64,000 nt of DNA, from the NCBI GenBank assembly GCA_018065185.1, contig JAGHTU010000034.1, positions 25,646 to 89,645 of the forward strand, written 5' to 3'. Positions within the stretch are counted from its first letter, which is position 1; the number at the start of each line of letters is the position of its first letter. The notes beneath the pieces are model-generated. The model did not search any database and was not told the origin of the DNA. It was given only the letters and a program-made list of their open reading frames with translations. Positions 1-64,000 of this stretch are shown here, piece after piece. The stretch comes from Candidatus Equicola faecalis (GTDB lineage Bacteria > Bacteroidota > Bacteroidia > Bacteroidales > Bacteroidaceae). The translations under genes were made by a program, and so were the position numbers.

Positions 1-533
1 TTTATGTCATTCACCTTTTTGGTCACTGCCATCGAAGCGGGATTCTCGGGCGAGATGCTCTTGAACATCCTCAGCCCCAGCTCCTTTGCCACACGGTTCA
101 TTGCGACTCCCATCTCACCGGCAATACCCATCCCACGATGGTCAATGCCCACCATATACCCCTTGAATGCCTTGCCGTTCACGAACGAGCGCATAAAGAA
201 GTAGCCCACAATCTCATCCCCGTCCATAGCCAGAAACGTGAGGAACGACTTGTTGAGCACCACCTTCCTGACGCCCTTCTCATCGAAATCGTGAGGCTGG
301 AAGAACCTGAAAGCCTCCTTAGGCTGTGCATCGAAGAAAGACTTCATCCGAGCAATATCCTCCTTGGAAGCCAGCCTGAGCGAATACCTGCCCGAGCACT
401 CCTCCAGCAGCTCAGGCAATCCCTTTATCGCCCTATGGTGCATCAAGGCAAATGCCTCCGCATTGCCCCATTCAATGGCATCCCACAGGAACCCGAACTT
501 GTCTTTGACTATATGTGCGATTTCGTAAAGCAT
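1..533 (-). CDS. GNAT-like N-acetyltransferase, partial (runs off window start)
   Basis: Reverse-strand reading from ATG at 533 gives MLYEIAHIVKDKFGFLWDAIEWGNAEAF...FLAMDGDEIVGYFFMRSFVNGKAFKGYMVGIDHRGMGIAGEMG...; open to window edge; absent from the ORF track because no stop lies in the window. Confidence 0.65.
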   Translation of the reverse strand, partial: MLYEIAHIVKDKFGFLWDAIEWGNAEAFALMHHRAIKGLPELLEECSGRYSLRLASKEDIARMKSFFDAQPKEAFRFFQPHDFDEKGVRKVVLNKSFLTFLAMDGDEIVGYFFMRSFVNGKAFKGYMVGIDHRGMGIAGEMGVAMNRVAKELGLRMFKSISPENPASMAVTKKVNDI

Positions 534-547
534 AACTGATTATCTTT

Positions 548-1657
548 CTATACTCTATCTTTATTAATCCTATTCAAAGCCAGTGTCCAGAATGAATCCA
601 GGAGGCTTTCGTTATAGACCATCTTGTATTTCCATCTGTTGCGCCACCAGCGGCGGGTCATGAAGATGCCGTATCTCACTATGTGTCTCTTGCGGTCGGG
701 CACATCGCCTTCTTCTTGCGGGAGGAAGATGTCATCCAACACCCGTTCGGCAAGTGGCTTATTGATAGTCACGCCTTCGAATGCCGACAAGTCCATACCA
801 AGATGCTCCACACATATAGTCCCTATGACATCATAGAACGGCATCATCTTCTCTTCACGGAAAACCTTCAGCACATACTGCCAATCTATCTTTGAATGAT
901 TGCTACTTATGAAAAGTCCAAAATCAAGTATCTGTCTCAAACAAATCTCGTGAGCGGCAAAATGTTCTCCAGCGTGCCGCAGCAAGAACAAGGCATTGAA
1001 TGTGGCACTGGGGAGCAATACGGTTTGCCCTCCCACCGGAAGCTCTTCCTTGGGATAATCCTCGGAATCGTTCAGCTGCTGAAGAATCCTCTCGAACTTG
1101 CGATTGCTCCTATGCTTTATGTCGTCCAGGAATTTCAGGTGATTCTCAACGATGATGCCCTCCATCTGGAATGACGAGTGCTTGTGATATTCCGCCACCA
1201 CGTCTATTCCTGCAGCACGAAACGCCTCATCACCTGCCGATCCTTGGAATAAGTCTATATCTCCCAAAGGGCGATGTTCCGGAATCGGATAGACCTGCGA
1301 GAGCGCATATCCTTTGAGCAGGATGGGCCTCTGGTTGTGCTCAGACAGTATTCCGGCAAGGGATTCTATAACCGCCTTATACCTCTGGTAATCATCCTCC
1401 GCTTGCATCACCTCCCCGAACCACTCGTACTTCGAGTCTTCAAGCTCCTCAGAATCAATTTCGAGCTCAAGGCCCGGGTTTGCCTCATAGAGTTTCTGCA
1501 GGCCGTCAACCGCAATGGCGGCAACGCCTTGGTCAAAGGAGAGGTCGACCACCTGCTGCCAGCAAATCTTTGAAATAGCAGGCAAATCTCGCTTTGCCCC
1601 AACCGTTCCAAGTGACGAGCGAAGCAAAAAGAAAAGTATATCCTGGGCTTCCGTCAT
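548..1657 (-). CDS. nucleotidyltransferase family protein (PF14907-like)
   Basis: 369 aa ORF; RPILLKGYALSQVYPIPEHRPLGDIDLF motif. Confidence 0.75.
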   Translation of the reverse strand: MTEAQDILFFLLRSSLGTVGAKRDLPAISKICWQQVVDLSFDQGVAAIAVDGLQKLYEANPGLELEIDSEELEDSKYEWFGEVMQAEDDYQRYKAVIESLAGILSEHNQRPILLKGYALSQVYPIPEHRPLGDIDLFQGSAGDEAFRAAGIDVVAEYHKHSSFQMEGIIVENHLKFLDDIKHRSNRKFERILQQLNDSEDYPKEELPVGGQTVLLPSATFNALFLLRHAGEHFAAHEICLRQILDFGLFISSNHSKIDWQYVLKVFREEKMMPFYDVIGTICVEHLGMDLSAFEGVTINKPLAERVLDDIFLPQEEGDVPDRKRHIVRYGIFMTRRWWRNRWKYKMVYNESLLDSFWTLALNRINKDRV

Positions 1658-1658
1658 A

Positions 1659-2807
1659 CTATTTCAGAATCTTCCTATAAAGTTCCGCCACCTGCGGCCA
1701 CATCACAGAGAAGTCATACCATTCAAGAACCTTTCTGCGGCCAGCAGTTCCAAGACTGCTTCTCAACTTGTTGTCCAACATAAGTTCCATCCCTGCACAA
1801 ATGCTTTCCGGAGTCAATTCAATATACTCCCCTGTCTCATGCTCAACAATAGAATCAACACATCCGTGAGAGCGACTAACCAAAATCGGGACTTCCATAG
1901 CCGATGCTTCTATTACGCACATTCCAAAACCTTCCCGATGAGACGGAAAGACAAAGCAGTCCATCAATATGTAATAGTACGGTATCATTTCTCTGCTCAC
2001 TCTTCCGGTCAACACGATATCCACTGACTCCTGCATCTTCTTTTTGGTCTCCTCCGGCAAGATATCCCTTTCGTCAAAAGGTCCTACCAGCAGCAGTCGG
2101 GCCGTCAAGCCAGGGTTCCGTTTTTTGAACATTTCGAACCCATCGATCAATTCCGGAGTGCCCTTGTCTTTGCAGAACCTGCCACAGAATCCGAATACAA
2201 TGTCCGCATCATTCAACCCAAGGCGTGTCCGCTCCTGGTCGAGACGTTCCGCACTTAGCCGCTCCAGATTGAATATATTCTGAGCATCTATGCCGCCACA
2301 AGTTCCCTTGCCAATAACATATTGTTTCTCTGCCCCATTTATACCATCTTTCACACACTTGGCTCCCAATGATGGTGACACGTTGACAATGCCTGTCGCC
2401 AAAGTACTGACAAACTTTTCCTCCGCAATGAAGATTGACTTCTTAAGTCCTTCCATTGTGGAATAGATAATACCATGTCTATAGTAGATTCGATTCTTTA
2501 CTCCTGCCATCTTGGCTGCAATCATTGCAACCAACGCCCCAACCGGTGTATGTCCGAATACAGCGTCCGGCTTCTCCGCCTTGATTATTTTCCTGATGGA
2601 AGAAATGGATTTCAATACCGCCAGCGGAGAGATACTTCTGGGAATATCCACCGGAAAATACTTGATTCCATTCCTCTCGGCAAATTCTTCAACACCATCT
2701 TCCGGCTTGGCGGCCAAGAGTATTTCATAGCCTTGTTCCGAAAGATAGCGGAATTGACCGTCAAAAAAATATGATGTACGGGCGAGCGTAAAAACGTGTA
2801 GGGCTTT
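1659..2807 (-). CDS. glycosyltransferase family 4
   Basis: MKALHVFTLARTSYFF..., GT4 C-terminal region FVFPSHREGFGMCVIEASAMEVPI; internal Met preferred to ORF start. Confidence 0.85.
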   Translation of the reverse strand, partial: KALHVFTLARTSYFFDGQFRYLSEQGYEILLAAKPEDGVEEFAERNGIKYFPVDIPRSISPLAVLKSISSIRKIIKAEKPDAVFGHTPVGALVAMIAAKMAGVKNRIYYRHGIIYSTMEGLKKSIFIAEEKFVSTLATGIVNVSPSLGAKCVKDGINGAEKQYVIGKGTCGGIDAQNIFNLERLSAERLDQERTRLGLNDADIVFGFCGRFCKDKGTPELIDGFEMFKKRNPGLTARLLLVGPFDERDILPEETKKKMQESVDIVLTGRVSREMIPYYYILMDCFVFPSHREGFGMCVIEASAMEVPILVSRSHGCVDSIVEHETGEYIELTPESICAGMELMLDNKLRSSLGTAGRRKVLEWYDFSVMWPQVAELYRKILK

Positions 2808-2811
2808 CATT

Positions 2812-3858
2812 TCAAATAGTATGTTCTTGATTATTTGCAATGAACTTCTTGTTCAACTTAGCAACAATCTTTTCATTCAATGGGGAACAAATATAGATTC
2901 TGAGTTTATCAACAAAAATGCAACACATATAAAATACCACAACTGTCGCGACCAATAGCAAGCCGGCAGGTATCGGAGCAAAAGTGTCGTAAATATAATG
3001 ACATGCTCCGAACAAAACTTTTCCGCCAACTGTCTGGGAATGTATTAGATAAACCGAAAGTACTGATGCGCTTATCCAGTTTATCCACTTGTTTTGAATC
3101 TTCCAAGTCATTACCCAGTGGAAAAAAGTGACTGAAGCCAGTAACACCATCGGTGAATTGTATCTGAAAGAAAACAGAATAGCCATTGGAGTAAACCCAA
3201 CTTTTATGGCATGCATCATTGTGCATAAAACACAGATTGCCAACCATTTATACCCCCCCCCAGTTTGTAGAGCTTTAATTGGCTTTTCTGATATGAAGCA
3301 GCCAATGTAATAGAGGACTATAAAATGAATAACATGATATCCGCTCACGCTGACCTCGGCACTTTGATGCATATATCCAAGATAAACGTCAAGAATGAGC
3401 ATCATCATCAACATGGGTGTCTTCTTGGAGTCTGGCAGATTATCATATCCTGCATTAAGCAATGGCGCGATAAGGTATAATCCAAAATAGGCAACGATAA
3501 ACCACATTCCACTCTCACTTAATGCAAAGACGCTTCTCTTCAACGCATCCATCCAAGTTACCTCGTGTAACACAAGACCTATTGCAGAGAACGTTATTGC
3601 ATAGAATGCACATTGCGTAAAGAGATTAACAAAGCCTTTCCAACTCTGCTCGATACGGAAATATCCACTTATCAGGACGAAGCAGTTAACCGCAATTATT
3701 GACATGCTCATAAGAAAAACCTGAAAGTGATGAGCAGGATAATTCACGGCTATATTCAAATCCGCATACAAAGATTGTAGGACATGATTGCATAATACCC
3801 CAAGCATACAAAGTATACGAAGGAGTTCAAAATTGGATTGTCTTTCTTTTGATGCCAT
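2812..3858 (-). CDS. acyltransferase family 3 membrane protein; contains G9 tract
   Basis: MASKERQSNFELLRILCMLGVLCNHV (acyltransferase_3 N-terminus), multiple TM segments; C9 (plus strand) at 3253-3261. Confidence 0.85.
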   Translation of the reverse strand: MASKERQSNFELLRILCMLGVLCNHVLQSLYADLNIAVNYPAHHFQVFLMSMSIIAVNCFVLISGYFRIEQSWKGFVNLFTQCAFYAITFSAIGLVLHEVTWMDALKRSVFALSESGMWFIVAYFGLYLIAPLLNAGYDNLPDSKKTPMLMMMLILDVYLGYMHQSAEVSVSGYHVIHFIVLYYIGCFISEKPIKALQTGGGYKWLAICVLCTMMHAIKVGFTPMAILFSFRYNSPMVLLASVTFFHWVMTWKIQNKWINWISASVLSVYLIHSQTVGGKVLFGACHYIYDTFAPIPAGLLLVATVVVFYMCCIFVDKLRIYICSPLNEKIVAKLNKKFIANNQEHTI

Positions 3859-4796
3859 TATCTTAGTTTTGAAGCTAATTTACTTGTTACTATCGGAAAG
3901 AGATGAAATAAGCAAAAAAGTATTTTAAAAGAAGTTGGAATATACATAGATGAGGATATCACAGCAAAACTCTCATCAAAGCGAGCTTTTACAAATTTTC
4001 TTTCTTCATCTGAAAGATTTGGATTGTTATATATCAACACCATTGACTTGCAAAACTGCATGCGAGAGCAATGTTCCAGGTCTTTTTCCTTAGTTCTGAT
4101 AAAAAATTTGATGCGCTCTTCATAAGCTTCAAGAAAATCCCAATTAGGTTTCTTTGCATGCATTGACATAGTACTTTGCTGGTTATCCACATAGTAATAA
4201 AGTGGCACATTTGTTACTCCGATTGTATTAGCAGCATAATACCACTTCCATGTTGTGAAATCATCCTCGAAAAACTTATCCTCTGTCATAAGTCGTCCGT
4301 CAAAGATGTGTCGTTTATATAGTTTTCCCCAAACCACAATCTTTGCCACCTGATTCAAGAAAATGCTATGATTGTCATACATCGTAATCTTCTCCACCAA
4401 CTTAACTTCGGGAAATTTTGCAGCAACACCTCTAAGGAAACCACATTGAGCAATATCAACCTGCTTAGTCATAATGACACTGAGCATCACCTTCAGAAAA
4501 TCCTTGTGCAGATAATCATCTCCATCCAAAAATGTGATGTATTCACCTCGTGCAATACGCAGAGCTGCGTTACGAGCCTTTGCCACACGCCCGTTTTCTT
4601 TGTGTATGACTACGATTCGGCCGTTATGACGAGCATACTCGTCACAAATATAGGGGCACCTGTCCGGACTACCATCATCCACAAGTATGAGTTCCCAATT
4701 GGAGTATGTCTGATTAATTACGCTCTCTATGCAATTGGATAGGTATTTCTCAACCTTATAGACGGGTACTATTACGGAAACTAAAGGTTCTGTCAT
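3858..4796 (-). CDS. glycosyltransferase family 2
   Basis: PLVSVIVPVYKVEKYLSNCIESVINQTYSNWELILVDDGSPD. Confidence 0.92.
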   Translation of the reverse strand: MTEPLVSVIVPVYKVEKYLSNCIESVINQTYSNWELILVDDGSPDRCPYICDEYARHNGRIVVIHKENGRVAKARNAALRIARGEYITFLDGDDYLHKDFLKVMLSVIMTKQVDIAQCGFLRGVAAKFPEVKLVEKITMYDNHSIFLNQVAKIVVWGKLYKRHIFDGRLMTEDKFFEDDFTTWKWYYAANTIGVTNVPLYYYVDNQQSTMSMHAKKPNWDFLEAYEERIKFFIRTKEKDLEHCSRMQFCKSMVLIYNNPNLSDEERKFVKARFDESFAVISSSMYIPTSFKILFCLFHLFPIVTSKLASKLR

Positions 4797-6124
4797 TTGA
4801 TTATATATTTTTCAAATGTAGTTTTTAACTGATTTTGTATTCTATCTCGTGAATGGTTCTTTTTTCCACATTCGTATGCCTTCTTAGCATACTCTCGTAG
4901 AACGTCAGGATCATCAACTATTCTTTGCAGTTGTCGCAGAATCTTGTCATACGAATCAATACAGATTGCAGCATCGAACTCTTTCAAATACTGATAACCG
5001 GTATGCTGATTCCAGCATATAGCCATTATTGCACAAGAGGATGCCATAAGATCAATAATCTTAGTAGAGAAGGAAACACGTGTTGCATACTTGTATTTTT
5101 TGTCAAACGACTCAACATGAAGGGCAATATCCGCTTCTTTGTAAATGCGAGCCAACTCCGAACCTAGGACAGAACCCTTTACATAAATATGATTCTCTTC
5201 ACAAAGCGACTTCCCCTGTTCCTTTGTGAGCTGTTCTGGCGTATAGATATCAAGTATCATCTTGACGCTATTCTTGTTTATCTCATGCAAAGCCTCACCT
5301 ATAGCAGCCAACGACTTCCAGCGATTGCAATATAATTTTCCGGCATACACCAAACGAATAGGTCTGCCCACCGGTTTCGATTCAAAGTTTTCAGGGAAAA
5401 CGCCACACTTATAAAGCGTGCCAGTTTTTATTCCGTATTCAGCGGTATATTCCTTTGCCTGATCCTTTGAGAACATCAAATACTCCTTGTAGATAGGCAT
5501 CGTCTTCTTCAATGCCCTGTGGCAATACCAACGCCTCAACCAGTAAAGAGGAGAATAGTTTACTTCTGTGTATGAAGCTTCATCATCCGCTGTGAATGCA
5601 ATGAATGGGGCATTTGTCATCGTGTGTACCAGCCGCTCAAGTCTCAGAAGTTTAGGAGTTGCAAGTCTGGGGCAATAGACGACATCCGGGCTGAAATCAT
5701 CTATGAATTTCTTCAATGCCACCTTATCATATCTGCCAAATCCCCAAATTGCATCACGCAACATTACAACCGGGGTGTGAATCAGCAAAGAGAGTTTTTT
5801 CATCTTCCCATATATCCCTTGCCTCTGCAGATTCACTTTGGATGCTTCTTGATTTATTCCATCAGAAGGAATAGAAACAGTACTTCCTGCCTTATGCTTT
5901 GAATATATGCTTTTAAGCATTTGGCTATCCGTAATTCGAAAATATCTGGAACAGATTCCATTATTTGGCAACCCCGGACTACAATAGATTTGAGCGAAAT
6001 CAGCATCAAAACCTTGAAACCAATTCGTCAGGACGTTATTGCCGTAAACATAATCGTTCCATTCTTCGTCTGTGATGAGGAGAATTTTCATAAAAGAAGA
6101 ATTATTCTGTAGCCGCAATAACAT
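4793..6124 (-). CDS. glycosyltransferase (GT-B-like)
   Basis: 443 aa; RPIRLVYAGKLYCNRWKSLAAIGEAL, KIIDLMASSCAIMAI; overlaps neighbours as in an operon. Confidence 0.7.
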   Translation of the reverse strand: MLLRLQNNSSFMKILLITDEEWNDYVYGNNVLTNWFQGFDADFAQIYCSPGLPNNGICSRYFRITDSQMLKSIYSKHKAGSTVSIPSDGINQEASKVNLQRQGIYGKMKKLSLLIHTPVVMLRDAIWGFGRYDKVALKKFIDDFSPDVVYCPRLATPKLLRLERLVHTMTNAPFIAFTADDEASYTEVNYSPLYWLRRWYCHRALKKTMPIYKEYLMFSKDQAKEYTAEYGIKTGTLYKCGVFPENFESKPVGRPIRLVYAGKLYCNRWKSLAAIGEALHEINKNSVKMILDIYTPEQLTKEQGKSLCEENHIYVKGSVLGSELARIYKEADIALHVESFDKKYKYATRVSFSTKIIDLMASSCAIMAICWNQHTGYQYLKEFDAAICIDSYDKILRQLQRIVDDPDVLREYAKKAYECGKKNHSRDRIQNQLKTTFEKYIIK

Positions 6125-7113
6125 TAGTGGCGTCTCAATGGTTTAATGCATTTATTATAAAAAGTACTAAAATACCTTAGAAGAAGTGCCTTTAGAAATA
6201 CTTTTATCCATAGTTTATTATGTAATACTCTTTCCTTATAGAAAACTTTATCATTCATTACTGAGTATTCAATTTTGGGCATATACTTAATTGAATTTAT
6301 GTCAATGTCATGCATGTTCAATTCGGAGTATAGAACCGAAGAGGAATCCTTGACACTACGTCTATCTGTATTTGCCCCGTAATCTAACCCAATATTTTTA
6401 ACCATATTCTCATTGGGATAAATAGTCAACATATCATTTCTGTGAACCAAAAAATTCATTTGGGTATCGTATGTATTCTGCCTATGTCCTGTCTTTACGC
6501 TATTAACATAACCTTTGAATATGATTTCTGAAAGTAGTTTTTGTTTTTTCGAAAAGAAAGAATTCTTATAAATTGCTTCCTTTCTTGCATTTGCATAACC
6601 AATCATATCATAATCATATAATCGATATACGCGCTTCCACGTTCCCATAAAATATGTTGCAGATGGAAATCTTGAAACAAAGTAAGAGTATTCTCCGAAC
6701 TTCGGCCCATAATTTACAGCTCCCACATACGCTATCCGTTCTTCATCTTTATATTTTTCAAGCATAGCTTCGACGAAATAAAAAGCAGAAATTGATGCCA
6801 ATCCATCATCTTCGACAAAGATCATTCTATCCTCAAACTGGAAAAACCAATCCCAAGCTGTTTTTCCAGATAGCGTACAACCTAGATTTTTTTCCTGAAT
6901 GAGATAGTGTGTTTCACAAGGCCAATCTACATTCTTGACGATTTTTTTTACCTTATTACAATTCTCCACATCGTCAGGCCTGCTTTCACGAGGCGCGTCT
7001 ATAGCCACATAAAGCTTTGTTGGAGCAGCTTTCCGAATGGCAGCGAATGTTTGTTCCGTTTTTTCGGGTCTATTAAAGACTAGAAATAACACAGGTGTTT
7101 GTATTTGTTTCAT
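6124..7113 (-). CDS. glycosyltransferase, GT-A-like
   Basis: TPVLFLVFNRPEKTEQTFAAIRKAAPTKLYVAIDAPRE...FVEDDGLAS. Confidence 0.7.
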   Translation of the reverse strand: MKQIQTPVLFLVFNRPEKTEQTFAAIRKAAPTKLYVAIDAPRESRPDDVENCNKVKKIVKNVDWPCETHYLIQEKNLGCTLSGKTAWDWFFQFEDRMIFVEDDGLASISAFYFVEAMLEKYKDEERIAYVGAVNYGPKFGEYSYFVSRFPSATYFMGTWKRVYRLYDYDMIGYANARKEAIYKNSFFSKKQKLLSEIIFKGYVNSVKTGHRQNTYDTQMNFLVHRNDMLTIYPNENMVKNIGLDYGANTDRRSVKDSSSVLYSELNMHDIDINSIKYMPKIEYSVMNDKVFYKERVLHNKLWIKVFLKALLLRYFSTFYNKCIKPLRRH

Positions 7114-7281
7114 TGTGCATACTTATAATGTCTGGATAAATATCCAAGACGATTTAACAAAATAAACTTTTATTAGTTATGAGACATTCTTTTGATTGAA
7201 AGTAGAATTACATCAACCTTCCGGGGAAAAGTGTCATAATACAACTTTCATTATGGCAAAATACTAACAAACGACACATAT

Positions 7282-8547
7282 TCATTGCTTTTGTTTTATA
7301 TAACTGTTACATGATAATATTATACATGGCGAAATTACACCCCAAAAGAACCATCCTTCTTGTCCGAAAGCAGATTTTTGGTATAATAGCAAGAGTGTTA
7401 ATAGAAATGTAATGATATAATAGAATCTTGTCTTTTCATCTAATACCCATTTTTTCCATATATCAAAAACTGAAAATATAATCATTATAAAAGGTAACCC
7501 GCCAAATAATCCCATTCCACCAAGTCGATCCATAATTGAAGAATGCCCACCAACTTTTACATCCGCATCATACAAAGCCTGACTGGCATCGGAATAATAT
7601 TGTCCTTTTTCGGAAGAAACTCCAAATATTGGATTTTGAAAAAAAGAGTTTATGGACTTCGTATGCAAGCCTTGCCTTCCTGAAATGCTACCACCAGACG
7701 CATCACCTTTGTAAAAAAGATTCTCAAAATCATAAACTTTTGTTTCAACAGCAGTTCCTTGAAAAAAATTCTCAGAGAAATGAAATATCCCTCCCATTAT
7801 ACTGGTAGAACTTACAATAATCAGTAGTAATCCAATACAAATGAATCTAGCCCATCTTTTTTGAGGATTTTGGTGATAAGACGCCATCGCAATAAAAGAT
7901 AGAAACAGCATAATGATGCAAGTAGTTATATAGCATCTAATGATAATATAACTAAACAATAGTATTACACACCACCATAATACTTTCTTCCATCTGGTAA
8001 AAAGATGTTTAGTAAAAAGCATAGCAGGCATAAGGAGAACATAAGTGTGCATAAGTGTATAACTGGGCAAGCCTATGCGTCCATGGTAAATGCTACTGTC
8101 AAAAAAATTATCCCTCAAAAGATCTGTGGAAACATATAAAGTCGGAAGAACATACACGAAAGAGACTATTAATGAAATAATCGCTGTAAGTGCAATAGTT
8201 TTCAGATATTTAACATCCCCAAGGTACTGTAATATAGAAATAATATATAAAGAAGGTAAAATAAAGGCACTTTCAATAACCAATTGTTTAGGATCGGATA
8301 CCGTTCCTATTCCAAGTGCTAGTTTCTTCCCAATTAATACATAAAAACCTAATACAACGAAGTAAATAAAAAACCAACGAATTGCCTTTGTCGCAAATAA
8401 TTGGTTCGGATACATCGCAATACAAAATAGTGCAGTAATTATACTAACAACGTGAATAGGTATATGTGTTAAATCGGCAACTAAAGGCGATGTAAGATAT
8501 ACAGCGTAAAAACACGCCAATATCAAGAACAGTTTATCTTTTTTCAT
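7282..8547 (-). CDS. O-antigen polymerase-like membrane protein (Wzy candidate)
   Basis: 421 aa, many hydrophobic helices, located among GT genes. Confidence 0.65.
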   Translation of the reverse strand: MKKDKLFLILACFYAVYLTSPLVADLTHIPIHVVSIITALFCIAMYPNQLFATKAIRWFFIYFVVLGFYVLIGKKLALGIGTVSDPKQLVIESAFILPSLYIISILQYLGDVKYLKTIALTAIISLIVSFVYVLPTLYVSTDLLRDNFFDSSIYHGRIGLPSYTLMHTYVLLMPAMLFTKHLFTRWKKVLWWCVILLFSYIIIRCYITTCIIMLFLSFIAMASYHQNPQKRWARFICIGLLLIIVSSTSIMGGIFHFSENFFQGTAVETKVYDFENLFYKGDASGGSISGRQGLHTKSINSFFQNPIFGVSSEKGQYYSDASQALYDADVKVGGHSSIMDRLGGMGLFGGLPFIMIIFSVFDIWKKWVLDEKTRFYYIITFLLTLLLLYQKSAFGQEGWFFWGVISPCIILSCNSYIKQKQ

Positions 8548-8553
8548 TAGCCA

Positions 8554-9684
8554 TTATTTGCTTTGAACCAATGGTGATGGCTCAAACAAATTTTTTATCT
8601 TAATAATCCAGTCAACCACTGATTTAATGTTTTTATAATCGTCATAGCCCTTCAATGGCATATCAAAATATGATTGCAACTCCTCTTCTGAAATTTCTAA
8701 TTTTGCTGCAATTTGAGAAAAAATTTCTTTGCCCTCTTCTTCTGACAATGAAGGATGCGATAATTCTTCTAAGGCCTGTTCTCTTGTCATCTGTCCGGTA
8801 ACAACTAAGCTTGATAACTGAGCAATCCGGATATCTGCACCAAAACGTTTTGGACACCAGTATCCCTCAATAAATTTAGTCATCAAAGACTCAAAATGCT
8901 TTTGCCTATATGGCTCCCATCCATATTCATTAACAAGAAGTTTAGTTGCAATATCTTTTGAATAAGGTATGTAATCAAGTGGTTTGAAACATTTAGGCCC
9001 AATATGGAACAACTTACTAAATAACTTTCTGGTATAAGACGGAAGAAAAGGATATCCTTTCATGTCAACGGTTCCAAACTTCTTTAAAATATCTTTCATG
9101 AAAACGACATCATTACCACCATAACACCAAGCCTTCGGGTTTGTAACGACCTCTGTTGCAATATTTCCACCGTTTAATAGATATTTAATTCTATATTTTT
9201 TTGCATATACTCCTACATATGTTGAGAATGCTACGTCTTGTGGTGTGTCAAGGGCAGCGACACCAGCTTTAAACAGAGCTAACTGAAAATTTCGTTCTTG
9301 CTCCCAATTTATTTTTTGAACAAGTAAATTGACCCCCAATTTATCAACCAACTTCTTGATATTATCTTGCGCAACTGGTAAATCCCAACCAGAATCCACA
9401 TGAAGAACTAGAGGTCTTAATCCCCATTCCCTTACTGCCATATGAAGCATATAAGAACTATCAAAACCTCCGCTGAGTCCAATAATACAGTCATACTCTT
9501 TTCCCTTTCCAGCTCTTTTTATTTTTTGAATCATAGCGTTGAGCTCATTTTCACGCCCCTTACCATAGTTCCACATTGGAACTATCCTTGATTCAAACTC
9601 ATTGCATCTTGTACAAATACCTTTTTCATCAAACTTCAGATCTGGATCTGATGTGTCCATGACACAGTGATTACATCTTTTCAT
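8554..9684 (-). CDS. N-acetyl sugar amidotransferase (WbpG/PseA-like)
   Basis: MKRCNHCVMDTSDPDLKFDEKGICTRCNEFE; IIGLSGGFDSSYMLHMAV PP-loop. Confidence 0.85.
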   Translation of the reverse strand: MKRCNHCVMDTSDPDLKFDEKGICTRCNEFESRIVPMWNYGKGRENELNAMIQKIKRAGKGKEYDCIIGLSGGFDSSYMLHMAVREWGLRPLVLHVDSGWDLPVAQDNIKKLVDKLGVNLLVQKINWEQERNFQLALFKAGVAALDTPQDVAFSTYVGVYAKKYRIKYLLNGGNIATEVVTNPKAWCYGGNDVVFMKDILKKFGTVDMKGYPFLPSYTRKLFSKLFHIGPKCFKPLDYIPYSKDIATKLLVNEYGWEPYRQKHFESLMTKFIEGYWCPKRFGADIRIAQLSSLVVTGQMTREQALEELSHPSLSEEEGKEIFSQIAAKLEISEEELQSYFDMPLKGYDDYKNIKSVVDWIIKIKNLFEPSPLVQSK

Positions 9685-9698
9685 AATATATGTATTAA

Positions 9699-11015
9699 TT
9701 AAATGTTTGTTCCTTTAAAAAAAAGTTCTTCGGGGATAAAATCACCGTTGTGATAATGATTATAAACAGACTTTAAATCGTCAACCAAAAGATCTACCTT
9801 TTGTTCGTTTGTCATCATTTTGCCGATATACTCCAATGCATTCATCTTCATTTTTTTTGCAAAATCAATATCTTCATATAAACGAATCATATTAAGTGCC
9901 AACTCTTGAATATTATCAATAGGGGTAAGAGCCACACATTCTTTTTCTTTATTTAGTTGGGGCGTCCCAGAAGTAATGTTGGTAATAACTGGTAGTCCTA
10001 ATGCCATTGCTTGAGTTACAGTCCCTGGTATTACATCAAGTTTTACGGGTAGAACAGCAAAACGGGATTTCTTTAAGTGTTTAAACAAGTCATTTTGTTC
10101 CTCAAAGAAATTCGTAAAGAAAACCGATTCCCGAATATTATTCCTTTCAATTATGTCAGTCATTATTGACTCCGCTTCGGAATCACGCATACCACATATA
10201 TTTAAAGTAACTCCTGGATATTCCTTATGAACAAGCACAAATGCTTCTAAAGCATCAAACGTGCCCTTGCTTGTACTACAATTCTGTGCAAAAGTTACAA
10301 AGTCATAGGTAGGTATCAGATTTTCAGCATCCTTTATATCTCTTGGGTCGTTATTGGGAAACGAAAAACGAAGCGCTATTGCGTCAGGTCTTTTGGATTT
10401 CAGTAAATTGTAATGCAACTGGCTGGCGCAAGCATAATATTTAACATGTTTAAAAACCTCTGTTTCTATAAACCAATTATGTACATCGACAACACTATGT
10501 TTGTACCTGTCCGGATTTGTATAAACTGTTTGTAAGGCTACAAGAATAGGAATATCTCTTATGCGTAAAACAGTAGAAGAGAAATATGCGCCATCAGAAC
10601 CAATTAGATTTATTATATCAGGTTTTTCCTTATTAATAATCCGTCTAACAATCGAAGAATTCGGTTCAACAATTCTCCATAATTTGGGATTTGTAAATAA
10701 CCTCTTTAAAAAAAGAGAAATGTCAGTATTGAAGAAATAGTATCGCACGGAATCCAAATCAAAATGAGAAAGAATCCTTTTCATCCCCGTATGGGCAGAA
10801 ATAACCACTAATTCTATATCTTCTTTTTTTTTGAATTCGTTTATTATCATAGTAACCCACGGCGACACATCTGGAAACATCATTTCTGATGACATTTTCG
10901 CAGTACTTCTTCCTAAAACTCTGTTAACAAAAAAATACAACCTTCTCTTATAATCAAGAGGCAACTTAGCACGTACCTCTTTATTGGAAAAATGACAAAT
11001 TAATGCAACTTTCAT
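9699..11015 (-). CDS. glycosyltransferase family 4-like
   Basis: MKVALICHFSNKEVRAKL start; FVTFAQNCSTSKGTFDALEAFVLV; ALGLPVITNITSGTPQL. Confidence 0.75.
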   Translation of the reverse strand: MKVALICHFSNKEVRAKLPLDYKRRLYFFVNRVLGRSTAKMSSEMMFPDVSPWVTMIINEFKKKEDIELVVISAHTGMKRILSHFDLDSVRYYFFNTDISLFLKRLFTNPKLWRIVEPNSSIVRRIINKEKPDIINLIGSDGAYFSSTVLRIRDIPILVALQTVYTNPDRYKHSVVDVHNWFIETEVFKHVKYYACASQLHYNLLKSKRPDAIALRFSFPNNDPRDIKDAENLIPTYDFVTFAQNCSTSKGTFDALEAFVLVHKEYPGVTLNICGMRDSEAESIMTDIIERNNIRESVFFTNFFEEQNDLFKHLKKSRFAVLPVKLDVIPGTVTQAMALGLPVITNITSGTPQLNKEKECVALTPIDNIQELALNMIRLYEDIDFAKKMKMNALEYIGKMMTNEQKVDLLVDDLKSVYNHYHNGDFIPEELFFKGTNI

Positions 11016-11016
11016 A

Positions 11017-11781
11017 TTAATTCTGTTTTTCTCTAGGGCACAACAATCCTTTGTTGATGAGCCCATTAACTTGTTGGTTATATAATCTCTCCGCTCTATC
11101 ATATACGAACTGATGAACGCGAGCTCTTGGTGACATCACTTCTTCGGTCCAATTGGCATCGTGAGTGAGAACCTGAAGGTGCTGCACACTTTCATTGTTC
11201 AGTACATCTTCCAACCTGTCGAAACGCCAATAGCCAAGACTGTCGCCACAGTAGTTAAAATTGTTCTTGAAGTGCGAAGAATAGACGTTAATCAGTCCCC
11301 CATACATTGGTTCAAGACAACTCTGAGTGAATGGTGTGGTGTTATGGAAGGAAAATGTATCAATCTTTACCTTAAGAACGCGCTCGAAATACTCCTTGTC
11401 AAGCTGGATATACTCATTCAGTTGACTCTCGTTTTCGATACCATAGTAATGGCTGTCGAAATGAAGTCCGACAAAATGTCCCAAGGATTTTATCTTGTTG
11501 AACACTTCTGTATAGTGAGGGTCAAAGATATTATAATATGGGCAATGAATCTGGAAAAAGTATGTGGCTTTAGCGCCTAACGAACTTTCTATTTCTGCCA
11601 TCTTCAAAGCGATATCCGGCTCAAACTCCACATCGTGCCGCCAAAGGATGTCTTTTCTTTCCTGTACGAACTCATCCGTATATGAAATGAACTCAAAGCC
11701 CTTCTCCAAAGCCAAAGCAACCAAACGCCTGTAATTGTCAAGCGTAAAGTCGTCAAAACGGTATTTCTCGCGATTGGTCAT
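11017..11781 (-). CDS. polysaccharide deacetylase-like protein
   Basis: ILWRHDVEFEPDIALKMAEIE...ATYFFQIHCPYYN...GHFVGLHFDSHYY. Confidence 0.7.
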   Translation of the reverse strand: MTNREKYRFDDFTLDNYRRLVALALEKGFEFISYTDEFVQERKDILWRHDVEFEPDIALKMAEIESSLGAKATYFFQIHCPYYNIFDPHYTEVFNKIKSLGHFVGLHFDSHYYGIENESQLNEYIQLDKEYFERVLKVKIDTFSFHNTTPFTQSCLEPMYGGLINVYSSHFKNNFNYCGDSLGYWRFDRLEDVLNNESVQHLQVLTHDANWTEEVMSPRARVHQFVYDRAERLYNQQVNGLINKGLLCPREKQN

Positions 11782-12407
11782 TATTTGATTAATATTTTTG
11801 CAGGAGAACCAATATATACTCCTGATTCGTTTAGTGTTTTAGTTACAGTTGCTCCACACCCTATTGTACAATTTGCAGGTATTGATACTCCATCTCTGAA
11901 TGTACTATTTACGCCCAAAAAGCAGCATTCCCCAATAGAAACTTTTCCAGCCAAGACTGCACAAGGTGCAATATATGTGTGGTCTTCAATAACATCATAA
12001 TTTCCGACATGTGCCCCAGCCAAAATAATAATATTATTACCTATCTGAGATTCATAGTTAACGATAGCTTTTACACCCACAAAAACACCTTCTCCCATTT
12101 TTACCGTTGAGTTAATAAAGGCTGTAGGATGAATGATGTTGGCAAATGGAACCTTTCCTTTGAAATTTTCGTATATCTTCTTTCTGATATTAAAGTGAGC
12201 ATATCCAATTCCAATAAAGAAACAATCGACTTCTCCTGATTTGTATAGTTCTTCAATGTCTTCGTCATTCCCAATTATTGGGTATTTTGAAGAAGCACCA
12301 TCTTTATTATCTATTAATCCAACAATTTTATAATCGTTTGTCTGTTCAACCTGATCTATTATCTGGTCTGCAAGTTCTCCAGAACCAATTATTGCTAATT
12401 TTTTCAT
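11781..12407 (-). CDS. NeuD/PglD-family sugar O/N-acetyltransferase
   Basis: MKKLAIIGSGELADQIIDQVE plus left-handed beta-helix hexapeptide repeats. Confidence 0.85.
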   Translation of the reverse strand: MKKLAIIGSGELADQIIDQVEQTNDYKIVGLIDNKDGASSKYPIIGNDEDIEELYKSGEVDCFFIGIGYAHFNIRKKIYENFKGKVPFANIIHPTAFINSTVKMGEGVFVGVKAIVNYESQIGNNIIILAGAHVGNYDVIEDHTYIAPCAVLAGKVSIGECCFLGVNSTFRDGVSIPANCTIGCGATVTKTLNESGVYIGSPAKILIK

Positions 12408-12443
12408 AAACTGTAATGCTTTGTCGGCATCACAGTCTATGTG

Positions 12444-13068
12444 TTACTTAAACTGCTTTGCCGGATTTCCTATATAAGTATGATTTGATTCTTCTATATC
12501 TTTAACCACATTGGCTGCACAACCCACAGTGGTGTAATCTGCTATTGCTATATGGTCTTTGATTGTACTATTTAATCCTATAAAACTACATTCTCCTATT
12601 CTTGAATAACCCGCTATTGCAGCACGGCCAGCTATGTACGAATGATTCCCAACAATTGTATTATGCTCAACAAGGACACTCGAATTGATTACTACGTTAT
12701 TGCATATTTCTGCTTCTTTATTGATAACCACATTCGGTCCGATAAATGAACCTTCTCCAATCTTAGCAGAAGGGCTGACAACTGCTGCCGGATGAATAAT
12801 AGTGACAAATGGAATCTGCTTCTGCGAGAACTTATCATACAACTTCTTGCGTAAGTCAAACCTTGCATAGCCGATTCCTATGAACAAATAGTCGAACGCG
12901 CCTTGTTCATATAGCGTAACAACTTCATTATCAGAGCAAAATACCCCCCCCCCGAACAGGATTATTATCCACAAAACCAACGAGTTTCATTGAGGAGTCA
13001 GCCTTGATAAAATCAGCCAACTGTGATGCCCATTCTCCTGAGCCTAATATTGCAATACGTTTTGTCAT
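12444..13068 (-). pseudogene. NeuD/PglD-family acetyltransferase, frameshifted at a G10 tract (candidate phase-OFF allele)
   Basis: ATG at 13068 gives MTKRIAILGSGEWASQLADFIKADSSMKLVGFVDNNPVRGGGILL*; with one G fewer it continues ...NPVRGGVFCSDNEVVTLYEQGAFDYLFIGIGYARFD... to 12444. Confidence 0.85.
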
Positions 13069-14252
13069 TTTATTGTAATCAATTTGGATATATTCTTTTC
13101 GTATTCACTCAATCTTTCTTCAACTTCTTTACGAGTTTCCCCACTTACGATAAACTCCCCATACCTATTCAGGCTGCTGGTAATCTTTCCAACAATATCA
13201 CCTTCCTTCAACTTAAGGTTGAAAGCATATACTCCAGGCCAAGAAGCAGCTTCAGAAATCTTTGAATCTATCCTCGTCACTTTTCCTTCCGGAAAATCAA
13301 AGAAGCAAACTCCAGAAGCCTTGTTTACTCGACCAGAAGCGGTATCCACCTTCTCGCCAAGAGCGATATGAAGCAGTTGGTCTTCCATATTGATACCCGT
13401 TGAAAGAGGTGTGAGAGTAGAAGTGATGTAATCACCACCCAACCTCGGACTGGTCTCAATCACAAAAATACCTCTCTCATTCACCTTGAGTTCAGTATGT
13501 GACGGGCAGTTCTCAAACTTCAAGGCAACACCTATCTTCGAAACAATTTCCCGAATCTGATTCTTGACATCACCGGAAAGGTTAGCTGGCTGTTTGTGTC
13601 CAAGTTCCACATTATAAGGAAATGGAGTGGTCTTTTTCTCCGTAAACTGAATCGCCTCTGACTTGCCATCATAGTGAAGACTTTCGATGCTGTACTCAGG
13701 GCCTTCGATTACTTCCTCAACAAGAACAGAATCCAGATGAGAATACTGGAGAGCTTCATCAATCGATTCTTTCAGTTCAGCAGGAGTATTGCAAATCTTC
13801 ACCCCACGAGAGCCGGAATTGTCTCTTGGCTTTACTATAATCGGATAATTCAAGTCCTCGGCTTCCTCAATGCAGGATATCAGACGGCCTTTCGCACAAG
13901 GTACACCTCCTTCAATGAATCGTTGCTTCATCTGAAACTTGTCGGTTGACCATCGAGCTGTCTCTTCTGAATAGAACGGAAGGTTCATAGCCTTGGCAAC
14001 ACGTGCCATCATAACCAGAGGCTTATCAGTAGCGGCTGTCACAATAGCTGAAACACCATATTTCTTAGCAACAGCTATTGTACCTTCATAGTCCTGACCA
14101 CCTACTACCTCAAAGGCATCGCAATCGTCTTTGGCAAAGGCATCTTCACAAGGGTCGATACCAACCACATAGAGTCCCATAAGATGAGCTCTATTGATAA
14201 TACTCTTCTGGAGTTCACCAACGCCAAAGACAAGTATAGATTTCTTATCCAT
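13065..14252 (-). CDS. ATP-grasp domain protein
   Basis: YPIIVKPRDNSGSRGVKICN...VLVEEVIEGPEYSIESL; ATGA overlap with downstream gene. Confidence 0.85.
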   Translation of the reverse strand: MDKKSILVFGVGELQKSIINRAHLMGLYVVGIDPCEDAFAKDDCDAFEVVGGQDYEGTIAVAKKYGVSAIVTAATDKPLVMMARVAKAMNLPFYSEETARWSTDKFQMKQRFIEGGVPCAKGRLISCIEEAEDLNYPIIVKPRDNSGSRGVKICNTPAELKESIDEALQYSHLDSVLVEEVIEGPEYSIESLHYDGKSEAIQFTEKKTTPFPYNVELGHKQPANLSGDVKNQIREIVSKIGVALKFENCPSHTELKVNERGIFVIETSPRLGGDYITSTLTPLSTGINMEDQLLHIALGEKVDTASGRVNKASGVCFFDFPEGKVTRIDSKISEAASWPGVYAFNLKLKEGDIVGKITSSLNRYGEFIVSGETRKEVEERLSEYEKNISKLITIK

Positions 14253-15387
14253 AAATCTCTTTTATTCCTTTAGCCACAACCTCACAAATCTCATCAACCT
14301 GCTCCATTGTGAGTGCAGCATACATTGGCAAAGTTACTTCATTATTTGTCACATATTCCGTCTGAGGAAGAACTGCTCCAAGATCTTTGTAGGTTGAGAA
14401 CAGGTGTGCAGCAGGATAGTGGACGGAAGTCTGGATTCCTTGTGCGTGAATGTATTCACGAAGTGCATTGCGTTTCTCTTTGGTGGAGTCCTTTATCACT
14501 ATCGGGAAGATATAGTTGCTGGTGAACTCTTCGCAATCAGCGAAAGGAACAACCACACGGTCAATTTTCTTCAGGTTATCCTCGTAACGTTTACGCACCT
14601 TGATACGTGTCTCAAGGTCTCCAGGGAGTTTCTTGAGCTGTTCGATAGCGATGGCAGCACGAATATCATCCATACGGAAATTGTAGCCAAGGCAAGTGAT
14701 GTCGTATTCTGTTGCGTGACCGGAAGCTCTCTGATAAGACATTGTGCTCATTCCGTGAGAACGGATAAGACGTGCCTTCTTCTCCATCTCCTCGTTGTTG
14801 GTGATGAACATACCGCCCTCACCTGTAGAGATATTCTTGTTTGAGAAGAAACTGAAAGCAGCACAATCGCCAATGGTTCCGAGTTTCTTGCCCTTGTATT
14901 CAGAAAGAGGTCCGTGGCAAGCATCTTCGATAACCTTCAGATTATGCTTCTTTGCTATTGCCATAATCTCATCCATCTTAGCAGGATAACCAGCAAGATG
15001 AACCACAACTATTCCCTTGGTTCTTGGAGTAATCTTGCGCTCAATGTCTGCCGGATCAATATTTATATGGTCAGGACCGACAATATCAGCAAACACAGGA
15101 GTCGCACCCACGTAACGGATGCAGTTGCAGGAAGCGGCAAAGGTGAGTGAAGGACAGATGACCTCATCACCAGGGCCGAAACCGCAAACCATGCAACACA
15201 CATGAAGGGCATCTGTGCAGTTCGACATAGAAACTGCATATTTCACCTTCCACATATCAATGAACATCTGCTCAAGTTCAGCATTCTTGGGACCAGTGGA
15301 AATCCAGCCTGACTTGATAGTATCGTACGCTGCCTGAGCCTCGCGCTCGTCGAAGTTCAGATTGAAAAGAGGAATTTTGTATGACAT
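14245..15387 (-). CDS. DegT/DnrJ/EryC1/StrS sugar aminotransferase
   Basis: MSYKIPLFNLNFDEREAQAAYDTIKSGWISTGP; SFFSNKNISTGEGG PLP-lysine region. Confidence 0.93.
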   Translation of the reverse strand: MSYKIPLFNLNFDEREAQAAYDTIKSGWISTGPKNAELEQMFIDMWKVKYAVSMSNCTDALHVCCMVCGFGPGDEVICPSLTFAASCNCIRYVGATPVFADIVGPDHINIDPADIERKITPRTKGIVVVHLAGYPAKMDEIMAIAKKHNLKVIEDACHGPLSEYKGKKLGTIGDCAAFSFFSNKNISTGEGGMFITNNEEMEKKARLIRSHGMSTMSYQRASGHATEYDITCLGYNFRMDDIRAAIAIEQLKKLPGDLETRIKVRKRYEDNLKKIDRVVVPFADCEEFTSNYIFPIVIKDSTKEKRNALREYIHAQGIQTSVHYPAAHLFSTYKDLGAVLPQTEYVTNNEVTLPMYAALTMEQVDEICEVVAKGIKEIYG

Positions 15388-15443
15388 AATTGTTAATGTT
15401 TTATTTCGTATTTTTATTTAATAATTAAGATAAATCTCTGTTC

Positions 15444-16970
15444 CTATCTATGATGTGGCTTTGTTATTTTACAAAACCCAATTATTTTATTTACTGGTTC
15501 TATTATTAAATTCCGCTCATACGAATCTAAGGCAATTTTCCACATAATGGTGAAATAAATAACCGTAACCAAACAACCTTTAGTAACGAAACCCACCCAC
15601 CCGTCGAGTGGAATATAATGGCAAGAATAACATAAAGCAAACGAAATAATAAAAGGCACTCCCATCTTAATAAATACATTCTGAAAAAACAATCGTGTAT
15701 TTAATCTTAATTTGTGTTTAAAAATCCAATCCAATCCAATGTTCCGAATATTATATGCTATAAAAATTGAACAGCACAAACCCAAACATCCCCATTTTTC
15801 TGCAAAGAAATAGCCTAATACAATATTACAAACACCCATAAACAAATACACTAATGCTTGGTGTTTAATTTTATTTTGTACCGCTATATAACTACATCCT
15901 ATTTCTTGAGGCACGTATATCATTGATGGTAGTATTATCAAAACTGAAGCTATATAAACAGGTGTATAGCCGTCTCCTAACCACACTTCAATAAACTCTC
16001 TACCAATACTAACAAAACCTACTATAACCAAGCCAACTATAAAGAACAACAATCTACCTACTTTTATCATTAATGTTAAAACATCTTCGTTGTTTTTAGC
16101 TGCAATTTTGGAAACACGTGGCAAAAACAAACCATTTAATGCCCCTGCAAAACTATAAACATAACCCTCAATTGTACTAGCAATCCCAAAAAGTGCAATC
16201 TCTACAGAGCCGGAAACCATCCCTAATACAGTTGGCGATAGCGTAAAAATCATTCTTTCCGAAAAAGATTTTACCGTCACCCATCCTGAGAATCCGAGGA
16301 TTTCTTTAAATTCAGTTCCATTATAATAGCCAAAATTTACTTTAGTATTTGTATCTCTTTTTATAAAGAGCAACTTTAATACGATCGTAGCTAACCCAGA
16401 GAAAACATGTACTAATACAAGAGCATACAAGCCATAACCGAGAAATAAACATACGCTCATAGCAACAACCATAAATAACTTGTTAGCTAAATCGCATAAT
16501 TTCAACTGTATGAACTTTTCATTTGCAGTAAGTACTCCATTGACAGGGATAAAGGGGAAAGAAATTACACTAAAAAAAGAAACGGCAATGTAAATAATTT
16601 TAAATTTCTCTATCTCTTCAGGTGTCAACTCTTGATATATCTGTGGGATAAAGAAATAAAATGATACTAGAATAATAAAAAGGAAAATATCAATATAAAA
16701 ATATAATTTATATACTAAGCCTAAACAGTTGTTTGCTTTCTGTAAATTTCCTTCTGCTAAGTATTTAGCTATGAATCTTGTAACCGCTTGACCTATGCCA
16801 AAATCAAAAACGAATAAAGAAATCACAGAAAGAGCTAAAGTATACAAGCCATAATCTTCCCTCCCTATTGAATTAATCATCCAAGGAGTATAGATTAATC
16901 CAACTAAAATGTTAATAGCAAGCCCTAAATACGATAAAGCAGCTCCAAATTTCAATTGATTAACTCGCAT
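15444..16970 (-). CDS. polysaccharide flippase (Wzx-like)
   Basis: 508 aa, RVNQLKFGAALSYLGLAINILVGLIYTPWMINSIGREDYGLYTL. Confidence 0.88.
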   Translation of the reverse strand: MRVNQLKFGAALSYLGLAINILVGLIYTPWMINSIGREDYGLYTLALSVISLFVFDFGIGQAVTRFIAKYLAEGNLQKANNCLGLVYKLYFYIDIFLFIILVSFYFFIPQIYQELTPEEIEKFKIIYIAVSFFSVISFPFIPVNGVLTANEKFIQLKLCDLANKLFMVVAMSVCLFLGYGLYALVLVHVFSGLATIVLKLLFIKRDTNTKVNFGYYNGTEFKEILGFSGWVTVKSFSERMIFTLSPTVLGMVSGSVEIALFGIASTIEGYVYSFAGALNGLFLPRVSKIAAKNNEDVLTLMIKVGRLLFFIVGLVIVGFVSIGREFIEVWLGDGYTPVYIASVLIILPSMIYVPQEIGCSYIAVQNKIKHQALVYLFMGVCNIVLGYFFAEKWGCLGLCCSIFIAYNIRNIGLDWIFKHKLRLNTRLFFQNVFIKMGVPFIISFALCYSCHYIPLDGWVGFVTKGCLVTVIYFTIMWKIALDSYERNLIIEPVNKIIGFCKITKPHHR

Positions 16971-16973
16971 TCT

Positions 16974-17501
16974 TTAAATAGTTAAAAGTTTGTACAATGG
17001 GGCTTGCATAATGCCCTCAATGATTTTACCTTCGTTGAGTATTTTCGTCAACTCGTCAAGTGTCAAGAAATGGACCTTTATATCTTCCGTCTGCTCTCGA
17101 TGAGGCTCTGAGATTTGTTTCACACTTTTAGCAAGGAACGTATGGCAGACATTATTCATAGAGTTTGGATTAGGTGCAGTCACCAAAAACTCTTCCCATT
17201 CGCCTCCACCAAAGCCAGTCTCTTCAAGAAGTTCTCTTTTTGCTGCCTCAAGTGGTGATTCACCTTGCTCTACACATCCTGCACAAAGTTCAAAATTGAC
17301 ACGCTGAAGTCCGTGGCGATATTGTTCTTCTATTATGAACCTATTATCTTCCGTTATGGCAATCACATTAACCCAATCTGGATATTCCATCACATAGAAA
17401 TCCTCCATCTCGCATCCAGATGGCTGACGTATATGGTCTTTACGAACCGTCAACCAACGATTGCGGATAAAATAGTCGCTATGTAATATTTGCCATTTCA
17501 T
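16974..17501 (-). CDS. NUDIX hydrolase
   Basis: NUDIX box GCVEQGESPLEAAKRELLEETGF. Confidence 0.92.
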   Translation of the reverse strand: MKWQILHSDYFIRNRWLTVRKDHIRQPSGCEMEDFYVMEYPDWVNVIAITEDNRFIIEEQYRHGLQRVNFELCAGCVEQGESPLEAAKRELLEETGFGGGEWEEFLVTAPNPNSMNNVCHTFLAKSVKQISEPHREQTEDIKVHFLTLDELTKILNEGKIIEGIMQAPLYKLLTI

Positions 17502-17519
17502 TTGAGTGAATCTTGAATA

Positions 17520-18653
17520 TTAAGCTTTCCGAAATTGTAATAACCTACGCTCAGTTGCGCAACGCCACAAATATTCCATCGGCCCATTATTAAAACGAGA
17601 GAGCCACCATCTGCAGAAAACATTCTGAAGTATAAAGAACAGAATAGCGCATAACATTATCGCCACAAAGGAATATCCATTGAAAGCCAGACCAAAGTAA
17701 TATAAAAATATAGCGGAAAACCAATTCTGCATAGAATAGTTTGTTAAACCACATTTTCCATAGCTTTCAAACCATGAAAGAACTTTATGTGCAATACGCA
17801 AATGGTTATAACTCCATATCACTACAATAGTATAGAAAGTACCTCCTGCAAGATTGAATGCACAACCGACAACGTCATGTAAAGCACTAACATCTTTATA
17901 GAAAGGAAGATAAGTGGCCGCAATCAACAAATAAATAATAGCGGAATATAGCATATGTTTTTTCTGAAATAGCGAGTCCCATTTTTCAATTAACCCAATC
18001 CTTCCCAACCAATATCCTATACAAAAATTTGCTAATGTAATCAAATGGGCAGGTGACAATAAATCTTTAACATAAATCCATAAAGAAGGAAGATATAATT
18101 CATGACATTCCCTAAATGAAATATTTTCGCCATGTCTTTTTAGTTCATTAGCATTATGAAACAATGACAAATCCAGATATTGTAGAACAAAAAATACAAT
18201 ATACAAGAACATCGCAAAGATAATTATCCATTTTTTTGGAAAATTACGCACAAAAGTCAATAGCATTCCGCAAAAACCATAAATCATCAAAATGTCACCA
18301 CCATAAAAGTACTTGTTAATAGCTCCTATCAGCATTAGAATAAAACATCTCCAGGCAAATTTCAAACTCGAATATGATGGCTTTCGCAATATTAAATAGA
18401 AACTAATGCCAAAAAGGACATTGAAAATTAAAGCACATCTTCCATTTACCAATGCAACTATTATTTTTTCCAAATATCGGCTAATTACTGAGGCATTTAT
18501 ACTATCCACTAAACCTATTCCGAATCCATTACCTGTGTGAATCAGTAAAATTCCAAATAATGCAAATGCACGAAGAGCATCTATGGAATGAATCCTTTGA
18601 GGTTTACCCCCCCCCATCGTGCTGTTTATCAACATCTTATTATCAATTTCCAT
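17520..18653 (-). CDS. DUF418/acyltransferase-like membrane protein; contains G9 tract near N-terminus
   Basis: IDALRAFALFGILLIHTGN; multiple TM; C9 (plus strand) at 18607-18615. Confidence 0.75.
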   Translation of the reverse strand: MEIDNKMLINSTMGGGKPQRIHSIDALRAFALFGILLIHTGNGFGIGLVDSINASVISRYLEKIIVALVNGRCALIFNVLFGISFYLILRKPSYSSLKFAWRCFILMLIGAINKYFYGGDILMIYGFCGMLLTFVRNFPKKWIIIFAMFLYIVFFVLQYLDLSLFHNANELKRHGENISFRECHELYLPSLWIYVKDLLSPAHLITLANFCIGYWLGRIGLIEKWDSLFQKKHMLYSAIIYLLIAATYLPFYKDVSALHDVVGCAFNLAGGTFYTIVVIWSYNHLRIAHKVLSWFESYGKCGLTNYSMQNWFSAIFLYYFGLAFNGYSFVAIMLCAILFFILQNVFCRWWLSRFNNGPMEYLWRCATERRLLQFRKA

Positions 18654-18690
18654 TTCTTTTCAAACAATAAGTAGTTCAATTAATTGATAT

Positions 18691-19899
18691 TTACATTTTC
18701 TGATCCAAGTTCTTCCCTTTTTCTTCGTGCTCAAAGTTAGGGATAAACATCTTAATAGCCTCAACAACTTCAGCCTTAGTGAAATCGGCTTTTGCAAAGA
18801 GAGATTCAAGGTCGGTGAAGAAGGTGTTGACCTCTTCCATATTCCTTCTACTCGTTTGCTCAACTACACCAAGAGCAGAGAAACGCTCCATATTGATTTT
18901 CTCCCCAGGAACATAGAACTCTTCGTAGGCTTTTTCGCCAGTGGTGTCTGATTTGAAATATACGACTGGATAATCTTCGGATTCGTATGACATCTCAGCC
19001 GCAAACTTCTTTGCCTCTGGGTCATTAGAGCATTCAACTTTCTTGAATCCCTCTGCCTTTACGAAATCATCACAGATTGCAGAGAAGGTGAGCATCTGGT
19101 CTTCGCCCAACTTCGGAAAGAAGACTTCGCCACCATTACCAAGAATACAAGCTAACATACAAATCTGACCGGATTCCTCTGGACTTACAAAATAGCGTTT
19201 CACATCTGAAGGAGCTGCCAACGGTTGCTTCTTCTGGAGCCTGTGAATCCAACCGTCAGGAAGAGAACCATTGCTGAATGCGACATTGGCAAAACGTGCT
19301 GTCGTTACTTTGAAGTATTTGTTGTAAGCCATCACAAGGTCTTCCATTATACGCTTGGAAGCGCCCATGATATTTACAGGATTGGCAGCCTTATCTGTGG
19401 AAACACAGAAGAAATGCTTTGGAGGATATACTGTAAGCAAGTCCATCAGTTTCTTTGCTTTGATGTCGTTATTCTCGATAAGGGCCTGTACACTATATCT
19501 GTCCTTCTCTGAACGCACGTGCTTGTGTGCTGAGAAATTGGCTACAATATCAAAGCCCTTCTCCTCGCAGAAGATGCGCTCGAATATAGGATCGGCAAAG
19601 TTGAGAGTATAGCAACGGAACTCATCAGGAACATAGAGACCTTCGGTAGAACGCACGTCACGCACCAGTTCTGCAAGACCATTCTCGTTAAGGTCAACAA
19701 CTACAACTTTGGCTGGTTCAAACCTGAGAACAGCCTTGATGAAACTGGAACCAATAGAACCAGCCCCACCTATGACACAAACGGATTTGCCTTTGATTTC
19801 AGCCGTTAGCTTTTCGCTATTAGCCGTTATATCTTTTTGGAACATCGACTCCGGACGGAATGTCACGGAATCGGATATGAATTTGTATAGGTTGAACAT
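18691..19899 (-). CDS. polysaccharide biosynthesis nucleotide-sugar dehydratase (extended SDR, UDP-GlcNAc 4,6-dehydratase-like)
   Basis: GKSVCVIGGAGSIGSSFIKAVLRFEPAKVVVVDLNENGLAELVRD. Confidence 0.85.
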   Translation of the reverse strand: MFNLYKFISDSVTFRPESMFQKDITANSEKLTAEIKGKSVCVIGGAGSIGSSFIKAVLRFEPAKVVVVDLNENGLAELVRDVRSTEGLYVPDEFRCYTLNFADPIFERIFCEEKGFDIVANFSAHKHVRSEKDRYSVQALIENNDIKAKKLMDLLTVYPPKHFFCVSTDKAANPVNIMGASKRIMEDLVMAYNKYFKVTTARFANVAFSNGSLPDGWIHRLQKKQPLAAPSDVKRYFVSPEESGQICMLACILGNGGEVFFPKLGEDQMLTFSAICDDFVKAEGFKKVECSNDPEAKKFAAEMSYESEDYPVVYFKSDTTGEKAYEEFYVPGEKINMERFSALGVVEQTSRRNMEEVNTFFTDLESLFAKADFTKAEVVEAIKMFIPNFEHEEKGKNLDQKM

Positions 19900-19910
19900 A
19901 TTGTGCTTCT

Positions 19911-20969
19911 TTATTTCTCTACAAATTGTTTTAAGTATTCATCCCAGTTGCCTACGTCAATCCAGGAACCTTCATTGATTGGATAGACACCAACTCTACG
20001 ACCTTCTTTCATCAGTTTTTCGATGAGGAAGGTGATGTGATAGAAGGTATTGACCGGTATCTCCTTTATAAGATGTGGCTCAAGAATATACATTCCTGTA
20101 TTTATTTTAAAGGTATAGTTCGGTTTCTCCTTGATGTCTGCCAAGAGCCCGTCTTCCTTGGTCTCAAGAGTTCCGTATGGGATAGCCATATTCTTGATGG
20201 CTGCCACTATTGTGATTTCATTGTGGTTGTCACGATGATATTTCAGGATTTCGGCATAATCATCGACAATAATGCTATCGCAATTGGAAACGAAGAACGT
20301 GGTGTCAATCTGACCGTTCAGAAGATGAATGCTCCCGGCTGTACCGAGAGGTTTGTCCTCTTGAAAATATGAAATATGGTACTGAGGCTTGTTCAGATTG
20401 TCGAAATAACGTTTGATGGTGTCTGCCTTGTAGTTGACCGACACATAGAACCTGTCGCAACCGCAATCGAGGAACCTGTCCATAATATCCTCCATCATAG
20501 TTTGCTCACCGATTGGGATAAGTGGTTTCGGGAGGACATTGGTAAGCGGTCTCAGTCGTGTTCCCTGTCCACCAGCCATAATGATTACCGGAATGTTGAG
20601 ATTAGCTTTCGGCTTCTCAGGTTTTGCCTGGAAGAGGTCTTCCCAGAAGATAACATCGGATATGTGGTTCTGCTCGTCAATGACAGGCATAAACTCATTC
20701 TTGCACTCCTTCATAGAAGTTTTTACCTTATCCATATCATCATAGACAGAAGCGACTTTTGTCCCCTCGCGAAGGATTCCCTCGATAGGAGCATTCATAT
20801 CAATGCCCTTGATGATGGCACGCTGAATATCACCGATACTGATGATATTGAAATAGAGTTCGTCTTTAGTGACGATAAGAAGCTTGTGCTTTACTTCGTT
20901 CATCTGCTTCAGTGCCGATATGACTGAAGCCTTGTAAGAAATACAGAGTTCTTTTATTGCGTCTTTCAT
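19911..20969 (-). CDS. CBS-domain nucleotidyltransferase (sugar-phosphate nucleotidyltransferase)
   Basis: IPVIIMAGGQGTRLRPLTNVLPKPLIPIG with N-terminal CBS-like region. Confidence 0.88.
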   Translation of the reverse strand: MKDAIKELCISYKASVISALKQMNEVKHKLLIVTKDELYFNIISIGDIQRAIIKGIDMNAPIEGILREGTKVASVYDDMDKVKTSMKECKNEFMPVIDEQNHISDVIFWEDLFQAKPEKPKANLNIPVIIMAGGQGTRLRPLTNVLPKPLIPIGEQTMMEDIMDRFLDCGCDRFYVSVNYKADTIKRYFDNLNKPQYHISYFQEDKPLGTAGSIHLLNGQIDTTFFVSNCDSIIVDDYAEILKYHRDNHNEITIVAAIKNMAIPYGTLETKEDGLLADIKEKPNYTFKINTGMYILEPHLIKEIPVNTFYHITFLIEKLMKEGRRVGVYPINEGSWIDVGNWDEYLKQFVEK

Positions 20970-21871
20970 TTCTTCTCAAGTTTATGTGCGGGATTTCCAA
21001 TCCAAGTTTCACCTGCTGGTATGTCTTTGACTACCACTGCCCCCATACCGACAAAAGCATTTTCACCAATATGGACGTAACCTCTGAGGGATGAGTTGGG
21101 AGCAATCCAGACATTGTCGTCTATGATGTTTCCGCCAGATACGTTCACACATCCGGCAATGACGACATTACGTCCTATTTTGTTGTTGTGAGCGATATGG
21201 CAGAGATTATTGATTTTCGTATGATCGCCTATGACGGTATCCGAAAGTGCTCCACGGTCGATGCAGGTGTTTGCTCCAACCTCAACATCATCGCCCATAA
21301 TGAGCGAGCCAATCTGAGGGAAGCGGAAACGGTTGCCATCTTTGTCTCTTTCATAGCCAAAACCGGCTCCACCAAGGATTGCGCCAGATTTGATATAGCA
21401 CCCCTTACCCATCTGGACATCGTCATAGATTTTGACATTGCTGTCAATGAAGCAATTGTCGCCTATGGTGGCTTTCCCTATTACCGTATAAGCGCCCACA
21501 TAAACATCCTTACCTATCGTTGCATCTGGATCGATGATTGCGGTTGGATGGATTGATGGCTTCGGGTGGTTGACAAAGAAGTGATTGCCTACTTGCGCAA
21601 GTGCCATCTTGGGATTCTTGACTACAATCAGAATCTTCCCGTCAACATATTCGACAGTCTCATCCACAAGCATCACCCTGGCTTTGCTCGCCTTCACTAT
21701 CTCCTGCTTATTCGCTTTGGTAGGATTCACCCAATCAAGAGTAGTCTCATTAACCCTATCCACATCGGACAGGTTGTCAATGTAGATTCCTTCGTGCAAG
21801 CCCATCACCTTGATGATGTCCTTTCCAAGGAAATCGATTATTTCATCAACCAGTATCTTTTTAATAATCAT
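20966..21871 (-). CDS. LpxD-like hexapeptide-repeat acyltransferase
   Basis: HPTAIIDPDATIGKDVYVGAYTVIGKATIGDNCFI...GAGFGYERDKDGN. Confidence 0.82.
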   Translation of the reverse strand: MIIKKILVDEIIDFLGKDIIKVMGLHEGIYIDNLSDVDRVNETTLDWVNPTKANKQEIVKASKARVMLVDETVEYVDGKILIVVKNPKMALAQVGNHFFVNHPKPSIHPTAIIDPDATIGKDVYVGAYTVIGKATIGDNCFIDSNVKIYDDVQMGKGCYIKSGAILGGAGFGYERDKDGNRFRFPQIGSLIMGDDVEVGANTCIDRGALSDTVIGDHTKINNLCHIAHNNKIGRNVVIAGCVNVSGGNIIDDNVWIAPNSSLRGYVHIGENAFVGMGAVVVKDIPAGETWIGNPAHKLEKK

Positions 21872-22011
21872 AGTTGTATATGTTTGTCTGTCAGCTTTTT
21901 TTGATGTTAAATGTTAATTTGTTAACTGTTACCGATGTTACCTTGGTTACTCTTGTTTTTCTCTATCCCAGTAGTCTCTGCAACCACCTGGAGCAGTGGC
22001 GGACATTCACG

Positions 22012-22056
22012 AGCCCCTGAAGAGCACTCTATCGCGCCAGCGATTGGGTGCGTGGG
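22012..22056. repeat. 45-bp direct repeat, copy 1 (overlaps 3' end of the 127-aa ORF)
   Basis: agcccctgaagagcactctatcgcgccagcgattgggtgcgtggg. Confidence 0.95.
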
Positions 22057-22412
22057 CGATTATCATCTCTCCATTTATAACCCTTAACGTGCCCGTTCCG
22101 GATTTCAAATACCCGCGCATCTTCACTCAAGACTATTTTTAATATCCTTCCTGCCGCCTTCCCAGCTTCTCTATGAGCATACTGGTGACTCCTTTGTCCA
22201 CCTCTCCTATAATAATCGTATAGTATCTGAACAGGTGTCGTATTCCAATCGCGATTCTCTCCACCAAGAAAGTTACGAACACGAAAAACTTTATGTTTCT
22301 TCTCCGAATTGCACCAAGCATAAACTGCCCCTCGCAGATACACTTTTATTCTGTCAATATCTTCTTGAGATATTCCGTGAACACCAATTAATCTTTCAGA
22401 TGTAGTGAACAT
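22029..22412 (-). CDS. small hypothetical protein upstream-partner of NTPase operon (127 aa)
   Basis: MFTTSERLIGVHGISQEDIDRIKVYLRGAVYAWC...; starts 6 bp after the NTPase stop. Confidence 0.75.
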   Translation of the reverse strand: MFTTSERLIGVHGISQEDIDRIKVYLRGAVYAWCNSEKKHKVFRVRNFLGGENRDWNTTPVQILYDYYRRGGQRSHQYAHREAGKAAGRILKIVLSEDARVFEIRNGHVKGYKWRDDNRPRTQSLAR

Positions 22413-22418
22413 ACCGTT

Positions 22419-25400
22419 TTATACATTAGGGTTGCGATGATAAGTCACCTTAATATTATCGCCCTTATCTATTTTATTGCTAATATATTTCAAATGAGAG
22501 CGCAAATAATCGACAAGCTCGTTGTTCTGTGGATTATTATCTAAGATAGTCTGAGTGTGATATGTATTAAGTTCCGTATAAGGTTCAAGCAACGTCTCAA
22601 CCATATTCACAGTTCGTTCTTCATTAAATGTTGTTGAACGATGCACCTTGTTAATCAATTCAATCCTAATGAACCATGTTCCTTCTCCATTATAAATATT
22701 GAGAGCCTTAGTTATTAGATTGTAATCAGCATCCGAACAATCATTCTGATGATAGAACTCACAAATCATACGAGCATATTCATTTAATCCATCATTATGA
22801 CCTTCCGCCTCTATCAGGCAAGCGTAATCTCTGAGGAAGATATTTTTCTTTTCATCAGGAAGATCCGATGAAAGAATTTCTATTCCAAGTCGGTTTGAGT
22901 TGGTAAAATTCACTTCCCCTTCTGCTGTATCCATTTCGTCAAAATACTTGATGATATATTTGGCTAAGAGGTGAGGGGAATACTTCGACATAAACGCATT
23001 GTAATCTGGACTATAATCCAACAAGTCATTATCTAAGAAAATTTCCAACCTTTCTTCGCTAATACCATCTATCTCTTCCGGGTCAAAGATAAATGTGCAA
23101 CAACCTATCAACTTCTCAAAGGCATAATTATCAAGGGTAGTATTATCTCCGAATAGAAGAACTTGTAGATTTTCGTCACCATCAATGAACTTATATTGTG
23201 ACAATTTATCCGCATTACTGTTGATAAACGGAGCCACATTTGATAATTCATCAAATATTGAAAAGTATTGACGAACGTTCTCCCAGGAAGGTTTTACAAA
23301 GCCGCCCTTGAATACTAATTCATATCTGGATGCCGGTACGTCTTTGAGAAGAGATATCTTATTCTTTTGTTCAGACAAATATAGTCCAACTTGTTCATCA
23401 GTCAACTCTTCATTTTTTACCACATATATCAACGCCTGTTCTGTCTCCTGTTTGCTGGTTGGAGGCAATTGAGAGTACAGCTCCTTTATGCGCCTCAGCA
23501 AGTAAACTTTTACCCGTTCATTGCCTGAGAGAATGCAGCTTATGCTTTCCGTTTTGAACTTTTCACCATAGATAACGAGAAGATTATCAAGATTTATAGT
23601 AAAGTGCTTGTTGTTGATTACATAATCAAACAAGTCTTTTGTTTCCGTCTCAGGGGCTATCAATTTATCAAAGCACAGGCCGGAAAATTCTATGAAACCT
23701 TTGATTTTGCTGCCTTCGAAATTTGATATATGGTTGGCAATAAAAGCATACTTGGAATTCAAAAATTGTTTTTCTTCTAAAGAGATAGAAATGGACTGGG
23801 GTGCTTCGCGGAAATATATAGAGAGGATACTCGCCTGCAATGAATCATCTTCGCAAGCCATTATCACACTTACACATCCATTCCAACCATTGAATAGCTC
23901 AGTAAAGAATTTATTATTCCTGTTTTTATACAAATCATACCCCACTACGAAATCAAGAAAACTCCGGGCAGTATTTGCGAACATACTACACTGTGTATCC
24001 ATATCATTTCGTGAGAAAATATAATTAGCGAGATCATAGTTCAATATACTACGATCAGAAAAATTGTCAGTTGTGATGCCCGAGATAAAAGATGAAATAT
24101 TCTTTAATGGATAGTTATAATCCAAATGTTGTCCCTGAATCACTGAATGCAAGAAATTAGACTCGTCTTCATTAAAAGTTCCATGATAAGTAAAAGAAAT
24201 ATATGATGCATAATCTTCGGCAATATATTCATTTCGAATCATGCTATGGATAGTTTCCGCAAGTTGGCATAACTTATTCTCGTCTTCAGGATGTTTTGAA
24301 GCATTCTTACAAATATCATAAACCATCGGAATAGTAACATCTCCATTTCCAATCTTTCGCATAAGATGGCTGAAGGAATTATTACATATAGCATTGATTT
24401 GGCTTTCCAATGAACGCTTCTCGATTGTATTTACTTCCAACTCAGTCTCCCTATTATACATTTCTTCGTCAAAGTTACCATCTGGATCAATTTCCACAAT
24501 AATATCTTTAAACAGCATGTTATAGCTGGTAGGATTAACCTCATCTGATTCTTGCACAAAACACTGGTCTATTCGATTATTTTTGAATGAATCAAATAAT
24601 TGTTTTGATTTTGAGACTTCCTCAAGGGAGTATTGCTTTCCGCCTATATTTAATTTGACGATAGAATGTTTGTTGTTCAAACTATCCAAAACTGACTTTC
24701 GTAATTTTATAATCGATTCACGATTTTCATCAACAGTCACATTGACTTTTGCAAGATTTGCTTCCAAGTCCTGAGTAAGTCGTTGTGAAAATACCTTCTT
24801 ATTATTTAGAACAGCATAAAGGCAGCCTTCTTTATCATGAAGGTACGAATAATCTCCCGGAAATAGATTTTTGTAAATTGTTATGGCGAGTAACTTCCTC
24901 TTAGACATATTTGAAAAATGGATAGTCTTTTCATAGAGTTGGTACTCATTTATGATGTTTATCAAATCTCTCATTCTGGAGACATAAAGTCCCATCTGTT
25001 TTAAATCCGAGTTACTTATTCCTTTGAACAAATCCTTATGATGGTCAATCATATATTCGCCCGAATTGAAACAATCAATTACCGGGATGACAGGTATGAT
25101 GTAATCAAAGAACTTGGTACGCACCTCGTTCTGGAAGACATCGTCCTTTATGGCATATACAAAGCGTATGATGCGATCCTTTTTTTTGAAATACTCTGAT
25201 TCGTTGAGCAGAATATTCATTTCGCGCAACTTAAGGAACAACTCCTGAGGATGTGAAATACGGTCTAAATCTTCAAAAACAACGATTTCGTATTCGCCAG
25301 CCTTGAAAAAGTATAGAATATCGTCAAGCCATTTGCTGAACAGAGGTTCTTTGTCCTCAAAATTAATTTCACAGTCTTTTGCTTTGATACTTTTTACCCT

Positions 25401-26210
25401 GAAACTGTACAACTTTGGGATAAATATATAGAGAATGCGAAAGACTATAAAAGCCATTATGATTGCTGATGAAATGTCCGCAATAGTGTTGACTATTCCA
25501 CTCTTATCTTTGAGTATATCAAAATATGCATCATAAAATGACTTAACCTGAAGGATCTTCGGCTCAAACAGTACGACAAAGCATACGAAAAACAGGATTA
25601 TGTCAAATGCTATTCTCGTGATTGTGCATTTGTCAAGAACATTTATATGTCTATGACGTGATTGAGCAGTTTTACGGTAATCAGCTTTCTGTATTATTTG
25701 CTGAAAGATTTTATATTCAATCTCGTTCTCATAAACAGTATGCGATTTCGCTTTTTCTTCATCCTTATTGGAAGTTTCTGTTTGGGATACATTATCTGTT
25801 TTCTGCCCATCTTTTGTGCCATTAGTCTCCTCAGATTCCGCGATGTCTGCTGCCAGCAGAGCTACAGTATTATTTGCTACAGATTGCGACTCAAGAAGAT
25901 TTGACAATGAGATACGAAGTACTTTCTTTGATACGCCCTTCAAGGAAAGACACGTATTGATGACACTGCTTTTCCCCGAGCCAAAAACACCAGTAAGAGC
26001 GATATTCCTACATTCTGGCAAAGACAAAGCATACCTAAGTTCCTCTACACTATGGAAAGATGAATCTTCTTTTGCCAGAATGCGAGGAGCCAGCGAGGAA
26101 CGTGTTTCCTCTGAAACCCGTTTCTCTTCAACCTTGTCTTTACGCAGATGTACACAATACGATATATGTTTCTGCACAAATGTTTTGGCTCTTTCGAAAA
26201 GTGTTAACAT
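22419..26210 (-). CDS. large P-loop NTPase with TM helices (YobI-like)
   Basis: Walker A ALTGVFGSGKSSVIN; Walker B IVVFEDLDRI; two or more TM segments around aa 200-270; 1263 aa. Confidence 0.82.
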   Translation of the reverse strand: MLTLFERAKTFVQKHISYCVHLRKDKVEEKRVSEETRSSLAPRILAKEDSSFHSVEELRYALSLPECRNIALTGVFGSGKSSVINTCLSLKGVSKKVLRISLSNLLESQSVANNTVALLAADIAESEETNGTKDGQKTDNVSQTETSNKDEEKAKSHTVYENEIEYKIFQQIIQKADYRKTAQSRHRHINVLDKCTITRIAFDIILFFVCFVVLFEPKILQVKSFYDAYFDILKDKSGIVNTIADISSAIIMAFIVFRILYIFIPKLYSFRVKSIKAKDCEINFEDKEPLFSKWLDDILYFFKAGEYEIVVFEDLDRISHPQELFLKLREMNILLNESEYFKKKDRIIRFVYAIKDDVFQNEVRTKFFDYIIPVIPVIDCFNSGEYMIDHHKDLFKGISNSDLKQMGLYVSRMRDLINIINEYQLYEKTIHFSNMSKRKLLAITIYKNLFPGDYSYLHDKEGCLYAVLNNKKVFSQRLTQDLEANLAKVNVTVDENRESIIKLRKSVLDSLNNKHSIVKLNIGGKQYSLEEVSKSKQLFDSFKNNRIDQCFVQESDEVNPTSYNMLFKDIIVEIDPDGNFDEEMYNRETELEVNTIEKRSLESQINAICNNSFSHLMRKIGNGDVTIPMVYDICKNASKHPEDENKLCQLAETIHSMIRNEYIAEDYASYISFTYHGTFNEDESNFLHSVIQGQHLDYNYPLKNISSFISGITTDNFSDRSILNYDLANYIFSRNDMDTQCSMFANTARSFLDFVVGYDLYKNRNNKFFTELFNGWNGCVSVIMACEDDSLQASILSIYFREAPQSISISLEEKQFLNSKYAFIANHISNFEGSKIKGFIEFSGLCFDKLIAPETETKDLFDYVINNKHFTINLDNLLVIYGEKFKTESISCILSGNERVKVYLLRRIKELYSQLPPTSKQETEQALIYVVKNEELTDEQVGLYLSEQKNKISLLKDVPASRYELVFKGGFVKPSWENVRQYFSIFDELSNVAPFINSNADKLSQYKFIDGDENLQVLLFGDNTTLDNYAFEKLIGCCTFIFDPEEIDGISEERLEIFLDNDLLDYSPDYNAFMSKYSPHLLAKYIIKYFDEMDTAEGEVNFTNSNRLGIEILSSDLPDEKKNIFLRDYACLIEAEGHNDGLNEYARMICEFYHQNDCSDADYNLITKALNIYNGEGTWFIRIELINKVHRSTTFNEERTVNMVETLLEPYTELNTYHTQTILDNNPQNNELVDYLRSHLKYISNKIDKGDNIKVTYHRNPNV

Positions 26211-26369
26211 AGTAATCGTTAACTTGTGAGGTCTATACTATTTGCTTAAGTTTCTTATCAGCATTATAAAGGTTTCTGCTGTCTTACAGTTCTTACAAAT
26301 TTCAAATTTACTACTTCTTCTCAATTCTGTAGCCTCTCTGACCGAAGAGAAGAGTGGCGGTCTCTCTAT

Positions 26370-26414
26370 AGCCCCCGAAGAGCACTCTATCGCGCCAGCG
26401 ATTGGGTGCGTGGG
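26370..26414. repeat. 45-bp direct repeat, copy 2 (upstream of the NTPase start)
   Basis: agcccccgaagagcactctatcgcgccagcgattgggtgcgtggg; one mismatch to 22012-22056. Confidence 0.95.
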
Positions 26415-26504
26415 GCGTTTACTTCGCCAAATTCCCAACCCCCTTCAACTCGTTCTGTATATATTCGAGAGAAGCAATCTTCTCCTTGGTCTCTTCCAAA
26501 TCCT

Positions 26505-26573
26505 CCTTCGAGTACCTCAGGAACCACCCTTCGAGTACCTCAGGAACCACCCTTCGAGTACCTCAGGGACCAC
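26505..26573. repeat. three tandem 23-bp repeats ccttcgagtacctcagg(a/g)accac
   Basis: Read directly at 26505-26527, 26528-26550, 26551-26573. Confidence 0.95.
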
Positions 26574-26677
26574 CTCCGCGTATTATCCGAATTGTCCTTC
26601 GACAAGCGGTTGCCGAGCTCGTCGAGGTACAGGAACCACTCTGTCAGCACATTGCATTTCTTATCTCATTCCTTATC

Positions 26678-26866
26678 TTATTTCCTATACGGCAGTTCTC
26701 CATTTGACCAAAGTATTTTCTTAGCTCTACTCCAACCATGGATTTGACGTTCGCGAGCATATGCTTCTGCGTATGAGGAATGTTCTTCTGCGTACACAAG
26801 TCGAAAAGGTAAATGGGCTTTGGTGAATATATTCAAGGCTTGCAATCTTCTCTTTGGTCTCTTCAA
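26678..26866 (-). pseudogene. C-terminal half of a GIY-YIG endonuclease
   Basis: FTKAHLPFRLVYAEEHSSYAEAYARERQIHGWSRAKKILWSNGE; GIY...YIG half missing. Confidence 0.7.
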
Positions 26867-27189
26867 GATTCAAACGTCTTGTACGTTGCCGTAGCGGGTG
26901 CAGCATATCTTGGTGCCGTGGAATTGCCCATTCTCATCGTAAGTGCCTGATACTCGTGACGCATATCATCCTGCTTCTTCTCGTCGCGTGAGAAGATGCG
27001 GATTTCGCCTATATCCGTGCGGAGGAAGCGGTTGAGTACCGCATTGCCGAATGATCCCGTCCCTCCGGTAATCATCAATGTCTTTCCTGCGAATATGCTC
27101 ATATCGTACGCTCGTAGAAGTAAGTTTCTCTCCGATTCTCTCCTTTTTCTCTCCTTTATTGAAATTTCAGTATGCAGTATATCAGGCAG

Positions 27190-28899
27190 TTACTCATTTT
27201 TCTTCTTCAGTACCCATGCTCTTTTCTCTCCTATTTCTATCCTTCCGCTCATGCGGAGAGAAGTCAGAAGCTTTCCTATTTTCCTAACTTTCTGATCAAA
27301 AGTCAGAGCATCGCTCAACTTGTCCATCAACAGTTTATCAATCTCCGGGCGTTTGGCCGCACCAAATTCAGTGATATAGTTGATAATCAGGCCACGGAAG
27401 TAATCATCATCGAAACTCTTGTTCTTTATATAGTCCGTTTTGAGGCCAACATGTCTGGTAGGCGCTACTACTTTTGCGGAAAGATACAAACTGTTCTTCC
27501 TTCCCTCAACAAAGTTCATTTTCCGCAGATAAGCCACCTGCTCCTGCGAGAGTTTCTTGCCTTTCTGGACCTTATCCAACAACATGATATCAGGGAGTTT
27601 CAGCATAGGGTTGTTTACAAGGATACGGGCAAATTCCTCGTCCATCACCTTCGCATTAATCTCTACGCGCACCATTTCATCCTTCAGGTCATATTCCGGC
27701 ATAGGGAAGAAACGTTTCTTCTGCTGAAGGAACAATTTCCTTATACCGCCTCCTTCGGTTTCAATCATGTGGATATTCTTCATTGCCTCACACAGAAATG
27801 GATTCCTATAGTGCGACTCCGGGCTGTCCGCCATCACCACATCCTCAACAGAGTCGGGAAGAAACTGCCCGTGATTCCTGAACACCAGCTTTTCTCTTAC
27901 GTGCTCCATCACTTCAATCCTGGCATTTTTCATATAGTCCTGATGCGCAATGCAGTTGCAGATTGGCTCTCGAAGCGTGAAGACATCGTACATCTTCATT
28001 GTGTCAGGGAAAATGGAGCCTTCTATCGTATATTCATACCTTGTATTGAAAATCAGGTTCGAGAGTTTTGTCACAGACAGTACCATCGGGATGCCCAGAA
28101 TCTCATGGTTTATGTTCTCATCTCCACCATCATTCTGCACCCACCGTATCTGACACACGTGCGGGAGAAGCCAATGTTCCGCCTCGCTTCGTCCCACAAG
28201 AATCAGAGCCGTATTGGTAATCTTTCCGCCGATTGTCAGTTTTGCCTTATTAAGGAAGGTGATGTCATCCCAACTGTCACACTCTTCCTGCTTGTCGGGA
28301 TGCAGTTCCTTATACTGATTTCTTGCCTCTGCAATAGCCTTCGGGTCCAAGTCGTCAATCGTAGCTCCCTCGACCACTTGTGCCGTCCAATCAATGCTGC
28401 TGTTGTAAATCTGTCTCAAGTAATCAGGAAATTCTTTGAGTTTGGTAAGGTTGCTGCCGATACGCACGTACATCTCGTTTTTGAATGCCACCGGCACTCC
28501 GTGCGTTGAAGGTATCTCGAAAATCACAATACGTTTGCCCGGGGAGAACTCGAATTCTTCAATCACAAAGTTGATTATCGGATCCAGATTCTTCCGCAGC
28601 CACAACTCATAATCCTGTCCACCGATCTTGACATCACGCATCACCAGATTCGTTCCCACGATATCCCACGTCCCGTTTTGCACGCCAAGGACAAGGTAGC
28701 CATGGTCTTTATATTTCAGGCAGGCGCTATTGCTTAATCCCGATAAATAGCAGCCCACACGTTCATACGTGATGCTGGAATGAGACTCACTGATATTGGT
28801 TTTGAACTCCAACCAATCCGCCTCTCCTTCTTTCCCCCTGCCCTTTGCAAAAGCAATCAGCTCAAGCAAAAGCTCTATCTGTTTTTCCTTAGTTCTCAT
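27190..28899 (-). CDS. AlbA_2 (Schlafen-type) ATP-binding protein
   Basis: EADWLEFKTNISESHSSITYERVGCYLSGLSNSACLKYKDHGYLVLGVQNG; typical domain order with RecG-C-like tail. Confidence 0.8.
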   Translation of the reverse strand: MRTKEKQIELLLELIAFAKGRGKEGEADWLEFKTNISESHSSITYERVGCYLSGLSNSACLKYKDHGYLVLGVQNGTWDIVGTNLVMRDVKIGGQDYELWLRKNLDPIINFVIEEFEFSPGKRIVIFEIPSTHGVPVAFKNEMYVRIGSNLTKLKEFPDYLRQIYNSSIDWTAQVVEGATIDDLDPKAIAEARNQYKELHPDKQEECDSWDDITFLNKAKLTIGGKITNTALILVGRSEAEHWLLPHVCQIRWVQNDGGDENINHEILGIPMVLSVTKLSNLIFNTRYEYTIEGSIFPDTMKMYDVFTLREPICNCIAHQDYMKNARIEVMEHVREKLVFRNHGQFLPDSVEDVVMADSPESHYRNPFLCEAMKNIHMIETEGGGIRKLFLQQKKRFFPMPEYDLKDEMVRVEINAKVMDEEFARILVNNPMLKLPDIMLLDKVQKGKKLSQEQVAYLRKMNFVEGRKNSLYLSAKVVAPTRHVGLKTDYIKNKSFDDDYFRGLIINYITEFGAAKRPEIDKLLMDKLSDALTFDQKVRKIGKLLTSLRMSGRIEIGEKRAWVLKKKNE

Positions 28900-28999
28900 A
28901 TTATTAAGTCTTTCAAACCAATAAAGTTACAAAATAATCTCTTTACATTCTCCCTTGCATCTCCGAGCCTTCTCCGAACCTTCTCCGAACCTTGCGGCA

Positions 29000-29919
29000 T
29001 TACTTCGCAAGGTTAGCAATGCCGGCGAACTCGTTTTGAATATACTCCAGACTCGCAATCTTCTCCTTCGTCTCTTCCAGATTGAGCCTCCGTGTATTAT
29101 CGGAATTGAACTCATCTATCGTAGCACGCTTGGTGTCGCCCTCTTTGAAGTACTTGTCATAGTTCAGCCCTCTGTTATCCGCCGGCACACGATAAAAATT
29201 CCCCATATCCTCTGCCTTAGCACACTCTTCTTTCGTCAGCAAGGTCTCGTACATCTTCTCCCCGTGCCGTATTCCAATCACTTTGATATCCTCTTTCTTC
29301 CCACCAAAGAGCTCGCACACCGCCTCCGCCTGAGTCTGGATGGTGCAGGCAGGAGCTTTCTGCACAAGGATATCTCCATTCTGCCCGTTCTCGAAGGCGA
29401 AGAGCACGAGGTCAACTGCCTCTTCGAGACTCATTATGAATCGTGTCATCTTGGGCTCTGTGAGGGTGATGGGGTTGGGGCCTTGCTGATGCCCATTGCA
29501 TTGATAGGGTATGCTGCCTTATCTGTCGAAAGGCAAATGACACATTTGACACCTGCATCAATTGCGGTTTCAAGTACATTATCTGTACCTATAACATTTG
29601 TCTTGACAGCTTCCATCGGGAAGAACTCGCAGGAGGGCACCTGCTTGAGGACTGCCGCATGGAAGATGTAATCCACTCCCTTCATTGCGGTCTTCAGGGT
29701 TGACTTGTTGCGGGCATCACCGATGTAGAACTTTATCTTCCCTGCCACCTCGGGCATCTTGGCCTGATACTCGTGACGCATATCGTCCTGCTTCTTCTCG
29801 TCGCGCGAAAAGATGCGTATTTCGCCTATATCCGTGCGGAGGAAGCGGTTGAGTACCGCATTGCCGAATGATCCCGTCCCTCCGGTAATCATCAAAGTCT
29901 TTCCTGTGAATATGCTCAT
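29000..29919 (-). pseudogene. CapE-like dehydratase, internally deleted and frameshifted
   Basis: ORFs 29446-29919 and 29000-29449 match N- and C-terminal parts of 38280-39386; the block from [13 protein letters not shown] to about QIRNGNP is absent. Confidence 0.88.
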
Positions 29920-30166
29920 ATTGTGAGGTGTTAAATTGTTAATTCCATCTCTTTCTTATCCGTCAAGTGTCAACCGTTCCCGACTTCCTTTATTTCAGTC
30001 GCCCGACTTCCCAGCGGCCCCCGATGGTAGGTCCGAATCTGGGGTTCAATCTGGGGTTCAAATTGGGGTTCATCCATTTTTGTGCCTTTCCTCCAGATTA
30101 TCACTCTGAAATCTGTTTGTCGGATGTTTGCGCATTACGCGAGTGACTTGCGTTTTGCGCAAAGGG

Positions 30167-30391
30167 TTATGCATTTGTTGCGTTAGGTTGGTTGATGCAA
30201 CTGTAAACGTACCCGGGGCTCTGGAAGTAGAGTCTGGAGTCGGGGTTGCGGAGTGCATCGTAGATGGGTGATGTATATACCTTGTTGAAGGCTTCGGGCA
30301 TGGAGAGGCCTTCGCGTTCCATTACTAGGCTTATGAGGTCGGTAGTCATATCTTCGACCATCAGTTCGAATTCTTCGTTTCTGACTGTCAT
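30167..30391 (-). CDS. small conserved protein in DUF3990 operon
   Basis: 74 aa MTVRNEEFELMVEDMTTDLISLVMEREGLSMPEAFNKVYTSPIYDAL; ATGA overlap with upstream gene. Confidence 0.65.
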   Translation of the reverse strand: MTVRNEEFELMVEDMTTDLISLVMEREGLSMPEAFNKVYTSPIYDALRNPDSRLYFQSPGYVYSCINQPNATNA

Positions 30392-30855
30392 ATCTTATGA
30401 AGGAGTTTTACGGCTTCGGGGGTGCAGAAGGCGTATTGAAATGTGATGCCCTGTGGATATTTGATTTCTTCGAGGAACTGCTCGAAGCTTATGTTCTGAA
30501 AACGGAATTTACGCATTTGCTTACCGATGTAGTCATCTGCTATGGGGCCGAAGACTATGTCGTACGGGTGGGTGAAATCCTGACGTTCATCTCTGTTGTC
30601 ATAGACGAATCTTGCCCATTCTCCGCAATACTCATTGAATATCTTGCGGTTGAGCTGAGTCATCTGTGTCTCATCCACTTCGAATGCCGTCACGCAAGGG
30701 GTTCCGCCAAACTGAATGCATTTGGCTTGGGCCATTTCCATCGCCTGTGCGTTGGTGTCGGACAGGTAGAATGCTCTCCCAAAGTCTTTGTTCGGCTTGG
30801 AGAGGGAGAGGTCGATGGTCCCGATGGGTACGTTGGAGCCGTGGTAGAGTATCAT
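30388..30855 (-). CDS. DUF3990-like protein (ADP-ribosyltransferase-like N-terminal motif)
   Basis: MILYHGSNVPIGTIDLSLSKPNKDFGRAFYLSDTNAQAMEMA. Confidence 0.75.
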   Translation of the reverse strand: MILYHGSNVPIGTIDLSLSKPNKDFGRAFYLSDTNAQAMEMAQAKCIQFGGTPCVTAFEVDETQMTQLNRKIFNEYCGEWARFVYDNRDERQDFTHPYDIVFGPIADDYIGKQMRKFRFQNISFEQFLEEIKYPQGITFQYAFCTPEAVKLLHKI

Positions 30856-31079
30856 ATTGTCAGTGTGCCGCCTTGTCGTTTACAGTATGAGGCCATTCCC
30901 TCGACCATATCGGCAAAGCTGAGGGTATGGAGTATGTTGTAGTGCTCGAGATACATCTCTATGCCTCCATAACGGTGGATGTATTCGAAGGATTGCTTGT
31001 CGGTAAGCGAGAACCGTCTGGCAAACTCGTTGATGAGTGCCACAAGGAATCCGATTTGGTTTCTTTTCAGTTCGCTCAT
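30852..31079 (-). CDS. DUF3791-like small protein
   Basis: 75 aa, overlaps start of the DUF3990-like gene by ATGA. Confidence 0.65.
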   Translation of the reverse strand: MSELKRNQIGFLVALINEFARRFSLTDKQSFEYIHRYGGIEMYLEHYNILHTLSFADMVEGMASYCKRQGGTLTI

Positions 31080-31211
31080 AGCGTATTCTGTTGGTTAATC
31101 TTGTAAAGGTAGTGTTAAAATGTTAATTTGTTAAGTGTTAACTCTATTTTCCTGCTTGGGGCTATTATGACCATTTCGGTGATGTCAACGAAATGATATT
31201 GGGTTGTGAAG

Positions 31212-31963
31212 TTAGCTATTTTCGAACTGCTTGGGGTCTGGCATATTGTCTATCAGGTACTGGCGTATGGTTTCTTCGGACGGGAGATGGAGCATATATT
31301 TGCCTACATAGATGTCTTCGAGTCCTTCGGTTGAGTACTTGACAAGCGTTTCGTTATAATCGGTGCAGAGGAGCAGGCTCCAACCTTTCAGTTGTAATTC
31401 TCGTTTTACGGCTTCTTCTTGGGTTTGGTATTCTTCGTAATATACAAGTTCTACAGGCAGATGCTGCTTGGTGAGGATATATGTGTTTGCCATGGCTCAG
31501 AAGATTTTGCAACCGCTGATTGCAAAATTGGTAACGATTGATTTTCAGTCGATTGAAATATTGCGGGCAGTGACCGCAATTTCTTGGCCGGTAGTTCTGT
31601 AGGCCTTTGCATCTGACTCTGTAGATAGTTGAGGATCTCGCTCTGCAACTGTGGATATACATTGTAGAATGCGCGATATTCGTAGAGGCGTCTCCATGTC
31701 ATCCCCTTGCGGTTGATGCGTTTGGCGAGGGTCTTGAGGAGCTGTTCACCATATTGTGCGCGATCGGCTCCGTGTTGCTCGAACTCCACAATGTAGAAGC
31801 CGATGAACCAGTTGCGAGCGGTGAGCATGCAGTTGACGGCATGGGCGGCCTGCTGACGGAGAGTTTCGTCAACCTGCACGATGCGGTCGGCAAGTTGCCC
31901 AAGGGTCATTGCACCCTCGGTTCCTGCTGTCATTGGCTGTATGTTGTTTTTGTCGTTGGACAT
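31212..31963 (-). pseudogene. DUF1016 (YhcG-type) gene disrupted by a GIY-YIG fragment
   Basis: N-part: MTLGQLADRIVQVDETLRQQAAHAVNCMLTARNWFIGFYIVEFEQHG; 3' ORF = TKQHLPVELVYYEEYQTQEEAVKRELQLKGWS (GIY-YIG) fused to DUF1016-like tail LVKYSTEGLEDIYVGKYMLHLPSEETIRQYL. Confidence 0.75.
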
Positions 31964-32010
31964 AAATCGTTGTTTTTCTTGTAAAGGTAGCGGTCTTGCG
32001 CGTTGGTTCG

Positions 32011-32853
32011 TTATTCGGCGAGTTCGGCTTTGATATCCAGGGCCTTCTTGTCGGAGGCGTTGGATTCGGAGAGGATGGAGTGGCCGAGTCGAGATTCGAT
32101 GTCTTCGCGGGCGTTTTTGGCAACAGAGCCTCCCTCCTTCGCAATGTTGCGGCTCAGACTGAATGTTTCAGGCTGGCGTGACTTCGATATGGATGTAGTG
32201 GTGACTTCCACCAGCATATTGAGCACCAGCTCCAGATTGGTCATATTGTCGCGCAGGCTCTCCTTTTTCAGCCCCTTCATCTGTTTGTATTCTTGAACAG
32301 ACATTCCGCTCCAGGCGCGTGTCATATCGTTTGTCAGGATTGCGTATTCCTTTTCCTTGGTGATTCCGCGGGCCTTCCACTCGTCCGTCAACTCCTTGCG
32401 CATCTCTATCGTCTGGAGCCGCTGGTTAATCCAAGCTTCGGGATAGCCCTTGGCGCGATAATAATCAGCACCCCTGAGAATCGCCTTCTCCGGATCGGCT
32501 ATCTCGTCAAGGCGCTCACTTCCCACCTGCGCGAGCCACATCTTGAACGGCTCTGCCTTGGGAGATGGGATACTCTGGATAAGCCGTAGCGTGTCGGCAG
32601 TAGTGAAGCAGTCGGTCTGATAAAGTTTCCCATTGGACGCTTTCATTTTCAACTCGTGACAATTTGTCACGACTTCACTGCCTTCCTTCAAAAGCCTCTG
32701 TTTCAACTTCCTCCAGTAGGCCGTAGGGTCCTTGCTGGCGGACTCAGCCAATACATTACAGACATCAGCAGCAGAGAACAACCATTCCTCGTTCTCCGCA
32801 TCCCAAGCATAGCGCACCTTCACGCCCTCAAATAATTGAATTTTGTTCTCCAT
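32011..32853 (-). CDS. Bro-N/antirepressor-like protein
   Basis: KIQLFEGVKVRYAWDAENEEWLFSAADVCNVLAES. Confidence 0.75.
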   Translation of the reverse strand: MENKIQLFEGVKVRYAWDAENEEWLFSAADVCNVLAESASKDPTAYWRKLKQRLLKEGSEVVTNCHELKMKASNGKLYQTDCFTTADTLRLIQSIPSPKAEPFKMWLAQVGSERLDEIADPEKAILRGADYYRAKGYPEAWINQRLQTIEMRKELTDEWKARGITKEKEYAILTNDMTRAWSGMSVQEYKQMKGLKKESLRDNMTNLELVLNMLVEVTTTSISKSRQPETFSLSRNIAKEGGSVAKNAREDIESRLGHSILSESNASDKKALDIKAELAE

Positions 32854-32957
32854 AATTTCTTTGAATAAAGAATGTTGATTTCCGTTACCTGGGTTACCTT
32901 CGTTATTTCTATCTCACCGTCATACAAATTGTAAAAATACTGCTTCTTCTTGGAATT

Positions 32958-33347
32958 TCAGTTGCTTCTCGCTTCCTTCTCTCCCTCGACAAACTCGGGA
33001 TAAACTCCGGTTCCTCCATACCGGCCTGCGTGCGACTGGATGCCGATGGCTCCGGTTTTCTGTATCCATTCCTTGACAGTGAGGATAAACCGATTTGTGC
33101 CGGCCGAGGTTTTAATCCCATCGAATTCGATGGGATTAAAACAAGGATTGTTGAGCTTTTCCCATATTCCAAGGTAGTCTATCGTGTCTTTGAGCCGTAA
33201 CCAGTTGCCTATTATCATGTCAGTGCGGACAGGGTCGGGCTCGTATGCCTTTATCATGTCTGTAAGACTGATATAGTTGCTCTTGTCGAAGCCCTGCACC
33301 ACACTTATGGGCTTGTCGTTGATGGTTATCTGTGCTGTCTTGGACAT
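32958..33347 (-). CDS. KilA-N domain protein, apparently truncated
   Basis: ITINDKPISVVQGFDKSNYISLTDMIKAYE...IQSHAGRYGGTGVYPEFVEGEKEARSN*; C-terminus diverges after GRYGGT. Confidence 0.7.
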   Translation of the reverse strand: MSKTAQITINDKPISVVQGFDKSNYISLTDMIKAYEPDPVRTDMIIGNWLRLKDTIDYLGIWEKLNNPCFNPIEFDGIKTSAGTNRFILTVKEWIQKTGAIGIQSHAGRYGGTGVYPEFVEGEKEARSN

Positions 33348-33530
33348 ATCTTGAGTTTTTGTAAAGGTAGTGGGTTTTGTTCAATTGTTATTGTATAGGT
33401 TTACTTATTATCCGTTGGATCCTGCGGCTTTTCTTCGTTGGCTTGGGCTTTCTTTGTCGCGCCACCTGTTCAGTCACAATGCCGTCACTATGCCCGGAAT
33501 GGCACGTAACTGAGGTCGGAGGTTCTCAAA

Positions 33531-33809
33531 CTATTCTATTTCTTTTCTTCCGGTGTCGGTGAGACGGTAGCGCTGGCCTCGGTGGTTGTGGTTTTCCGGA
33601 TGGGTCATCGTTACAAGGCCATCTGCTATCAAGCTGTTTAGAACTGACAACCGGAAACTTCGTTTGTCTTTGTATCCTGCCGCTTTCATAAGTTCCAGAA
33701 TGCCTTTCTCGCCATTTGCCAGCAAACGCATTACTGCCAACTGCTGACTTGTGAGTGGTTTGTGGGTAGTCCGACTTAATTTGTGGGTGGTTTGTGGGTG
33801 GTTTGACAT
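33531..33809 (-). CDS. winged-helix domain protein, possibly the 3' remnant of a larger gene
   Basis: PLTSQQLAVMRLLANGEKGILELMKAAGYKDKRSFRLSVLNSLIADGLVTMTHPENHNHRGQRYRLTDTGR. Confidence 0.5.
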   Translation of the reverse strand: MSNHPQTTHKLSRTTHKPLTSQQLAVMRLLANGEKGILELMKAAGYKDKRSFRLSVLNSLIADGLVTMTHPENHNHRGQRYRLTDTGRKEIE

Positions 33810-34038
33810 TCCCTTTTCCCACCTCTCTATCCTGCACTCGTGTTTCTTGGTCTTCTTGTTGTAGTTTATGCCTACGAGCAGGTTTCACCCGCAAATTTTC
33901 CTTCTTATCACGAAATTAAGTTACACATTATCTTTTTACTTGAAATCAAAGCATAGATACGTTTTTAACCGCCTCGAATTTCACACGGTTTGTCGTCTGA
34001 TTTGGTAAAGGTGGCGGGGTTGCGCAACTTCTCGCGGG

Positions 34039-34902
34039 TTAGTCGTTCTTCGGCAGTTTCATGGCGGTCTTGACGATTTGCTTTTCTTCGGAGGCTACTT
34101 TGCGCTCGACTTTCTTTATGTCTTCGGCTGCCGGAAGGTTCTCGGGGCGTATGCCTCGCGCTCCAAGCATCTTACGGACTGTGCGGTTGTTCTGGATATG
34201 CTCGGTGGTGATGGAGGCTTCGCCCTGAAGGTCTTTCTGGTCAACGTTGTAGTTGGTCATCTCGGTGGCGAGATTCTTGGCCGCAATGGTGAGGGTGGGC
34301 AGAAAATCGGCCAGCGGGCGGGTGGATTTGATGCCGAGGCGCTTCTTCATATCTTCGGTGGTGTGGCCGCCAAAGAGTGCTGTGTCGCCCTTGGAACGGA
34401 TGCAGCCGTAACCACGGTCATCGACTCCCCTCTCGAAGATGTTCTGCGAAAGTTGTTTCTCGGATGCACGAAGCCGGTCACGGGTCTCGAGTCGGGAGAG
34501 CAGATTGAGGCGCTCTTCAATGAGTTCGACCTTGCGGGTCTGAACGGCAAAGTAGCTCTGTGCGAAGGCAATCTCCTCTTTCTTGGGATCACCGTTCATC
34601 GCTATAAGATAGCAGGCGTATCGGGTGAGCATGAAGTCGTCAACTTCTCGCTGGCCGCCTTTGCCGATGGTTATCATTTTCGTGACCTCACGAAAATGAT
34701 CATCCGCATTGATTTTCTGCGACTTGCACGATTCGATGGCGCGCGCAATGGCACTCTGGAAGTTTTCCCAACGAGCATAACCGAGGACTGTCATCAGCTC
34801 GCGTGCGAACCATACCTCCACCTGCTCTCCCCTCTCGCCTTCGATGTACTGCGCAATGCTGTCCAGCGAGCCTTTGTACCTGATTATGCTGTTCCTGTCC
34901 AT
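34039..34902 (-). CDS. DinD-like DNA-damage-inducible protein
   Basis: VEVWFARELMTVLGYARWENFQSAIARAIESCK...DDFMLTRYACYLIAMNGDPKKEEIAFAQSYFAVQTRK. Confidence 0.85.
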   Translation of the reverse strand: MDRNSIIRYKGSLDSIAQYIEGERGEQVEVWFARELMTVLGYARWENFQSAIARAIESCKSQKINADDHFREVTKMITIGKGGQREVDDFMLTRYACYLIAMNGDPKKEEIAFAQSYFAVQTRKVELIEERLNLLSRLETRDRLRASEKQLSQNIFERGVDDRGYGCIRSKGDTALFGGHTTEDMKKRLGIKSTRPLADFLPTLTIAAKNLATEMTNYNVDQKDLQGEASITTEHIQNNRTVRKMLGARGIRPENLPAAEDIKKVERKVASEEKQIVKTAMKLPKND

Positions 34903-34955
34903 ATTGTTATTTTGTCTAATATGCTGTTTACTGTAAAGATAGTGGTTTGCGCAAA

Positions 34956-35765
34956 CTATTTGCAGAAACTTTCGCAAATTTCTTCAGCATATTCGCTGTC
35001 GAATTCCTCGGGGTCAAGATCCTGAGGGTCGATGCCGAGCCATTCAAGGCGCTCCTTTTCTTCTGAGGTGAGGCGCTTGCGGGCGCGTTTCTTCTCAATT
35101 ATTGCCAGCAGGTCCTGGTAGCCCCACGGTCCTCCGATGTCTTCGGGCGGACAGGCGCGTTCGCCTTTGATGAAACGGACGACCCGGGGTTCTCCGTCTT
35201 CGTAGTCGGCAACTGATGAGAGCTTGACCTCGTGGAGCCAGCCGTCTCCGAAGTCATATTCGAGCTCAATAGCCTTGCCCTTTTCGCTCAGAACTTCAGA
35301 AAGAGTGAAGTCTTCCTGATTGTGGTTGCGGTCTTCATCAAACGGCAGGAAGAAGCTGTCCTCTCCTTCGCGCTGGTAGGCCGGCGAATAGTCGTGCCCT
35401 TTGATGTGGAAGGCATTGAGGTGACCTCCTATCCATCCCATCAGGTCAAGGATGAGGTCGGCAAGGTGCCTGAGGGTGATGTTTGACGGGACCTCGAATT
35501 TGCGGTAGATGGCAGGAGTGATATGCTTGAGGGTCACCCTGAGGGTGTATTTACGTGCCGGATCGTCCTCGCGGAAATGAGGGTAGCGCGTTTCCGTATA
35601 TGTCGGTCTCTTTTTGGAATGCTTGCCCTCTTTAGACTGTACGTCCTTGCCCTCTGGTGACTTCGCCATAAACATCTGGACAAATTTCATCATGTCCTCG
35701 CGCTCGGCCGGGGACATTGAGGCTATCGCCTGATAAAGTTCGTTTTCATCTATTGGCGCTTTCAT
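34956..35765 (-). CDS. plasmid pRiA4b ORF-3 family protein
   Basis: YTLRVTLKHITPAIYRKFEVPSNITLRHLADLILDLMGW...FDYDFGDGW-type motif (LEYDFGDGWLHEV). Confidence 0.88.
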   Translation of the reverse strand: MKAPIDENELYQAIASMSPAEREDMMKFVQMFMAKSPEGKDVQSKEGKHSKKRPTYTETRYPHFREDDPARKYTLRVTLKHITPAIYRKFEVPSNITLRHLADLILDLMGWIGGHLNAFHIKGHDYSPAYQREGEDSFFLPFDEDRNHNQEDFTLSEVLSEKGKAIELEYDFGDGWLHEVKLSSVADYEDGEPRVVRFIKGERACPPEDIGGPWGYQDLLAIIEKKRARKRLTSEEKERLEWLGIDPQDLDPEEFDSEYAEEICESFCK

Positions 35766-35953
35766 CGTGTAAGGCGTATTTGGGGTTTCAAAATTCGTTT
35801 CTATATTTGCGGTGTCATCGAGGGACCGTGGGGTGAGATTTGAGGCGTGACACTATTTCGCTTTGATTACCGTAGGACGGTTGCTTTTGGGCAGCTGTCT
35901 TTTTTGTTTCCGGATGACAGGCGAAATGGATGTTTCATTTTAATGATACAATT

Positions 35954-36865
35954 ATGTTACACTCAAATCATTACGTGCTTGCGGCCCTGGTGGGGCTGGC
36001 GGCAATTTTCAGTTCCTGTTCCGTTAAGGAAGACTTCGACACTTGCAACAAATCTCAGGTTCAACTTGATGTTCGGGCGTTCGGCATCGAACAGTCGGCT
36101 TTTACGAAGGCTGGTGGCGGGAAAGACCCGCATCGCATTGTGTTCAAGGCGTTTGACGCTTTGGGCGCTGTGGCTTTCGAGACCGTTCAGGCTTCGGGTC
36201 AGGAGGGTTTCGGTGTCCTCAACTTCGAGCTTTCTCCGGGTTCGTATACTTTTGTGGCGGTAGCTCACGACCTTTCGAGTGCCGCTCTTGCTGCCGATGA
36301 GGGCGGAAATGTTGCCGCCAGCCTTAATTCTGCCCAGGAGGCGGTTTTGCCGGAGGGGTATGTGGCGGACTGCTTCTGCGATACGCTCAATGTGACTATC
36401 AAACCCGGGGTGCCTTTCGCTTCCGGTATGACGCTTCCGCGCGTTATTTCCAAATTCAAACTGACCATCAACGATGCCCTCCCAGCGGGTACGGCCAAAA
36501 TCAAATTCATCCTCAACAGCTCTGCCGCTGCTGCATCGGGCAACCCTTCTTTCAACCCCTCAACCGGATTCGCACTGAAGAACAGGCAGTATGTCAGAAG
36601 TTTCGACATTGGGGACGGATCTATCGGCAAGTCCGGTGTTTCGCTCAGTGTCAGTCTGCTGCTGACCGCTGAAACTCAGGATATTGACGTGACCGCTGCG
36701 GCCTATGATGTCGAGGGCAATCTCATCATCTCGCACGAGATCAAAGACGTCCCGATGAAGCTGAACCGCACAACCGTTGCCAAGGGCAATTTCTTCTCGG
36801 CCACCGGCGGAGGATCTTTTTCATTTAACACCGAATGGGATGACGATGCTGAGGTAAACTATTAA
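35954..36865 (+). CDS. fimbrillin/FimB-Mfa2-like lipoprotein
   Basis: Lipobox LAALVGLAAIFSSC; beta-rich 304 aa; the only long plus-strand CDS inside the minus-strand locus. Confidence 0.6.
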   Translation: MLHSNHYVLAALVGLAAIFSSCSVKEDFDTCNKSQVQLDVRAFGIEQSAFTKAGGGKDPHRIVFKAFDALGAVAFETVQASGQEGFGVLNFELSPGSYTFVAVAHDLSSAALAADEGGNVAASLNSAQEAVLPEGYVADCFCDTLNVTIKPGVPFASGMTLPRVISKFKLTINDALPAGTAKIKFILNSSAAAASGNPSFNPSTGFALKNRQYVRSFDIGDGSIGKSGVSLSVSLLLTAETQDIDVTAAAYDVEGNLIISHEIKDVPMKLNRTTVAKGNFFSATGGGSFSFNTEWDDDAEVNY

Positions 36866-36880
36866 TCTTTGCGCAACTAT

Positions 36881-38227
36881 TCAATCTCGGCGGAACAGGT
36901 CGCGGGTGTAAACCTTCCCCGCCACATCATCCAGGCTCGTGTCGTAGCGGTTGGCGATGATTGCGTGACTCTGTGCCTTGAAGGCAGCGAGGTCGTTGAC
37001 TACACGGCTGCCGAAGAAGGTATCGCCATCAGGCAGAGTGGGCTCGTAGATGATGACAGTGGCGCCTTTCGCCTTGATGCGCTTCATAATGCCCTGGATG
37101 GCGCTCTGGCGGAAGTTGTCGGAATTGGACTTCATCGTGAGACGATAGACTCCCACCACCACTTCCTTCTCCTTACCGGACTCATACTGTGAGTTTTCAT
37201 TATAATAACCGGCCATCTTCAGCACCTGGTCAGCGATGAAGTCCTTTCTTGTGCGGTTGGACTCTACAATGGCTGTCATCACATTCTGGGGCACATCCTG
37301 ATAGTTGGCCAGAAGTTGCTTGGTGTCCTTCGGCAGGCAATAGCCCCCATAGCCGAAACTCGGGTTGTTGTAGTGCGTGCCGATGCGCGGGTCGAGCCCG
37401 ATGCCGTTTATTATTGCCTGAGGGTCAAGGCCTTTGACCTCCGCGTATGTATCAAGTTCGTTGAAGTAGCTGACTCTCAGCGCGAGATAGGTGTTTGCAA
37501 AAAGTTTCACCGCCTCCGCCTCCTTCATACCCATAAAAAGCGTATCGATATTCTCCTTGATGGCGCCCTCCTGAAGAAGCTGCGCAAAGGTGTGGGCAAA
37601 TTGTTCAGCCTGAGGGTTGCCGATGGCCTCGATGGCTGCATTCTCCTCGTCCCATCTCCTTTCGCTGCCTGTAGGGAGCATCTTGGGGTATCCGACTATT
37701 ATACGACTGGGGTAGAGATTGTCGTACAGCGCCTTGCTCTCGCGCAGGAACTCGGGGCTGAAGAGAAGGTTGAATTTTTTGCCCTTGAGGGCCGGATCCG
37801 TTAGGAACTTAAGGGCATACTTCACATACAGGCTTCTGGTGTAGCCCACGGGGATGGTCGATTTGATGACCATCACGGCATCGGGGTTGACGCTGATTAT
37901 CAGGTCGATAACCTCCTCCACGTGCGAGGTGTCGAAGTGGTTCTTCACCGGGTCGTAGTTGGTGGGGGCGGCAATCACCACGAAGTCGGCATCTTTGTAG
38001 GCCGCCGCTCCGTCGAGGGTGGCGGTAAGGTTCAACTGCTTCTTTTTGAAGTACTTCTCTATATATTCATCCTGTATGGGTGAAATGCGCCTGCTGATTT
38101 TCTCCACCTTCTCCGGTATCACATCGACTGCCGTCACCTTATGGTGCTGGCTCAACAGCGTCGCGATAGACAGGCCGACATAACCCGTGCCGGCTACTGC
38201 TATCTGAATGTCCTTTAATTCTCTCAT
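36881..38227 (-). CDS. UDP-glucose 6-dehydrogenase/nucleotide-sugar dehydrogenase
   Basis: [30 protein letters not shown]...[16 protein letters not shown]. Confidence 0.93.
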
Positions 38228-38279
38228 TGGTATGCTGAGTTTGCGCGGACGCGAGTGACTCGCGTTTTGCGCAACTTTG

Positions 38280-39386
38280 CTATTTTGCGAGGTTTGCTAT
38301 TCCGTTAAGTTCGTTCTGTATATATTGGAGGCTGGCGATTTTGGCTTTGGTCTGAGCCACGTCCAGGCGAACCGTATTATCGGAATTGAACTCGGTAAGG
38401 ATATTGCGCTTCTCATCCCCTTCCTTAAAGAACTTGTCGTAATTCAACCCACGGTTATCAGCAGGAACACGATAAAAGTTACCCATATCGACCGCCTTGG
38501 CGCACTCTTCGTTCGTCAGCAACGTCTCGTACATCTTCTCCCCGTGGCGGATGCCAATGACCTTAATCTCGGGACCTTCCCCTGCCCCTTCCTTAAAGGA
38601 CGGCGATTGGTGCCTGAACAACTCCCGCACTGCCTCTGCCTGGGTCTGGATGGTGCAGGCAGGAGCCTTCTGCACGAGGATATCTCCGTTCTGACCATTC
38701 TCGAAGGCAAAGAGCACGAGGTCAACAGCCTCTTCGAGGGACATTATGAAGCGGGTCATCTTGGGTTCGGTGAGGGTGATAGGGTTGCCATTCCTTATCT
38801 GGTCAATCCAGAGAGGAATGACAGAGCCTCGGGAGCACATCACGTTGCCGTAACGGGTGCAGCAGATTTTGGTGCCGTGGAAATTGCCGTTTTCATCGTA
38901 AGTTCCGCTGTTGCGCGAGCGTGCCACAGCGATTTTCTCCTCCAGCGCCTTGGAGATTCCCATCGCGTTGATGGGGTATGCGGCTTTGTCGGTGGAGAGG
39001 CAGATGACGCACTTAACTCCCTCATCTATAGCTGCATCCAAAACGTTATCGGTACCGATGACATTGGTCTTTACAGCTTCCATCGGGAAGAATTCGCAGC
39101 TCGGCACCTGCTTGAGGGCGGCTGCGTGGAAGATGTAATCCACGCCCTTCATTGCGGTCTTGAGCGTGCTCTTGTTGCGCACGTCACCGATGTAGAATTT
39201 GATTTTTCCTACAACCTCAGGCATCTTGGCCTGATACTCGTGGCGCATATCGTCCTGCTTCTTCTCGTCGCGTGAGAAGATGCGGATTTCTGCGATGTCT
39301 GTCTTTAGGAAGCGGTTGAGAACCGCGTTGCCGAAGGAACCCGTTCCTCCTGTGATCATCAATGTTTTACCTGCAAAAATGCTCAT
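38280..39386 (-). CDS. CapE-like UDP-GlcNAc 4,6-dehydratase/5-epimerase (intact copy)
   Basis: [21 protein letters not shown]...[22 protein letters not shown]; upstream of CapG- and CapF-like genes. Confidence 0.88.
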
Positions 39387-39403
39387 AAAAACTTCGTTTT
39401 TAG

Positions 39404-39432
39404 TTTAGAGCTTAGAGTTTAGAGCTTAGAGA
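39404..39432. repeat. left repeat arm of four-helix-bundle element
   Basis: tttagagcttagagtttagagcttagaga; inverted relative to 39791-39835. Confidence 0.9.
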
Positions 39433-39790
39433 GAAGGGAGGTGCGGTAACCCGAAAGGATTCGCGCCTGTTCTTCTATTATACGCTCCATGTTCTGATGC
39501 TCTTCTTTGTTTATATAATTTAAATCTAATGCTAAATCCAACTGACTCATAACTTCCATTAACGAGCCATACGACAGTTCTATGAAATGAGCCTGATCCT
39601 TCAGTGACTGCCTTCCTGTTCCTTCCGCAATATTCGAGGTCACACTTACAGCAGCCCTTCTCAACTGATCGCCCAGAGCAAATTTCTCGTCTTGAGGAAA
39701 ACATTTCACCAATCTATACACTTCCCCCACCAACGCTCTACCTTTTTGATAGCAGATTAGCCTTCTGAAATTAAACTCCGCTCTTTCCAT
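39419..39790 (-). CDS. four-helix-bundle (S23/IVS-like) protein
   Basis: EGTGRQSLKDQAHFIELSYGSLMEVMSQLDLALDLNYI, RRAAVSVTSNIAEG. Confidence 0.9.
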   Translation of the reverse strand: MERAEFNFRRLICYQKGRALVGEVYRLVKCFPQDEKFALGDQLRRAAVSVTSNIAEGTGRQSLKDQAHFIELSYGSLMEVMSQLDLALDLNYINKEEHQNMERIIEEQARILSGYRTSLLSKL

Positions 39791-39835
39791 AATCTCTAAG
39801 CTCTAATCTCTCACCTCTAAGCTCTAATCTCTCAC
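39791..39835. repeat. right repeat arm of four-helix-bundle element
   Basis: aatctctaagctctaatctctcacctctaagctctaatctctcac. Confidence 0.9.
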
Positions 39836-40995
39836 CACTCCTTCCTCCACACCATCTTGTTGACGATGCCGACGTAGCTCTGGATGATTTTAACCACCTT
39901 GGTGCTGACATTTTCATCGACATAGTTGGGCACGGGGATGCCGTGGTCACCGTTGGCGTTCATCTCGACTGCCGTGTCAACTGCCTGAAGCAGACCCTTT
40001 TCGTCAATTCCACTAATAAAGAAGCATCCTTTATCAAGAGCCTCTGGACGTTCGGTAGATGTACGGATACAGACGGCTGGGAACGGATGCCCAACTGATG
40101 TAAAGAATGATGATTCCTCAGGAAGTGTGCCTGAATCGGAAACGACCGCAAATGCGTTCATCTGAAGACAATTATAGTCGTGGAATCCGAGAGGCTCATG
40201 CTGGATGACGCGTGAATCTAATTTGAATTGCATAGCTTCAAGTTTCTTGCGACTTCTTGGATGACAGCTATAGAGGATAGGCATGTCGTATTTCTCAGCC
40301 ATTGCATTAATGGCGTTGAAGAGACTGAGGAAATTCTTCTCGGTGTCGATGTTTTCCTCACGGTGGGCACTCAAAAGAATGTAGCGACCCTTTTGCAAGC
40401 CCAGGCGCTGGTGCACATCCGATGCCTCTATCTCGGCAAGATTCTGGTGAAGCACCTCTGCCATCGGGGAGCCAGTGACGTAGGTGCGCTCCCTTGGCAA
40501 TCCGCACTCTGCAAGATAGCGTCTTGCGTGCTCGGAGTAAGCCATGTTGACATCACTGATGATATCCACAATGCGGCGGTTCGTCTCCTCTGGAAGGCAT
40601 TCGTCTTTACAGCGGTTCCCTGCTTCCATGTGGAAGATAGGAATGTGGAGGCGTTTTGCTCCTATTACGCTCAGACAACTGTTGGTGTCGCCTAACACAA
40701 GCACTGCATCTGGCTTGATCTCTACCATCAATTTATAGCTCTTGTCTATAATATTGCCCATAGTCTCACCCAAGTCTGCTCCTACTGCATCCATATAGAC
40801 ATCAGGGTCTGCGAGTTTCAAGTCCTTGAAGAAGATGCCGTTAAGGTTGTAGTCGTAGTTCTGGCCTGTGTGCGCCAGTATGCAGTCGAAATACTTACGG
40901 CATTTGTTGATGACGGCTGCCAAGCGAATAATCTCAGGACGTGTGCCTACTATAATAAGCAACTTGAGCTTCCCGTTGTTTCTAAATTCTTTCAT
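39832..40995 (-). CDS. UDP-N-acetylglucosamine 2-epimerase (WecB/CapG-like)
   Basis: LKLLIIVGTRPEIIRLAAVINKC...HMEAGNRCKDECLPEETNRRIVD. Confidence 0.92.
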   Translation of the reverse strand: MKEFRNNGKLKLLIIVGTRPEIIRLAAVINKCRKYFDCILAHTGQNYDYNLNGIFFKDLKLADPDVYMDAVGADLGETMGNIIDKSYKLMVEIKPDAVLVLGDTNSCLSVIGAKRLHIPIFHMEAGNRCKDECLPEETNRRIVDIISDVNMAYSEHARRYLAECGLPRERTYVTGSPMAEVLHQNLAEIEASDVHQRLGLQKGRYILLSAHREENIDTEKNFLSLFNAINAMAEKYDMPILYSCHPRSRKKLEAMQFKLDSRVIQHEPLGFHDYNCLQMNAFAVVSDSGTLPEESSFFTSVGHPFPAVCIRTSTERPEALDKGCFFISGIDEKGLLQAVDTAVEMNANGDHGIPVPNYVDENVSTKVVKIIQSYVGIVNKMVWRKEW

Positions 40996-41010
40996 TTCAT
41001 TCAATAATTT

Positions 41011-41050
41011 AGCGCAGATTACGCAGATTCTTTTGATTTCGCAGATTGTG
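41011..41050. repeat. left CGCAGATT repeat arm of GxxExxY element
   Basis: agcgcagattacgcagattcttttgatttcgcagattgtg. Confidence 0.9.
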
Positions 41051-41431
41051 CTATAGATTATTTGCACGTCTGTAAATGGATTTTGCGATATCTGTGGTTT
41101 TAAAATTAACTAATATTCCTAATTTCTTGCCTGTCAGTTTCAAATACGTCATTAGCTGAGAGAAAAAGACCTCTTGCATAGTTGCTACTGCCTTCAGCTC
41201 CACTATAACCTTGTCGTCAACCAGCATATCAATGCGAAAAGCATTGGGAATGGTCACACCTTCGTATATAATAGGTAGGCTAACCTGCGTCTTTACCAGA
41301 CATCCCATCTTTTCCAATTCGATACGCAATGCAACTTCATAGGCAGATTCCAGTAAACCTGGGCCAAGTTTATTGTACACATTAAATATTGCCCCACGAA
41401 TCTTATATGATATTTCGTTTTCTATCTCCAT
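41051..41431 (-). CDS. GxxExxY protein
   Basis: YKIRGAIFNVYNKLGPGLLESAYEVALRIELEKMG...VIVELKAV. Confidence 0.93.
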   Translation of the reverse strand: MEIENEISYKIRGAIFNVYNKLGPGLLESAYEVALRIELEKMGCLVKTQVSLPIIYEGVTIPNAFRIDMLVDDKVIVELKAVATMQEVFFSQLMTYLKLTGKKLGILVNFKTTDIAKSIYRRANNL

Positions 41432-41433
41432 AT

Positions 41434-41463
41434 CTATCTGCGTAATCTGCTCAATCTGCGCCC
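41434..41463. repeat. right AATCTGCG repeat arm of GxxExxY element (inverted)
   Basis: ctatctgcgtaatctgctcaatctgcgccc. Confidence 0.9.
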
Positions 41464-41468
41464 TGTGG

Positions 41469-43133
41469 TCACACAGGGTCAAAGAATGTATCTGGTTTGT
41501 TGGGATCGAAGATTTCGTTGCAGTACATTACTGTGACGAGATCTTCGGTGTCGGAGAGGTTGATGATATTGTGAGTGTAGCCAGGGAGCATAATCACGCT
41601 TTGGATACGTTCGCCAGAGACAAAATAATTCAGTACAGGCCTCTCTCCAACTCTCCCCACAAGGAAGAGGGCTTTTTTTAGGATGTTGGTGGTGTCGTCT
41701 GTCTTGAAAAGCACCTCTTCATTTGTGAAACGAATGACTGAAAATCCATGCTTTTGCAGATAAACTGTACGTTGGAAATCTAATCTCTTTTGTTCAGTTT
41801 CATTATGATAGCCACCATCAATCTCTATAACCAGTCCACTTGCCAAATCCACGAAATCAACAATATATTCACCAATGATATGTTGACGACGAAATTTTGC
41901 ATCAAAATTTCCTCTTCTCAAAATCTCCCACATAACAGATTCTGCTTCTGTAGGATTCTTTCGCATCTCAACAGCCTTTTCTTCTAATTCTGTATAAAGA
42001 GAAGGATCTGCCGTATTATAAAGCTTCTCTCCCTCCCTTGTGGGGAGGGCTGGGGAGAGGCTTCGCATCTGTATAAGTCCGTGGCCTTTGACTACGATGA
42101 ACTGTTCCCATTTGGTGTGGTGCCAGTGTTGTCCCTTGGTGATTCCGGGTTTTGAGACGTTGATGCTGACCTGTCCGCAGTTGAGTGTATGAACCAGCTC
42201 TGTGAATGAGCCACGATTATCAACATTCATCTTTAGGTCGAAGATAGCCCCTTCTTTTGGAAGATAGCTCAGATACGTAGAGTAGAGTCGTTTAGCGAAG
42301 CTGTTTGCCGGAATCTCTGGAATCATCAATGTCTGAAGCATTTGTTTGAATTGATTCAGGAGGTCAACTATCTGTCCGAGGGTTGCCTTATGAGTCACTG
42401 GACAATAGCAGTACTTCCCTTCCTCTGCAGGTATGACTTTGAGTCCTTCAAACTCACAGTGATGTTCTGCTCCTTTAAGAGCGTTTATCATCTCTGCAAT
42501 GAGGTCGTCAATATAAAGTAACTCCAGTTCGACACTTGGGTCGTTGACCTGTATCGGGAGATCATTGGCGATGTTGTTACAGAATGTGGCAACTGCACTG
42601 TTGTAATTGGGCCTGCACCATTTACCATAAAGGTTCGGGAAACGATAGATTAACACGCGAGGTGTTAATCCCGCAGATTCCGTGTAAACCGCAGATTTCG
42701 CAGATTTATCTTGATTTCGCAGAAATTCGGCCTCATATTGCAGGAAAAGGTCTTCGCCCGCCTTCTTGCTACGACCGTACTCGCTATTACCGAAGCGTCC
42801 GGTGAGTGAAGCTTGCTGACTGCTGGAAAGCATCACGGGACATCTGTTGTCATATCTCTTCAGCGTATCGAGCAACGTGCTTGCGAACCCGAAGTTGCTT
42901 TGCATAAACTCTTCTTGATTCTGAGGTCTGTTCACCCCTGCCAGATTGAACACGAAGTCCGCTTCTTTACAATATGCTTCAAGTTCTTCTGGAGTAGAAT
43001 CAATGTCATATTCGAACACTTCTTCAATAGACAAGTCGCCATAGCACTTGGCTTTCCCGTCCTTGATATTCCTGAGTTCTAGACATAAGTTCTTGCCCAC
43101 AAATCCTTTTGCACCTGTTACTAATATCTTCAT
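41469..43133 (-). CDS. capF: CapF-like reductase/cupin protein carrying an in-frame DUF559 nuclease insertion
   Basis: MKILVTGAKGFVGKNLCLELRNI...RQLHWHHTKWEQFIVVKGHGLIQMR-type cupin (GQHWHHTKWEQFIVVKGHGLIQMR)-[DUF559]-NYFVSGERIQSVIMLPGYTHNIINLSDTEDLVTVMYCNEIFDPNKPDTFF. Confidence 0.9.
   Translation of the reverse strand: MKILVTGAKGFVGKNLCLELRNIKDGKAKCYGDLSIEEVFEYDIDSTPEELEAYCKEADFVFNLAGVNRPQNQEEFMQSNFGFASTLLDTLKRYDNRCPVMLSSSQQASLTGRFGNSEYGRSKKAGEDLFLQYEAEFLRNQDKSAKSAVYTESAGLTPRVLIYRFPNLYGKWCRPNYNSAVATFCNNIANDLPIQVNDPSVELELLYIDDLIAEMINALKGAEHHCEFEGLKVIPAEEGKYCYCPVTHKATLGQIVDLLNQFKQMLQTLMIPEIPANSFAKRLYSTYLSYLPKEGAIFDLKMNVDNRGSFTELVHTLNCGQVSINVSKPGITKGQHWHHTKWEQFIVVKGHGLIQMRSLSPALPTREGEKLYNTADPSLYTELEEKAVEMRKNPTEAESVMWEILRRGNFDAKFRRQHIIGEYIVDFVDLASGLVIEIDGGYHNETEQKRLDFQRTVYLQKHGFSVIRFTNEEVLFKTDDTTNILKKALFLVGRVGERPVLNYFVSGERIQSVIMLPGYTHNIINLSDTEDLVTVMYCNEIFDPNKPDTFFDPV
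41637..42063. mobile_element. DUF559-encoding insertion with terminal inverted repeats, in frame within capF
   Basis: Ends aggcctctctccaactctccccacaaggaagagggc (41637-41672) and ctccctcccttgtggggagggctggggagagg (42029-42060) are imperfect inverted repeats; interior encodes RKNPTEAESVMWEILRRGNFDAKFRRQHIIGEYIVDFVDLASGLVIEIDGGYH. Confidence 0.85.
42670..42730. repeat. CGCAGATT-type repeat insertion without ORF, in frame in capF
   Basis: cccgcagattccgtgtaaaccgcagatttcgcagatttatcttgatttcgcagaaattcgg. Confidence 0.75.
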
Positions 43134-43266
43134 TTGTTAAAATGGTTTATTATTTATATTTTGTCTACGAGCCTACGAAAACTTGTTGACTTAGTTACTC
43201 TTTCAGTTAATCCCATTCGCGTCGGTTAAGCCTTTGGCTTTTCAGATTTCAAATTAAGTTGAATTG

Positions 43267-44841
43267 TTATTCCACGTAAGTGATTCTGCCTTCAACTTTT
43301 CCCGCTGATTCGGGGATGTGACCGGCAAGAGTTTCGGTGACATACTGTAGCAATAACTGGTCGTCGGTCAGATAAGACTTTAAAGCTAGACGCTCTGCGT
43401 TTTCGAATATGATTCCGTTGCCTCCTTCGAGCAGCACATACGACGAACCGCCTATTGTGTATTTCTCGTTGTCAGCTATGTCAACAAAAGTTCCGTTGCC
43501 GGCAACATCCACCTTCACGCTCCTCACACGGTTTCCCTCGGCGGCAGTCTTGTCTATAAGCACCTTCATGCCGGAGATTTGATAAAACCCTCCGAAATCG
43601 TCAATATGGGCATACGACATTTCCAATGCGTTCTTCAATGATCGTCCGCTGACTTTAATCATACACACCTCGTTTTGGAAAGGAAAGACAGCCAACAAGG
43701 AGGCGTAAGTGATATCGCCGGCTTTAATTTCAGTCCTCATACCACCTGCATTTACAATACCAATCTGCGCACCGGTCACTGCCCGGAAAGCGTCAGCACA
43801 GAAATTCCCGATTGGACATTCTTCAAGACGTGCAATGTACTTGCCATTGGCGTCATTTTCAGTAAGATAGGCATCCGAATGACCTATCACCTCCTTGGTA
43901 CGCCTTTCTATATCCTGATTGTATCTATCTACCACATTGCCCACAGTCTCGCTTCTTTTGCTCACTGACTCAGTTGCAATCAACGAGCTTTTCACTTTGC
44001 CATCCTTTGTTATCGATACACGGCCTATGTTCTCCATCTGAGTACCCGTCGAGGTCCAGAGTACGTCACTGCCATCTTTGTCCTTAATGTATGAACCCGG
44101 TTCGGTGGTGTGTTTATGTGCATCGAGCACTACGTCTATGCCGCTTGTCTTGCTGATGACCTCCGGCAACAAGTCGTCTCCGATGTGCGACAGCAGTACG
44201 ACAGTCCGGGCCCCCTCAGCCCTGGCTGCGTCCACAGCGTTCTGTAGCATCCCGGCAACGTTCCCGCCACCAAAATCATATATGTAATTCCCGTCTTCGT
44301 CAATCAGAGTCGATGTGGATACCACTGTCTCCATGTATGGATATGTGACGCCGACATAGCCTACTTTTATTCCGCCATAATCTTTCACTTCATACTCTTT
44401 GAACAGCGGCAGGCCGGTCGCTCTGTCGTTGAAGTTGCAGCAGAGGGGCTGCACCTGAGTCTCATCCAGAAGGTTCAGAAAAGTGGCCATCGAGAAATCA
44501 AAGTCGTGATTCCCGGGCACCAAATAGTCATAGCCGACACTTTTCATTATATCAATGACAGACTGTCCCTGATATAATGCAGTTAGATTTCCCGAAATGC
44601 AGTCGCCACACGACACAGTAACCACATACTTAAACGTATCGGCCACAGCATCTCTGTATCCTGCAAATATTGGATAACCGTCTATTGCGCCATGCACATC
44701 ATTTTCAAACAGGATGACGACCTCATCCATACGTTTGTTTATCGGAGTATCAGTATCATTGTGACAACCTGTAAAAGCAATCACAACCGTCATCAAAATC
44801 ATGGTGGCGACACGTCTTACATTGATAAAATTCTTTCTCAT
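43267..44841 (-). CDS. metallophosphatase/5'-nucleotidase lipoprotein
   Basis: VVILFENDVHGAIDGYP...VPGNHDFDFSM...; lipobox VIAFTGC. Confidence 0.9.
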   Translation of the reverse strand: MRKNFINVRRVATMILMTVVIAFTGCHNDTDTPINKRMDEVVILFENDVHGAIDGYPIFAGYRDAVADTFKYVVTVSCGDCISGNLTALYQGQSVIDIMKSVGYDYLVPGNHDFDFSMATFLNLLDETQVQPLCCNFNDRATGLPLFKEYEVKDYGGIKVGYVGVTYPYMETVVSTSTLIDEDGNYIYDFGGGNVAGMLQNAVDAARAEGARTVVLLSHIGDDLLPEVISKTSGIDVVLDAHKHTTEPGSYIKDKDGSDVLWTSTGTQMENIGRVSITKDGKVKSSLIATESVSKRSETVGNVVDRYNQDIERRTKEVIGHSDAYLTENDANGKYIARLEECPIGNFCADAFRAVTGAQIGIVNAGGMRTEIKAGDITYASLLAVFPFQNEVCMIKVSGRSLKNALEMSYAHIDDFGGFYQISGMKVLIDKTAAEGNRVRSVKVDVAGNGTFVDIADNEKYTIGGSSYVLLEGGNGIIFENAERLALKSYLTDDQLLLQYVTETLAGHIPESAGKVEGRITYVE

Positions 44842-44898
44842 ATTATTGACTCCTGTGATGCTTTGGCTGATTAAATTACCCTGCGTTTTGCGCAACTT

Positions 44899-45840
44899 TT
44901 ATCTTTCCGCGCGCATAGGGTTGTTGAGGAAATCTTCGTACGCAAGTCTGATTCCATCCTCAAGTTCCGTCTTATATCTCCACCCCAGTTTCGTCGCCTT
45001 GCTCACATCCAGCAGCTTGCGCGGAGTTCCGTTCGGCCTCGAAGTGTCCCACTTGATCTCTCCTTCATAACCGACGATGCGCGCCACGAGCTCGGTAAGC
45101 GCCTTGATGGTCAACTCCTTGCCGGTACCGGCGTTGACGGTTTCGTTGCCGCTGTAGTTATTCATCAGGAACACGCAAAGGTTCGCCAGATCATCCACAT
45201 AGAGGAACTCTCGCAGCGGTGAGCCGTCGCCCCAGCAGGTAACCTCTTTCAAACCGTCAACCTTAGCTTCGTGGAACCTGCGGATGAGGGCCGGCAGCAC
45301 GTGGGAGTGCTCGGGATGGTAGTTATCGTTGGGGCCATATAAGTTGGTGGGCATCACGGAGATATAGTCCGTACCGTACTGACGGTTCAGAAACTCGCAA
45401 TACTTGAGGCCAGAGATTTTCGCCAGCGCATACGCCTCGTTGGTCTTCTCCAACTCGGAGGTGAGAAGGCAGCTCTCCGGCATTGGCTGGGGAGCCATTC
45501 GGGGGTAGATGCAGGAGGAGCCGAGGAATTCGAGTTTGCGGCAACCGTTTTTCCACGCTGAATGTATCACATTCATCTCTAAAATCATATTGTCGTACAT
45601 AAAGTCGGCAAGGGCTGATTGGTTGGCAATGATGCCTCCCACCTTGGCAGCGGCAAGGAAAACGTATTCGGGTTTCTCTGCCTCGAAGAAGGCTTCGACC
45701 TGCTCCTGACGGGTGAGGTCAAGCTCCTTGTGGGTGCGGGTGATTATGTTGGTGTAGCCCTGACGCTGGAGTTCGCGGACGATGGCGCTTCCCACCATTC
45801 CACGGTGGCCGGCGACGTAGATCTTTGAATCTTTATTCAT
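44899..45840 (-). CDS. fcl: GDP-L-fucose synthase
   Basis: KIYVAGHRGMVGSAIVRELQRQGY...FLGSSCIYPRMAPQPMPES. Confidence 0.95.
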   Translation of the reverse strand: MNKDSKIYVAGHRGMVGSAIVRELQRQGYTNIITRTHKELDLTRQEQVEAFFEAEKPEYVFLAAAKVGGIIANQSALADFMYDNMILEMNVIHSAWKNGCRKLEFLGSSCIYPRMAPQPMPESCLLTSELEKTNEAYALAKISGLKYCEFLNRQYGTDYISVMPTNLYGPNDNYHPEHSHVLPALIRRFHEAKVDGLKEVTCWGDGSPLREFLYVDDLANLCVFLMNNYSGNETVNAGTGKELTIKALTELVARIVGYEGEIKWDTSRPNGTPRKLLDVSKATKLGWRYKTELEDGIRLAYEDFLNNPMRAER

Positions 45841-45861
45841 ATTTTCTTTTTGAGTTTGGGG

Positions 45862-46665
45862 TTATCCCATTTCCGCCATCAGGTTCTTGCGGCCAAGGAG
45901 GCTGAAGATGGTGATGGAGTTGTCTTCGTTGAGTATTCTGAGCGTCCTGAGGATTTCGTCCAGGGTGGATCCGCTGGTGGTGATGTCGTCTATGACGAGA
46001 ATGTTCTGGTTCTTGATGGTTGTGCAAAGTTCACGGTCGGTCTCTGTAGCGAACTGCAGGAACTGGAGCATATAGGGACGGAGTTTGCTCTTCTTCACAT
46101 CTTTAGCAATGGTGAAGTAGTCTTTGCTGTGGATGAGGTCCATCATCTTGCCGATGGAGGCGAGGGCTTCATCTTTTTGTGCCTGGGTGTATCTGGGGAG
46201 ACCGTTTTCGAGAACGTCATCGAGGTACTGCCTTGTGTATGCATCCGTGTCGAATGCGATGCTTGACGGGAGTGCCTTGACAAGCTGCATCTGCCTGAGA
46301 GTGGGCTGGGCGAACCGGTAGATGTATCTGAGCATGTACTGATTGACCTGACTGGAGGACTCGGGGTAGATGACGAGGTCGTAGTCATAGAGGTTGATCT
46401 TGGCGTTCAGGTCGTTGATGGCCTTCTGGATGAAATGCGAGAGGTTCTCGTCCTTCTGGATGGAAGTGGAAAACTTGACGTATTGGATGAACTTCGTCCT
46501 TGTTTCGCTGTCTATTTCGGGCTCGAATTCATAGCCGTAGTAGAAGCATTTGCCGAATGCCTCCACCTGATAGCCGCTGCCTGTGATGGTTATCAGGTCG
46601 CTCTTTCCGTCGTGCTCGAAGTCAAACTGGAACTTCTGCTGCTCTATGTCAAAGGTTATACCCAT
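45862..46665 (-). CDS. phosphoribosyltransferase-domain protein
   Basis: PRPP-binding motif ILVIDDITTSGSTLDE near C-terminus. Confidence 0.75.
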   Translation of the reverse strand: MGITFDIEQQKFQFDFEHDGKSDLITITGSGYQVEAFGKCFYYGYEFEPEIDSETRTKFIQYVKFSTSIQKDENLSHFIQKAINDLNAKINLYDYDLVIYPESSSQVNQYMLRYIYRFAQPTLRQMQLVKALPSSIAFDTDAYTRQYLDDVLENGLPRYTQAQKDEALASIGKMMDLIHSKDYFTIAKDVKKSKLRPYMLQFLQFATETDRELCTTIKNQNILVIDDITTSGSTLDEILRTLRILNEDNSITIFSLLGRKNLMAEMG

Positions 46666-46708
46666 AATTTTTGTTTTTAACTTATAAAGTTAGCGGTTTT
46701 GTGCAAGA

Positions 46709-47818
46709 TTACATCTGCGATTTGAGGTAGAGTTTGTGGACGAATTTCATGTCGTGGTCTATCATTATCTTGACGAGCTGCTCGAAGCTGGTCTTGCGGG
46801 GATTCCAGCCGAGGAGGGTCTTGGCTTTGGTGGGGTCGCCGAGGAGCTGTTCGACTTCTGCGGGACGGAAGTATTTGGGATCGACTTCGACGAGGGTCTT
46901 GCCGACAAGTGCGACCAGTTCTACGGGTGCGCCATCGGCTACAGATACGCAGATGCCTTTTTCGTCAATGCCTTCGCCCTCCCATTTGAGTTCGATGCCT
47001 ACGTTCCTGAAGGCGAGGGTGGCAAATTCGCGCACTGTGTGGTATTCGCCGGTTGCGATGACGAAGTCTTCGGGCTTTTCCTGCTGGAGGATGAGCCACA
47101 TGCATTCGACATAGTCTTTGGCATAGCCCCAGTCACGCAGGGAGTTGAGGTTGCCAAGGTAGAGTTTGTCCTGATAGCCCTGGGCTATACGGGCAGCGGC
47201 AAGGGTGATTTTGCGGGTGACGAAGGTCTCTCCCCTGCGTTCGGACTCGTGGTTGAAGAGGATGCCGTTGACTGCGAACATCCCGTAGGATTCACGGTAG
47301 TTTTTGGTTATCCAGAAGCCGTATTGCTTCGCAACTCCGTATGGGCTTCTCGGATAGAAAGGTGTTGTCTCTTTCTGCGGCACTTCCTGCACGAGGCCGA
47401 AGAGTTCGGAGGTGGATGCCTGATATATCCTGCATTTCTTCTCGAGACCGAGGATACGCACTGCTTCGAGAAGTCTCAGCACGCCTGTCGCATCGGCTTC
47501 GGCCGTGTATTCCGGGCAGTCGAAGGATACCTTCACGTGGCTCTGTGCGGCAAGGTTGTATATCTCATCTGGCTGAACCGTCTGGATGATGCGCACGAGG
47601 GAACTGCTGTCGGTCATATCTCCGTAGTGGAGATTAACCAAACGCTCCTGCTTCATGTCGCGTACCCATTCGTCCAGATAGAGGTGCTCGATGCGGCCCG
47701 TATTGAACGAACTGCTGCGGCGGATGATGCCGTGAACTTCATATCCCTTCTCCAAAAGAAACTCTGCCAGGAAGCTTCCGTCCTGACCTGTAATACCTGT
47801 GATAAGTGCTGTTTTCAT
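46709..47818 (-). CDS. gmd: GDP-mannose 4,6-dehydratase
   Basis: [42 protein letters not shown]. Confidence 0.97.
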
Positions 47819-47839
47819 ATATTTTTATTTCGTTAAATC

Positions 47840-48018
47840 TCATTTCACTTTCAACTCTACGCTTCGTGTAGTGCTCTCAAAAGCCACCTGTTCTATCTGC
47901 GCTATTCGAAAGGTAATCTTAGGGGTGTCAAAAACTACCGAATCCGTATCGTCAACCATCCTCTCGCAAGAGGCGAACAAGAGTATGGAAAGTATCAAAA
48001 AGAAAGAATTTTTCATAA
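47840..48018 (-). CDS. short lipoprotein, probably N-terminal remnant of a FimB/Mfa2-family anchor
   Basis: 59 aa MKNSFFLILSILLFASCERMVDDTDSVVFDTPKITFRIAQIEQVAFESTTRSVELKVK*; just below the ORF-track cutoff. Confidence 0.55.
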
Positions 48019-48641
48019 CCCAATAAAGTTAAATAAAGTTTCAAAAAATACCGTTTTATTCCTACTTCGAAAAATTTCACACTATTTTCTACTACAAATG
48101 TATTTTTGAGAAATAAGTATATGTTTAAACCTTGCAGTAATGTTTGGTGTATAGCACAAACCTTCTCACCTCCAGCACTTAAACGCCAAAGGTTCAATAA
48201 TTTAACAAGCAACCGACGAATAACTTGCAATATTCGCCTTTACAAACAGATTTACGCCTTAAGCAGAGTTACCACCTTAACAGCCTTCATCCATTTGTCT
48301 ATATATTTCCGTACTGTCAGCCATATTTTTATGTCCAAACGGCTATTCAGCGTGCAAAGGTACACTTTTTATTCAAAAAACATCTCATTTGAGACGAGTT
48401 TTATATAATATATAAAATTTGACAAAATTGGCAGGTTGGAACACACCTCAAAAAAATGGACAAACATATTGCTATTTTGCTATAAACAATAGACTGACAC
48501 TTAGCATTTCTGTACTCGGCAACGAGAGAAATATCCCGAGTCTATTTTTACGATAAAACCGAGTAATTTATCTTCAAAAAATACAATAATGCGCTCATCA
48601 AATACACATTATTGTATTACCTTGCAAAGATATCTAAACTA

Positions 48642-49082
48642 TCATTCCACCTCTTCTTTCGCATGACCACCGACGAGGACGAAATGAACACGGATACGCT
48701 TTCCCCAGCGCCCCTCAAGGGTTGCATCAAAAGAATTACTGCGTGACGTAATATCATAAAAATCGGCATAAGTTCCATCAGCATAATCCAAATAGAGATT
48801 ACCATTACGAACTTCCCAATCAAACGGACAACTATCATACAATTCTACAGGACGGTCGAAGAAACGCTCCTCACGGCCAGCACCATATCTTGTCGATCGG
48901 CCGGAATAAAAAGTAAACTCACTAAACAGAGGTTCGCCACAATAGTTCTCACCTAGGTCAACTTCCCATGTTTTACCGATGATACCGGAGATATCAAAAC
49001 CTATATCATTATCATCCTTATAACATGAACTAAGGAGCAGCAACGTCAAACAGAGGGCGATGATTGTAGAAAACTTTTTCAT
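48642..49082 (-). CDS. hypothetical lipoprotein
   Basis: MKKFSTIIALCLTLLLLSSCYKDDND signal/lipobox. Confidence 0.7.
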   Translation of the reverse strand: MKKFSTIIALCLTLLLLSSCYKDDNDIGFDISGIIGKTWEVDLGENYCGEPLFSEFTFYSGRSTRYGAGREERFFDRPVELYDSCPFDWEVRNGNLYLDYADGTYADFYDITSRSNSFDATLEGRWGKRIRVHFVLVGGHAKEEVE

Positions 49083-49395
49083 AACGGTATCGTATATAAT
49101 TATTATTTGAATTATTATTGTCATGCAAAAGTACGGAATTTCTAATGAAATTGAAATATGAAATCCCTAAAACACAAGGGGATTTCCCTATCAGCCTTTG
49201 CCATTTGAGTAGTTAGCGGTACACCTTATTCAGCATAAGTTCGACGAAAACATATTTATAAGAAAGTAATCAGGAGTCATCAACAAGTCCAAATGTGACA
49301 CTTTTTAATCCTTTCAGAGCCACCTTTTACCACATAACGCCTCAAGGCCTTGCACTTGATGCCTCAAGGTCAAACCAACAGAGCCTCCAACTTGT

Positions 49396-49475
49396 CACGA
49401 TGATTTACCCAAATGATCGCGATGATTTCATCAAATGATCGTGATGATTTTATCAAATGATCGTGATCATTTGGA
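49396..49475. repeat. 22-bp-period degenerate tandem repeat (cgtgatgatttcatcaaatgat)
   Basis: cacgatgatttacccaaatgat / cgcgatgatttcatcaaatgat / cgtgatgattttatcaaatgat / cgtgatcatttgg. Confidence 0.9.
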
Positions 49476-49705
49476 GGCTCCGAGCGGAAGAGAAAGAGGC
49501 TAAGATTAGAAGACATAGATTTACTGATAGTTACAAAACAGATTTCCATCAAGTTCACATTATATATTATCGCGCGCGAAGGAAAGCAAAGAAAGTCATA
49601 TTTTAATGGAAACTATTGGTTAAGATTTGACGCTCCGAAATAATCAAACGTACGCGTAGGGTTAGGCAAACCATCGCGTAAAATCGGTCTAACCATCAAG
49701 ACAAA

Positions 49706-49830
49706 AACTCGACAACTCGATTCATCCAATTCGACAACTCGATTCGCCCAGGTTGATAGGTCGATTCACTCAGGTTGATGGGTCGATTTGACCAAATCGT
49801 CAGTTTGATTTGACAAGGTCGATAGGTTGC
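49706..49830. repeat. second degenerate tandem array, about 21-23 bp period
   Basis: ttcgacaactcgattcgcccagg / ttgataggtcgattcactcagg / ttgatgggtcgatttgaccaaat / cgtcagtttgatttgacaagg. Confidence 0.8.
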
Positions 49831-49869
49831 TATAAATTTGGCTTTACCAACGGTTTGTGTTACCTTCGC

Positions 49870-50221
49870 AGACGAAAAGCCAGTGTTACGGTCTGTCGCT
49901 TGCACATGATTTCATTGCAAGAGGAAAGTCCGGGCAGCACAGGGCACTCCGCTGTCGAAATGACAGCTATTGGTGACAGTAGGCTAAAGTAGAAGAAAAC
50001 AACCGCTCCACATCCCGTGGAGTAAGGGTGAGAAGGTGAGGTAAGAGCTCACCGGCAGGCGGGTGATCGTCTGGCCGTACTTGCCGGAGGCTGCAAGTTC
50101 ATGTAAACTGCCGTTTGAGGGTAGCCCGTCCAAGGCAGAGGGTAGAATGCTTAGATAAATGACAGACACTCCCCCATCCCAACCCTAGGAGTACAGAACC
50201 CGGCTTATAGTGATACTGACT
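49870..50221 (+). ncRNA. rnpB: RNase P RNA
   Basis: gaggaaagtccgggc ... acagaacccggcttat conserved 5' and 3' signatures; boundaries approximate. Confidence 0.9.
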
Positions 50222-50416
50222 TTTCATTTTACACATCAGGAATGGAGAACATTCCTTTATTTTTATCAAAAAATGCTAAAAAAGCCCATGATTTGGATAA
50301 AGAAATAAACTTTGCACTAATTTTGCCATCATTATAAACGTAGGGAAGTGAAGTCCTGATGTTTATTTGAAAGATATAATTATAAATAAAGTATATAGAC
50401 ATAAAAAGAAAGGAAT

Positions 50417-51889
50417 ATGAAAAAGACTTACAAACAACTGGCAACTATTGCCATGCTGGCAATAATGACCATCACTCCTGCCGCATGTACGGCAAATCCT
50501 AAAGAAGCTCCATTGCAGAGCGCAGCACAAACCACGGCCGGTCAGCCTGTAGATCTCACTTACGCAGCAGAACAGGCAGTACAGGCGGTTGTACACATCA
50601 AATTCGTTCAAAACTCTAAGACACAGACCGTAACGGTGGAAGACCCTTTCGGAGATTTCTTTGACCCATTTGGATTTTTCGGACAGGGGCGTGGCAACGG
50701 TGGTCATCGCCAACAGCAGGTGCAGACCCCAAAACGCGAAGGTATCGGTAGCGGTGTCATCATCTCCGCCGATGGTTACATCGTAACAAACAACCACGTG
50801 GTGGAAGGTGCCGACGAACTATTGGTAACACTAAACGATAACCGCGAGTTCTCTGCAAAAATCATAGGTACGGACAAAACTACAGACCTCGCACTCATCA
50901 AGATTAACGGCAAAGAGCTCCCTACCCTGCCTATCGGCGATAGCGAGAAGCTACGCATCGGGGAATGGGTGCTGGCAGTGGGCAACCCAATGGGACTCAC
51001 CTCAACCGTGACAGCAGGTATCGTTAGTGCAAAGGCCAGGAGCATCGGTGCAAACGGTGTTGAGAGCTTCATTCAGACTGATGCTGCCATCAACGCAGGT
51101 AATTCCGGAGGTGCATTGGTAAATGTCAACGGTCAACTCGTAGGCATCAATGCCATGCTCGTTTCACAGACAGGAAGTTACAGCGGATATGGCTTTGCCA
51201 TCCCTACCACACTCATGAACAAGGTGGTGGACGACATCAAACAGTACGGTACAGTACAGCGTCCTATGCTCGGCATTGCCGGTCAGGATGCACATAAATA
51301 CATTGATGCCGAAAAGAGCAAGGGTAATGAAGTTGACCTCGGCACAAACGATGGTATCTATATCGCAGAAATACAGGCCGATGGTTCTGCAGAGGATGCA
51401 GGCTTGAAGAAGGGCGACGTCATCATCAGCATTGACGGAAAGAAGATTACGAAGATGGCAGAACTGCAGGAATACTTGTTCATGAAGAAGCCTGGCGATA
51501 AGGTAGAGGTAACCTATCTGCGCAACAAATCAAAAAAGACCATCACGATGACCCTCAAGAACGAGCAAGGCAATACGAAAGTGGTGAAGGGTGCTGCAGA
51601 CCTCGACATTCTCGGAGCACAATTCCGTCCGATTACAGAACAGATGAAAGAAGACCTCGGAATCAAATACGGGCTGGAGGTAACGAAAGTCAGTGGTGGC
51701 AAGATGAAAGAAGCAGGCGTTCCACGCGGTTTCATCATACAGAAAGCTAATGACACCACAATAAAGACCATTGAGGACATGCAGGATGCTGTAAAGAGTG
51801 CTTCGACAAGCAAGGAACCGGTGCTCTACATAAGCGGATACTTCCCAACAGGAAAGAAAGCATATTTCGCTGTACCGCTCCAAGACTGA
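50417..51889 (+). CDS. degQ: Do/DegQ-family periplasmic serine protease
   Basis: GSGVIISADGYIVTNNHVVEGADEL, NAGNSGGALVN, two PDZ regions. Confidence 0.95.
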   Translation: MKKTYKQLATIAMLAIMTITPAACTANPKEAPLQSAAQTTAGQPVDLTYAAEQAVQAVVHIKFVQNSKTQTVTVEDPFGDFFDPFGFFGQGRGNGGHRQQQVQTPKREGIGSGVIISADGYIVTNNHVVEGADELLVTLNDNREFSAKIIGTDKTTDLALIKINGKELPTLPIGDSEKLRIGEWVLAVGNPMGLTSTVTAGIVSAKARSIGANGVESFIQTDAAINAGNSGGALVNVNGQLVGINAMLVSQTGSYSGYGFAIPTTLMNKVVDDIKQYGTVQRPMLGIAGQDAHKYIDAEKSKGNEVDLGTNDGIYIAEIQADGSAEDAGLKKGDVIISIDGKKITKMAELQEYLFMKKPGDKVEVTYLRNKSKKTITMTLKNEQGNTKVVKGAADLDILGAQFRPITEQMKEDLGIKYGLEVTKVSGGKMKEAGVPRGFIIQKANDTTIKTIEDMQDAVKSASTSKEPVLYISGYFPTGKKAYFAVPLQD

Positions 51890-51912
51890 TTCCTATATCA
51901 AACAATCACAAT

Positions 51913-51949
51913 AAAAAAGGAGCTTCTGAGCATCGGAAGTTCCTTTTTA
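51913..51949 (+). terminator. Rho-independent terminator after degQ
   Basis: aaaaaaggagcttctgagcatcggaagttcctttttat hairpin with T tract. Confidence 0.75.
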
Positions 51950-51979
51950 TTATCATGTTAGATTAATAGAAAAATTTTG

Positions 51980-51987
51980 TATCTTTG
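51980..51987 (+). promoter_or_regulatory. Bacteroidetes -7 element upstream of rpoD
   Basis: TATCTTTG 8 nt before ATG at 51996. Confidence 0.65.
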
Positions 51988-51995
51988 CACATTGA

Positions 51996-52859
51996 ATGAG
52001 AGCACTTAAGATACAGAAATCAATTACTAACCGCGACAACCGCTCGCTGGAACGTTTCCTTCAAGAGATAGGTCATGAAGAACTATTGACTATTGACGAG
52101 GAAATAGAATTGGCACAGCGTATAAAGAAAGGTGACAAGAAAGCACTTGACCGATTAGTAAGTGCCAATCTTCGTTTTGTCGTTTCCGTGGCAAAGCAAT
52201 ACCAAAACCAAGGACTGCCACTTGAGGATATCATCAACGAAGGTAATATCGGGCTGATACGTGCGGCGCAGAAATTTGACGAGACTCTCGGCTTCAAATT
52301 CATCTCCTATGCCGTATGGTGGATTCGTCAAAGCATCATACAGGCCATTGCAGAACAGAGTCGGTTGGTAAGGCTTCCACTCAATCAAGTGAGCAACGTA
52401 AACAAGATAAGGAAAGAGATAAATCGCTTTGAGATGCTGAACGAGCGCACTCCTTCCACAGAAGAGTTGGCAACACAGGCCAACCTCAGGGAGTCTAAAG
52501 TGGAAGAAGCTCTACGCATCAGCGGACGACACACGTCGCTTGATGCACCTTTCTCAGAAGGCGAGAACAACACCCTGCTTGACGTTTACATAAATTCCGA
52601 CTCGCCGATGGCAGATGATAAACTTGTAACCCAATCACTTGCCGACGAAATAGACCGCGTGTTGGACACGCTCAACGACAGAGAACAGAAAATCCTGAGA
52701 GCCATTTATGGGCTGGATGGAGAAGAAATGACATTCGATGAGATTGCAGGCATTTATGGTCTGACACGCGAACGCGTACGCCAGATTAAAGACAAAGCAA
52801 TAAAGAAACTACGCAAAGGCGCACCAAAAAAGATACTCAAGCCATATTTAGGAAAATGA
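51996..52859 (+). CDS. rpoD: primary sigma-70 factor
   Basis: MRALKIQKSITNRDNRSLERFLQEIGHEELLT...GFKFISYAVWWIRQSIIQAIAEQSRLVRLPLNQ. Confidence 0.97.
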   Translation: MRALKIQKSITNRDNRSLERFLQEIGHEELLTIDEEIELAQRIKKGDKKALDRLVSANLRFVVSVAKQYQNQGLPLEDIINEGNIGLIRAAQKFDETLGFKFISYAVWWIRQSIIQAIAEQSRLVRLPLNQVSNVNKIRKEINRFEMLNERTPSTEELATQANLRESKVEEALRISGRHTSLDAPFSEGENNTLLDVYINSDSPMADDKLVTQSLADEIDRVLDTLNDREQKILRAIYGLDGEEMTFDEIAGIYGLTRERVRQIKDKAIKKLRKGAPKKILKPYLGK

Positions 52860-53389
52860 AAAAAATCATAACAATAATATTTCTTCTCGTACTTGGACAG
52901 GTAACACTCTGTCAGGCAAAGATTATCATCACATCAGGTTACGGTTTCGGCTTTGCAGCATCGTTTGCAGATTCGGTTGTATATATCACACCTATACAGA
53001 AGATGGACAGCCTCTTTATGGATAGTAAAAGCAAACTGGTCATCGGCACTGAGAACTTTTCCGCACAGCTGAAAGACTATATGGAATCGCAACTCGATGA
53101 GGCAGGGCGCACATGCGTGTTCTTCTACGACATTAAAGAAGCCAACCTGCAGAAACAGTTAAAGAAACTAAGGAAACGCTACTCCGAATCCAAGAACGGA
53201 CACTTCATCATAAGAGAAGTGAGCGAGAAAGATTTCCGTTTCATCTGCATGGATATGACAGACCAGATGGATGCAAAAAGCAAAGCCCTTGAAGCCAAGA
53301 AAGCTGAAAAGACTAAAAAGCAAGACAAGCATTCCAAGCATAGCAAACGTAGTAAGAAAGCAGAAAAAGAAGTAGCCTCCAAGAAATAG
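52856..53389 (+). CDS. hypothetical secreted protein with lysine-rich tail
   Basis: 177 aa, signal peptide-like N-terminus, ATGA overlap with rpoD stop. Confidence 0.75.
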   Translation: MKKIITIIFLLVLGQVTLCQAKIIITSGYGFGFAASFADSVVYITPIQKMDSLFMDSKSKLVIGTENFSAQLKDYMESQLDEAGRTCVFFYDIKEANLQKQLKKLRKRYSESKNGHFIIREVSEKDFRFICMDMTDQMDAKSKALEAKKAEKTKKQDKHSKHSKRSKKAEKEVASKK

Positions 53390-53395
53390 CCTCTC

Positions 53396-54286
53396 ATGAA
53401 TTTCAGGGTAGCCGACCATATAATACAGATTAGTATAAAAGAAAGTCCATATAACAAGTTCGGGCTCATCCCTTCTTTTGCACCATTCAGGATAAGCGAA
53501 GAAGAGACTATAGACGAAAACGATATACTTTTTACCATGCTCGTTGATGACAGCATCTCGGTGGCAGAGACGAAAGAGTCTGTCGGTGAGTTTGATCTCG
53601 GAGACGGGAAAGTAAATCTATGGCGATTTGAAGACGGAGGTTACGAATATTCCATATTTGATCTCAAGGAAAGAGAATGCTGTCTATTACAGACAGATAA
53701 ATCTTTCCGTCATTGCCGCTGTGCATTGAAAGGCGACAGGGCCATGCGCCGTCTTGGTCTAAACGATGCGCTGATGTTTGCCTTTGCCTTTGCAGGAAGT
53801 CGTAAACAGACATTGCTGATTCATGCCTCGACAATATTACATGAAGGCTACGGATATCCGTTCATAGCAAAGAGCGGAACCGGCAAAAGCACACATTCGC
53901 AGTTATGGATTAAGCACATCCCTGGGTCAGAGCTCATGAATGACGATAATCCTTCAGTACGTATCATTGACGGGAAACCCATAATCTACGGTACGCCATG
54001 GAGTGGGAAGACACCATGTTACCGACAGATAAAAGCACCACTTGGGGCAATAACACGCATAGACCGCGCAAAGGAAAACAGCATTGAGCGACTAGACATC
54101 GCACAGTCATTTGCCTCTTTCCTTCCCTCTTGTTCTGCCATGCAATGGGATCGCGAAATTTATGATGGCATATGTCAAACCATTACAGGAATCATCGCCA
54201 CCACACCTTTTTATACACTTCATTGCCTGCCCGATGAAGATGCAGCACACCTATGTCACAAAACGATATCCAGAACATCAAAATAG
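53396..54286 (+). CDS. HPr-kinase/PEPCK-like P-loop protein
   Basis: GYPFIAKSGTGKSTHSQLWIKHIPGSELMNDDNPSVRI. Confidence 0.8.
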   Translation: MNFRVADHIIQISIKESPYNKFGLIPSFAPFRISEEETIDENDILFTMLVDDSISVAETKESVGEFDLGDGKVNLWRFEDGGYEYSIFDLKERECCLLQTDKSFRHCRCALKGDRAMRRLGLNDALMFAFAFAGSRKQTLLIHASTILHEGYGYPFIAKSGTGKSTHSQLWIKHIPGSELMNDDNPSVRIIDGKPIIYGTPWSGKTPCYRQIKAPLGAITRIDRAKENSIERLDIAQSFASFLPSCSAMQWDREIYDGICQTITGIIATTPFYTLHCLPDEDAAHLCHKTISRTSK

Positions 54287-54717
54287 CAAACGAAATTCTC
54301 ATACCAGAGATTATCCGATTGCTGGAACAGGGACACACGGTGACACTGAAAGTGAAAGGATATAGTATGCGTCCATTTCTTGAACATGAACGGGATGACG
54401 TATTATTAGCAGCAGCAAAAGATATAAGGATTGGAGATGCAGTACTTGCCGAAGTGGCACCGAAATGCTATGTCCTTCACAGACTGATAAAAAACAACAA
54501 CGGGGATGTAACACTCTTGGGTGACGGCAACTTGACACCGGAACACTGCAAATTTACAGACATACACGGCAAGGCTATCGGGTTTTACCGAAAGGGAAAC
54601 ACCCAACCTGACTCTTGCAATGACACCAAATGGAAAATATATTCATGGATATGGACACACTTGTTCCCTATCCGACGTTATCTATTATGGATACATCGAA
54701 AAATCTTAAAACTATAA
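54253..54717 (+). CDS. S24/S26-family peptidase-like protein
   Basis: LEQGHTVTLKVKGYSMRPFLEHERDDVLL...GDAVLAEVAPKCYVLHRLI. Confidence 0.8.
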   Translation: MSQNDIQNIKIANEILIPEIIRLLEQGHTVTLKVKGYSMRPFLEHERDDVLLAAAKDIRIGDAVLAEVAPKCYVLHRLIKNNNGDVTLLGDGNLTPEHCKFTDIHGKAIGFYRKGNTQPDSCNDTKWKIYSWIWTHLFPIRRYLLWIHRKILKL

Positions 54718-54720
54718 TAT

Positions 54721-54990
54721 ATGCACACAAAACCAGGATTTAACTTAAGGGACGTATGCGGTGAGAAACTGATGCTTGCCGAAGGAATAGAAAATATCAA
54801 TTTCAGTCGATTGATACGTTTCAACGAGACTAGTGCCTATCTTTGGGAGAGCATTAAGGATAAAGAGTTCACTGTAGAAGATCTGACAACCTTACTGACT
54901 GAGCGATATGATGTTGAGCGTGAGCAAGCCTTTGCAGATGCATCCGGCCTTGCAAAGAAATGGATAGAATCAGGAATTGTCGAGGAATGA
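54721..54990 (+). CDS. PqqD-family protein
   Basis: FNLRDVCGEKLMLAEGIENINFSRLIRFNETSAYLWESI. Confidence 0.85.
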   Translation: MHTKPGFNLRDVCGEKLMLAEGIENINFSRLIRFNETSAYLWESIKDKEFTVEDLTTLLTERYDVEREQAFADASGLAKKWIESGIVEE

Positions 54991-55832
54991 TACTTATTGC
55001 TGATAGCGGAAGTACTAAAACAGATTGGATTCTCACATCTGACCAAACAGCAAACGAACCACTAAGAATCAAAACACAGGGAATAAACCCTGTGTACCAA
55101 AGCAGTAAGGTTCTCACTGGAATACTGCAGCACGAACTATTGCCTTTTGTCAAAAGTTTCGATATTGAGGAAATCAATTTCTATGGCAGTGGTTGTAGGG
55201 ATGGGTACATTCCATCTATGCAATCCACATTTCACAAACTCTTCCCATATACCGATAGGATAAACATTCACAGTGATCTGTTGGGTGCCGCCCGTGCCCT
55301 ATGTAGAGATAAAGAAGGAATAGCCTGCATACTCGGTACTGGTTCTAACTCCTGTCTTTATGACGGGGAAAAAATCACCTATAACGTTCCGTCAATGGGT
55401 TACATACTAGGGGATGAAGGTAGCGGTGCAGTCCTTGGGCGTGAACTCATTAACGCACTTTTCAAAGGCTGTCTCAAAGAAGAACTATGCACAAAGTTCT
55501 GCAACCAGTACAACACCAACTTGGCTGACATAATAAATAAAGTGTATCATCTGCCACTTGCAAACCGTCTTTTGGCATCCTTCTGTATTTTCATCAAGGA
55601 GAACATTGATGATGAAAATATCAAAAGCATCGTAATTGATAATTTCCGAAAGTTCTTTATCAGGAATATCCGTCCATATAGACGTCCCTACCTTGACGTC
55701 AACTGCTGTGGAAGCATTGCTTACTTCTTTCAAAAAGAACTTGCCGAAGCAGCACAGAAGGAAGGATTTAAAGTCGGAAACATATTACGTAGTCCTATAG
55801 AAGCATTGGTATGTTTCCACACCAAACAATAA
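54987..55832 (+). CDS. BadF/BadG-type ATPase / N-acetylglucosamine kinase-like
   Basis: MILIADSGSTKTDWILT; ACILGTGSNSCLYDG; GYILGDEGSGAVLGREL. Confidence 0.9.
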   Translation: MILIADSGSTKTDWILTSDQTANEPLRIKTQGINPVYQSSKVLTGILQHELLPFVKSFDIEEINFYGSGCRDGYIPSMQSTFHKLFPYTDRINIHSDLLGAARALCRDKEGIACILGTGSNSCLYDGEKITYNVPSMGYILGDEGSGAVLGRELINALFKGCLKEELCTKFCNQYNTNLADIINKVYHLPLANRLLASFCIFIKENIDDENIKSIVIDNFRKFFIRNIRPYRRPYLDVNCCGSIAYFFQKELAEAAQKEGFKVGNILRSPIEALVCFHTKQ

Positions 55833-55853
55833 ACTGACATTTTAGACACAAAA

Positions 55854-55882
55854 AAAGGAGATGATAAAAATCATCTCCTTTT
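55854..55882. terminator. bidirectional hairpin terminator
   Basis: aaaaggagatgataaaaatcatctccttttc. Confidence 0.7.
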
Positions 55883-55889
55883 CTTTCAG

Positions 55890-55963
55890 TCGGGGCGACA
55901 GGATTCGAACCTACGACCCCCTGGTCCCAAACCAGGTATTCTACCGGACTGAACTACACCCCG
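55890..55963 (-). tRNA. tRNA-Pro(TGG)
   Basis: CGGGGTGTAGTTCAGTCCGGTAGAATACCTGGTTTGGGACCAGGGGGTCGTAGGTTCGAATCCTGTCGCCCCGA cloverleaf. Confidence 0.95.
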
Positions 55964-56060
55964 AAACTTTCTTTTTTAGAAAGCGAATGCAAAGGTAAGA
56001 ATTATTTGCGAAGAACAATATCTCCAGCAAACGAAATTCTTATCCATTAAACATTTTTAA

Positions 56061-57248
56061 CTATTTAATAATTCCGAATTCCTGAAATACTTTCTTCAGT
56101 ATCTGCACACCGCGCTCTACCTGTTCCTCAGAATGAGTAGCCATAAGGGCAAAACGTACAAGCGTATCATCAGGTGCACATGCAGGTGGCACAACAGGAT
56201 TGATGAACACTCCCTCATCAAGTGCTCTGCGAGTAACCTGAAATGTCTTCAGGAAATCACGCACATACAATGGGATAATTGGACTCTCTGTCTCTCCTAT
56301 CTCAAATCCTTCTTCACGGAAACGTGCCAGAGCGAAACGTGTCAGCGTCCATAACTTCTCAATGCGCTGCGGTTCTGACTTTATTATATGCAGAGCCTCA
56401 CGTGCTGCTGCAGTAGCAGCAGGAGTATTGGATGCGCTGAACATATATGTACGGCAATTATGGCGAAGGAAATTTATCGTTGCACTATCTGTGGCAATAA
56501 AACCACCGATACTTGCCAATGACTTACTGAATGTACCCATGATAAGGTCCACATCATCAGAAAGCCCAAAATGGTCACACACGCCACAACCCTGCTTTCC
56601 AAACACACCGATGCCATGAGCCTCATCCACCATTATGGATGCATTATATTTTTTCTTGAGCCTTACAATCTCAGGCAAGTTCACAAGATCACCCTCCATG
56701 GAGAACACACCGTCCACAACAATCAGCTTTATTGCATCCGGCTCACAGATCTTCAGTTTCCGTTCAAGGTCCTCCATATCGTTGTGCTTGTATTTCAGGC
56801 GCTTTGCCATAGACTTACGGCTACCGTCAACTATACTGGCATGGTCGCGATCATCACAGATGATATAATCATTGCGTGAGCAAAGACATGAAAGCACACC
56901 ATCGTTAACCGAAAAACCTGTTGAAAAGACCAAGGCTTCATCCTTACCTACAAACTCTGCCAACTCTTTCTCAAGCTGTACATGAAGATCAAGTGTACCA
57001 TTGAGGAAACGGCTACCAGCACAACCGGAACCATATTTATCTATAGCATCCTTAGCAGCTTTCATCACACGTTCATCCCCCGTAAGACCTGTATAGGCAT
57101 TTGACCCGAACATGAGGACCTGATGTCCTCCCATATCGACCTCAGTACCCTGTTTTCCGTCAATCTCCCTGAAATAAGGATAGATACCTTGCCTCATCAA
57201 CTTTTGAGGCTCTTCGTAACTTTTGAATTTATCCTGTAATAGTCCCAT
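56061..57248 (-). CDS. spt: serine palmitoyltransferase-like alpha-oxoamine synthase
   Basis: MFGSNAYTGLTGDERVMKAAKDAIDKYGSGCAGSRFLNGTLDLHVQLEKELAEFVGKDEA; PLP motif MGTFSKSLASIGGF. Confidence 0.88.
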   Translation of the reverse strand: MGLLQDKFKSYEEPQKLMRQGIYPYFREIDGKQGTEVDMGGHQVLMFGSNAYTGLTGDERVMKAAKDAIDKYGSGCAGSRFLNGTLDLHVQLEKELAEFVGKDEALVFSTGFSVNDGVLSCLCSRNDYIICDDRDHASIVDGSRKSMAKRLKYKHNDMEDLERKLKICEPDAIKLIVVDGVFSMEGDLVNLPEIVRLKKKYNASIMVDEAHGIGVFGKQGCGVCDHFGLSDDVDLIMGTFSKSLASIGGFIATDSATINFLRHNCRTYMFSASNTPAATAAAREALHIIKSEPQRIEKLWTLTRFALARFREEGFEIGETESPIIPLYVRDFLKTFQVTRRALDEGVFINPVVPPACAPDDTLVRFALMATHSEEQVERGVQILKKVFQEFGIIK

Positions 57249-57422
57249 AACTAGCGAACATATTTTCTAATTGTCTTTACTTTGTAAAAAAAGCGGTGCA
57301 AAGTTAAAAAATATTTTAAGAATTAATAACATTATACTCTATTTTTTCATATTGGTTCAAAATAGAGCGTAAACAGAAAAAACAGCACTTTATTAAAAAA
57401 CATTCATTACCTTTGTAGCGTA

Positions 57423-58439
57423 ATGGACAAGAAGAGAATCATTTTCATAATAAATCCTATCTCCGGATATGGGATGAAGGACGAGATTCCACATCTCGTT
57501 CATAGATATCTTGACCATACACGATATGCTCATAGCATTATATACACGGAATACCCTGGCCATGCGCAAGAGATTGCCAAACAGGCCGTCGATGATGGAG
57601 TGGACATCGTAGCGGCTGTAGGAGGAGACGGTACAGTGAACGAGATTGCCCGCGCCATCGCACACACCGATACGGCACTTGCTATCATCCCATGTGGCAG
57701 TGGCAATGGACTCGCCCGTCATCTAAAGATTCCGATGAATGTCAAAGGAGCACTAAAAATCATCAACGCCTGCGAAATACACGACCTTGACTATGGCAAG
57801 ATTAACGACATACCTTTCTTCTGCACCTGCGGAATGGGATTTGACGCATGCGTATCGCTGAAGTTCGCGTCTTCGGGCAGACGTGGGCCTATTGCCTACA
57901 TAGAGACAGCCCTGTCGGAAGTTATCAAATACAAGCCCGAGACTTACGACATTGAAGACGAGGACGGAGTGGAGTCACACCGTGCATTTCTCATCACTTG
58001 TGCCAATGCCTCACAATGGGGTAACAATGCATATATTGCTCCTCACGCTTCTATGAGTGACGGACTGATGGACATCATCGTCGTTGAGCCGTTTACGGCC
58101 TTTGACGTACCAGCACTCGCCACGCAGTTATTTGCTAAAATTATCGACAAGCATTCGCGTATTCAGACATTCCAAAGTCGTAAGATACATATCCATCGTA
58201 GCAGACCGGGCGTGATTCATTTTGACGGGGACCCGATAATGACCGATGCAGATATCATAGTTGAGACAGTGCCGAAAGGAATAAAGATGGTTGTCAATCC
58301 TAATAAGCATCCAGATAGAAATCTTCCGTCAGGCGATGATACCACTCAGACTTCTGCCCAGCATTCAAATACATTATCTCTTCACACTCCATTATATTAT
58401 TTGAGGGAATTTTTCCGAATTCCAATAAAACCCTTTTAA
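57423..58439 (+). CDS. diacylglycerol/lipid kinase family protein
   Basis: RIIFIINPISGYGMKDEI...AAVGGDGTVNEIARAI...IPCGSGNGLARHL. Confidence 0.93.
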   Translation: MDKKRIIFIINPISGYGMKDEIPHLVHRYLDHTRYAHSIIYTEYPGHAQEIAKQAVDDGVDIVAAVGGDGTVNEIARAIAHTDTALAIIPCGSGNGLARHLKIPMNVKGALKIINACEIHDLDYGKINDIPFFCTCGMGFDACVSLKFASSGRRGPIAYIETALSEVIKYKPETYDIEDEDGVESHRAFLITCANASQWGNNAYIAPHASMSDGLMDIIVVEPFTAFDVPALATQLFAKIIDKHSRIQTFQSRKIHIHRSRPGVIHFDGDPIMTDADIIVETVPKGIKMVVNPNKHPDRNLPSGDDTTQTSAQHSNTLSLHTPLYYLREFFRIPIKPF

Positions 58440-59031
58440 CGTTTTTTGACGGCAGGGTATGTACCCCTACCCTTCTTTGCAGGAACAACCCGTAAATGGA
58501 TGCAAAACGCTGTGCTTCAGTGGCTGTCTCCAATGGCAGGATAAAAGAGGCATGTGCTCCGTCTTCATCCGAGAGTAATCTGCAAGAATGCCTTATAAGA
58601 TCTTCCATAGACAAGGAATCCGTATGACGTGCCACGCTGCGTTGGGAATCCGGACTTTTCATTGAATTGATAAAAAACGGCGGATTTGAAACGATAACGT
58701 CAAACACCTCATCACCAACCTCCTGTAATGCCTGCCGGCGAATAGATATACGTTCCTTCCATGGCGATGATGCGACATTCTCCCTTGCCTCGTCCACGGC
58801 CATATCATCAATATCTATCCCCACAATCTCTGCCTGTGGCATCCGTTGCGCCACCATCAGGGCTATAAGTCCTGTCCCTGTACCAATATCAAGCACGCGT
58901 AATGGTTGCCTTTGTAGGACACCGGAACTTCCTGCCCATGCACCGATAAGTACACCATCCGTACCAACATTCATTGCGGCACGGCATTGTGACACCACAA
59001 ACTGCTTAAAGCGGAACTCATCCATTTTCAT
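58300..59031 (-). CDS. tRNA1(Val) (adenine-N6)-methyltransferase-like (YfiC)
   Basis: FRFKQFVVSQCRAAMNVGTDGVLIGAWA...VLDIGTGTGLIALM...VSNPPFF. Confidence 0.9.
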   Translation of the reverse strand: MKMDEFRFKQFVVSQCRAAMNVGTDGVLIGAWAGSSGVLQRQPLRVLDIGTGTGLIALMVAQRMPQAEIVGIDIDDMAVDEARENVASSPWKERISIRRQALQEVGDEVFDVIVSNPPFFINSMKSPDSQRSVARHTDSLSMEDLIRHSCRLLSDEDGAHASFILPLETATEAQRFASIYGLFLQRRVGVHTLPSKNVKRVLLEFGKIPSNNIMECEEIMYLNAGQKSEWYHRLTEDFYLDAY

Positions 59032-59138
59032 ACTTACTCACGTCGTGCAAAAATAGCAAAAACACTCTATTTCATTCATGCTTTACATGCTTTTTCTTAT
59101 ATTTGCCACAGATAAAAACTAATCATTATAAAAACAAT

Positions 59139-59453
59139 ATGAAGAGATTTGCATTCAAAATGTTTCTCAAGCCAGGGATGGAAGAGGAATATAAACGCCG
59201 TCATGCCCAATTGTGGCCGGAGATGAAAGAGATGCTAGAAGAAAAAGGTGTACATAACTACAGTATCTATTGGGATAAGGACACCAACATCCTTTTCGGT
59301 TATCAAGAAGTGCATGGCGAGAGTTCTTCTCAGGATGGAGAGATTGCTGAAATAAATCGTCGTTGGTGGGACTTCATGGCACCGCTGATGGAAGTCAATG
59401 ACGATAATTCGCCAATAACTATTGACCTTCCAGAGATGTTCCATCTTGACTGA
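59139..59453 (+). CDS. rhaM: L-rhamnose mutarotase
   Basis: MKRFAFKMFLKPGMEEEYKRRHAQLWPEMKEML. Confidence 0.93.
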   Translation: MKRFAFKMFLKPGMEEEYKRRHAQLWPEMKEMLEEKGVHNYSIYWDKDTNILFGYQEVHGESSSQDGEIAEINRRWWDFMAPLMEVNDDNSPITIDLPEMFHLD

Positions 59454-59564
59454 AGAAAACATCTTACGTTTGGACTTTTCATTGAAATACATTACCTTTG
59501 CGCCAGTAAAACATATTTTAAACAAAAAATGGACGATTATCACGCGGCAAATTTAGAACAGACT

Positions 59565-59680
59565 CTCGTAGGGATGGTGCTCACGGGAAGCCTTGCTGAA
59601 GCGAGGTAATCACCATGTCGGAATCCTAAACACCGGCTGATCCTATCCCCTGAACGAGACATTATTATAGGATTGGCTTA
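59565..59680 (+). promoter_or_regulatory. putative structured leader of the CorA gene
   Basis: Nested stems atggtg/caccat and ccttgc-tgaa-gcgagg, plus competing segments pairing with ataggatt before the ATG. Confidence 0.45.
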
Positions 59681-60606
59681 TGAAAAGATTCTGGAACATA
59701 AATCAAAATCTTAGCGTAATTGACGAATGGCAGCCAGGCTGTTGGGTTCAGGTTACGTGTCCGACAAAAGAAGACATCAAATGGCTTGAGGAAACGTTTG
59801 AAATACCGGACTATTTCATCTCCGACATTTCCGATAATGACGAGCGTGCACGTTACGAATTCGAAGACGGATGGCGTCTTGTGATTCTCCGTGTGCCTCA
59901 TGCGAAAGAGGTGCAGAGCCGCACACCGTTTTCCACCGTTCCGTTGGGCTTCATACAGAAAGGCGATGTCATCATCACAATATGTTTCCATGAAACAACG
60001 ATGATGATTGATTTTGTCAGTTACCAGCAAAAGCGCGGCATGGGCTTTACGGATTATGTAGATATGATATTCCGTCTGTTCTATTCCGCCGCAGCATGGT
60101 ATCTAAAACGGCTGAAACAGATTAGTACGCGTATTGAAAAAGCCAAGAAAGACCTTGACAGAGAAGTGAACAACGAATCGCTCATCAATCTGTCGCGTCT
60201 GCAAGATTCACTCACCTATTTCATCACATCAATACGTGGCAATGAGAACCTGTTGCAGAAACTGAAATTCAAACTGCAGGTGGACGAGGTGGATGCCGAC
60301 CTTATCGAAGATGTCAGCATTGAGATGAGTCAGGCACGTGAAACGACGAACATCTATTCCGACATTCTCGAATCTACTATGGACACCTACTCCAGCATCA
60401 TCAACAATAACGTTTCCACCGTGATGCGTACCATGACATCAGTATCCATCATCCTGATGCTCCCTACGCTTGTAGCCAGTATTTTCGGTATGAATCTGGT
60501 GAGTGGGCTTGAGACCACCCCGTGGGGATTCTGGTTTGCCATCATCCTGTCCGTACTCGTTTCTGGAGCATTATGGTGGTTTATGAGACGTAAACGGCTG
60601 TTATAA
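59680..60606 (+). CDS. corA: CorA-family Mg2+/Co2+ transporter
   Basis: C-terminal SIFGMNLVSG (GMN motif) with two TM helices. Confidence 0.93.
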   Translation: MKRFWNINQNLSVIDEWQPGCWVQVTCPTKEDIKWLEETFEIPDYFISDISDNDERARYEFEDGWRLVILRVPHAKEVQSRTPFSTVPLGFIQKGDVIITICFHETTMMIDFVSYQQKRGMGFTDYVDMIFRLFYSAAAWYLKRLKQISTRIEKAKKDLDREVNNESLINLSRLQDSLTYFITSIRGNENLLQKLKFKLQVDEVDADLIEDVSIEMSQARETTNIYSDILESTMDTYSSIINNNVSTVMRTMTSVSIILMLPTLVASIFGMNLVSGLETTPWGFWFAIILSVLVSGALWWFMRRKRLL

Positions 60607-60703
60607 GCGATAATATAACTCCAGTGACATTTGTTAAAAAACTTTAACATACAATAACAAGCAACATACTTTTCATATCTTTGTTGCAAAATGTACTGAT
60701 ACT

Positions 60704-62656
60704 ATGGAAGACTCTCAAGAAAAAGTTATCAATCAGGAGCAGAACACACCACAGCCAGAGGTTGTGGAAGAAGTTCAGGAAGAGATTGTAGAAAACGTTG
60801 TTGACGTTCCACAGGCAGAGACTGTGGCAGAGGAAAGTATTGAAACAAAGGCGGTAGAAGATGAGCCTGAAAAGAAGGTGGTATTCGCCACGAAGGGAGA
60901 AGTACTGAAGCGCACTTCGGAATTAGCTCATGGTGAGGAGACACCAGACAAGGCCGAAGTCGATGCCCTGAAGACAGCATTCTACAAGTTCCACACAGCA
61001 GAACGTGAGGCACAATACAAAAAGTTTATTGACGATGGTGGCGACCCAGAGGCGTATGAGGTTGTTCCGTCAGAAGATGAAGAGTCTTTCAAGGCAGAAA
61101 TGACTTTGATTAAGGAGAAACGCGCTGAAGCATTCCGCCAGAATCAGGAAGAACAGAAAGAGAACCTTGAAAAGAAGTTGACCATCATTGAGAAGATAAA
61201 AGAGATGGCAACATCACCTGAGGAAGCAAACAAGTCATACAAGCAGTTCCGCGAGTTGCAGCAGGAATGGCGTGAGATAAAGAACGTGCCAGCAGAAAAG
61301 GCAAGCCAACTGTGGCGCAGTTACCAGTTGTACGTTGAACAGTTCTACGACCTGCTGAAGCTCAATAATGCTGCACGCGAATACGACTTCCGCAAGAACC
61401 TTGAAATCAAGCAACATCTGTGCGAAGCAGCCGAAAAACTTGCCGAAGAGGAAGACGCTGTAAGTGCTTTCCACCAGTTGCAGAAACTGCATCAAGAGTT
61501 TAGAGAGACTGGTCCTGTGGCAAAGGAGTTGCGTGAGGAGATATGGAATCGTTTCAAGGCTGCATCTACGGTGGTCAACAAGCGTCATCAGGCACACTTC
61601 GAAAGTTTGAAAGGCATGGAAGAGGAAAACCTTGCCAAGAAGACTGCCCTATGCGAACAGGTTGAAGAAATTGCAAGCACCGAAGTAAAAAACAGCGGAG
61701 AATGGGAGAAGCTGACAGAGACTATCCTTGTCATACAGGCAGAATGGAAGAAGATAGGCTTCGCACCGCAGAAGATGAATGTCAAGATTTTTGAGCGTTT
61801 CCGCAAGGCATGCGATGACTTCTTTACAAAGAAATCAGAATATTTCACGACATTAAAGACCCGTTTTGCCGAGAATGCAGAAAAAAAACGTGCGCTCATC
61901 GCTCGTGCTCATGAGTTGGAAGACTCTACCGACTGGAAGAAGACTGCAGATGAATTCATGCAGTTGCAGAAAGATTGGAAGCAGGTGGGCATGACCACAA
62001 AGAAACTTGGCGATGCACTGTGGAACGAGTTTGTCGGAGCATGCAACAAGTTCTTTGAAGCACGCAATGCCACTGTCGGTGACAAATATAAGGAAGAACG
62101 TGAAAACCTTGCAAAGAAAAAAGACATAATAAGTAGGATGAAAGAACTCCTTGAGCAGATTGGTGACAAGGCTACGGAGGAAGCAAAAACCCTTATGGGC
62201 ACCCTCACAGAAGAATACAACAAGATAGGGCATGTACCTTTCCGCGACAAGGACAAAATTTACAAGGAATATCGTGAGGTCAGCGACAGCATACGCAAGG
62301 CTCTCAACATAAGTTTCGGTCAAAAGAGCGTAGAGAACTTCCGTTCAAAGGTCAAGAGCCTTGCCCGCAGTGGAGAAGAAGCAATACTTGATGAGCGTGC
62401 ACGCCTGATGCGTCAGTATGAAGCAATCAAGCAGGAGGTGCAGACTTATGAGAACAACCTTGGTTTCCTGAATGCTGCAAGCAAGACTGGTAACTCTCTC
62501 GTTGCAGAGATGAATCATAAGGTGGAGAGACTCAAAAGTGAAGTAAAGACTATCTACGAAAAGATTAAGGCTATTGACGAAGAACGCACCGCAGAGCCTG
62601 CCGAAGAAACACCAAATACAAATGAGCCCGACGAAGATACGGAAGAAACGAAGTAA
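60704..62656 (+). CDS. DUF349 repeat protein
   Basis: Repeated W..IG..P....LW..F..A..-type units; 650 aa. Confidence 0.9.
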   Translation: MEDSQEKVINQEQNTPQPEVVEEVQEEIVENVVDVPQAETVAEESIETKAVEDEPEKKVVFATKGEVLKRTSELAHGEETPDKAEVDALKTAFYKFHTAEREAQYKKFIDDGGDPEAYEVVPSEDEESFKAEMTLIKEKRAEAFRQNQEEQKENLEKKLTIIEKIKEMATSPEEANKSYKQFRELQQEWREIKNVPAEKASQLWRSYQLYVEQFYDLLKLNNAAREYDFRKNLEIKQHLCEAAEKLAEEEDAVSAFHQLQKLHQEFRETGPVAKELREEIWNRFKAASTVVNKRHQAHFESLKGMEEENLAKKTALCEQVEEIASTEVKNSGEWEKLTETILVIQAEWKKIGFAPQKMNVKIFERFRKACDDFFTKKSEYFTTLKTRFAENAEKKRALIARAHELEDSTDWKKTADEFMQLQKDWKQVGMTTKKLGDALWNEFVGACNKFFEARNATVGDKYKEERENLAKKKDIISRMKELLEQIGDKATEEAKTLMGTLTEEYNKIGHVPFRDKDKIYKEYREVSDSIRKALNISFGQKSVENFRSKVKSLARSGEEAILDERARLMRQYEAIKQEVQTYENNLGFLNAASKTGNSLVAEMNHKVERLKSEVKTIYEKIKAIDEERTAEPAEETPNTNEPDEDTEETK

Positions 62657-62683
62657 GATACTCAGCACAATACGAAAAAGAAT

Positions 62684-62713
62684 GAGGATATGTTTTGCAT
62701 ATCCTCTTTTTTT
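62684..62713 (+). terminator. Rho-independent terminator
   Basis: gaggatatgttttgcatatcctcttttttt. Confidence 0.85.
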
Positions 62714-62776
62714 ATGTCTAAAGATTGAATCTGTTTATGATATTAGCTTAAACGATAGGAGTGCTACCATTTGGCC

Positions 62777-63511
62777 TTATTCAAAATAGAAGATAAGCGT
62801 TATCATCTTGCTCCGTGCATTATTGACGGCACCGGTATAGCGACGCAAATTCTCGTCTTTCAGTTCTTCGGCATGCTTAGTGTCAATACAGTTGCTCAAC
62901 CCATAAGAGAAACGGAGTTCCGGAATGAGTTTGAAGAAAGGCAGATAGAAATCACATCCCAGTCCGATATTTAGGAAAGCATCTGCCTTATTCAGTTGCA
63001 GTATATCCTGCTTCTTCCCTGTGATATTCAGCACGGGAGTGACACCAGCGAATATGTATGGTCGCATATTATTGTATCGTTCTGCTGCAAACTTTATATC
63101 CAGAGGCAGAGCCACATACGTCGTCTTCATATCCTGCTGCATGGTGATGTTGCGCCCAGCTTCATCAAACTCTTTCAGGTTGAGAAATTTCAAATGTTTC
63201 TGTCCGAAGTGCATTGATGGTGACACACGGAACGAGAAGTTATTATTCAGTCGGAGTTCAGCCAGCACACCCACACTGAAACCTGGATTCCAGTTGTCCA
63301 CATCTGCCACAATCTCGCTACCATCAGCCTGCACACCGACATTATCCAGCATCAGATCCTGCATATTCACACCGAAATGAATGCCGTAATGAATGGTACG
63401 CAAATCACAATACGGGCGGTTCTGCACTGTGCGTTTCTCCTGCGACATAGCCACCGGTATGGATAATGTCGTAAGAAGAATAAAAAAAACTATTTTCCTT
63501 ACTGCATACAT
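62777..63511 (-). CDS. PorT-family outer-membrane beta-barrel protein
   Basis: RTIHYGIHFGVNMQDLML...GFSVGVLAELRLNNNFSFRVSPSMHFGQK. Confidence 0.85.
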   Translation of the reverse strand: MYAVRKIVFFILLTTLSIPVAMSQEKRTVQNRPYCDLRTIHYGIHFGVNMQDLMLDNVGVQADGSEIVADVDNWNPGFSVGVLAELRLNNNFSFRVSPSMHFGQKHLKFLNLKEFDEAGRNITMQQDMKTTYVALPLDIKFAAERYNNMRPYIFAGVTPVLNITGKKQDILQLNKADAFLNIGLGCDFYLPFFKLIPELRFSYGLSNCIDTKHAEELKDENLRRYTGAVNNARSKMITLIFYFE

Positions 63512-63652
63512 ATTCTATATATAGAAACGCAAGACGCTTGTGCTTATTGTATATGAATGATTGAAAAAAACATAAGATTTTATGAGTATAATGAAAAGTT
63601 TATATACCTTTGCAGTAGTAATAAATGTTTAACTATTAAAATAAAAATTATT

Positions 63653-63823
63653 ATGGCTTACGTAATTAGCAATGATTGTATTAAGTGTGGAACTTGTGCC
63701 GATGAGTGTCCTGTAGGAGCTATTTCAGAAGGTGCAGATAAGTATGAGATTGATGCAGATGCATGTACAGAATGTGGCACATGCGCTGACGCTTGTCCAT
63801 CAGAGGCAATCTCCCTGCCTTAA
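63653..63823 (+). CDS. 2[4Fe-4S] ferredoxin
   Basis: MAYVISNDCIKCGTCADECPVGAISEG...CTECGTCADACPSEAI. Confidence 0.97.
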   Translation: MAYVISNDCIKCGTCADECPVGAISEGADKYEIDADACTECGTCADACPSEAISLP

Positions 63824-63842
63824 TTATCATTAAGGAATAAAG

Positions 63843-63874
63843 AAAAGGCGTACCCCTTAGGTGCGCCTTTATTC
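63843..63874 (+). terminator. Rho-independent terminator after ferredoxin
   Basis: aaaaggcgtaccccttaggtgcgcctttatt. Confidence 0.8.
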
Positions 63875-64000
63875 GTTTGTGTCTTCTCCACCACAAACAA
63901 AAAAGAAGTCCCATTTTTTGGAACTTCTTTTAGGGTGGAGGGTGGGACTCGAACTTGCGTTTCATTGCTTGCGCTATGTCCACCTCCACCACAAACAAAA

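Follow-up and report, generated by a model that had tools for sequence, protein, structure and literature searches.

A poly-G tract near the start of a DUF418 acyltransferase-like gene as a candidate slippage switch in a Bacteroidales polysaccharide locus

A run of nine Gs at codon 13 of a gene encoding a DUF418 protein is, in our reading, probably a contingency switch, through which slipped-strand phase variation would turn one acylation of a polysaccharide on and off. The gene belongs to a polysaccharide biosynthesis locus that carries two further long G tracts, within the 64-kb stretch of DNA analyzed here (hereafter the window), and the features of the window on which this reading draws are the following:

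548-21871, minus strand: polysaccharide biosynthesis locus with the three tracts, including glycosyltransferases, a Wzx-like flippase, nucleotide-sugar genes, an N-acetyl sugar amidotransferase (WbuX) and an aminotransferase
2812-3858, minus strand: Acyl_transf_3 (PF01757) gene, 348 aa, identified by family match
3253-3261, minus strand: G9 tract within the Acyl_transf_3 gene, at about its codon 200, with the frame computed to be ON
11781-12407, minus strand: intact, tract-free NeuD/PglD-type paralogue (TIGR03570), just downstream of the split gene
12444-13058, minus strand: NeuD/PglD-type hexapeptide acetyltransferase gene, frame split by a G10 tract, the downstream part (12444-12980) open from a TTG
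12944-12953, minus strand: G10 tract in this second NeuD/PglD-type gene, full-length protein OFF as assembled by frame computation
15444-16970, minus strand: Wzx-like flippase of the polysaccharide locus
17520-18653, minus strand: DUF418 (PF04235) gene of the transmembrane acyltransferase (TmAT) superfamily, 377 aa, with D25-x-x-R28-x10-H39, identified by Pfam match and motif (superfamily after PMC12423673)
18607-18615, minus strand (C9 on the plus strand): G9 tract at codons 13-15 of this DUF418 gene, with the frame ON at n = 9

On the plus strand, the tract appears as C9 at 18607-18615 in the context TTTACCCCCCCCCATCG; read on the minus strand it is ATG GGG GGG GGT AAA, in frame and inside the peptide MEIDNKMLINSTMGGGKPQRI, with the ATG of codon 13 contributing its G to the nine-G run. 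Reading the open reading frame 17520-18653 thus bears out the position, frame (ON) and peptide given in the initial annotation. Runs of G or C of this size are exceptional in the window, which holds 138 runs of length four and 16 of length five, none of length six to eight, and then two of nine and one of ten. Markov models predict 0.10-0.15 (order 1), 0.03-0.04 (order 2) or 0.03-0.05 (order 3) runs of at least nine per 64 kb, with a maximum of two in 150 simulations for each order. The three long runs are a separate class of their own, and the DUF418 gene shares with simple-sequence-repeat phase-variable genes a homopolymer longer than expected by chance.

The 377-aa product matches the DUF418/YeiB family (PF04235) with 87.3 bits, against a curated cut-off of 23.6. 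The TmAT superfamily unites DUF418/YeiB proteins with AT3 and HGSNAT, and the motif given for AT3 proteins, DxxRx10H (PMC12423673), is found here just past the tract, as D25-A-L-R28 followed by ten residues and H39. Both D25 and R28 are invariant in 22 aligned proteins, as expected for the DxxR of the first transmembrane helix in TmAT proteins, and a profile-profile comparison aligns the motif segment with Acyl_transf_3 over 31 columns (E 4e-10). Since a Pfam scan gave no PF01757 match to the protein, we consider it, judging by its sequence, an AT3 relative and not an AT3 member; a single-sequence structure model (pLDDT 43) was too poor to inform on the ten-helix TmAT fold. We infer acyl transfer by DUF418 proteins from their superfamily membership, which is consistent with the previous description of the gene product as a membrane protein of acyl-transfer type, DUF418 and Acyl_transf_3 being in the same superfamily. 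Its family and its position in a polysaccharide locus both point to a predicted role in modifying surface structures.

Predicted products of the DUF418 gene were then computed for tract lengths of 6 to 13, and the full protein is obtained only at 6, 9 and 12. At 7, 10 and 13 translation stops directly past the glycines, and at 8 and 11 it stops at most 10 codons further on, such that termination at all five of these lengths falls within 25 codons of every candidate start. The outcome is identical for starts at codon 1, codon 7 and the codon-13 ATG, and there is no start in the other frames from the last upstream stop to the tract. At the frame level, the N-terminal tract is then the clean ON/OFF switch that had been proposed, whichever upstream ATG serves, and across the computed lengths the product is abolished by length changes, as in simple-sequence-repeat phase-variable genes. 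We also considered a translation start downstream of the tract, which had been raised as a case in which tract length would be irrelevant, and rejected it: the DUF418 gene has no in-frame start between the tract and the D-x-x-R-x10-H motif, and the earliest one past the tract, at codon 49, lies beyond H39, where the motif already ends, which excludes this case in practice. Most relatives begin 7-14 residues ahead of the first arginine of the motif, which makes the tract part of a short N-terminal tail.

All three long runs of the window, the two companion tracts being present as initially annotated, lie inside sugar acyltransferase-type genes of this one polysaccharide locus, and within the window the glycosyltransferase, Wzx and Wzy-like genes lack such G tracts, also as proposed. 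The probability that three out of three tracts would fall in the five acyltransferase-type genes of the locus (of ~22 genes) is ~0.006, for a pattern seen before the calculation. The whole genome (2.09 Mb) has seven tracts of at least nine Gs, three of which are gathered within 15.4 kb (p 0.005, post hoc). In the gene with the G10 tract, the frame before the tract (MTKRIAILGSGEW...) differs from the frame after it, and the full-length NeuD-type protein is therefore OFF. This product, previously taken for a membrane protein, is instead predicted to be a soluble NeuD/PglD-type left-handed beta-helix acetyltransferase. Three independent switches had been suggested to give eight acylation states; the three tracts are there, but eight is an arithmetical upper limit only, because one of the three genes encodes a soluble NeuD-type enzyme, is currently OFF and has a tract-free paralogue that is intact.

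Just upstream of the polysaccharide locus (22419-26210, minus strand) lies a gene for a 1263-aa YobI-like P-loop NTPase (PF20693, 298 bits). Elsewhere in the genome, intergenic G10 and G11 tracts (L002, 1500-1509 on contig C15, and L010, 1499-1509 on contig C43) are located ~50-140 bases ahead of frames for secreted surface-type proteins and could be promoter-spacing switches, and a G9 tract (L003, 1501-1509 on contig C41) encodes an in-frame Gly-Gly-Gly within a GH28-type glycoside hydrolase-like gene.

To place these tracts in a broader context, we surveyed the genus and the order. At least one G9 tract is present in 135 of 149 genomes of the genus and in 105 of 128 genomes across the order, and some of these tracts sit in housekeeping genes, so that a tract alone is no proof of a switch. 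The host genes of 88 tracts from 22 genus genomes (the window's own genome left out) were scanned for protein families. Acyl_transf_3 was the commonest family among the listed tracts (7 of 88: L109, L148, L151, L152, two in L159, and L164), followed by TonB-dependent receptors (4 of 88). With ~163 Acyl_transf_3 matches in the 22 sampled genomes, ~0.2 tracts would be expected vs. the seven found (P ~4e-9, a rough value, the tracts being among the matches listed per genome and one genome supplying three). Two of these Acyl_transf_3 genes are ON (L109 and L152) and five are OFF (L148, L151, both of L159, and L164); because the frame is open on both sides of the tract in each of the five, these OFF copies have the look of switched genes and not of dead ones. 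In another species, the L152 gene has a homologue (L219) that is OFF, with open frames on either side of a G9 of its own at a different codon, and no tract was seen in three other homologues of the same gene. Two further Acyl_transf_3 genes, chosen by match score alone (L185 and L199), carry a G8 in frame, and no tract was found in DUF418 relatives elsewhere in the genus. This recurrence of tract-bearing acyltransferases across the genus, in both ON and OFF states, lends indirect support to the idea of switching by the three tracts of the window.

The same survey brought up several other tracts and counts. Another glycan-type cluster (169637-179061 on contig C2 of genome G140; L144 and L145) has three long tracts within 10 kb, in genes for a Core-2/I-branching enzyme and a DUF1919 protein (both out of frame as assembled) and an FrhB-like protein. 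G9 tracts close to the 5' end of genes for TonB-dependent receptors (L101, in the signal peptide region, and L170) are possible switches of outer-membrane receptors, and four genomes (G101, G060, G099 and G109) have 55-156 overlapping G9 matches vs. the usual handful per genome.

Only one close homologue of the DUF418 gene was found in a scan of the genome collection (L071, 86% identity), in a Bacteroidaceae MAG from horse faeces. Its DNA is near-identical up to the tract site, which there reads ATGGAGGGGTAAA, two bases shorter and interrupted, and the gene is OFF in frame, with a later in-frame stop as a sign of decay. Homopolymer sequencing error does not explain this difference, given the interruption of the site. 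This homologue shows that the length at the tract site has changed and that the gene can be lost, rather than that switching is reversible. DNA searches of 398 genus genomes gave no usable second allele for any of the three tract genes, and a scan of viral contigs for further relatives returned one distant match only.

Other origins can be conceived for the tract in the DUF418 gene. It might be a G run that arose by chance or by mutation alone and codes for Gly-Gly-Gly in an N-terminal tail that tolerates it, without a selected role in switching, which would fit the lack of conservation of this tail among relatives, the absence of the tract from these relatives, and the G9 runs of housekeeping genes. 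However, such a run would have to be reconciled with a window in which models predict 0.03-0.15 long runs and three of length 9-10 are found, with none of length 6-8 and all three in acyltransferase-type genes, as well as with the strong enrichment of tracts in Acyl_transf_3 genes across the genus and with homologous genes that have their tracts at different codons; we thus regard a chance origin as unlikely. A sequencing or assembly artefact affecting the tract length or the frame is very improbable. The assembly is admittedly fragmented (79 contigs, 89% complete), and homopolymers are error-prone, but a run of G8-G10 would remain after a one-base error, the two-base difference in L071 is at an interrupted, non-homopolymer site, and acyltransferase genes with tracts are also present in other genus assemblies, one of them a three-contig genome (L109 in G010).

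A different question is what an OFF tract would act upon. With ~1.1 kb of message left untranslated in OFF variants, the genes that follow (NUDIX, Wzx-like and beyond) could be expressed at a lower level, in which case the tract would tune the locus and not one enzyme. The gene spacing is compatible with such polarity: the neighboring genes of the same strand are separated from the DUF418 gene by 37 bases on its upstream side and 18 on its downstream side, and this strand shows neither a terminator nor a strong promoter pattern from the DUF418 gene to the downstream genes. In the genus, however, tracts favor acyltransferase genes over operon-leading genes, and a dominant polar effect appears quite improbable; polarity might still act in addition to the switching of acylation that we prefer.

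Under this preferred explanation, slipped-strand mispairing at replication would alter the length of the G9 tract at a high rate, and a change by any number of bases not divisible by three would end translation within 25 codons, ahead of the D-x-x-R-x10-H motif. Cells would then alternate reversibly between making and not making the DUF418 enzyme which, when made, would take an acyl group from acyl-CoA and pass it through the inner membrane to a sugar of the locus glycan. Together with the G9 Acyl_transf_3 and G10 NeuD-type genes, this would yield a population heterogeneous in its acyl decorations, with no switching of the backbone genes, and such a mixture would probably hedge against phage, antibody or other surface-directed attack. 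Against this reading count the single assembled length of the tract, the decay of L071, the lack of tracts in DUF418 relatives elsewhere in the genus and the occurrence of G9 tracts across the order and in housekeeping genes. Beyond this locus, and with confidence only a little better than even, we propose that poly-G/poly-C tracts have arisen repeatedly in the genus, at different codons, and serve its members as slippage switches chiefly on surface-glycan acyltransferases. Such switches would form a second layer of phase variation beside promoter inversion, with a constant backbone and combinatorial acyl decorations.

Slippage switching is itself a known mechanism, and a literature search of partial coverage found no description of it for this lineage and gene family, nor of phase variation through long homopolymers in Bacteroidetes or Prevotella, which is weak evidence of novelty given that coverage. 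One model is oafA of Haemophilus influenzae, where, according to a review (PMC11868660), lipooligosaccharide acetylation is phase-variable, with effects on opsonophagocytic killing and antibody production. There, as we propose here, an acetylation of a surface glycan is reversibly switched ON and OFF, but oafA is one gene acting on a gammaproteobacterial lipooligosaccharide, whereas the DUF418 gene with our poly-G tract belongs to a Bacteroidales locus that has two more. Poly-G/poly-C phase-variable genes are also known from Campylobacter jejuni and Neisseria (PMC4965091, PMC8437040, PMC3786947), which likewise have in-frame poly-G in several surface-structure genes and combinatorial states. 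These bacteria have many tracts per genome and measured switching, however, compared to seven G tracts of at least nine in 2.09 Mb and predicted switching here, in a different phylum. Within the Bacteroidales, one extra base in a C run puts the PSI/9 acetyltransferase of Bacteroides fragilis 638R out of frame, and the authors of that work suggested that slippage generates variation in this way (PMC3090145). This too is a polysaccharide acetyltransferase with its frame altered in a homopolymer run, but the run is of 4-5 Cs, and no long tract was reported in that study.

Phase variation in gut Bacteroidales has been described as DNA inversion, with capsule loci of the order controlled by invertible promoters (PMC12632263). 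In our window, the region upstream of the gene block (26340-27193) has weak inverted repeats, with arms of 17 and 14 nt, 486 and 227 nt apart. Decoration genes switched by slippage would escape inversion-based surveys and be hidden by consensus assemblies, and such switches, if real, could determine how phages adsorb, antibodies bind and the immune system senses the cells. Both systems would vary surface polysaccharides in the same bacterial order, but invertible promoters act on whole loci by site-specific inversion, whereas the switch proposed here would act inside single decoration genes by a change in homopolymer length.

What the first reader, a model, noticed from the sequence alone, without database searches (positions are those of the whole stretch)
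22012..26414. 45-bp direct repeats bracket the YobI-like NTPase cassette
Seen: 22012-22056 and 26370-26414 match at 44 of 45 bases. Weaker similarity continues on one side (agtggcgg...). Copy 1 includes the 3' end and stop of the 127-aa ORF (RTQSLAR*); copy 2 lies upstream of the NTPase and also encodes RTQSLAR*. Inference: either cassette insertion duplicated the 3' end of a pre-existing small gene, or this is a repeat unit specific to the small ORF. Recombination between the copies would excise both genes.
Basis: partly seen in the sequence, partly recalled or inferred. Interest (0 to 1): 0.8.

Follow-up and report, generated by a model that had tools for sequence, protein, structure and literature searches.

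The report
Old hairpin repeat flanking defence genes
A rare, hairpin-forming stretch of DNA occurs twice in a bacterium's surface-sugar gene cluster, on either side of a two-gene unit headed by a likely anti-phage gene; the repeat is real, but its two copies are old and diverged, so they are not the scar of a recent insertion and more likely mark operon junctions.

Summary
The repeat is real: 22012-22056 and 26370-26414 match at 44 of 45 bases, beyond chance. It is the conserved head of a longer element ("E"), about 85 bp at copy 1 (E1) and 136 bp at copy 2 (E2). The 1,263-aa gene between the copies is a Tmn/YobI-like NTPase. The 127-aa ORF runs into E1: homologues end where E begins, so "RPRTQSLAR" is repeat-encoded.

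E is not high-copy: two copies in this 2.1-Mb draft genome and one in a second genome (L005/L019), also in a FnlABC polysaccharide locus, with no Tmn unit found beside it. No other credible copy was found.

Recent duplication by cassette insertion is not supported. Outside the core, E1 and E2 differ from each other at least as much as each differs from the other genome's copy. E2 shares a further ~45 bp with that copy, so E2 probably predates the Tmn gene there. The core folds as an imperfect hairpin, and similarity stops sharply at its upstream edge.

Best reading: a discrete, rare hairpin element at operon junctions of this locus, probably cis-regulatory; a foreign defence unit was spliced between two copies. 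Excision across 38 identical bp is possible but unproven.

The parts
22012..22056 (-). E1 core: copy 1 of the repeat (imperfect hairpin), at the 3' end of the 127-aa ORF
   Evidence: 44/45 to copy 2; hairpin fold
21973..22056 (-). E1, full extent of similarity to the copy in the second genome (about 85 bp)
   Evidence: BLAST 88% over 85 bp to L019:11200-11284; shuffle test
26370..26414 (-). E2 core: copy 2 of the repeat, 2-5 nt after the stop codon of a decayed fnlA fragment
   Evidence: hairpin fold z -3.75 on + strand, -2.3 on - strand
26282..26417 (-). E2, full extent of similarity to the copy in the second genome (136 bp), including AT-rich promoter-like part upstream of the NTPase
   Evidence: 85% over 136 bp; shuffle test
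22419..26210 (-). Tmn/YobI-like P-loop NTPase, 1263 aa
   Evidence: Pfam PF20693 1.7e-88; PADLOC Tmn 8.6e-61; GC 36%
22029..22412 (-). 127-aa ORF; its last 9 codons and stop come from E1
   Evidence: no Pfam, PADLOC or NCBIfam family; homologues end at the repeat edge
26419..27107 (-). decayed third copy of fnlA (5' piece, middle piece, two 3' pieces) directly upstream of E2
   Evidence: matches to 29762-29924, 38842-38906, 29037-29083, 29000-29082
20966..21871 (-). lpxD-like acyltransferase, first gene of the glycan module downstream of E1
   Evidence: hexapeptide repeats; LpxD-type models

Best explanation
E is a discrete, rare, non-coding element of FnlABC-type polysaccharide loci in this bacterial group. 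Its head is a nearly invariant 45-bp imperfect hairpin (12-base arms with two mismatches or one plus a G-U pair, 4-base loop, outer GC stem), followed by about 40-90 bp of less conserved, increasingly AT-rich sequence. In the window both copies sit directly after the end of one gene and 140-160 nt before the start codon of the next gene. I infer that E is a cis-acting junction element (5' leader or operator) for the downstream unit and not an insertion scar. A foreign, low-GC defence unit (Tmn-like NTPase plus small ORF) was spliced into the locus between E2, with its promoter-like part, and E1. Shown: anatomy, rarity, third copy in the same kind of locus, hairpin fold, and old divergence outside the core. 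Inferred: the regulatory role, the order of events, and that the NTPase is now expressed from the E2 side.
For: Third copy in another genome's FnlABC locus whose fnl genes are about 73-82% identical to the window's. Core 45/45 between E2 and that copy while the rest of E has drifted to 76-80%; chance about 4e-5 at 80% identity per site. Sharp upstream edge in all three copies: upstream flanks no better than shuffles. E2 and the other genome's copy remain related for 136 bp, up to 72 bp before the NTPase start, though no Tmn unit was found in that genome at DNA level. Core hairpin more stable than shuffles, z -2.3 to -3.75 for E2 and -1.3 to -2.8 for E1. Tmn unit foreign by GC and by lack of close relatives in the genus.
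Against: No expression data. Only three copies, one change within the core, so covariation cannot be tested. No Rfam match. The longer element folds no better than shuffles. In the second genome the gene downstream of E is unknown (contig end). If E were a general regulator of such loci, more copies would be expected in a genus of several hundred genomes; none were found. Core identity could also come from recent exchange between genomes.
Confidence: 0.42

Rival explanations
1. E is a recombination site. Cassettes (gene plus E) are inserted and removed at it by a recombinase acting in trans, much as integron cassettes are at attC. The Tmn NTPase, the small ORF and E1 would be one cassette.
For: Direct repeats at both ends of the unit; both window copies abut the end of a gene, as attC sites do; core is a 28-bp inverted repeat within an imperfect hairpin; sharp upstream edge; integrase-family genes exist elsewhere in the genome.
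Against: E2 and the second genome stay related for about 90 bp beyond the core toward the NTPase, so the upstream junction of the unit is not at the core. The third copy does not follow a gene end. No Phage_integrase gene on this contig. The attC boxes RYYYAAC/GTTRRRY are not seen at the core ends (sequence). Copies are old and diverged outside the core.
Confidence: 0.15
2. Neutral patchwork: E is a leftover intergenic repeat with no present role. Repeated illegitimate or homologous recombination in a decaying region left two old copies, and the Tmn unit lies between them by accident.
For: Three fnlA copies in successive stages of decay and several short repeats next to E2; E is absent from nearly all relatives.
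Against: Neutral drift does not explain a 45-bp core identical between genomes whose neighbouring genes differ by about 20%, unless the core was exchanged recently.
Confidence: 0.3
3. One reading: a recent insertion of the NTPase cassette duplicated the end of the small gene, leaving a repeat at each side.
For: 44 of 45 bases identical, direct orientation, on both sides of the unit.
Against: A recent duplication would be alike over its whole length. Beyond the core E1 and E2 match at 30 of 40 aligned positions with the lowest score of the three pairs, and not at all from +85 on. The third copy has no small gene, and homologues of the small ORF end before the repeat.
Confidence: 0.06

Closest known systems
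Leader RNA hairpins read by NusG paralogues (LoaP dfn hairpin, PMC12691694; UpxY-controlled capsule operons of Bacteroides)
   Same: Small hairpin between genes of a long biosynthetic locus; a UpxY-family gene heads the second genome's locus.
   Different: The LoaP hairpin has a UNCG loop and lies in the operon's 5' leader before a terminator; E has another loop and no terminator was found. No UpxY-like gene was found in the window or the first 20 kb of the contig. Whether E is transcribed is unknown.
Integron attC sites and gene cassettes
   Same: Imperfect hairpin directly after a gene end, repeated in direct orientation around a gene unit.
   Different: No attC boxes, no linked integrase, one copy not at a gene end, and the upstream junction lies away from the core.
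REP/MITE-type interspersed elements
   Same: Short non-coding unit with a hairpin and one sharp edge.
   Different: Two copies per genome instead of many; no terminal inverted repeats or target duplication seen; bound to one kind of locus.
Tmn anti-phage system (KAP-type NTPase with transmembrane segments; PMC11846954)
   Same: The gene between the repeats matches the PADLOC Tmn model and Pfam YobI-ATPase.
   Different: The PADLOC match covers residues 23-707 of 1263; the small ORF is not next to seven Tmn homologues of the genus.

Membership tests
Tmn / YobI-like NTPase (gene between the repeats) | Match to the family profile | tested here: met
   PF20693 298 bits against cut-off 27; PADLOC Tmn 204 bits
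Tmn / YobI-like NTPase (gene between the repeats) | Protection against phage | not testable with these tools
   Needs a plaque assay in a laboratory strain
Integron cassette / attC | Imperfect hairpin directly after the cassette gene | tested here: inconclusive
   Hairpin present; E1 and E2 abut gene ends, the third copy does not
Integron cassette / attC | RYYYAAC / GTTRRRY core sites at the hairpin ends | tested here: not met
   Read from the sequence: ends are GCCCCAC and GGGGGCT
Integron cassette / attC | Linked IntI-type integrase | tested here: not met
   Seven Phage_integrase matches in the genome, none on this contig; whether any is IntI was not examined
Recent target duplication by insertion | Copies alike over the whole duplicated length | tested here: not met
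   Copies diverge just outside the 45-bp core
High-copy interspersed repeat (REP/MITE) | Many copies across the genome | tested here: not met
   Two copies in G000, one in G199; drafts may drop repeats
UpxY/LoaP-type leader element | Transcribed in the 5' leader of the controlled operon | not testable with these tools
   No transcript data; position 140-160 nt before start codons fits but does not prove it
Known structured RNA family | Rfam match | tested here: not met
   No match up to E = 1 in 20500-31500

The most novel reading that the evidence does not exclude
E is a new kind of recombination hairpin through which surface-polysaccharide loci of this group take up and lose defence-gene cassettes, using a recombinase encoded elsewhere in the genome.
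Probability: 0.1. Interest if true: 0.8.

Novelty: new member of a known kind. Interest (0 to 1): 0.36.

Why it matters
Genes for surface glycans, which are common phage receptors, and phage-defence genes share one locus here and meet at a conserved hairpin element. If E controls or recombines these units, it would link surface variation to defence content. As the evidence stands, the main result is a correction: the repeats are older than a recent cassette insertion would allow, and the small gene's end was altered by the repeat rather than being its source.

Tried and rejected
Rfam: nothing. BLASTN of E2 against plasmid and phage collections: nothing. Exact-motif scans of viral contigs: nothing. 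Covariance model in 249 genus genomes: one extra weak match (G526, E 0.009), rejected because no alignable similarity was found at the site. Palindrome pattern in 398 genus genomes: two extra matches, rejected; one lies inside a coding gene (L050), the other is a separate long palindrome without E-like flanks (L051). Intrinsic terminator: not found at E. A small conserved peptide inside E: one frame is open in all three copies, but there is no shared start and the copies differ by an indel just past the core (sequence). Empty-site search with the lpxD-like gene: one distant relative (46% identical) in 150 genus genomes. The small ORF as a fixed Tmn partner: seven Tmn loci from the genus lack it, and its homologues sit beside other genes. 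Literature searches for attC sites or interspersed palindromes in Bacteroidales gave nothing on point.

Full report
The observation. The longest exact match is 38 bp. Similarity goes on at one side only, toward lower coordinates (113 nt at 73%; 62 bp at 89%). The genes around are on the minus strand, so in gene direction the repeat has a sharp upstream edge and a fading downstream side.

Surroundings. The window lies on one contig of a draft genome of 2.09 Mb and holds a surface-polysaccharide locus: gmd-, fcl-, fnlB-, fnlC-, fnlA- and ugd-like genes at 36.9-47.8 kb, then a stretch with BRO-N, KilA-N, DUF1016 and DUF3990 genes, a broken fnlA (29000-29919), an AlbA_2-domain gene, fnlA fragments (26419-27107), copy 2 (E2), the NTPase, the 127-aa ORF, copy 1 (E1), and a glycan module that begins with an lpxD-like gene. 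The gmd and fcl names rest on my reading of the translations. The NTPase matches YobI-ATPase (1.7e-88) and the PADLOC Tmn model (8.6e-61). Its GC is 36% against 43% for the window, and its nearest relatives among 299 genus genomes are about 35% identical, so it was probably acquired horizontally.

The small ORF. Five homologues from 393 genomes of the order are about 118-120 aa long and stop 3-9 residues after a shared tryptophan. The window protein has four residues after that tryptophan and then runs into the repeat. The last nine residues, RPRTQSLAR, are therefore repeat-encoded. No Tmn gene was seen next to the homologues in the short loci fetched; one is beside MobC and relaxase genes, another beside a putAbiC gene. 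Seven Tmn homologues from the genus have no such ORF nearby.

How common is the repeat? There are two copies in the own genome by DNA search, by pattern with up to three mismatches, and by covariance model. There were none in 198 relatives with up to three mismatches, none credible in 249 genus genomes with the model, none by palindrome pattern in 397 other genus genomes that held up, and none in plasmids, phages or viral contigs. An exact 28-base scan of the GTDB species collection found one more copy, L005, in another Bacteroidales draft genome. That contig (L019) is also a polysaccharide locus, with a UpxY-family gene, fnlB, fnlA and fnlC upstream of the repeat. Its fnl genes are 73-82% identical to the window's in the aligned segments. 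A DNA search of that genome with window 18600-31500 found fnlA and the repeat but nothing of the Tmn unit or of the lpxD-like gene. That draft may be incomplete, and the contig ends about 140 bp past the aligned part of the element, so what follows E there is unknown.

Age of the copies. In the 45 bases downstream of the core, E1 and the other genome's copy match at 34 of 43 aligned positions, E2 and the other copy at 32 of 42, and E1 and E2 at 30 of 40 with the lowest score of the three. From +85 to +130 only E2 and the other copy are related (37/44; 0 of 2000 shuffles reach it). Upstream of the core no pair exceeds shuffles. So the two window copies are not a recent duplicate pair, and E2 with its AT-rich part resembles a locus in which no Tmn gene was found. 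The NTPase start codon (26210) is 72 bp beyond the end of that shared part (26282). The upstream junction of the Tmn unit therefore lies away from the repeat core, while its downstream end coincides with the edge of the E1 core.

What the core looks like. On the + strand it reads GCACTC-T-ATCGC-GCCA-GCGAT-T-GGGTGC with an outer GCCC(C)/(G)GGGC stem, an imperfect hairpin. As RNA, E2 has z = -3.75 on the + strand and -2.3 on the - strand; E1 has -2.8 and -1.3. The longer elements fold no better than shuffles. With three sequences and one or two changes in the core, covariation cannot be tested. It is not in Rfam and not a terminator by the scan. The core is 45/45 between E2 and the other genome while neighbouring genes and the rest of E have drifted by 20-25%; at 80% identity per site the chance of that is about 4e-5. 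This suggests constraint, but recent exchange between genomes is not excluded.

Interpretation. I favour a discrete, rare, hairpin-headed junction element that acts in cis on the downstream unit, between two copies of which a foreign defence unit was spliced. The regulatory role is inferred from position and conservation only, hence the moderate confidence. A cassette-recombination site is the main alternative function. It accounts well for both window copies abutting gene ends, and less well for the displaced upstream junction, the lack of an integrase-family gene on the contig, and the third copy that does not follow a gene end. A neutral patchwork is the main non-functional rival, supported by three fnlA copies in successive stages of decay. 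RecA-type recombination between the 38 identical bases could delete the Tmn unit, but nothing here shows that it does.

Limits. Both genomes are drafts; assemblies can lose or misjoin repeats, and the exact bracket in the window has not been checked against reads. The kinship of the second genome to the first was not given by the tools.

Noticed in passing
window 41469-43133 (-): The FnlB/WbjC-like reductase carries a DUF559 (nuclease-like) domain inserted in frame, splitting its C-terminal polysaccharide-synthesis domain in two; the counterpart in L019:3454-4668 lacks the insert.
   Followed up: partly
window 38280-39386, 29000-29919, 26419-27107 (-): Three copies of fnlA: one intact, one broken by deletion and frame change, one reduced to pieces; the 5' pieces of the last two are 96% identical.
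   Followed up: partly
window 26505-26574: Three tandem copies of a 23-bp unit (CCTTCGAGTACCTCAGGAACCAC) within the decayed fnlA stretch next to E2.
   Followed up: no
window 30167-34977: Cluster of small genes of phage or defence type (BRO-N, KilA-N, DUF1016 N-terminal, GIY-YIG-like, DUF3990) between two parts of the polysaccharide locus.
   Followed up: no
L014-L018: The 127-aa ORF belongs to an unnamed family of about 118-120 aa, seen beside MobC and relaxase genes (L015) and a putAbiC gene (L018); invariant residues include a GAVY motif and GG.N..W..TP.
   Followed up: partly
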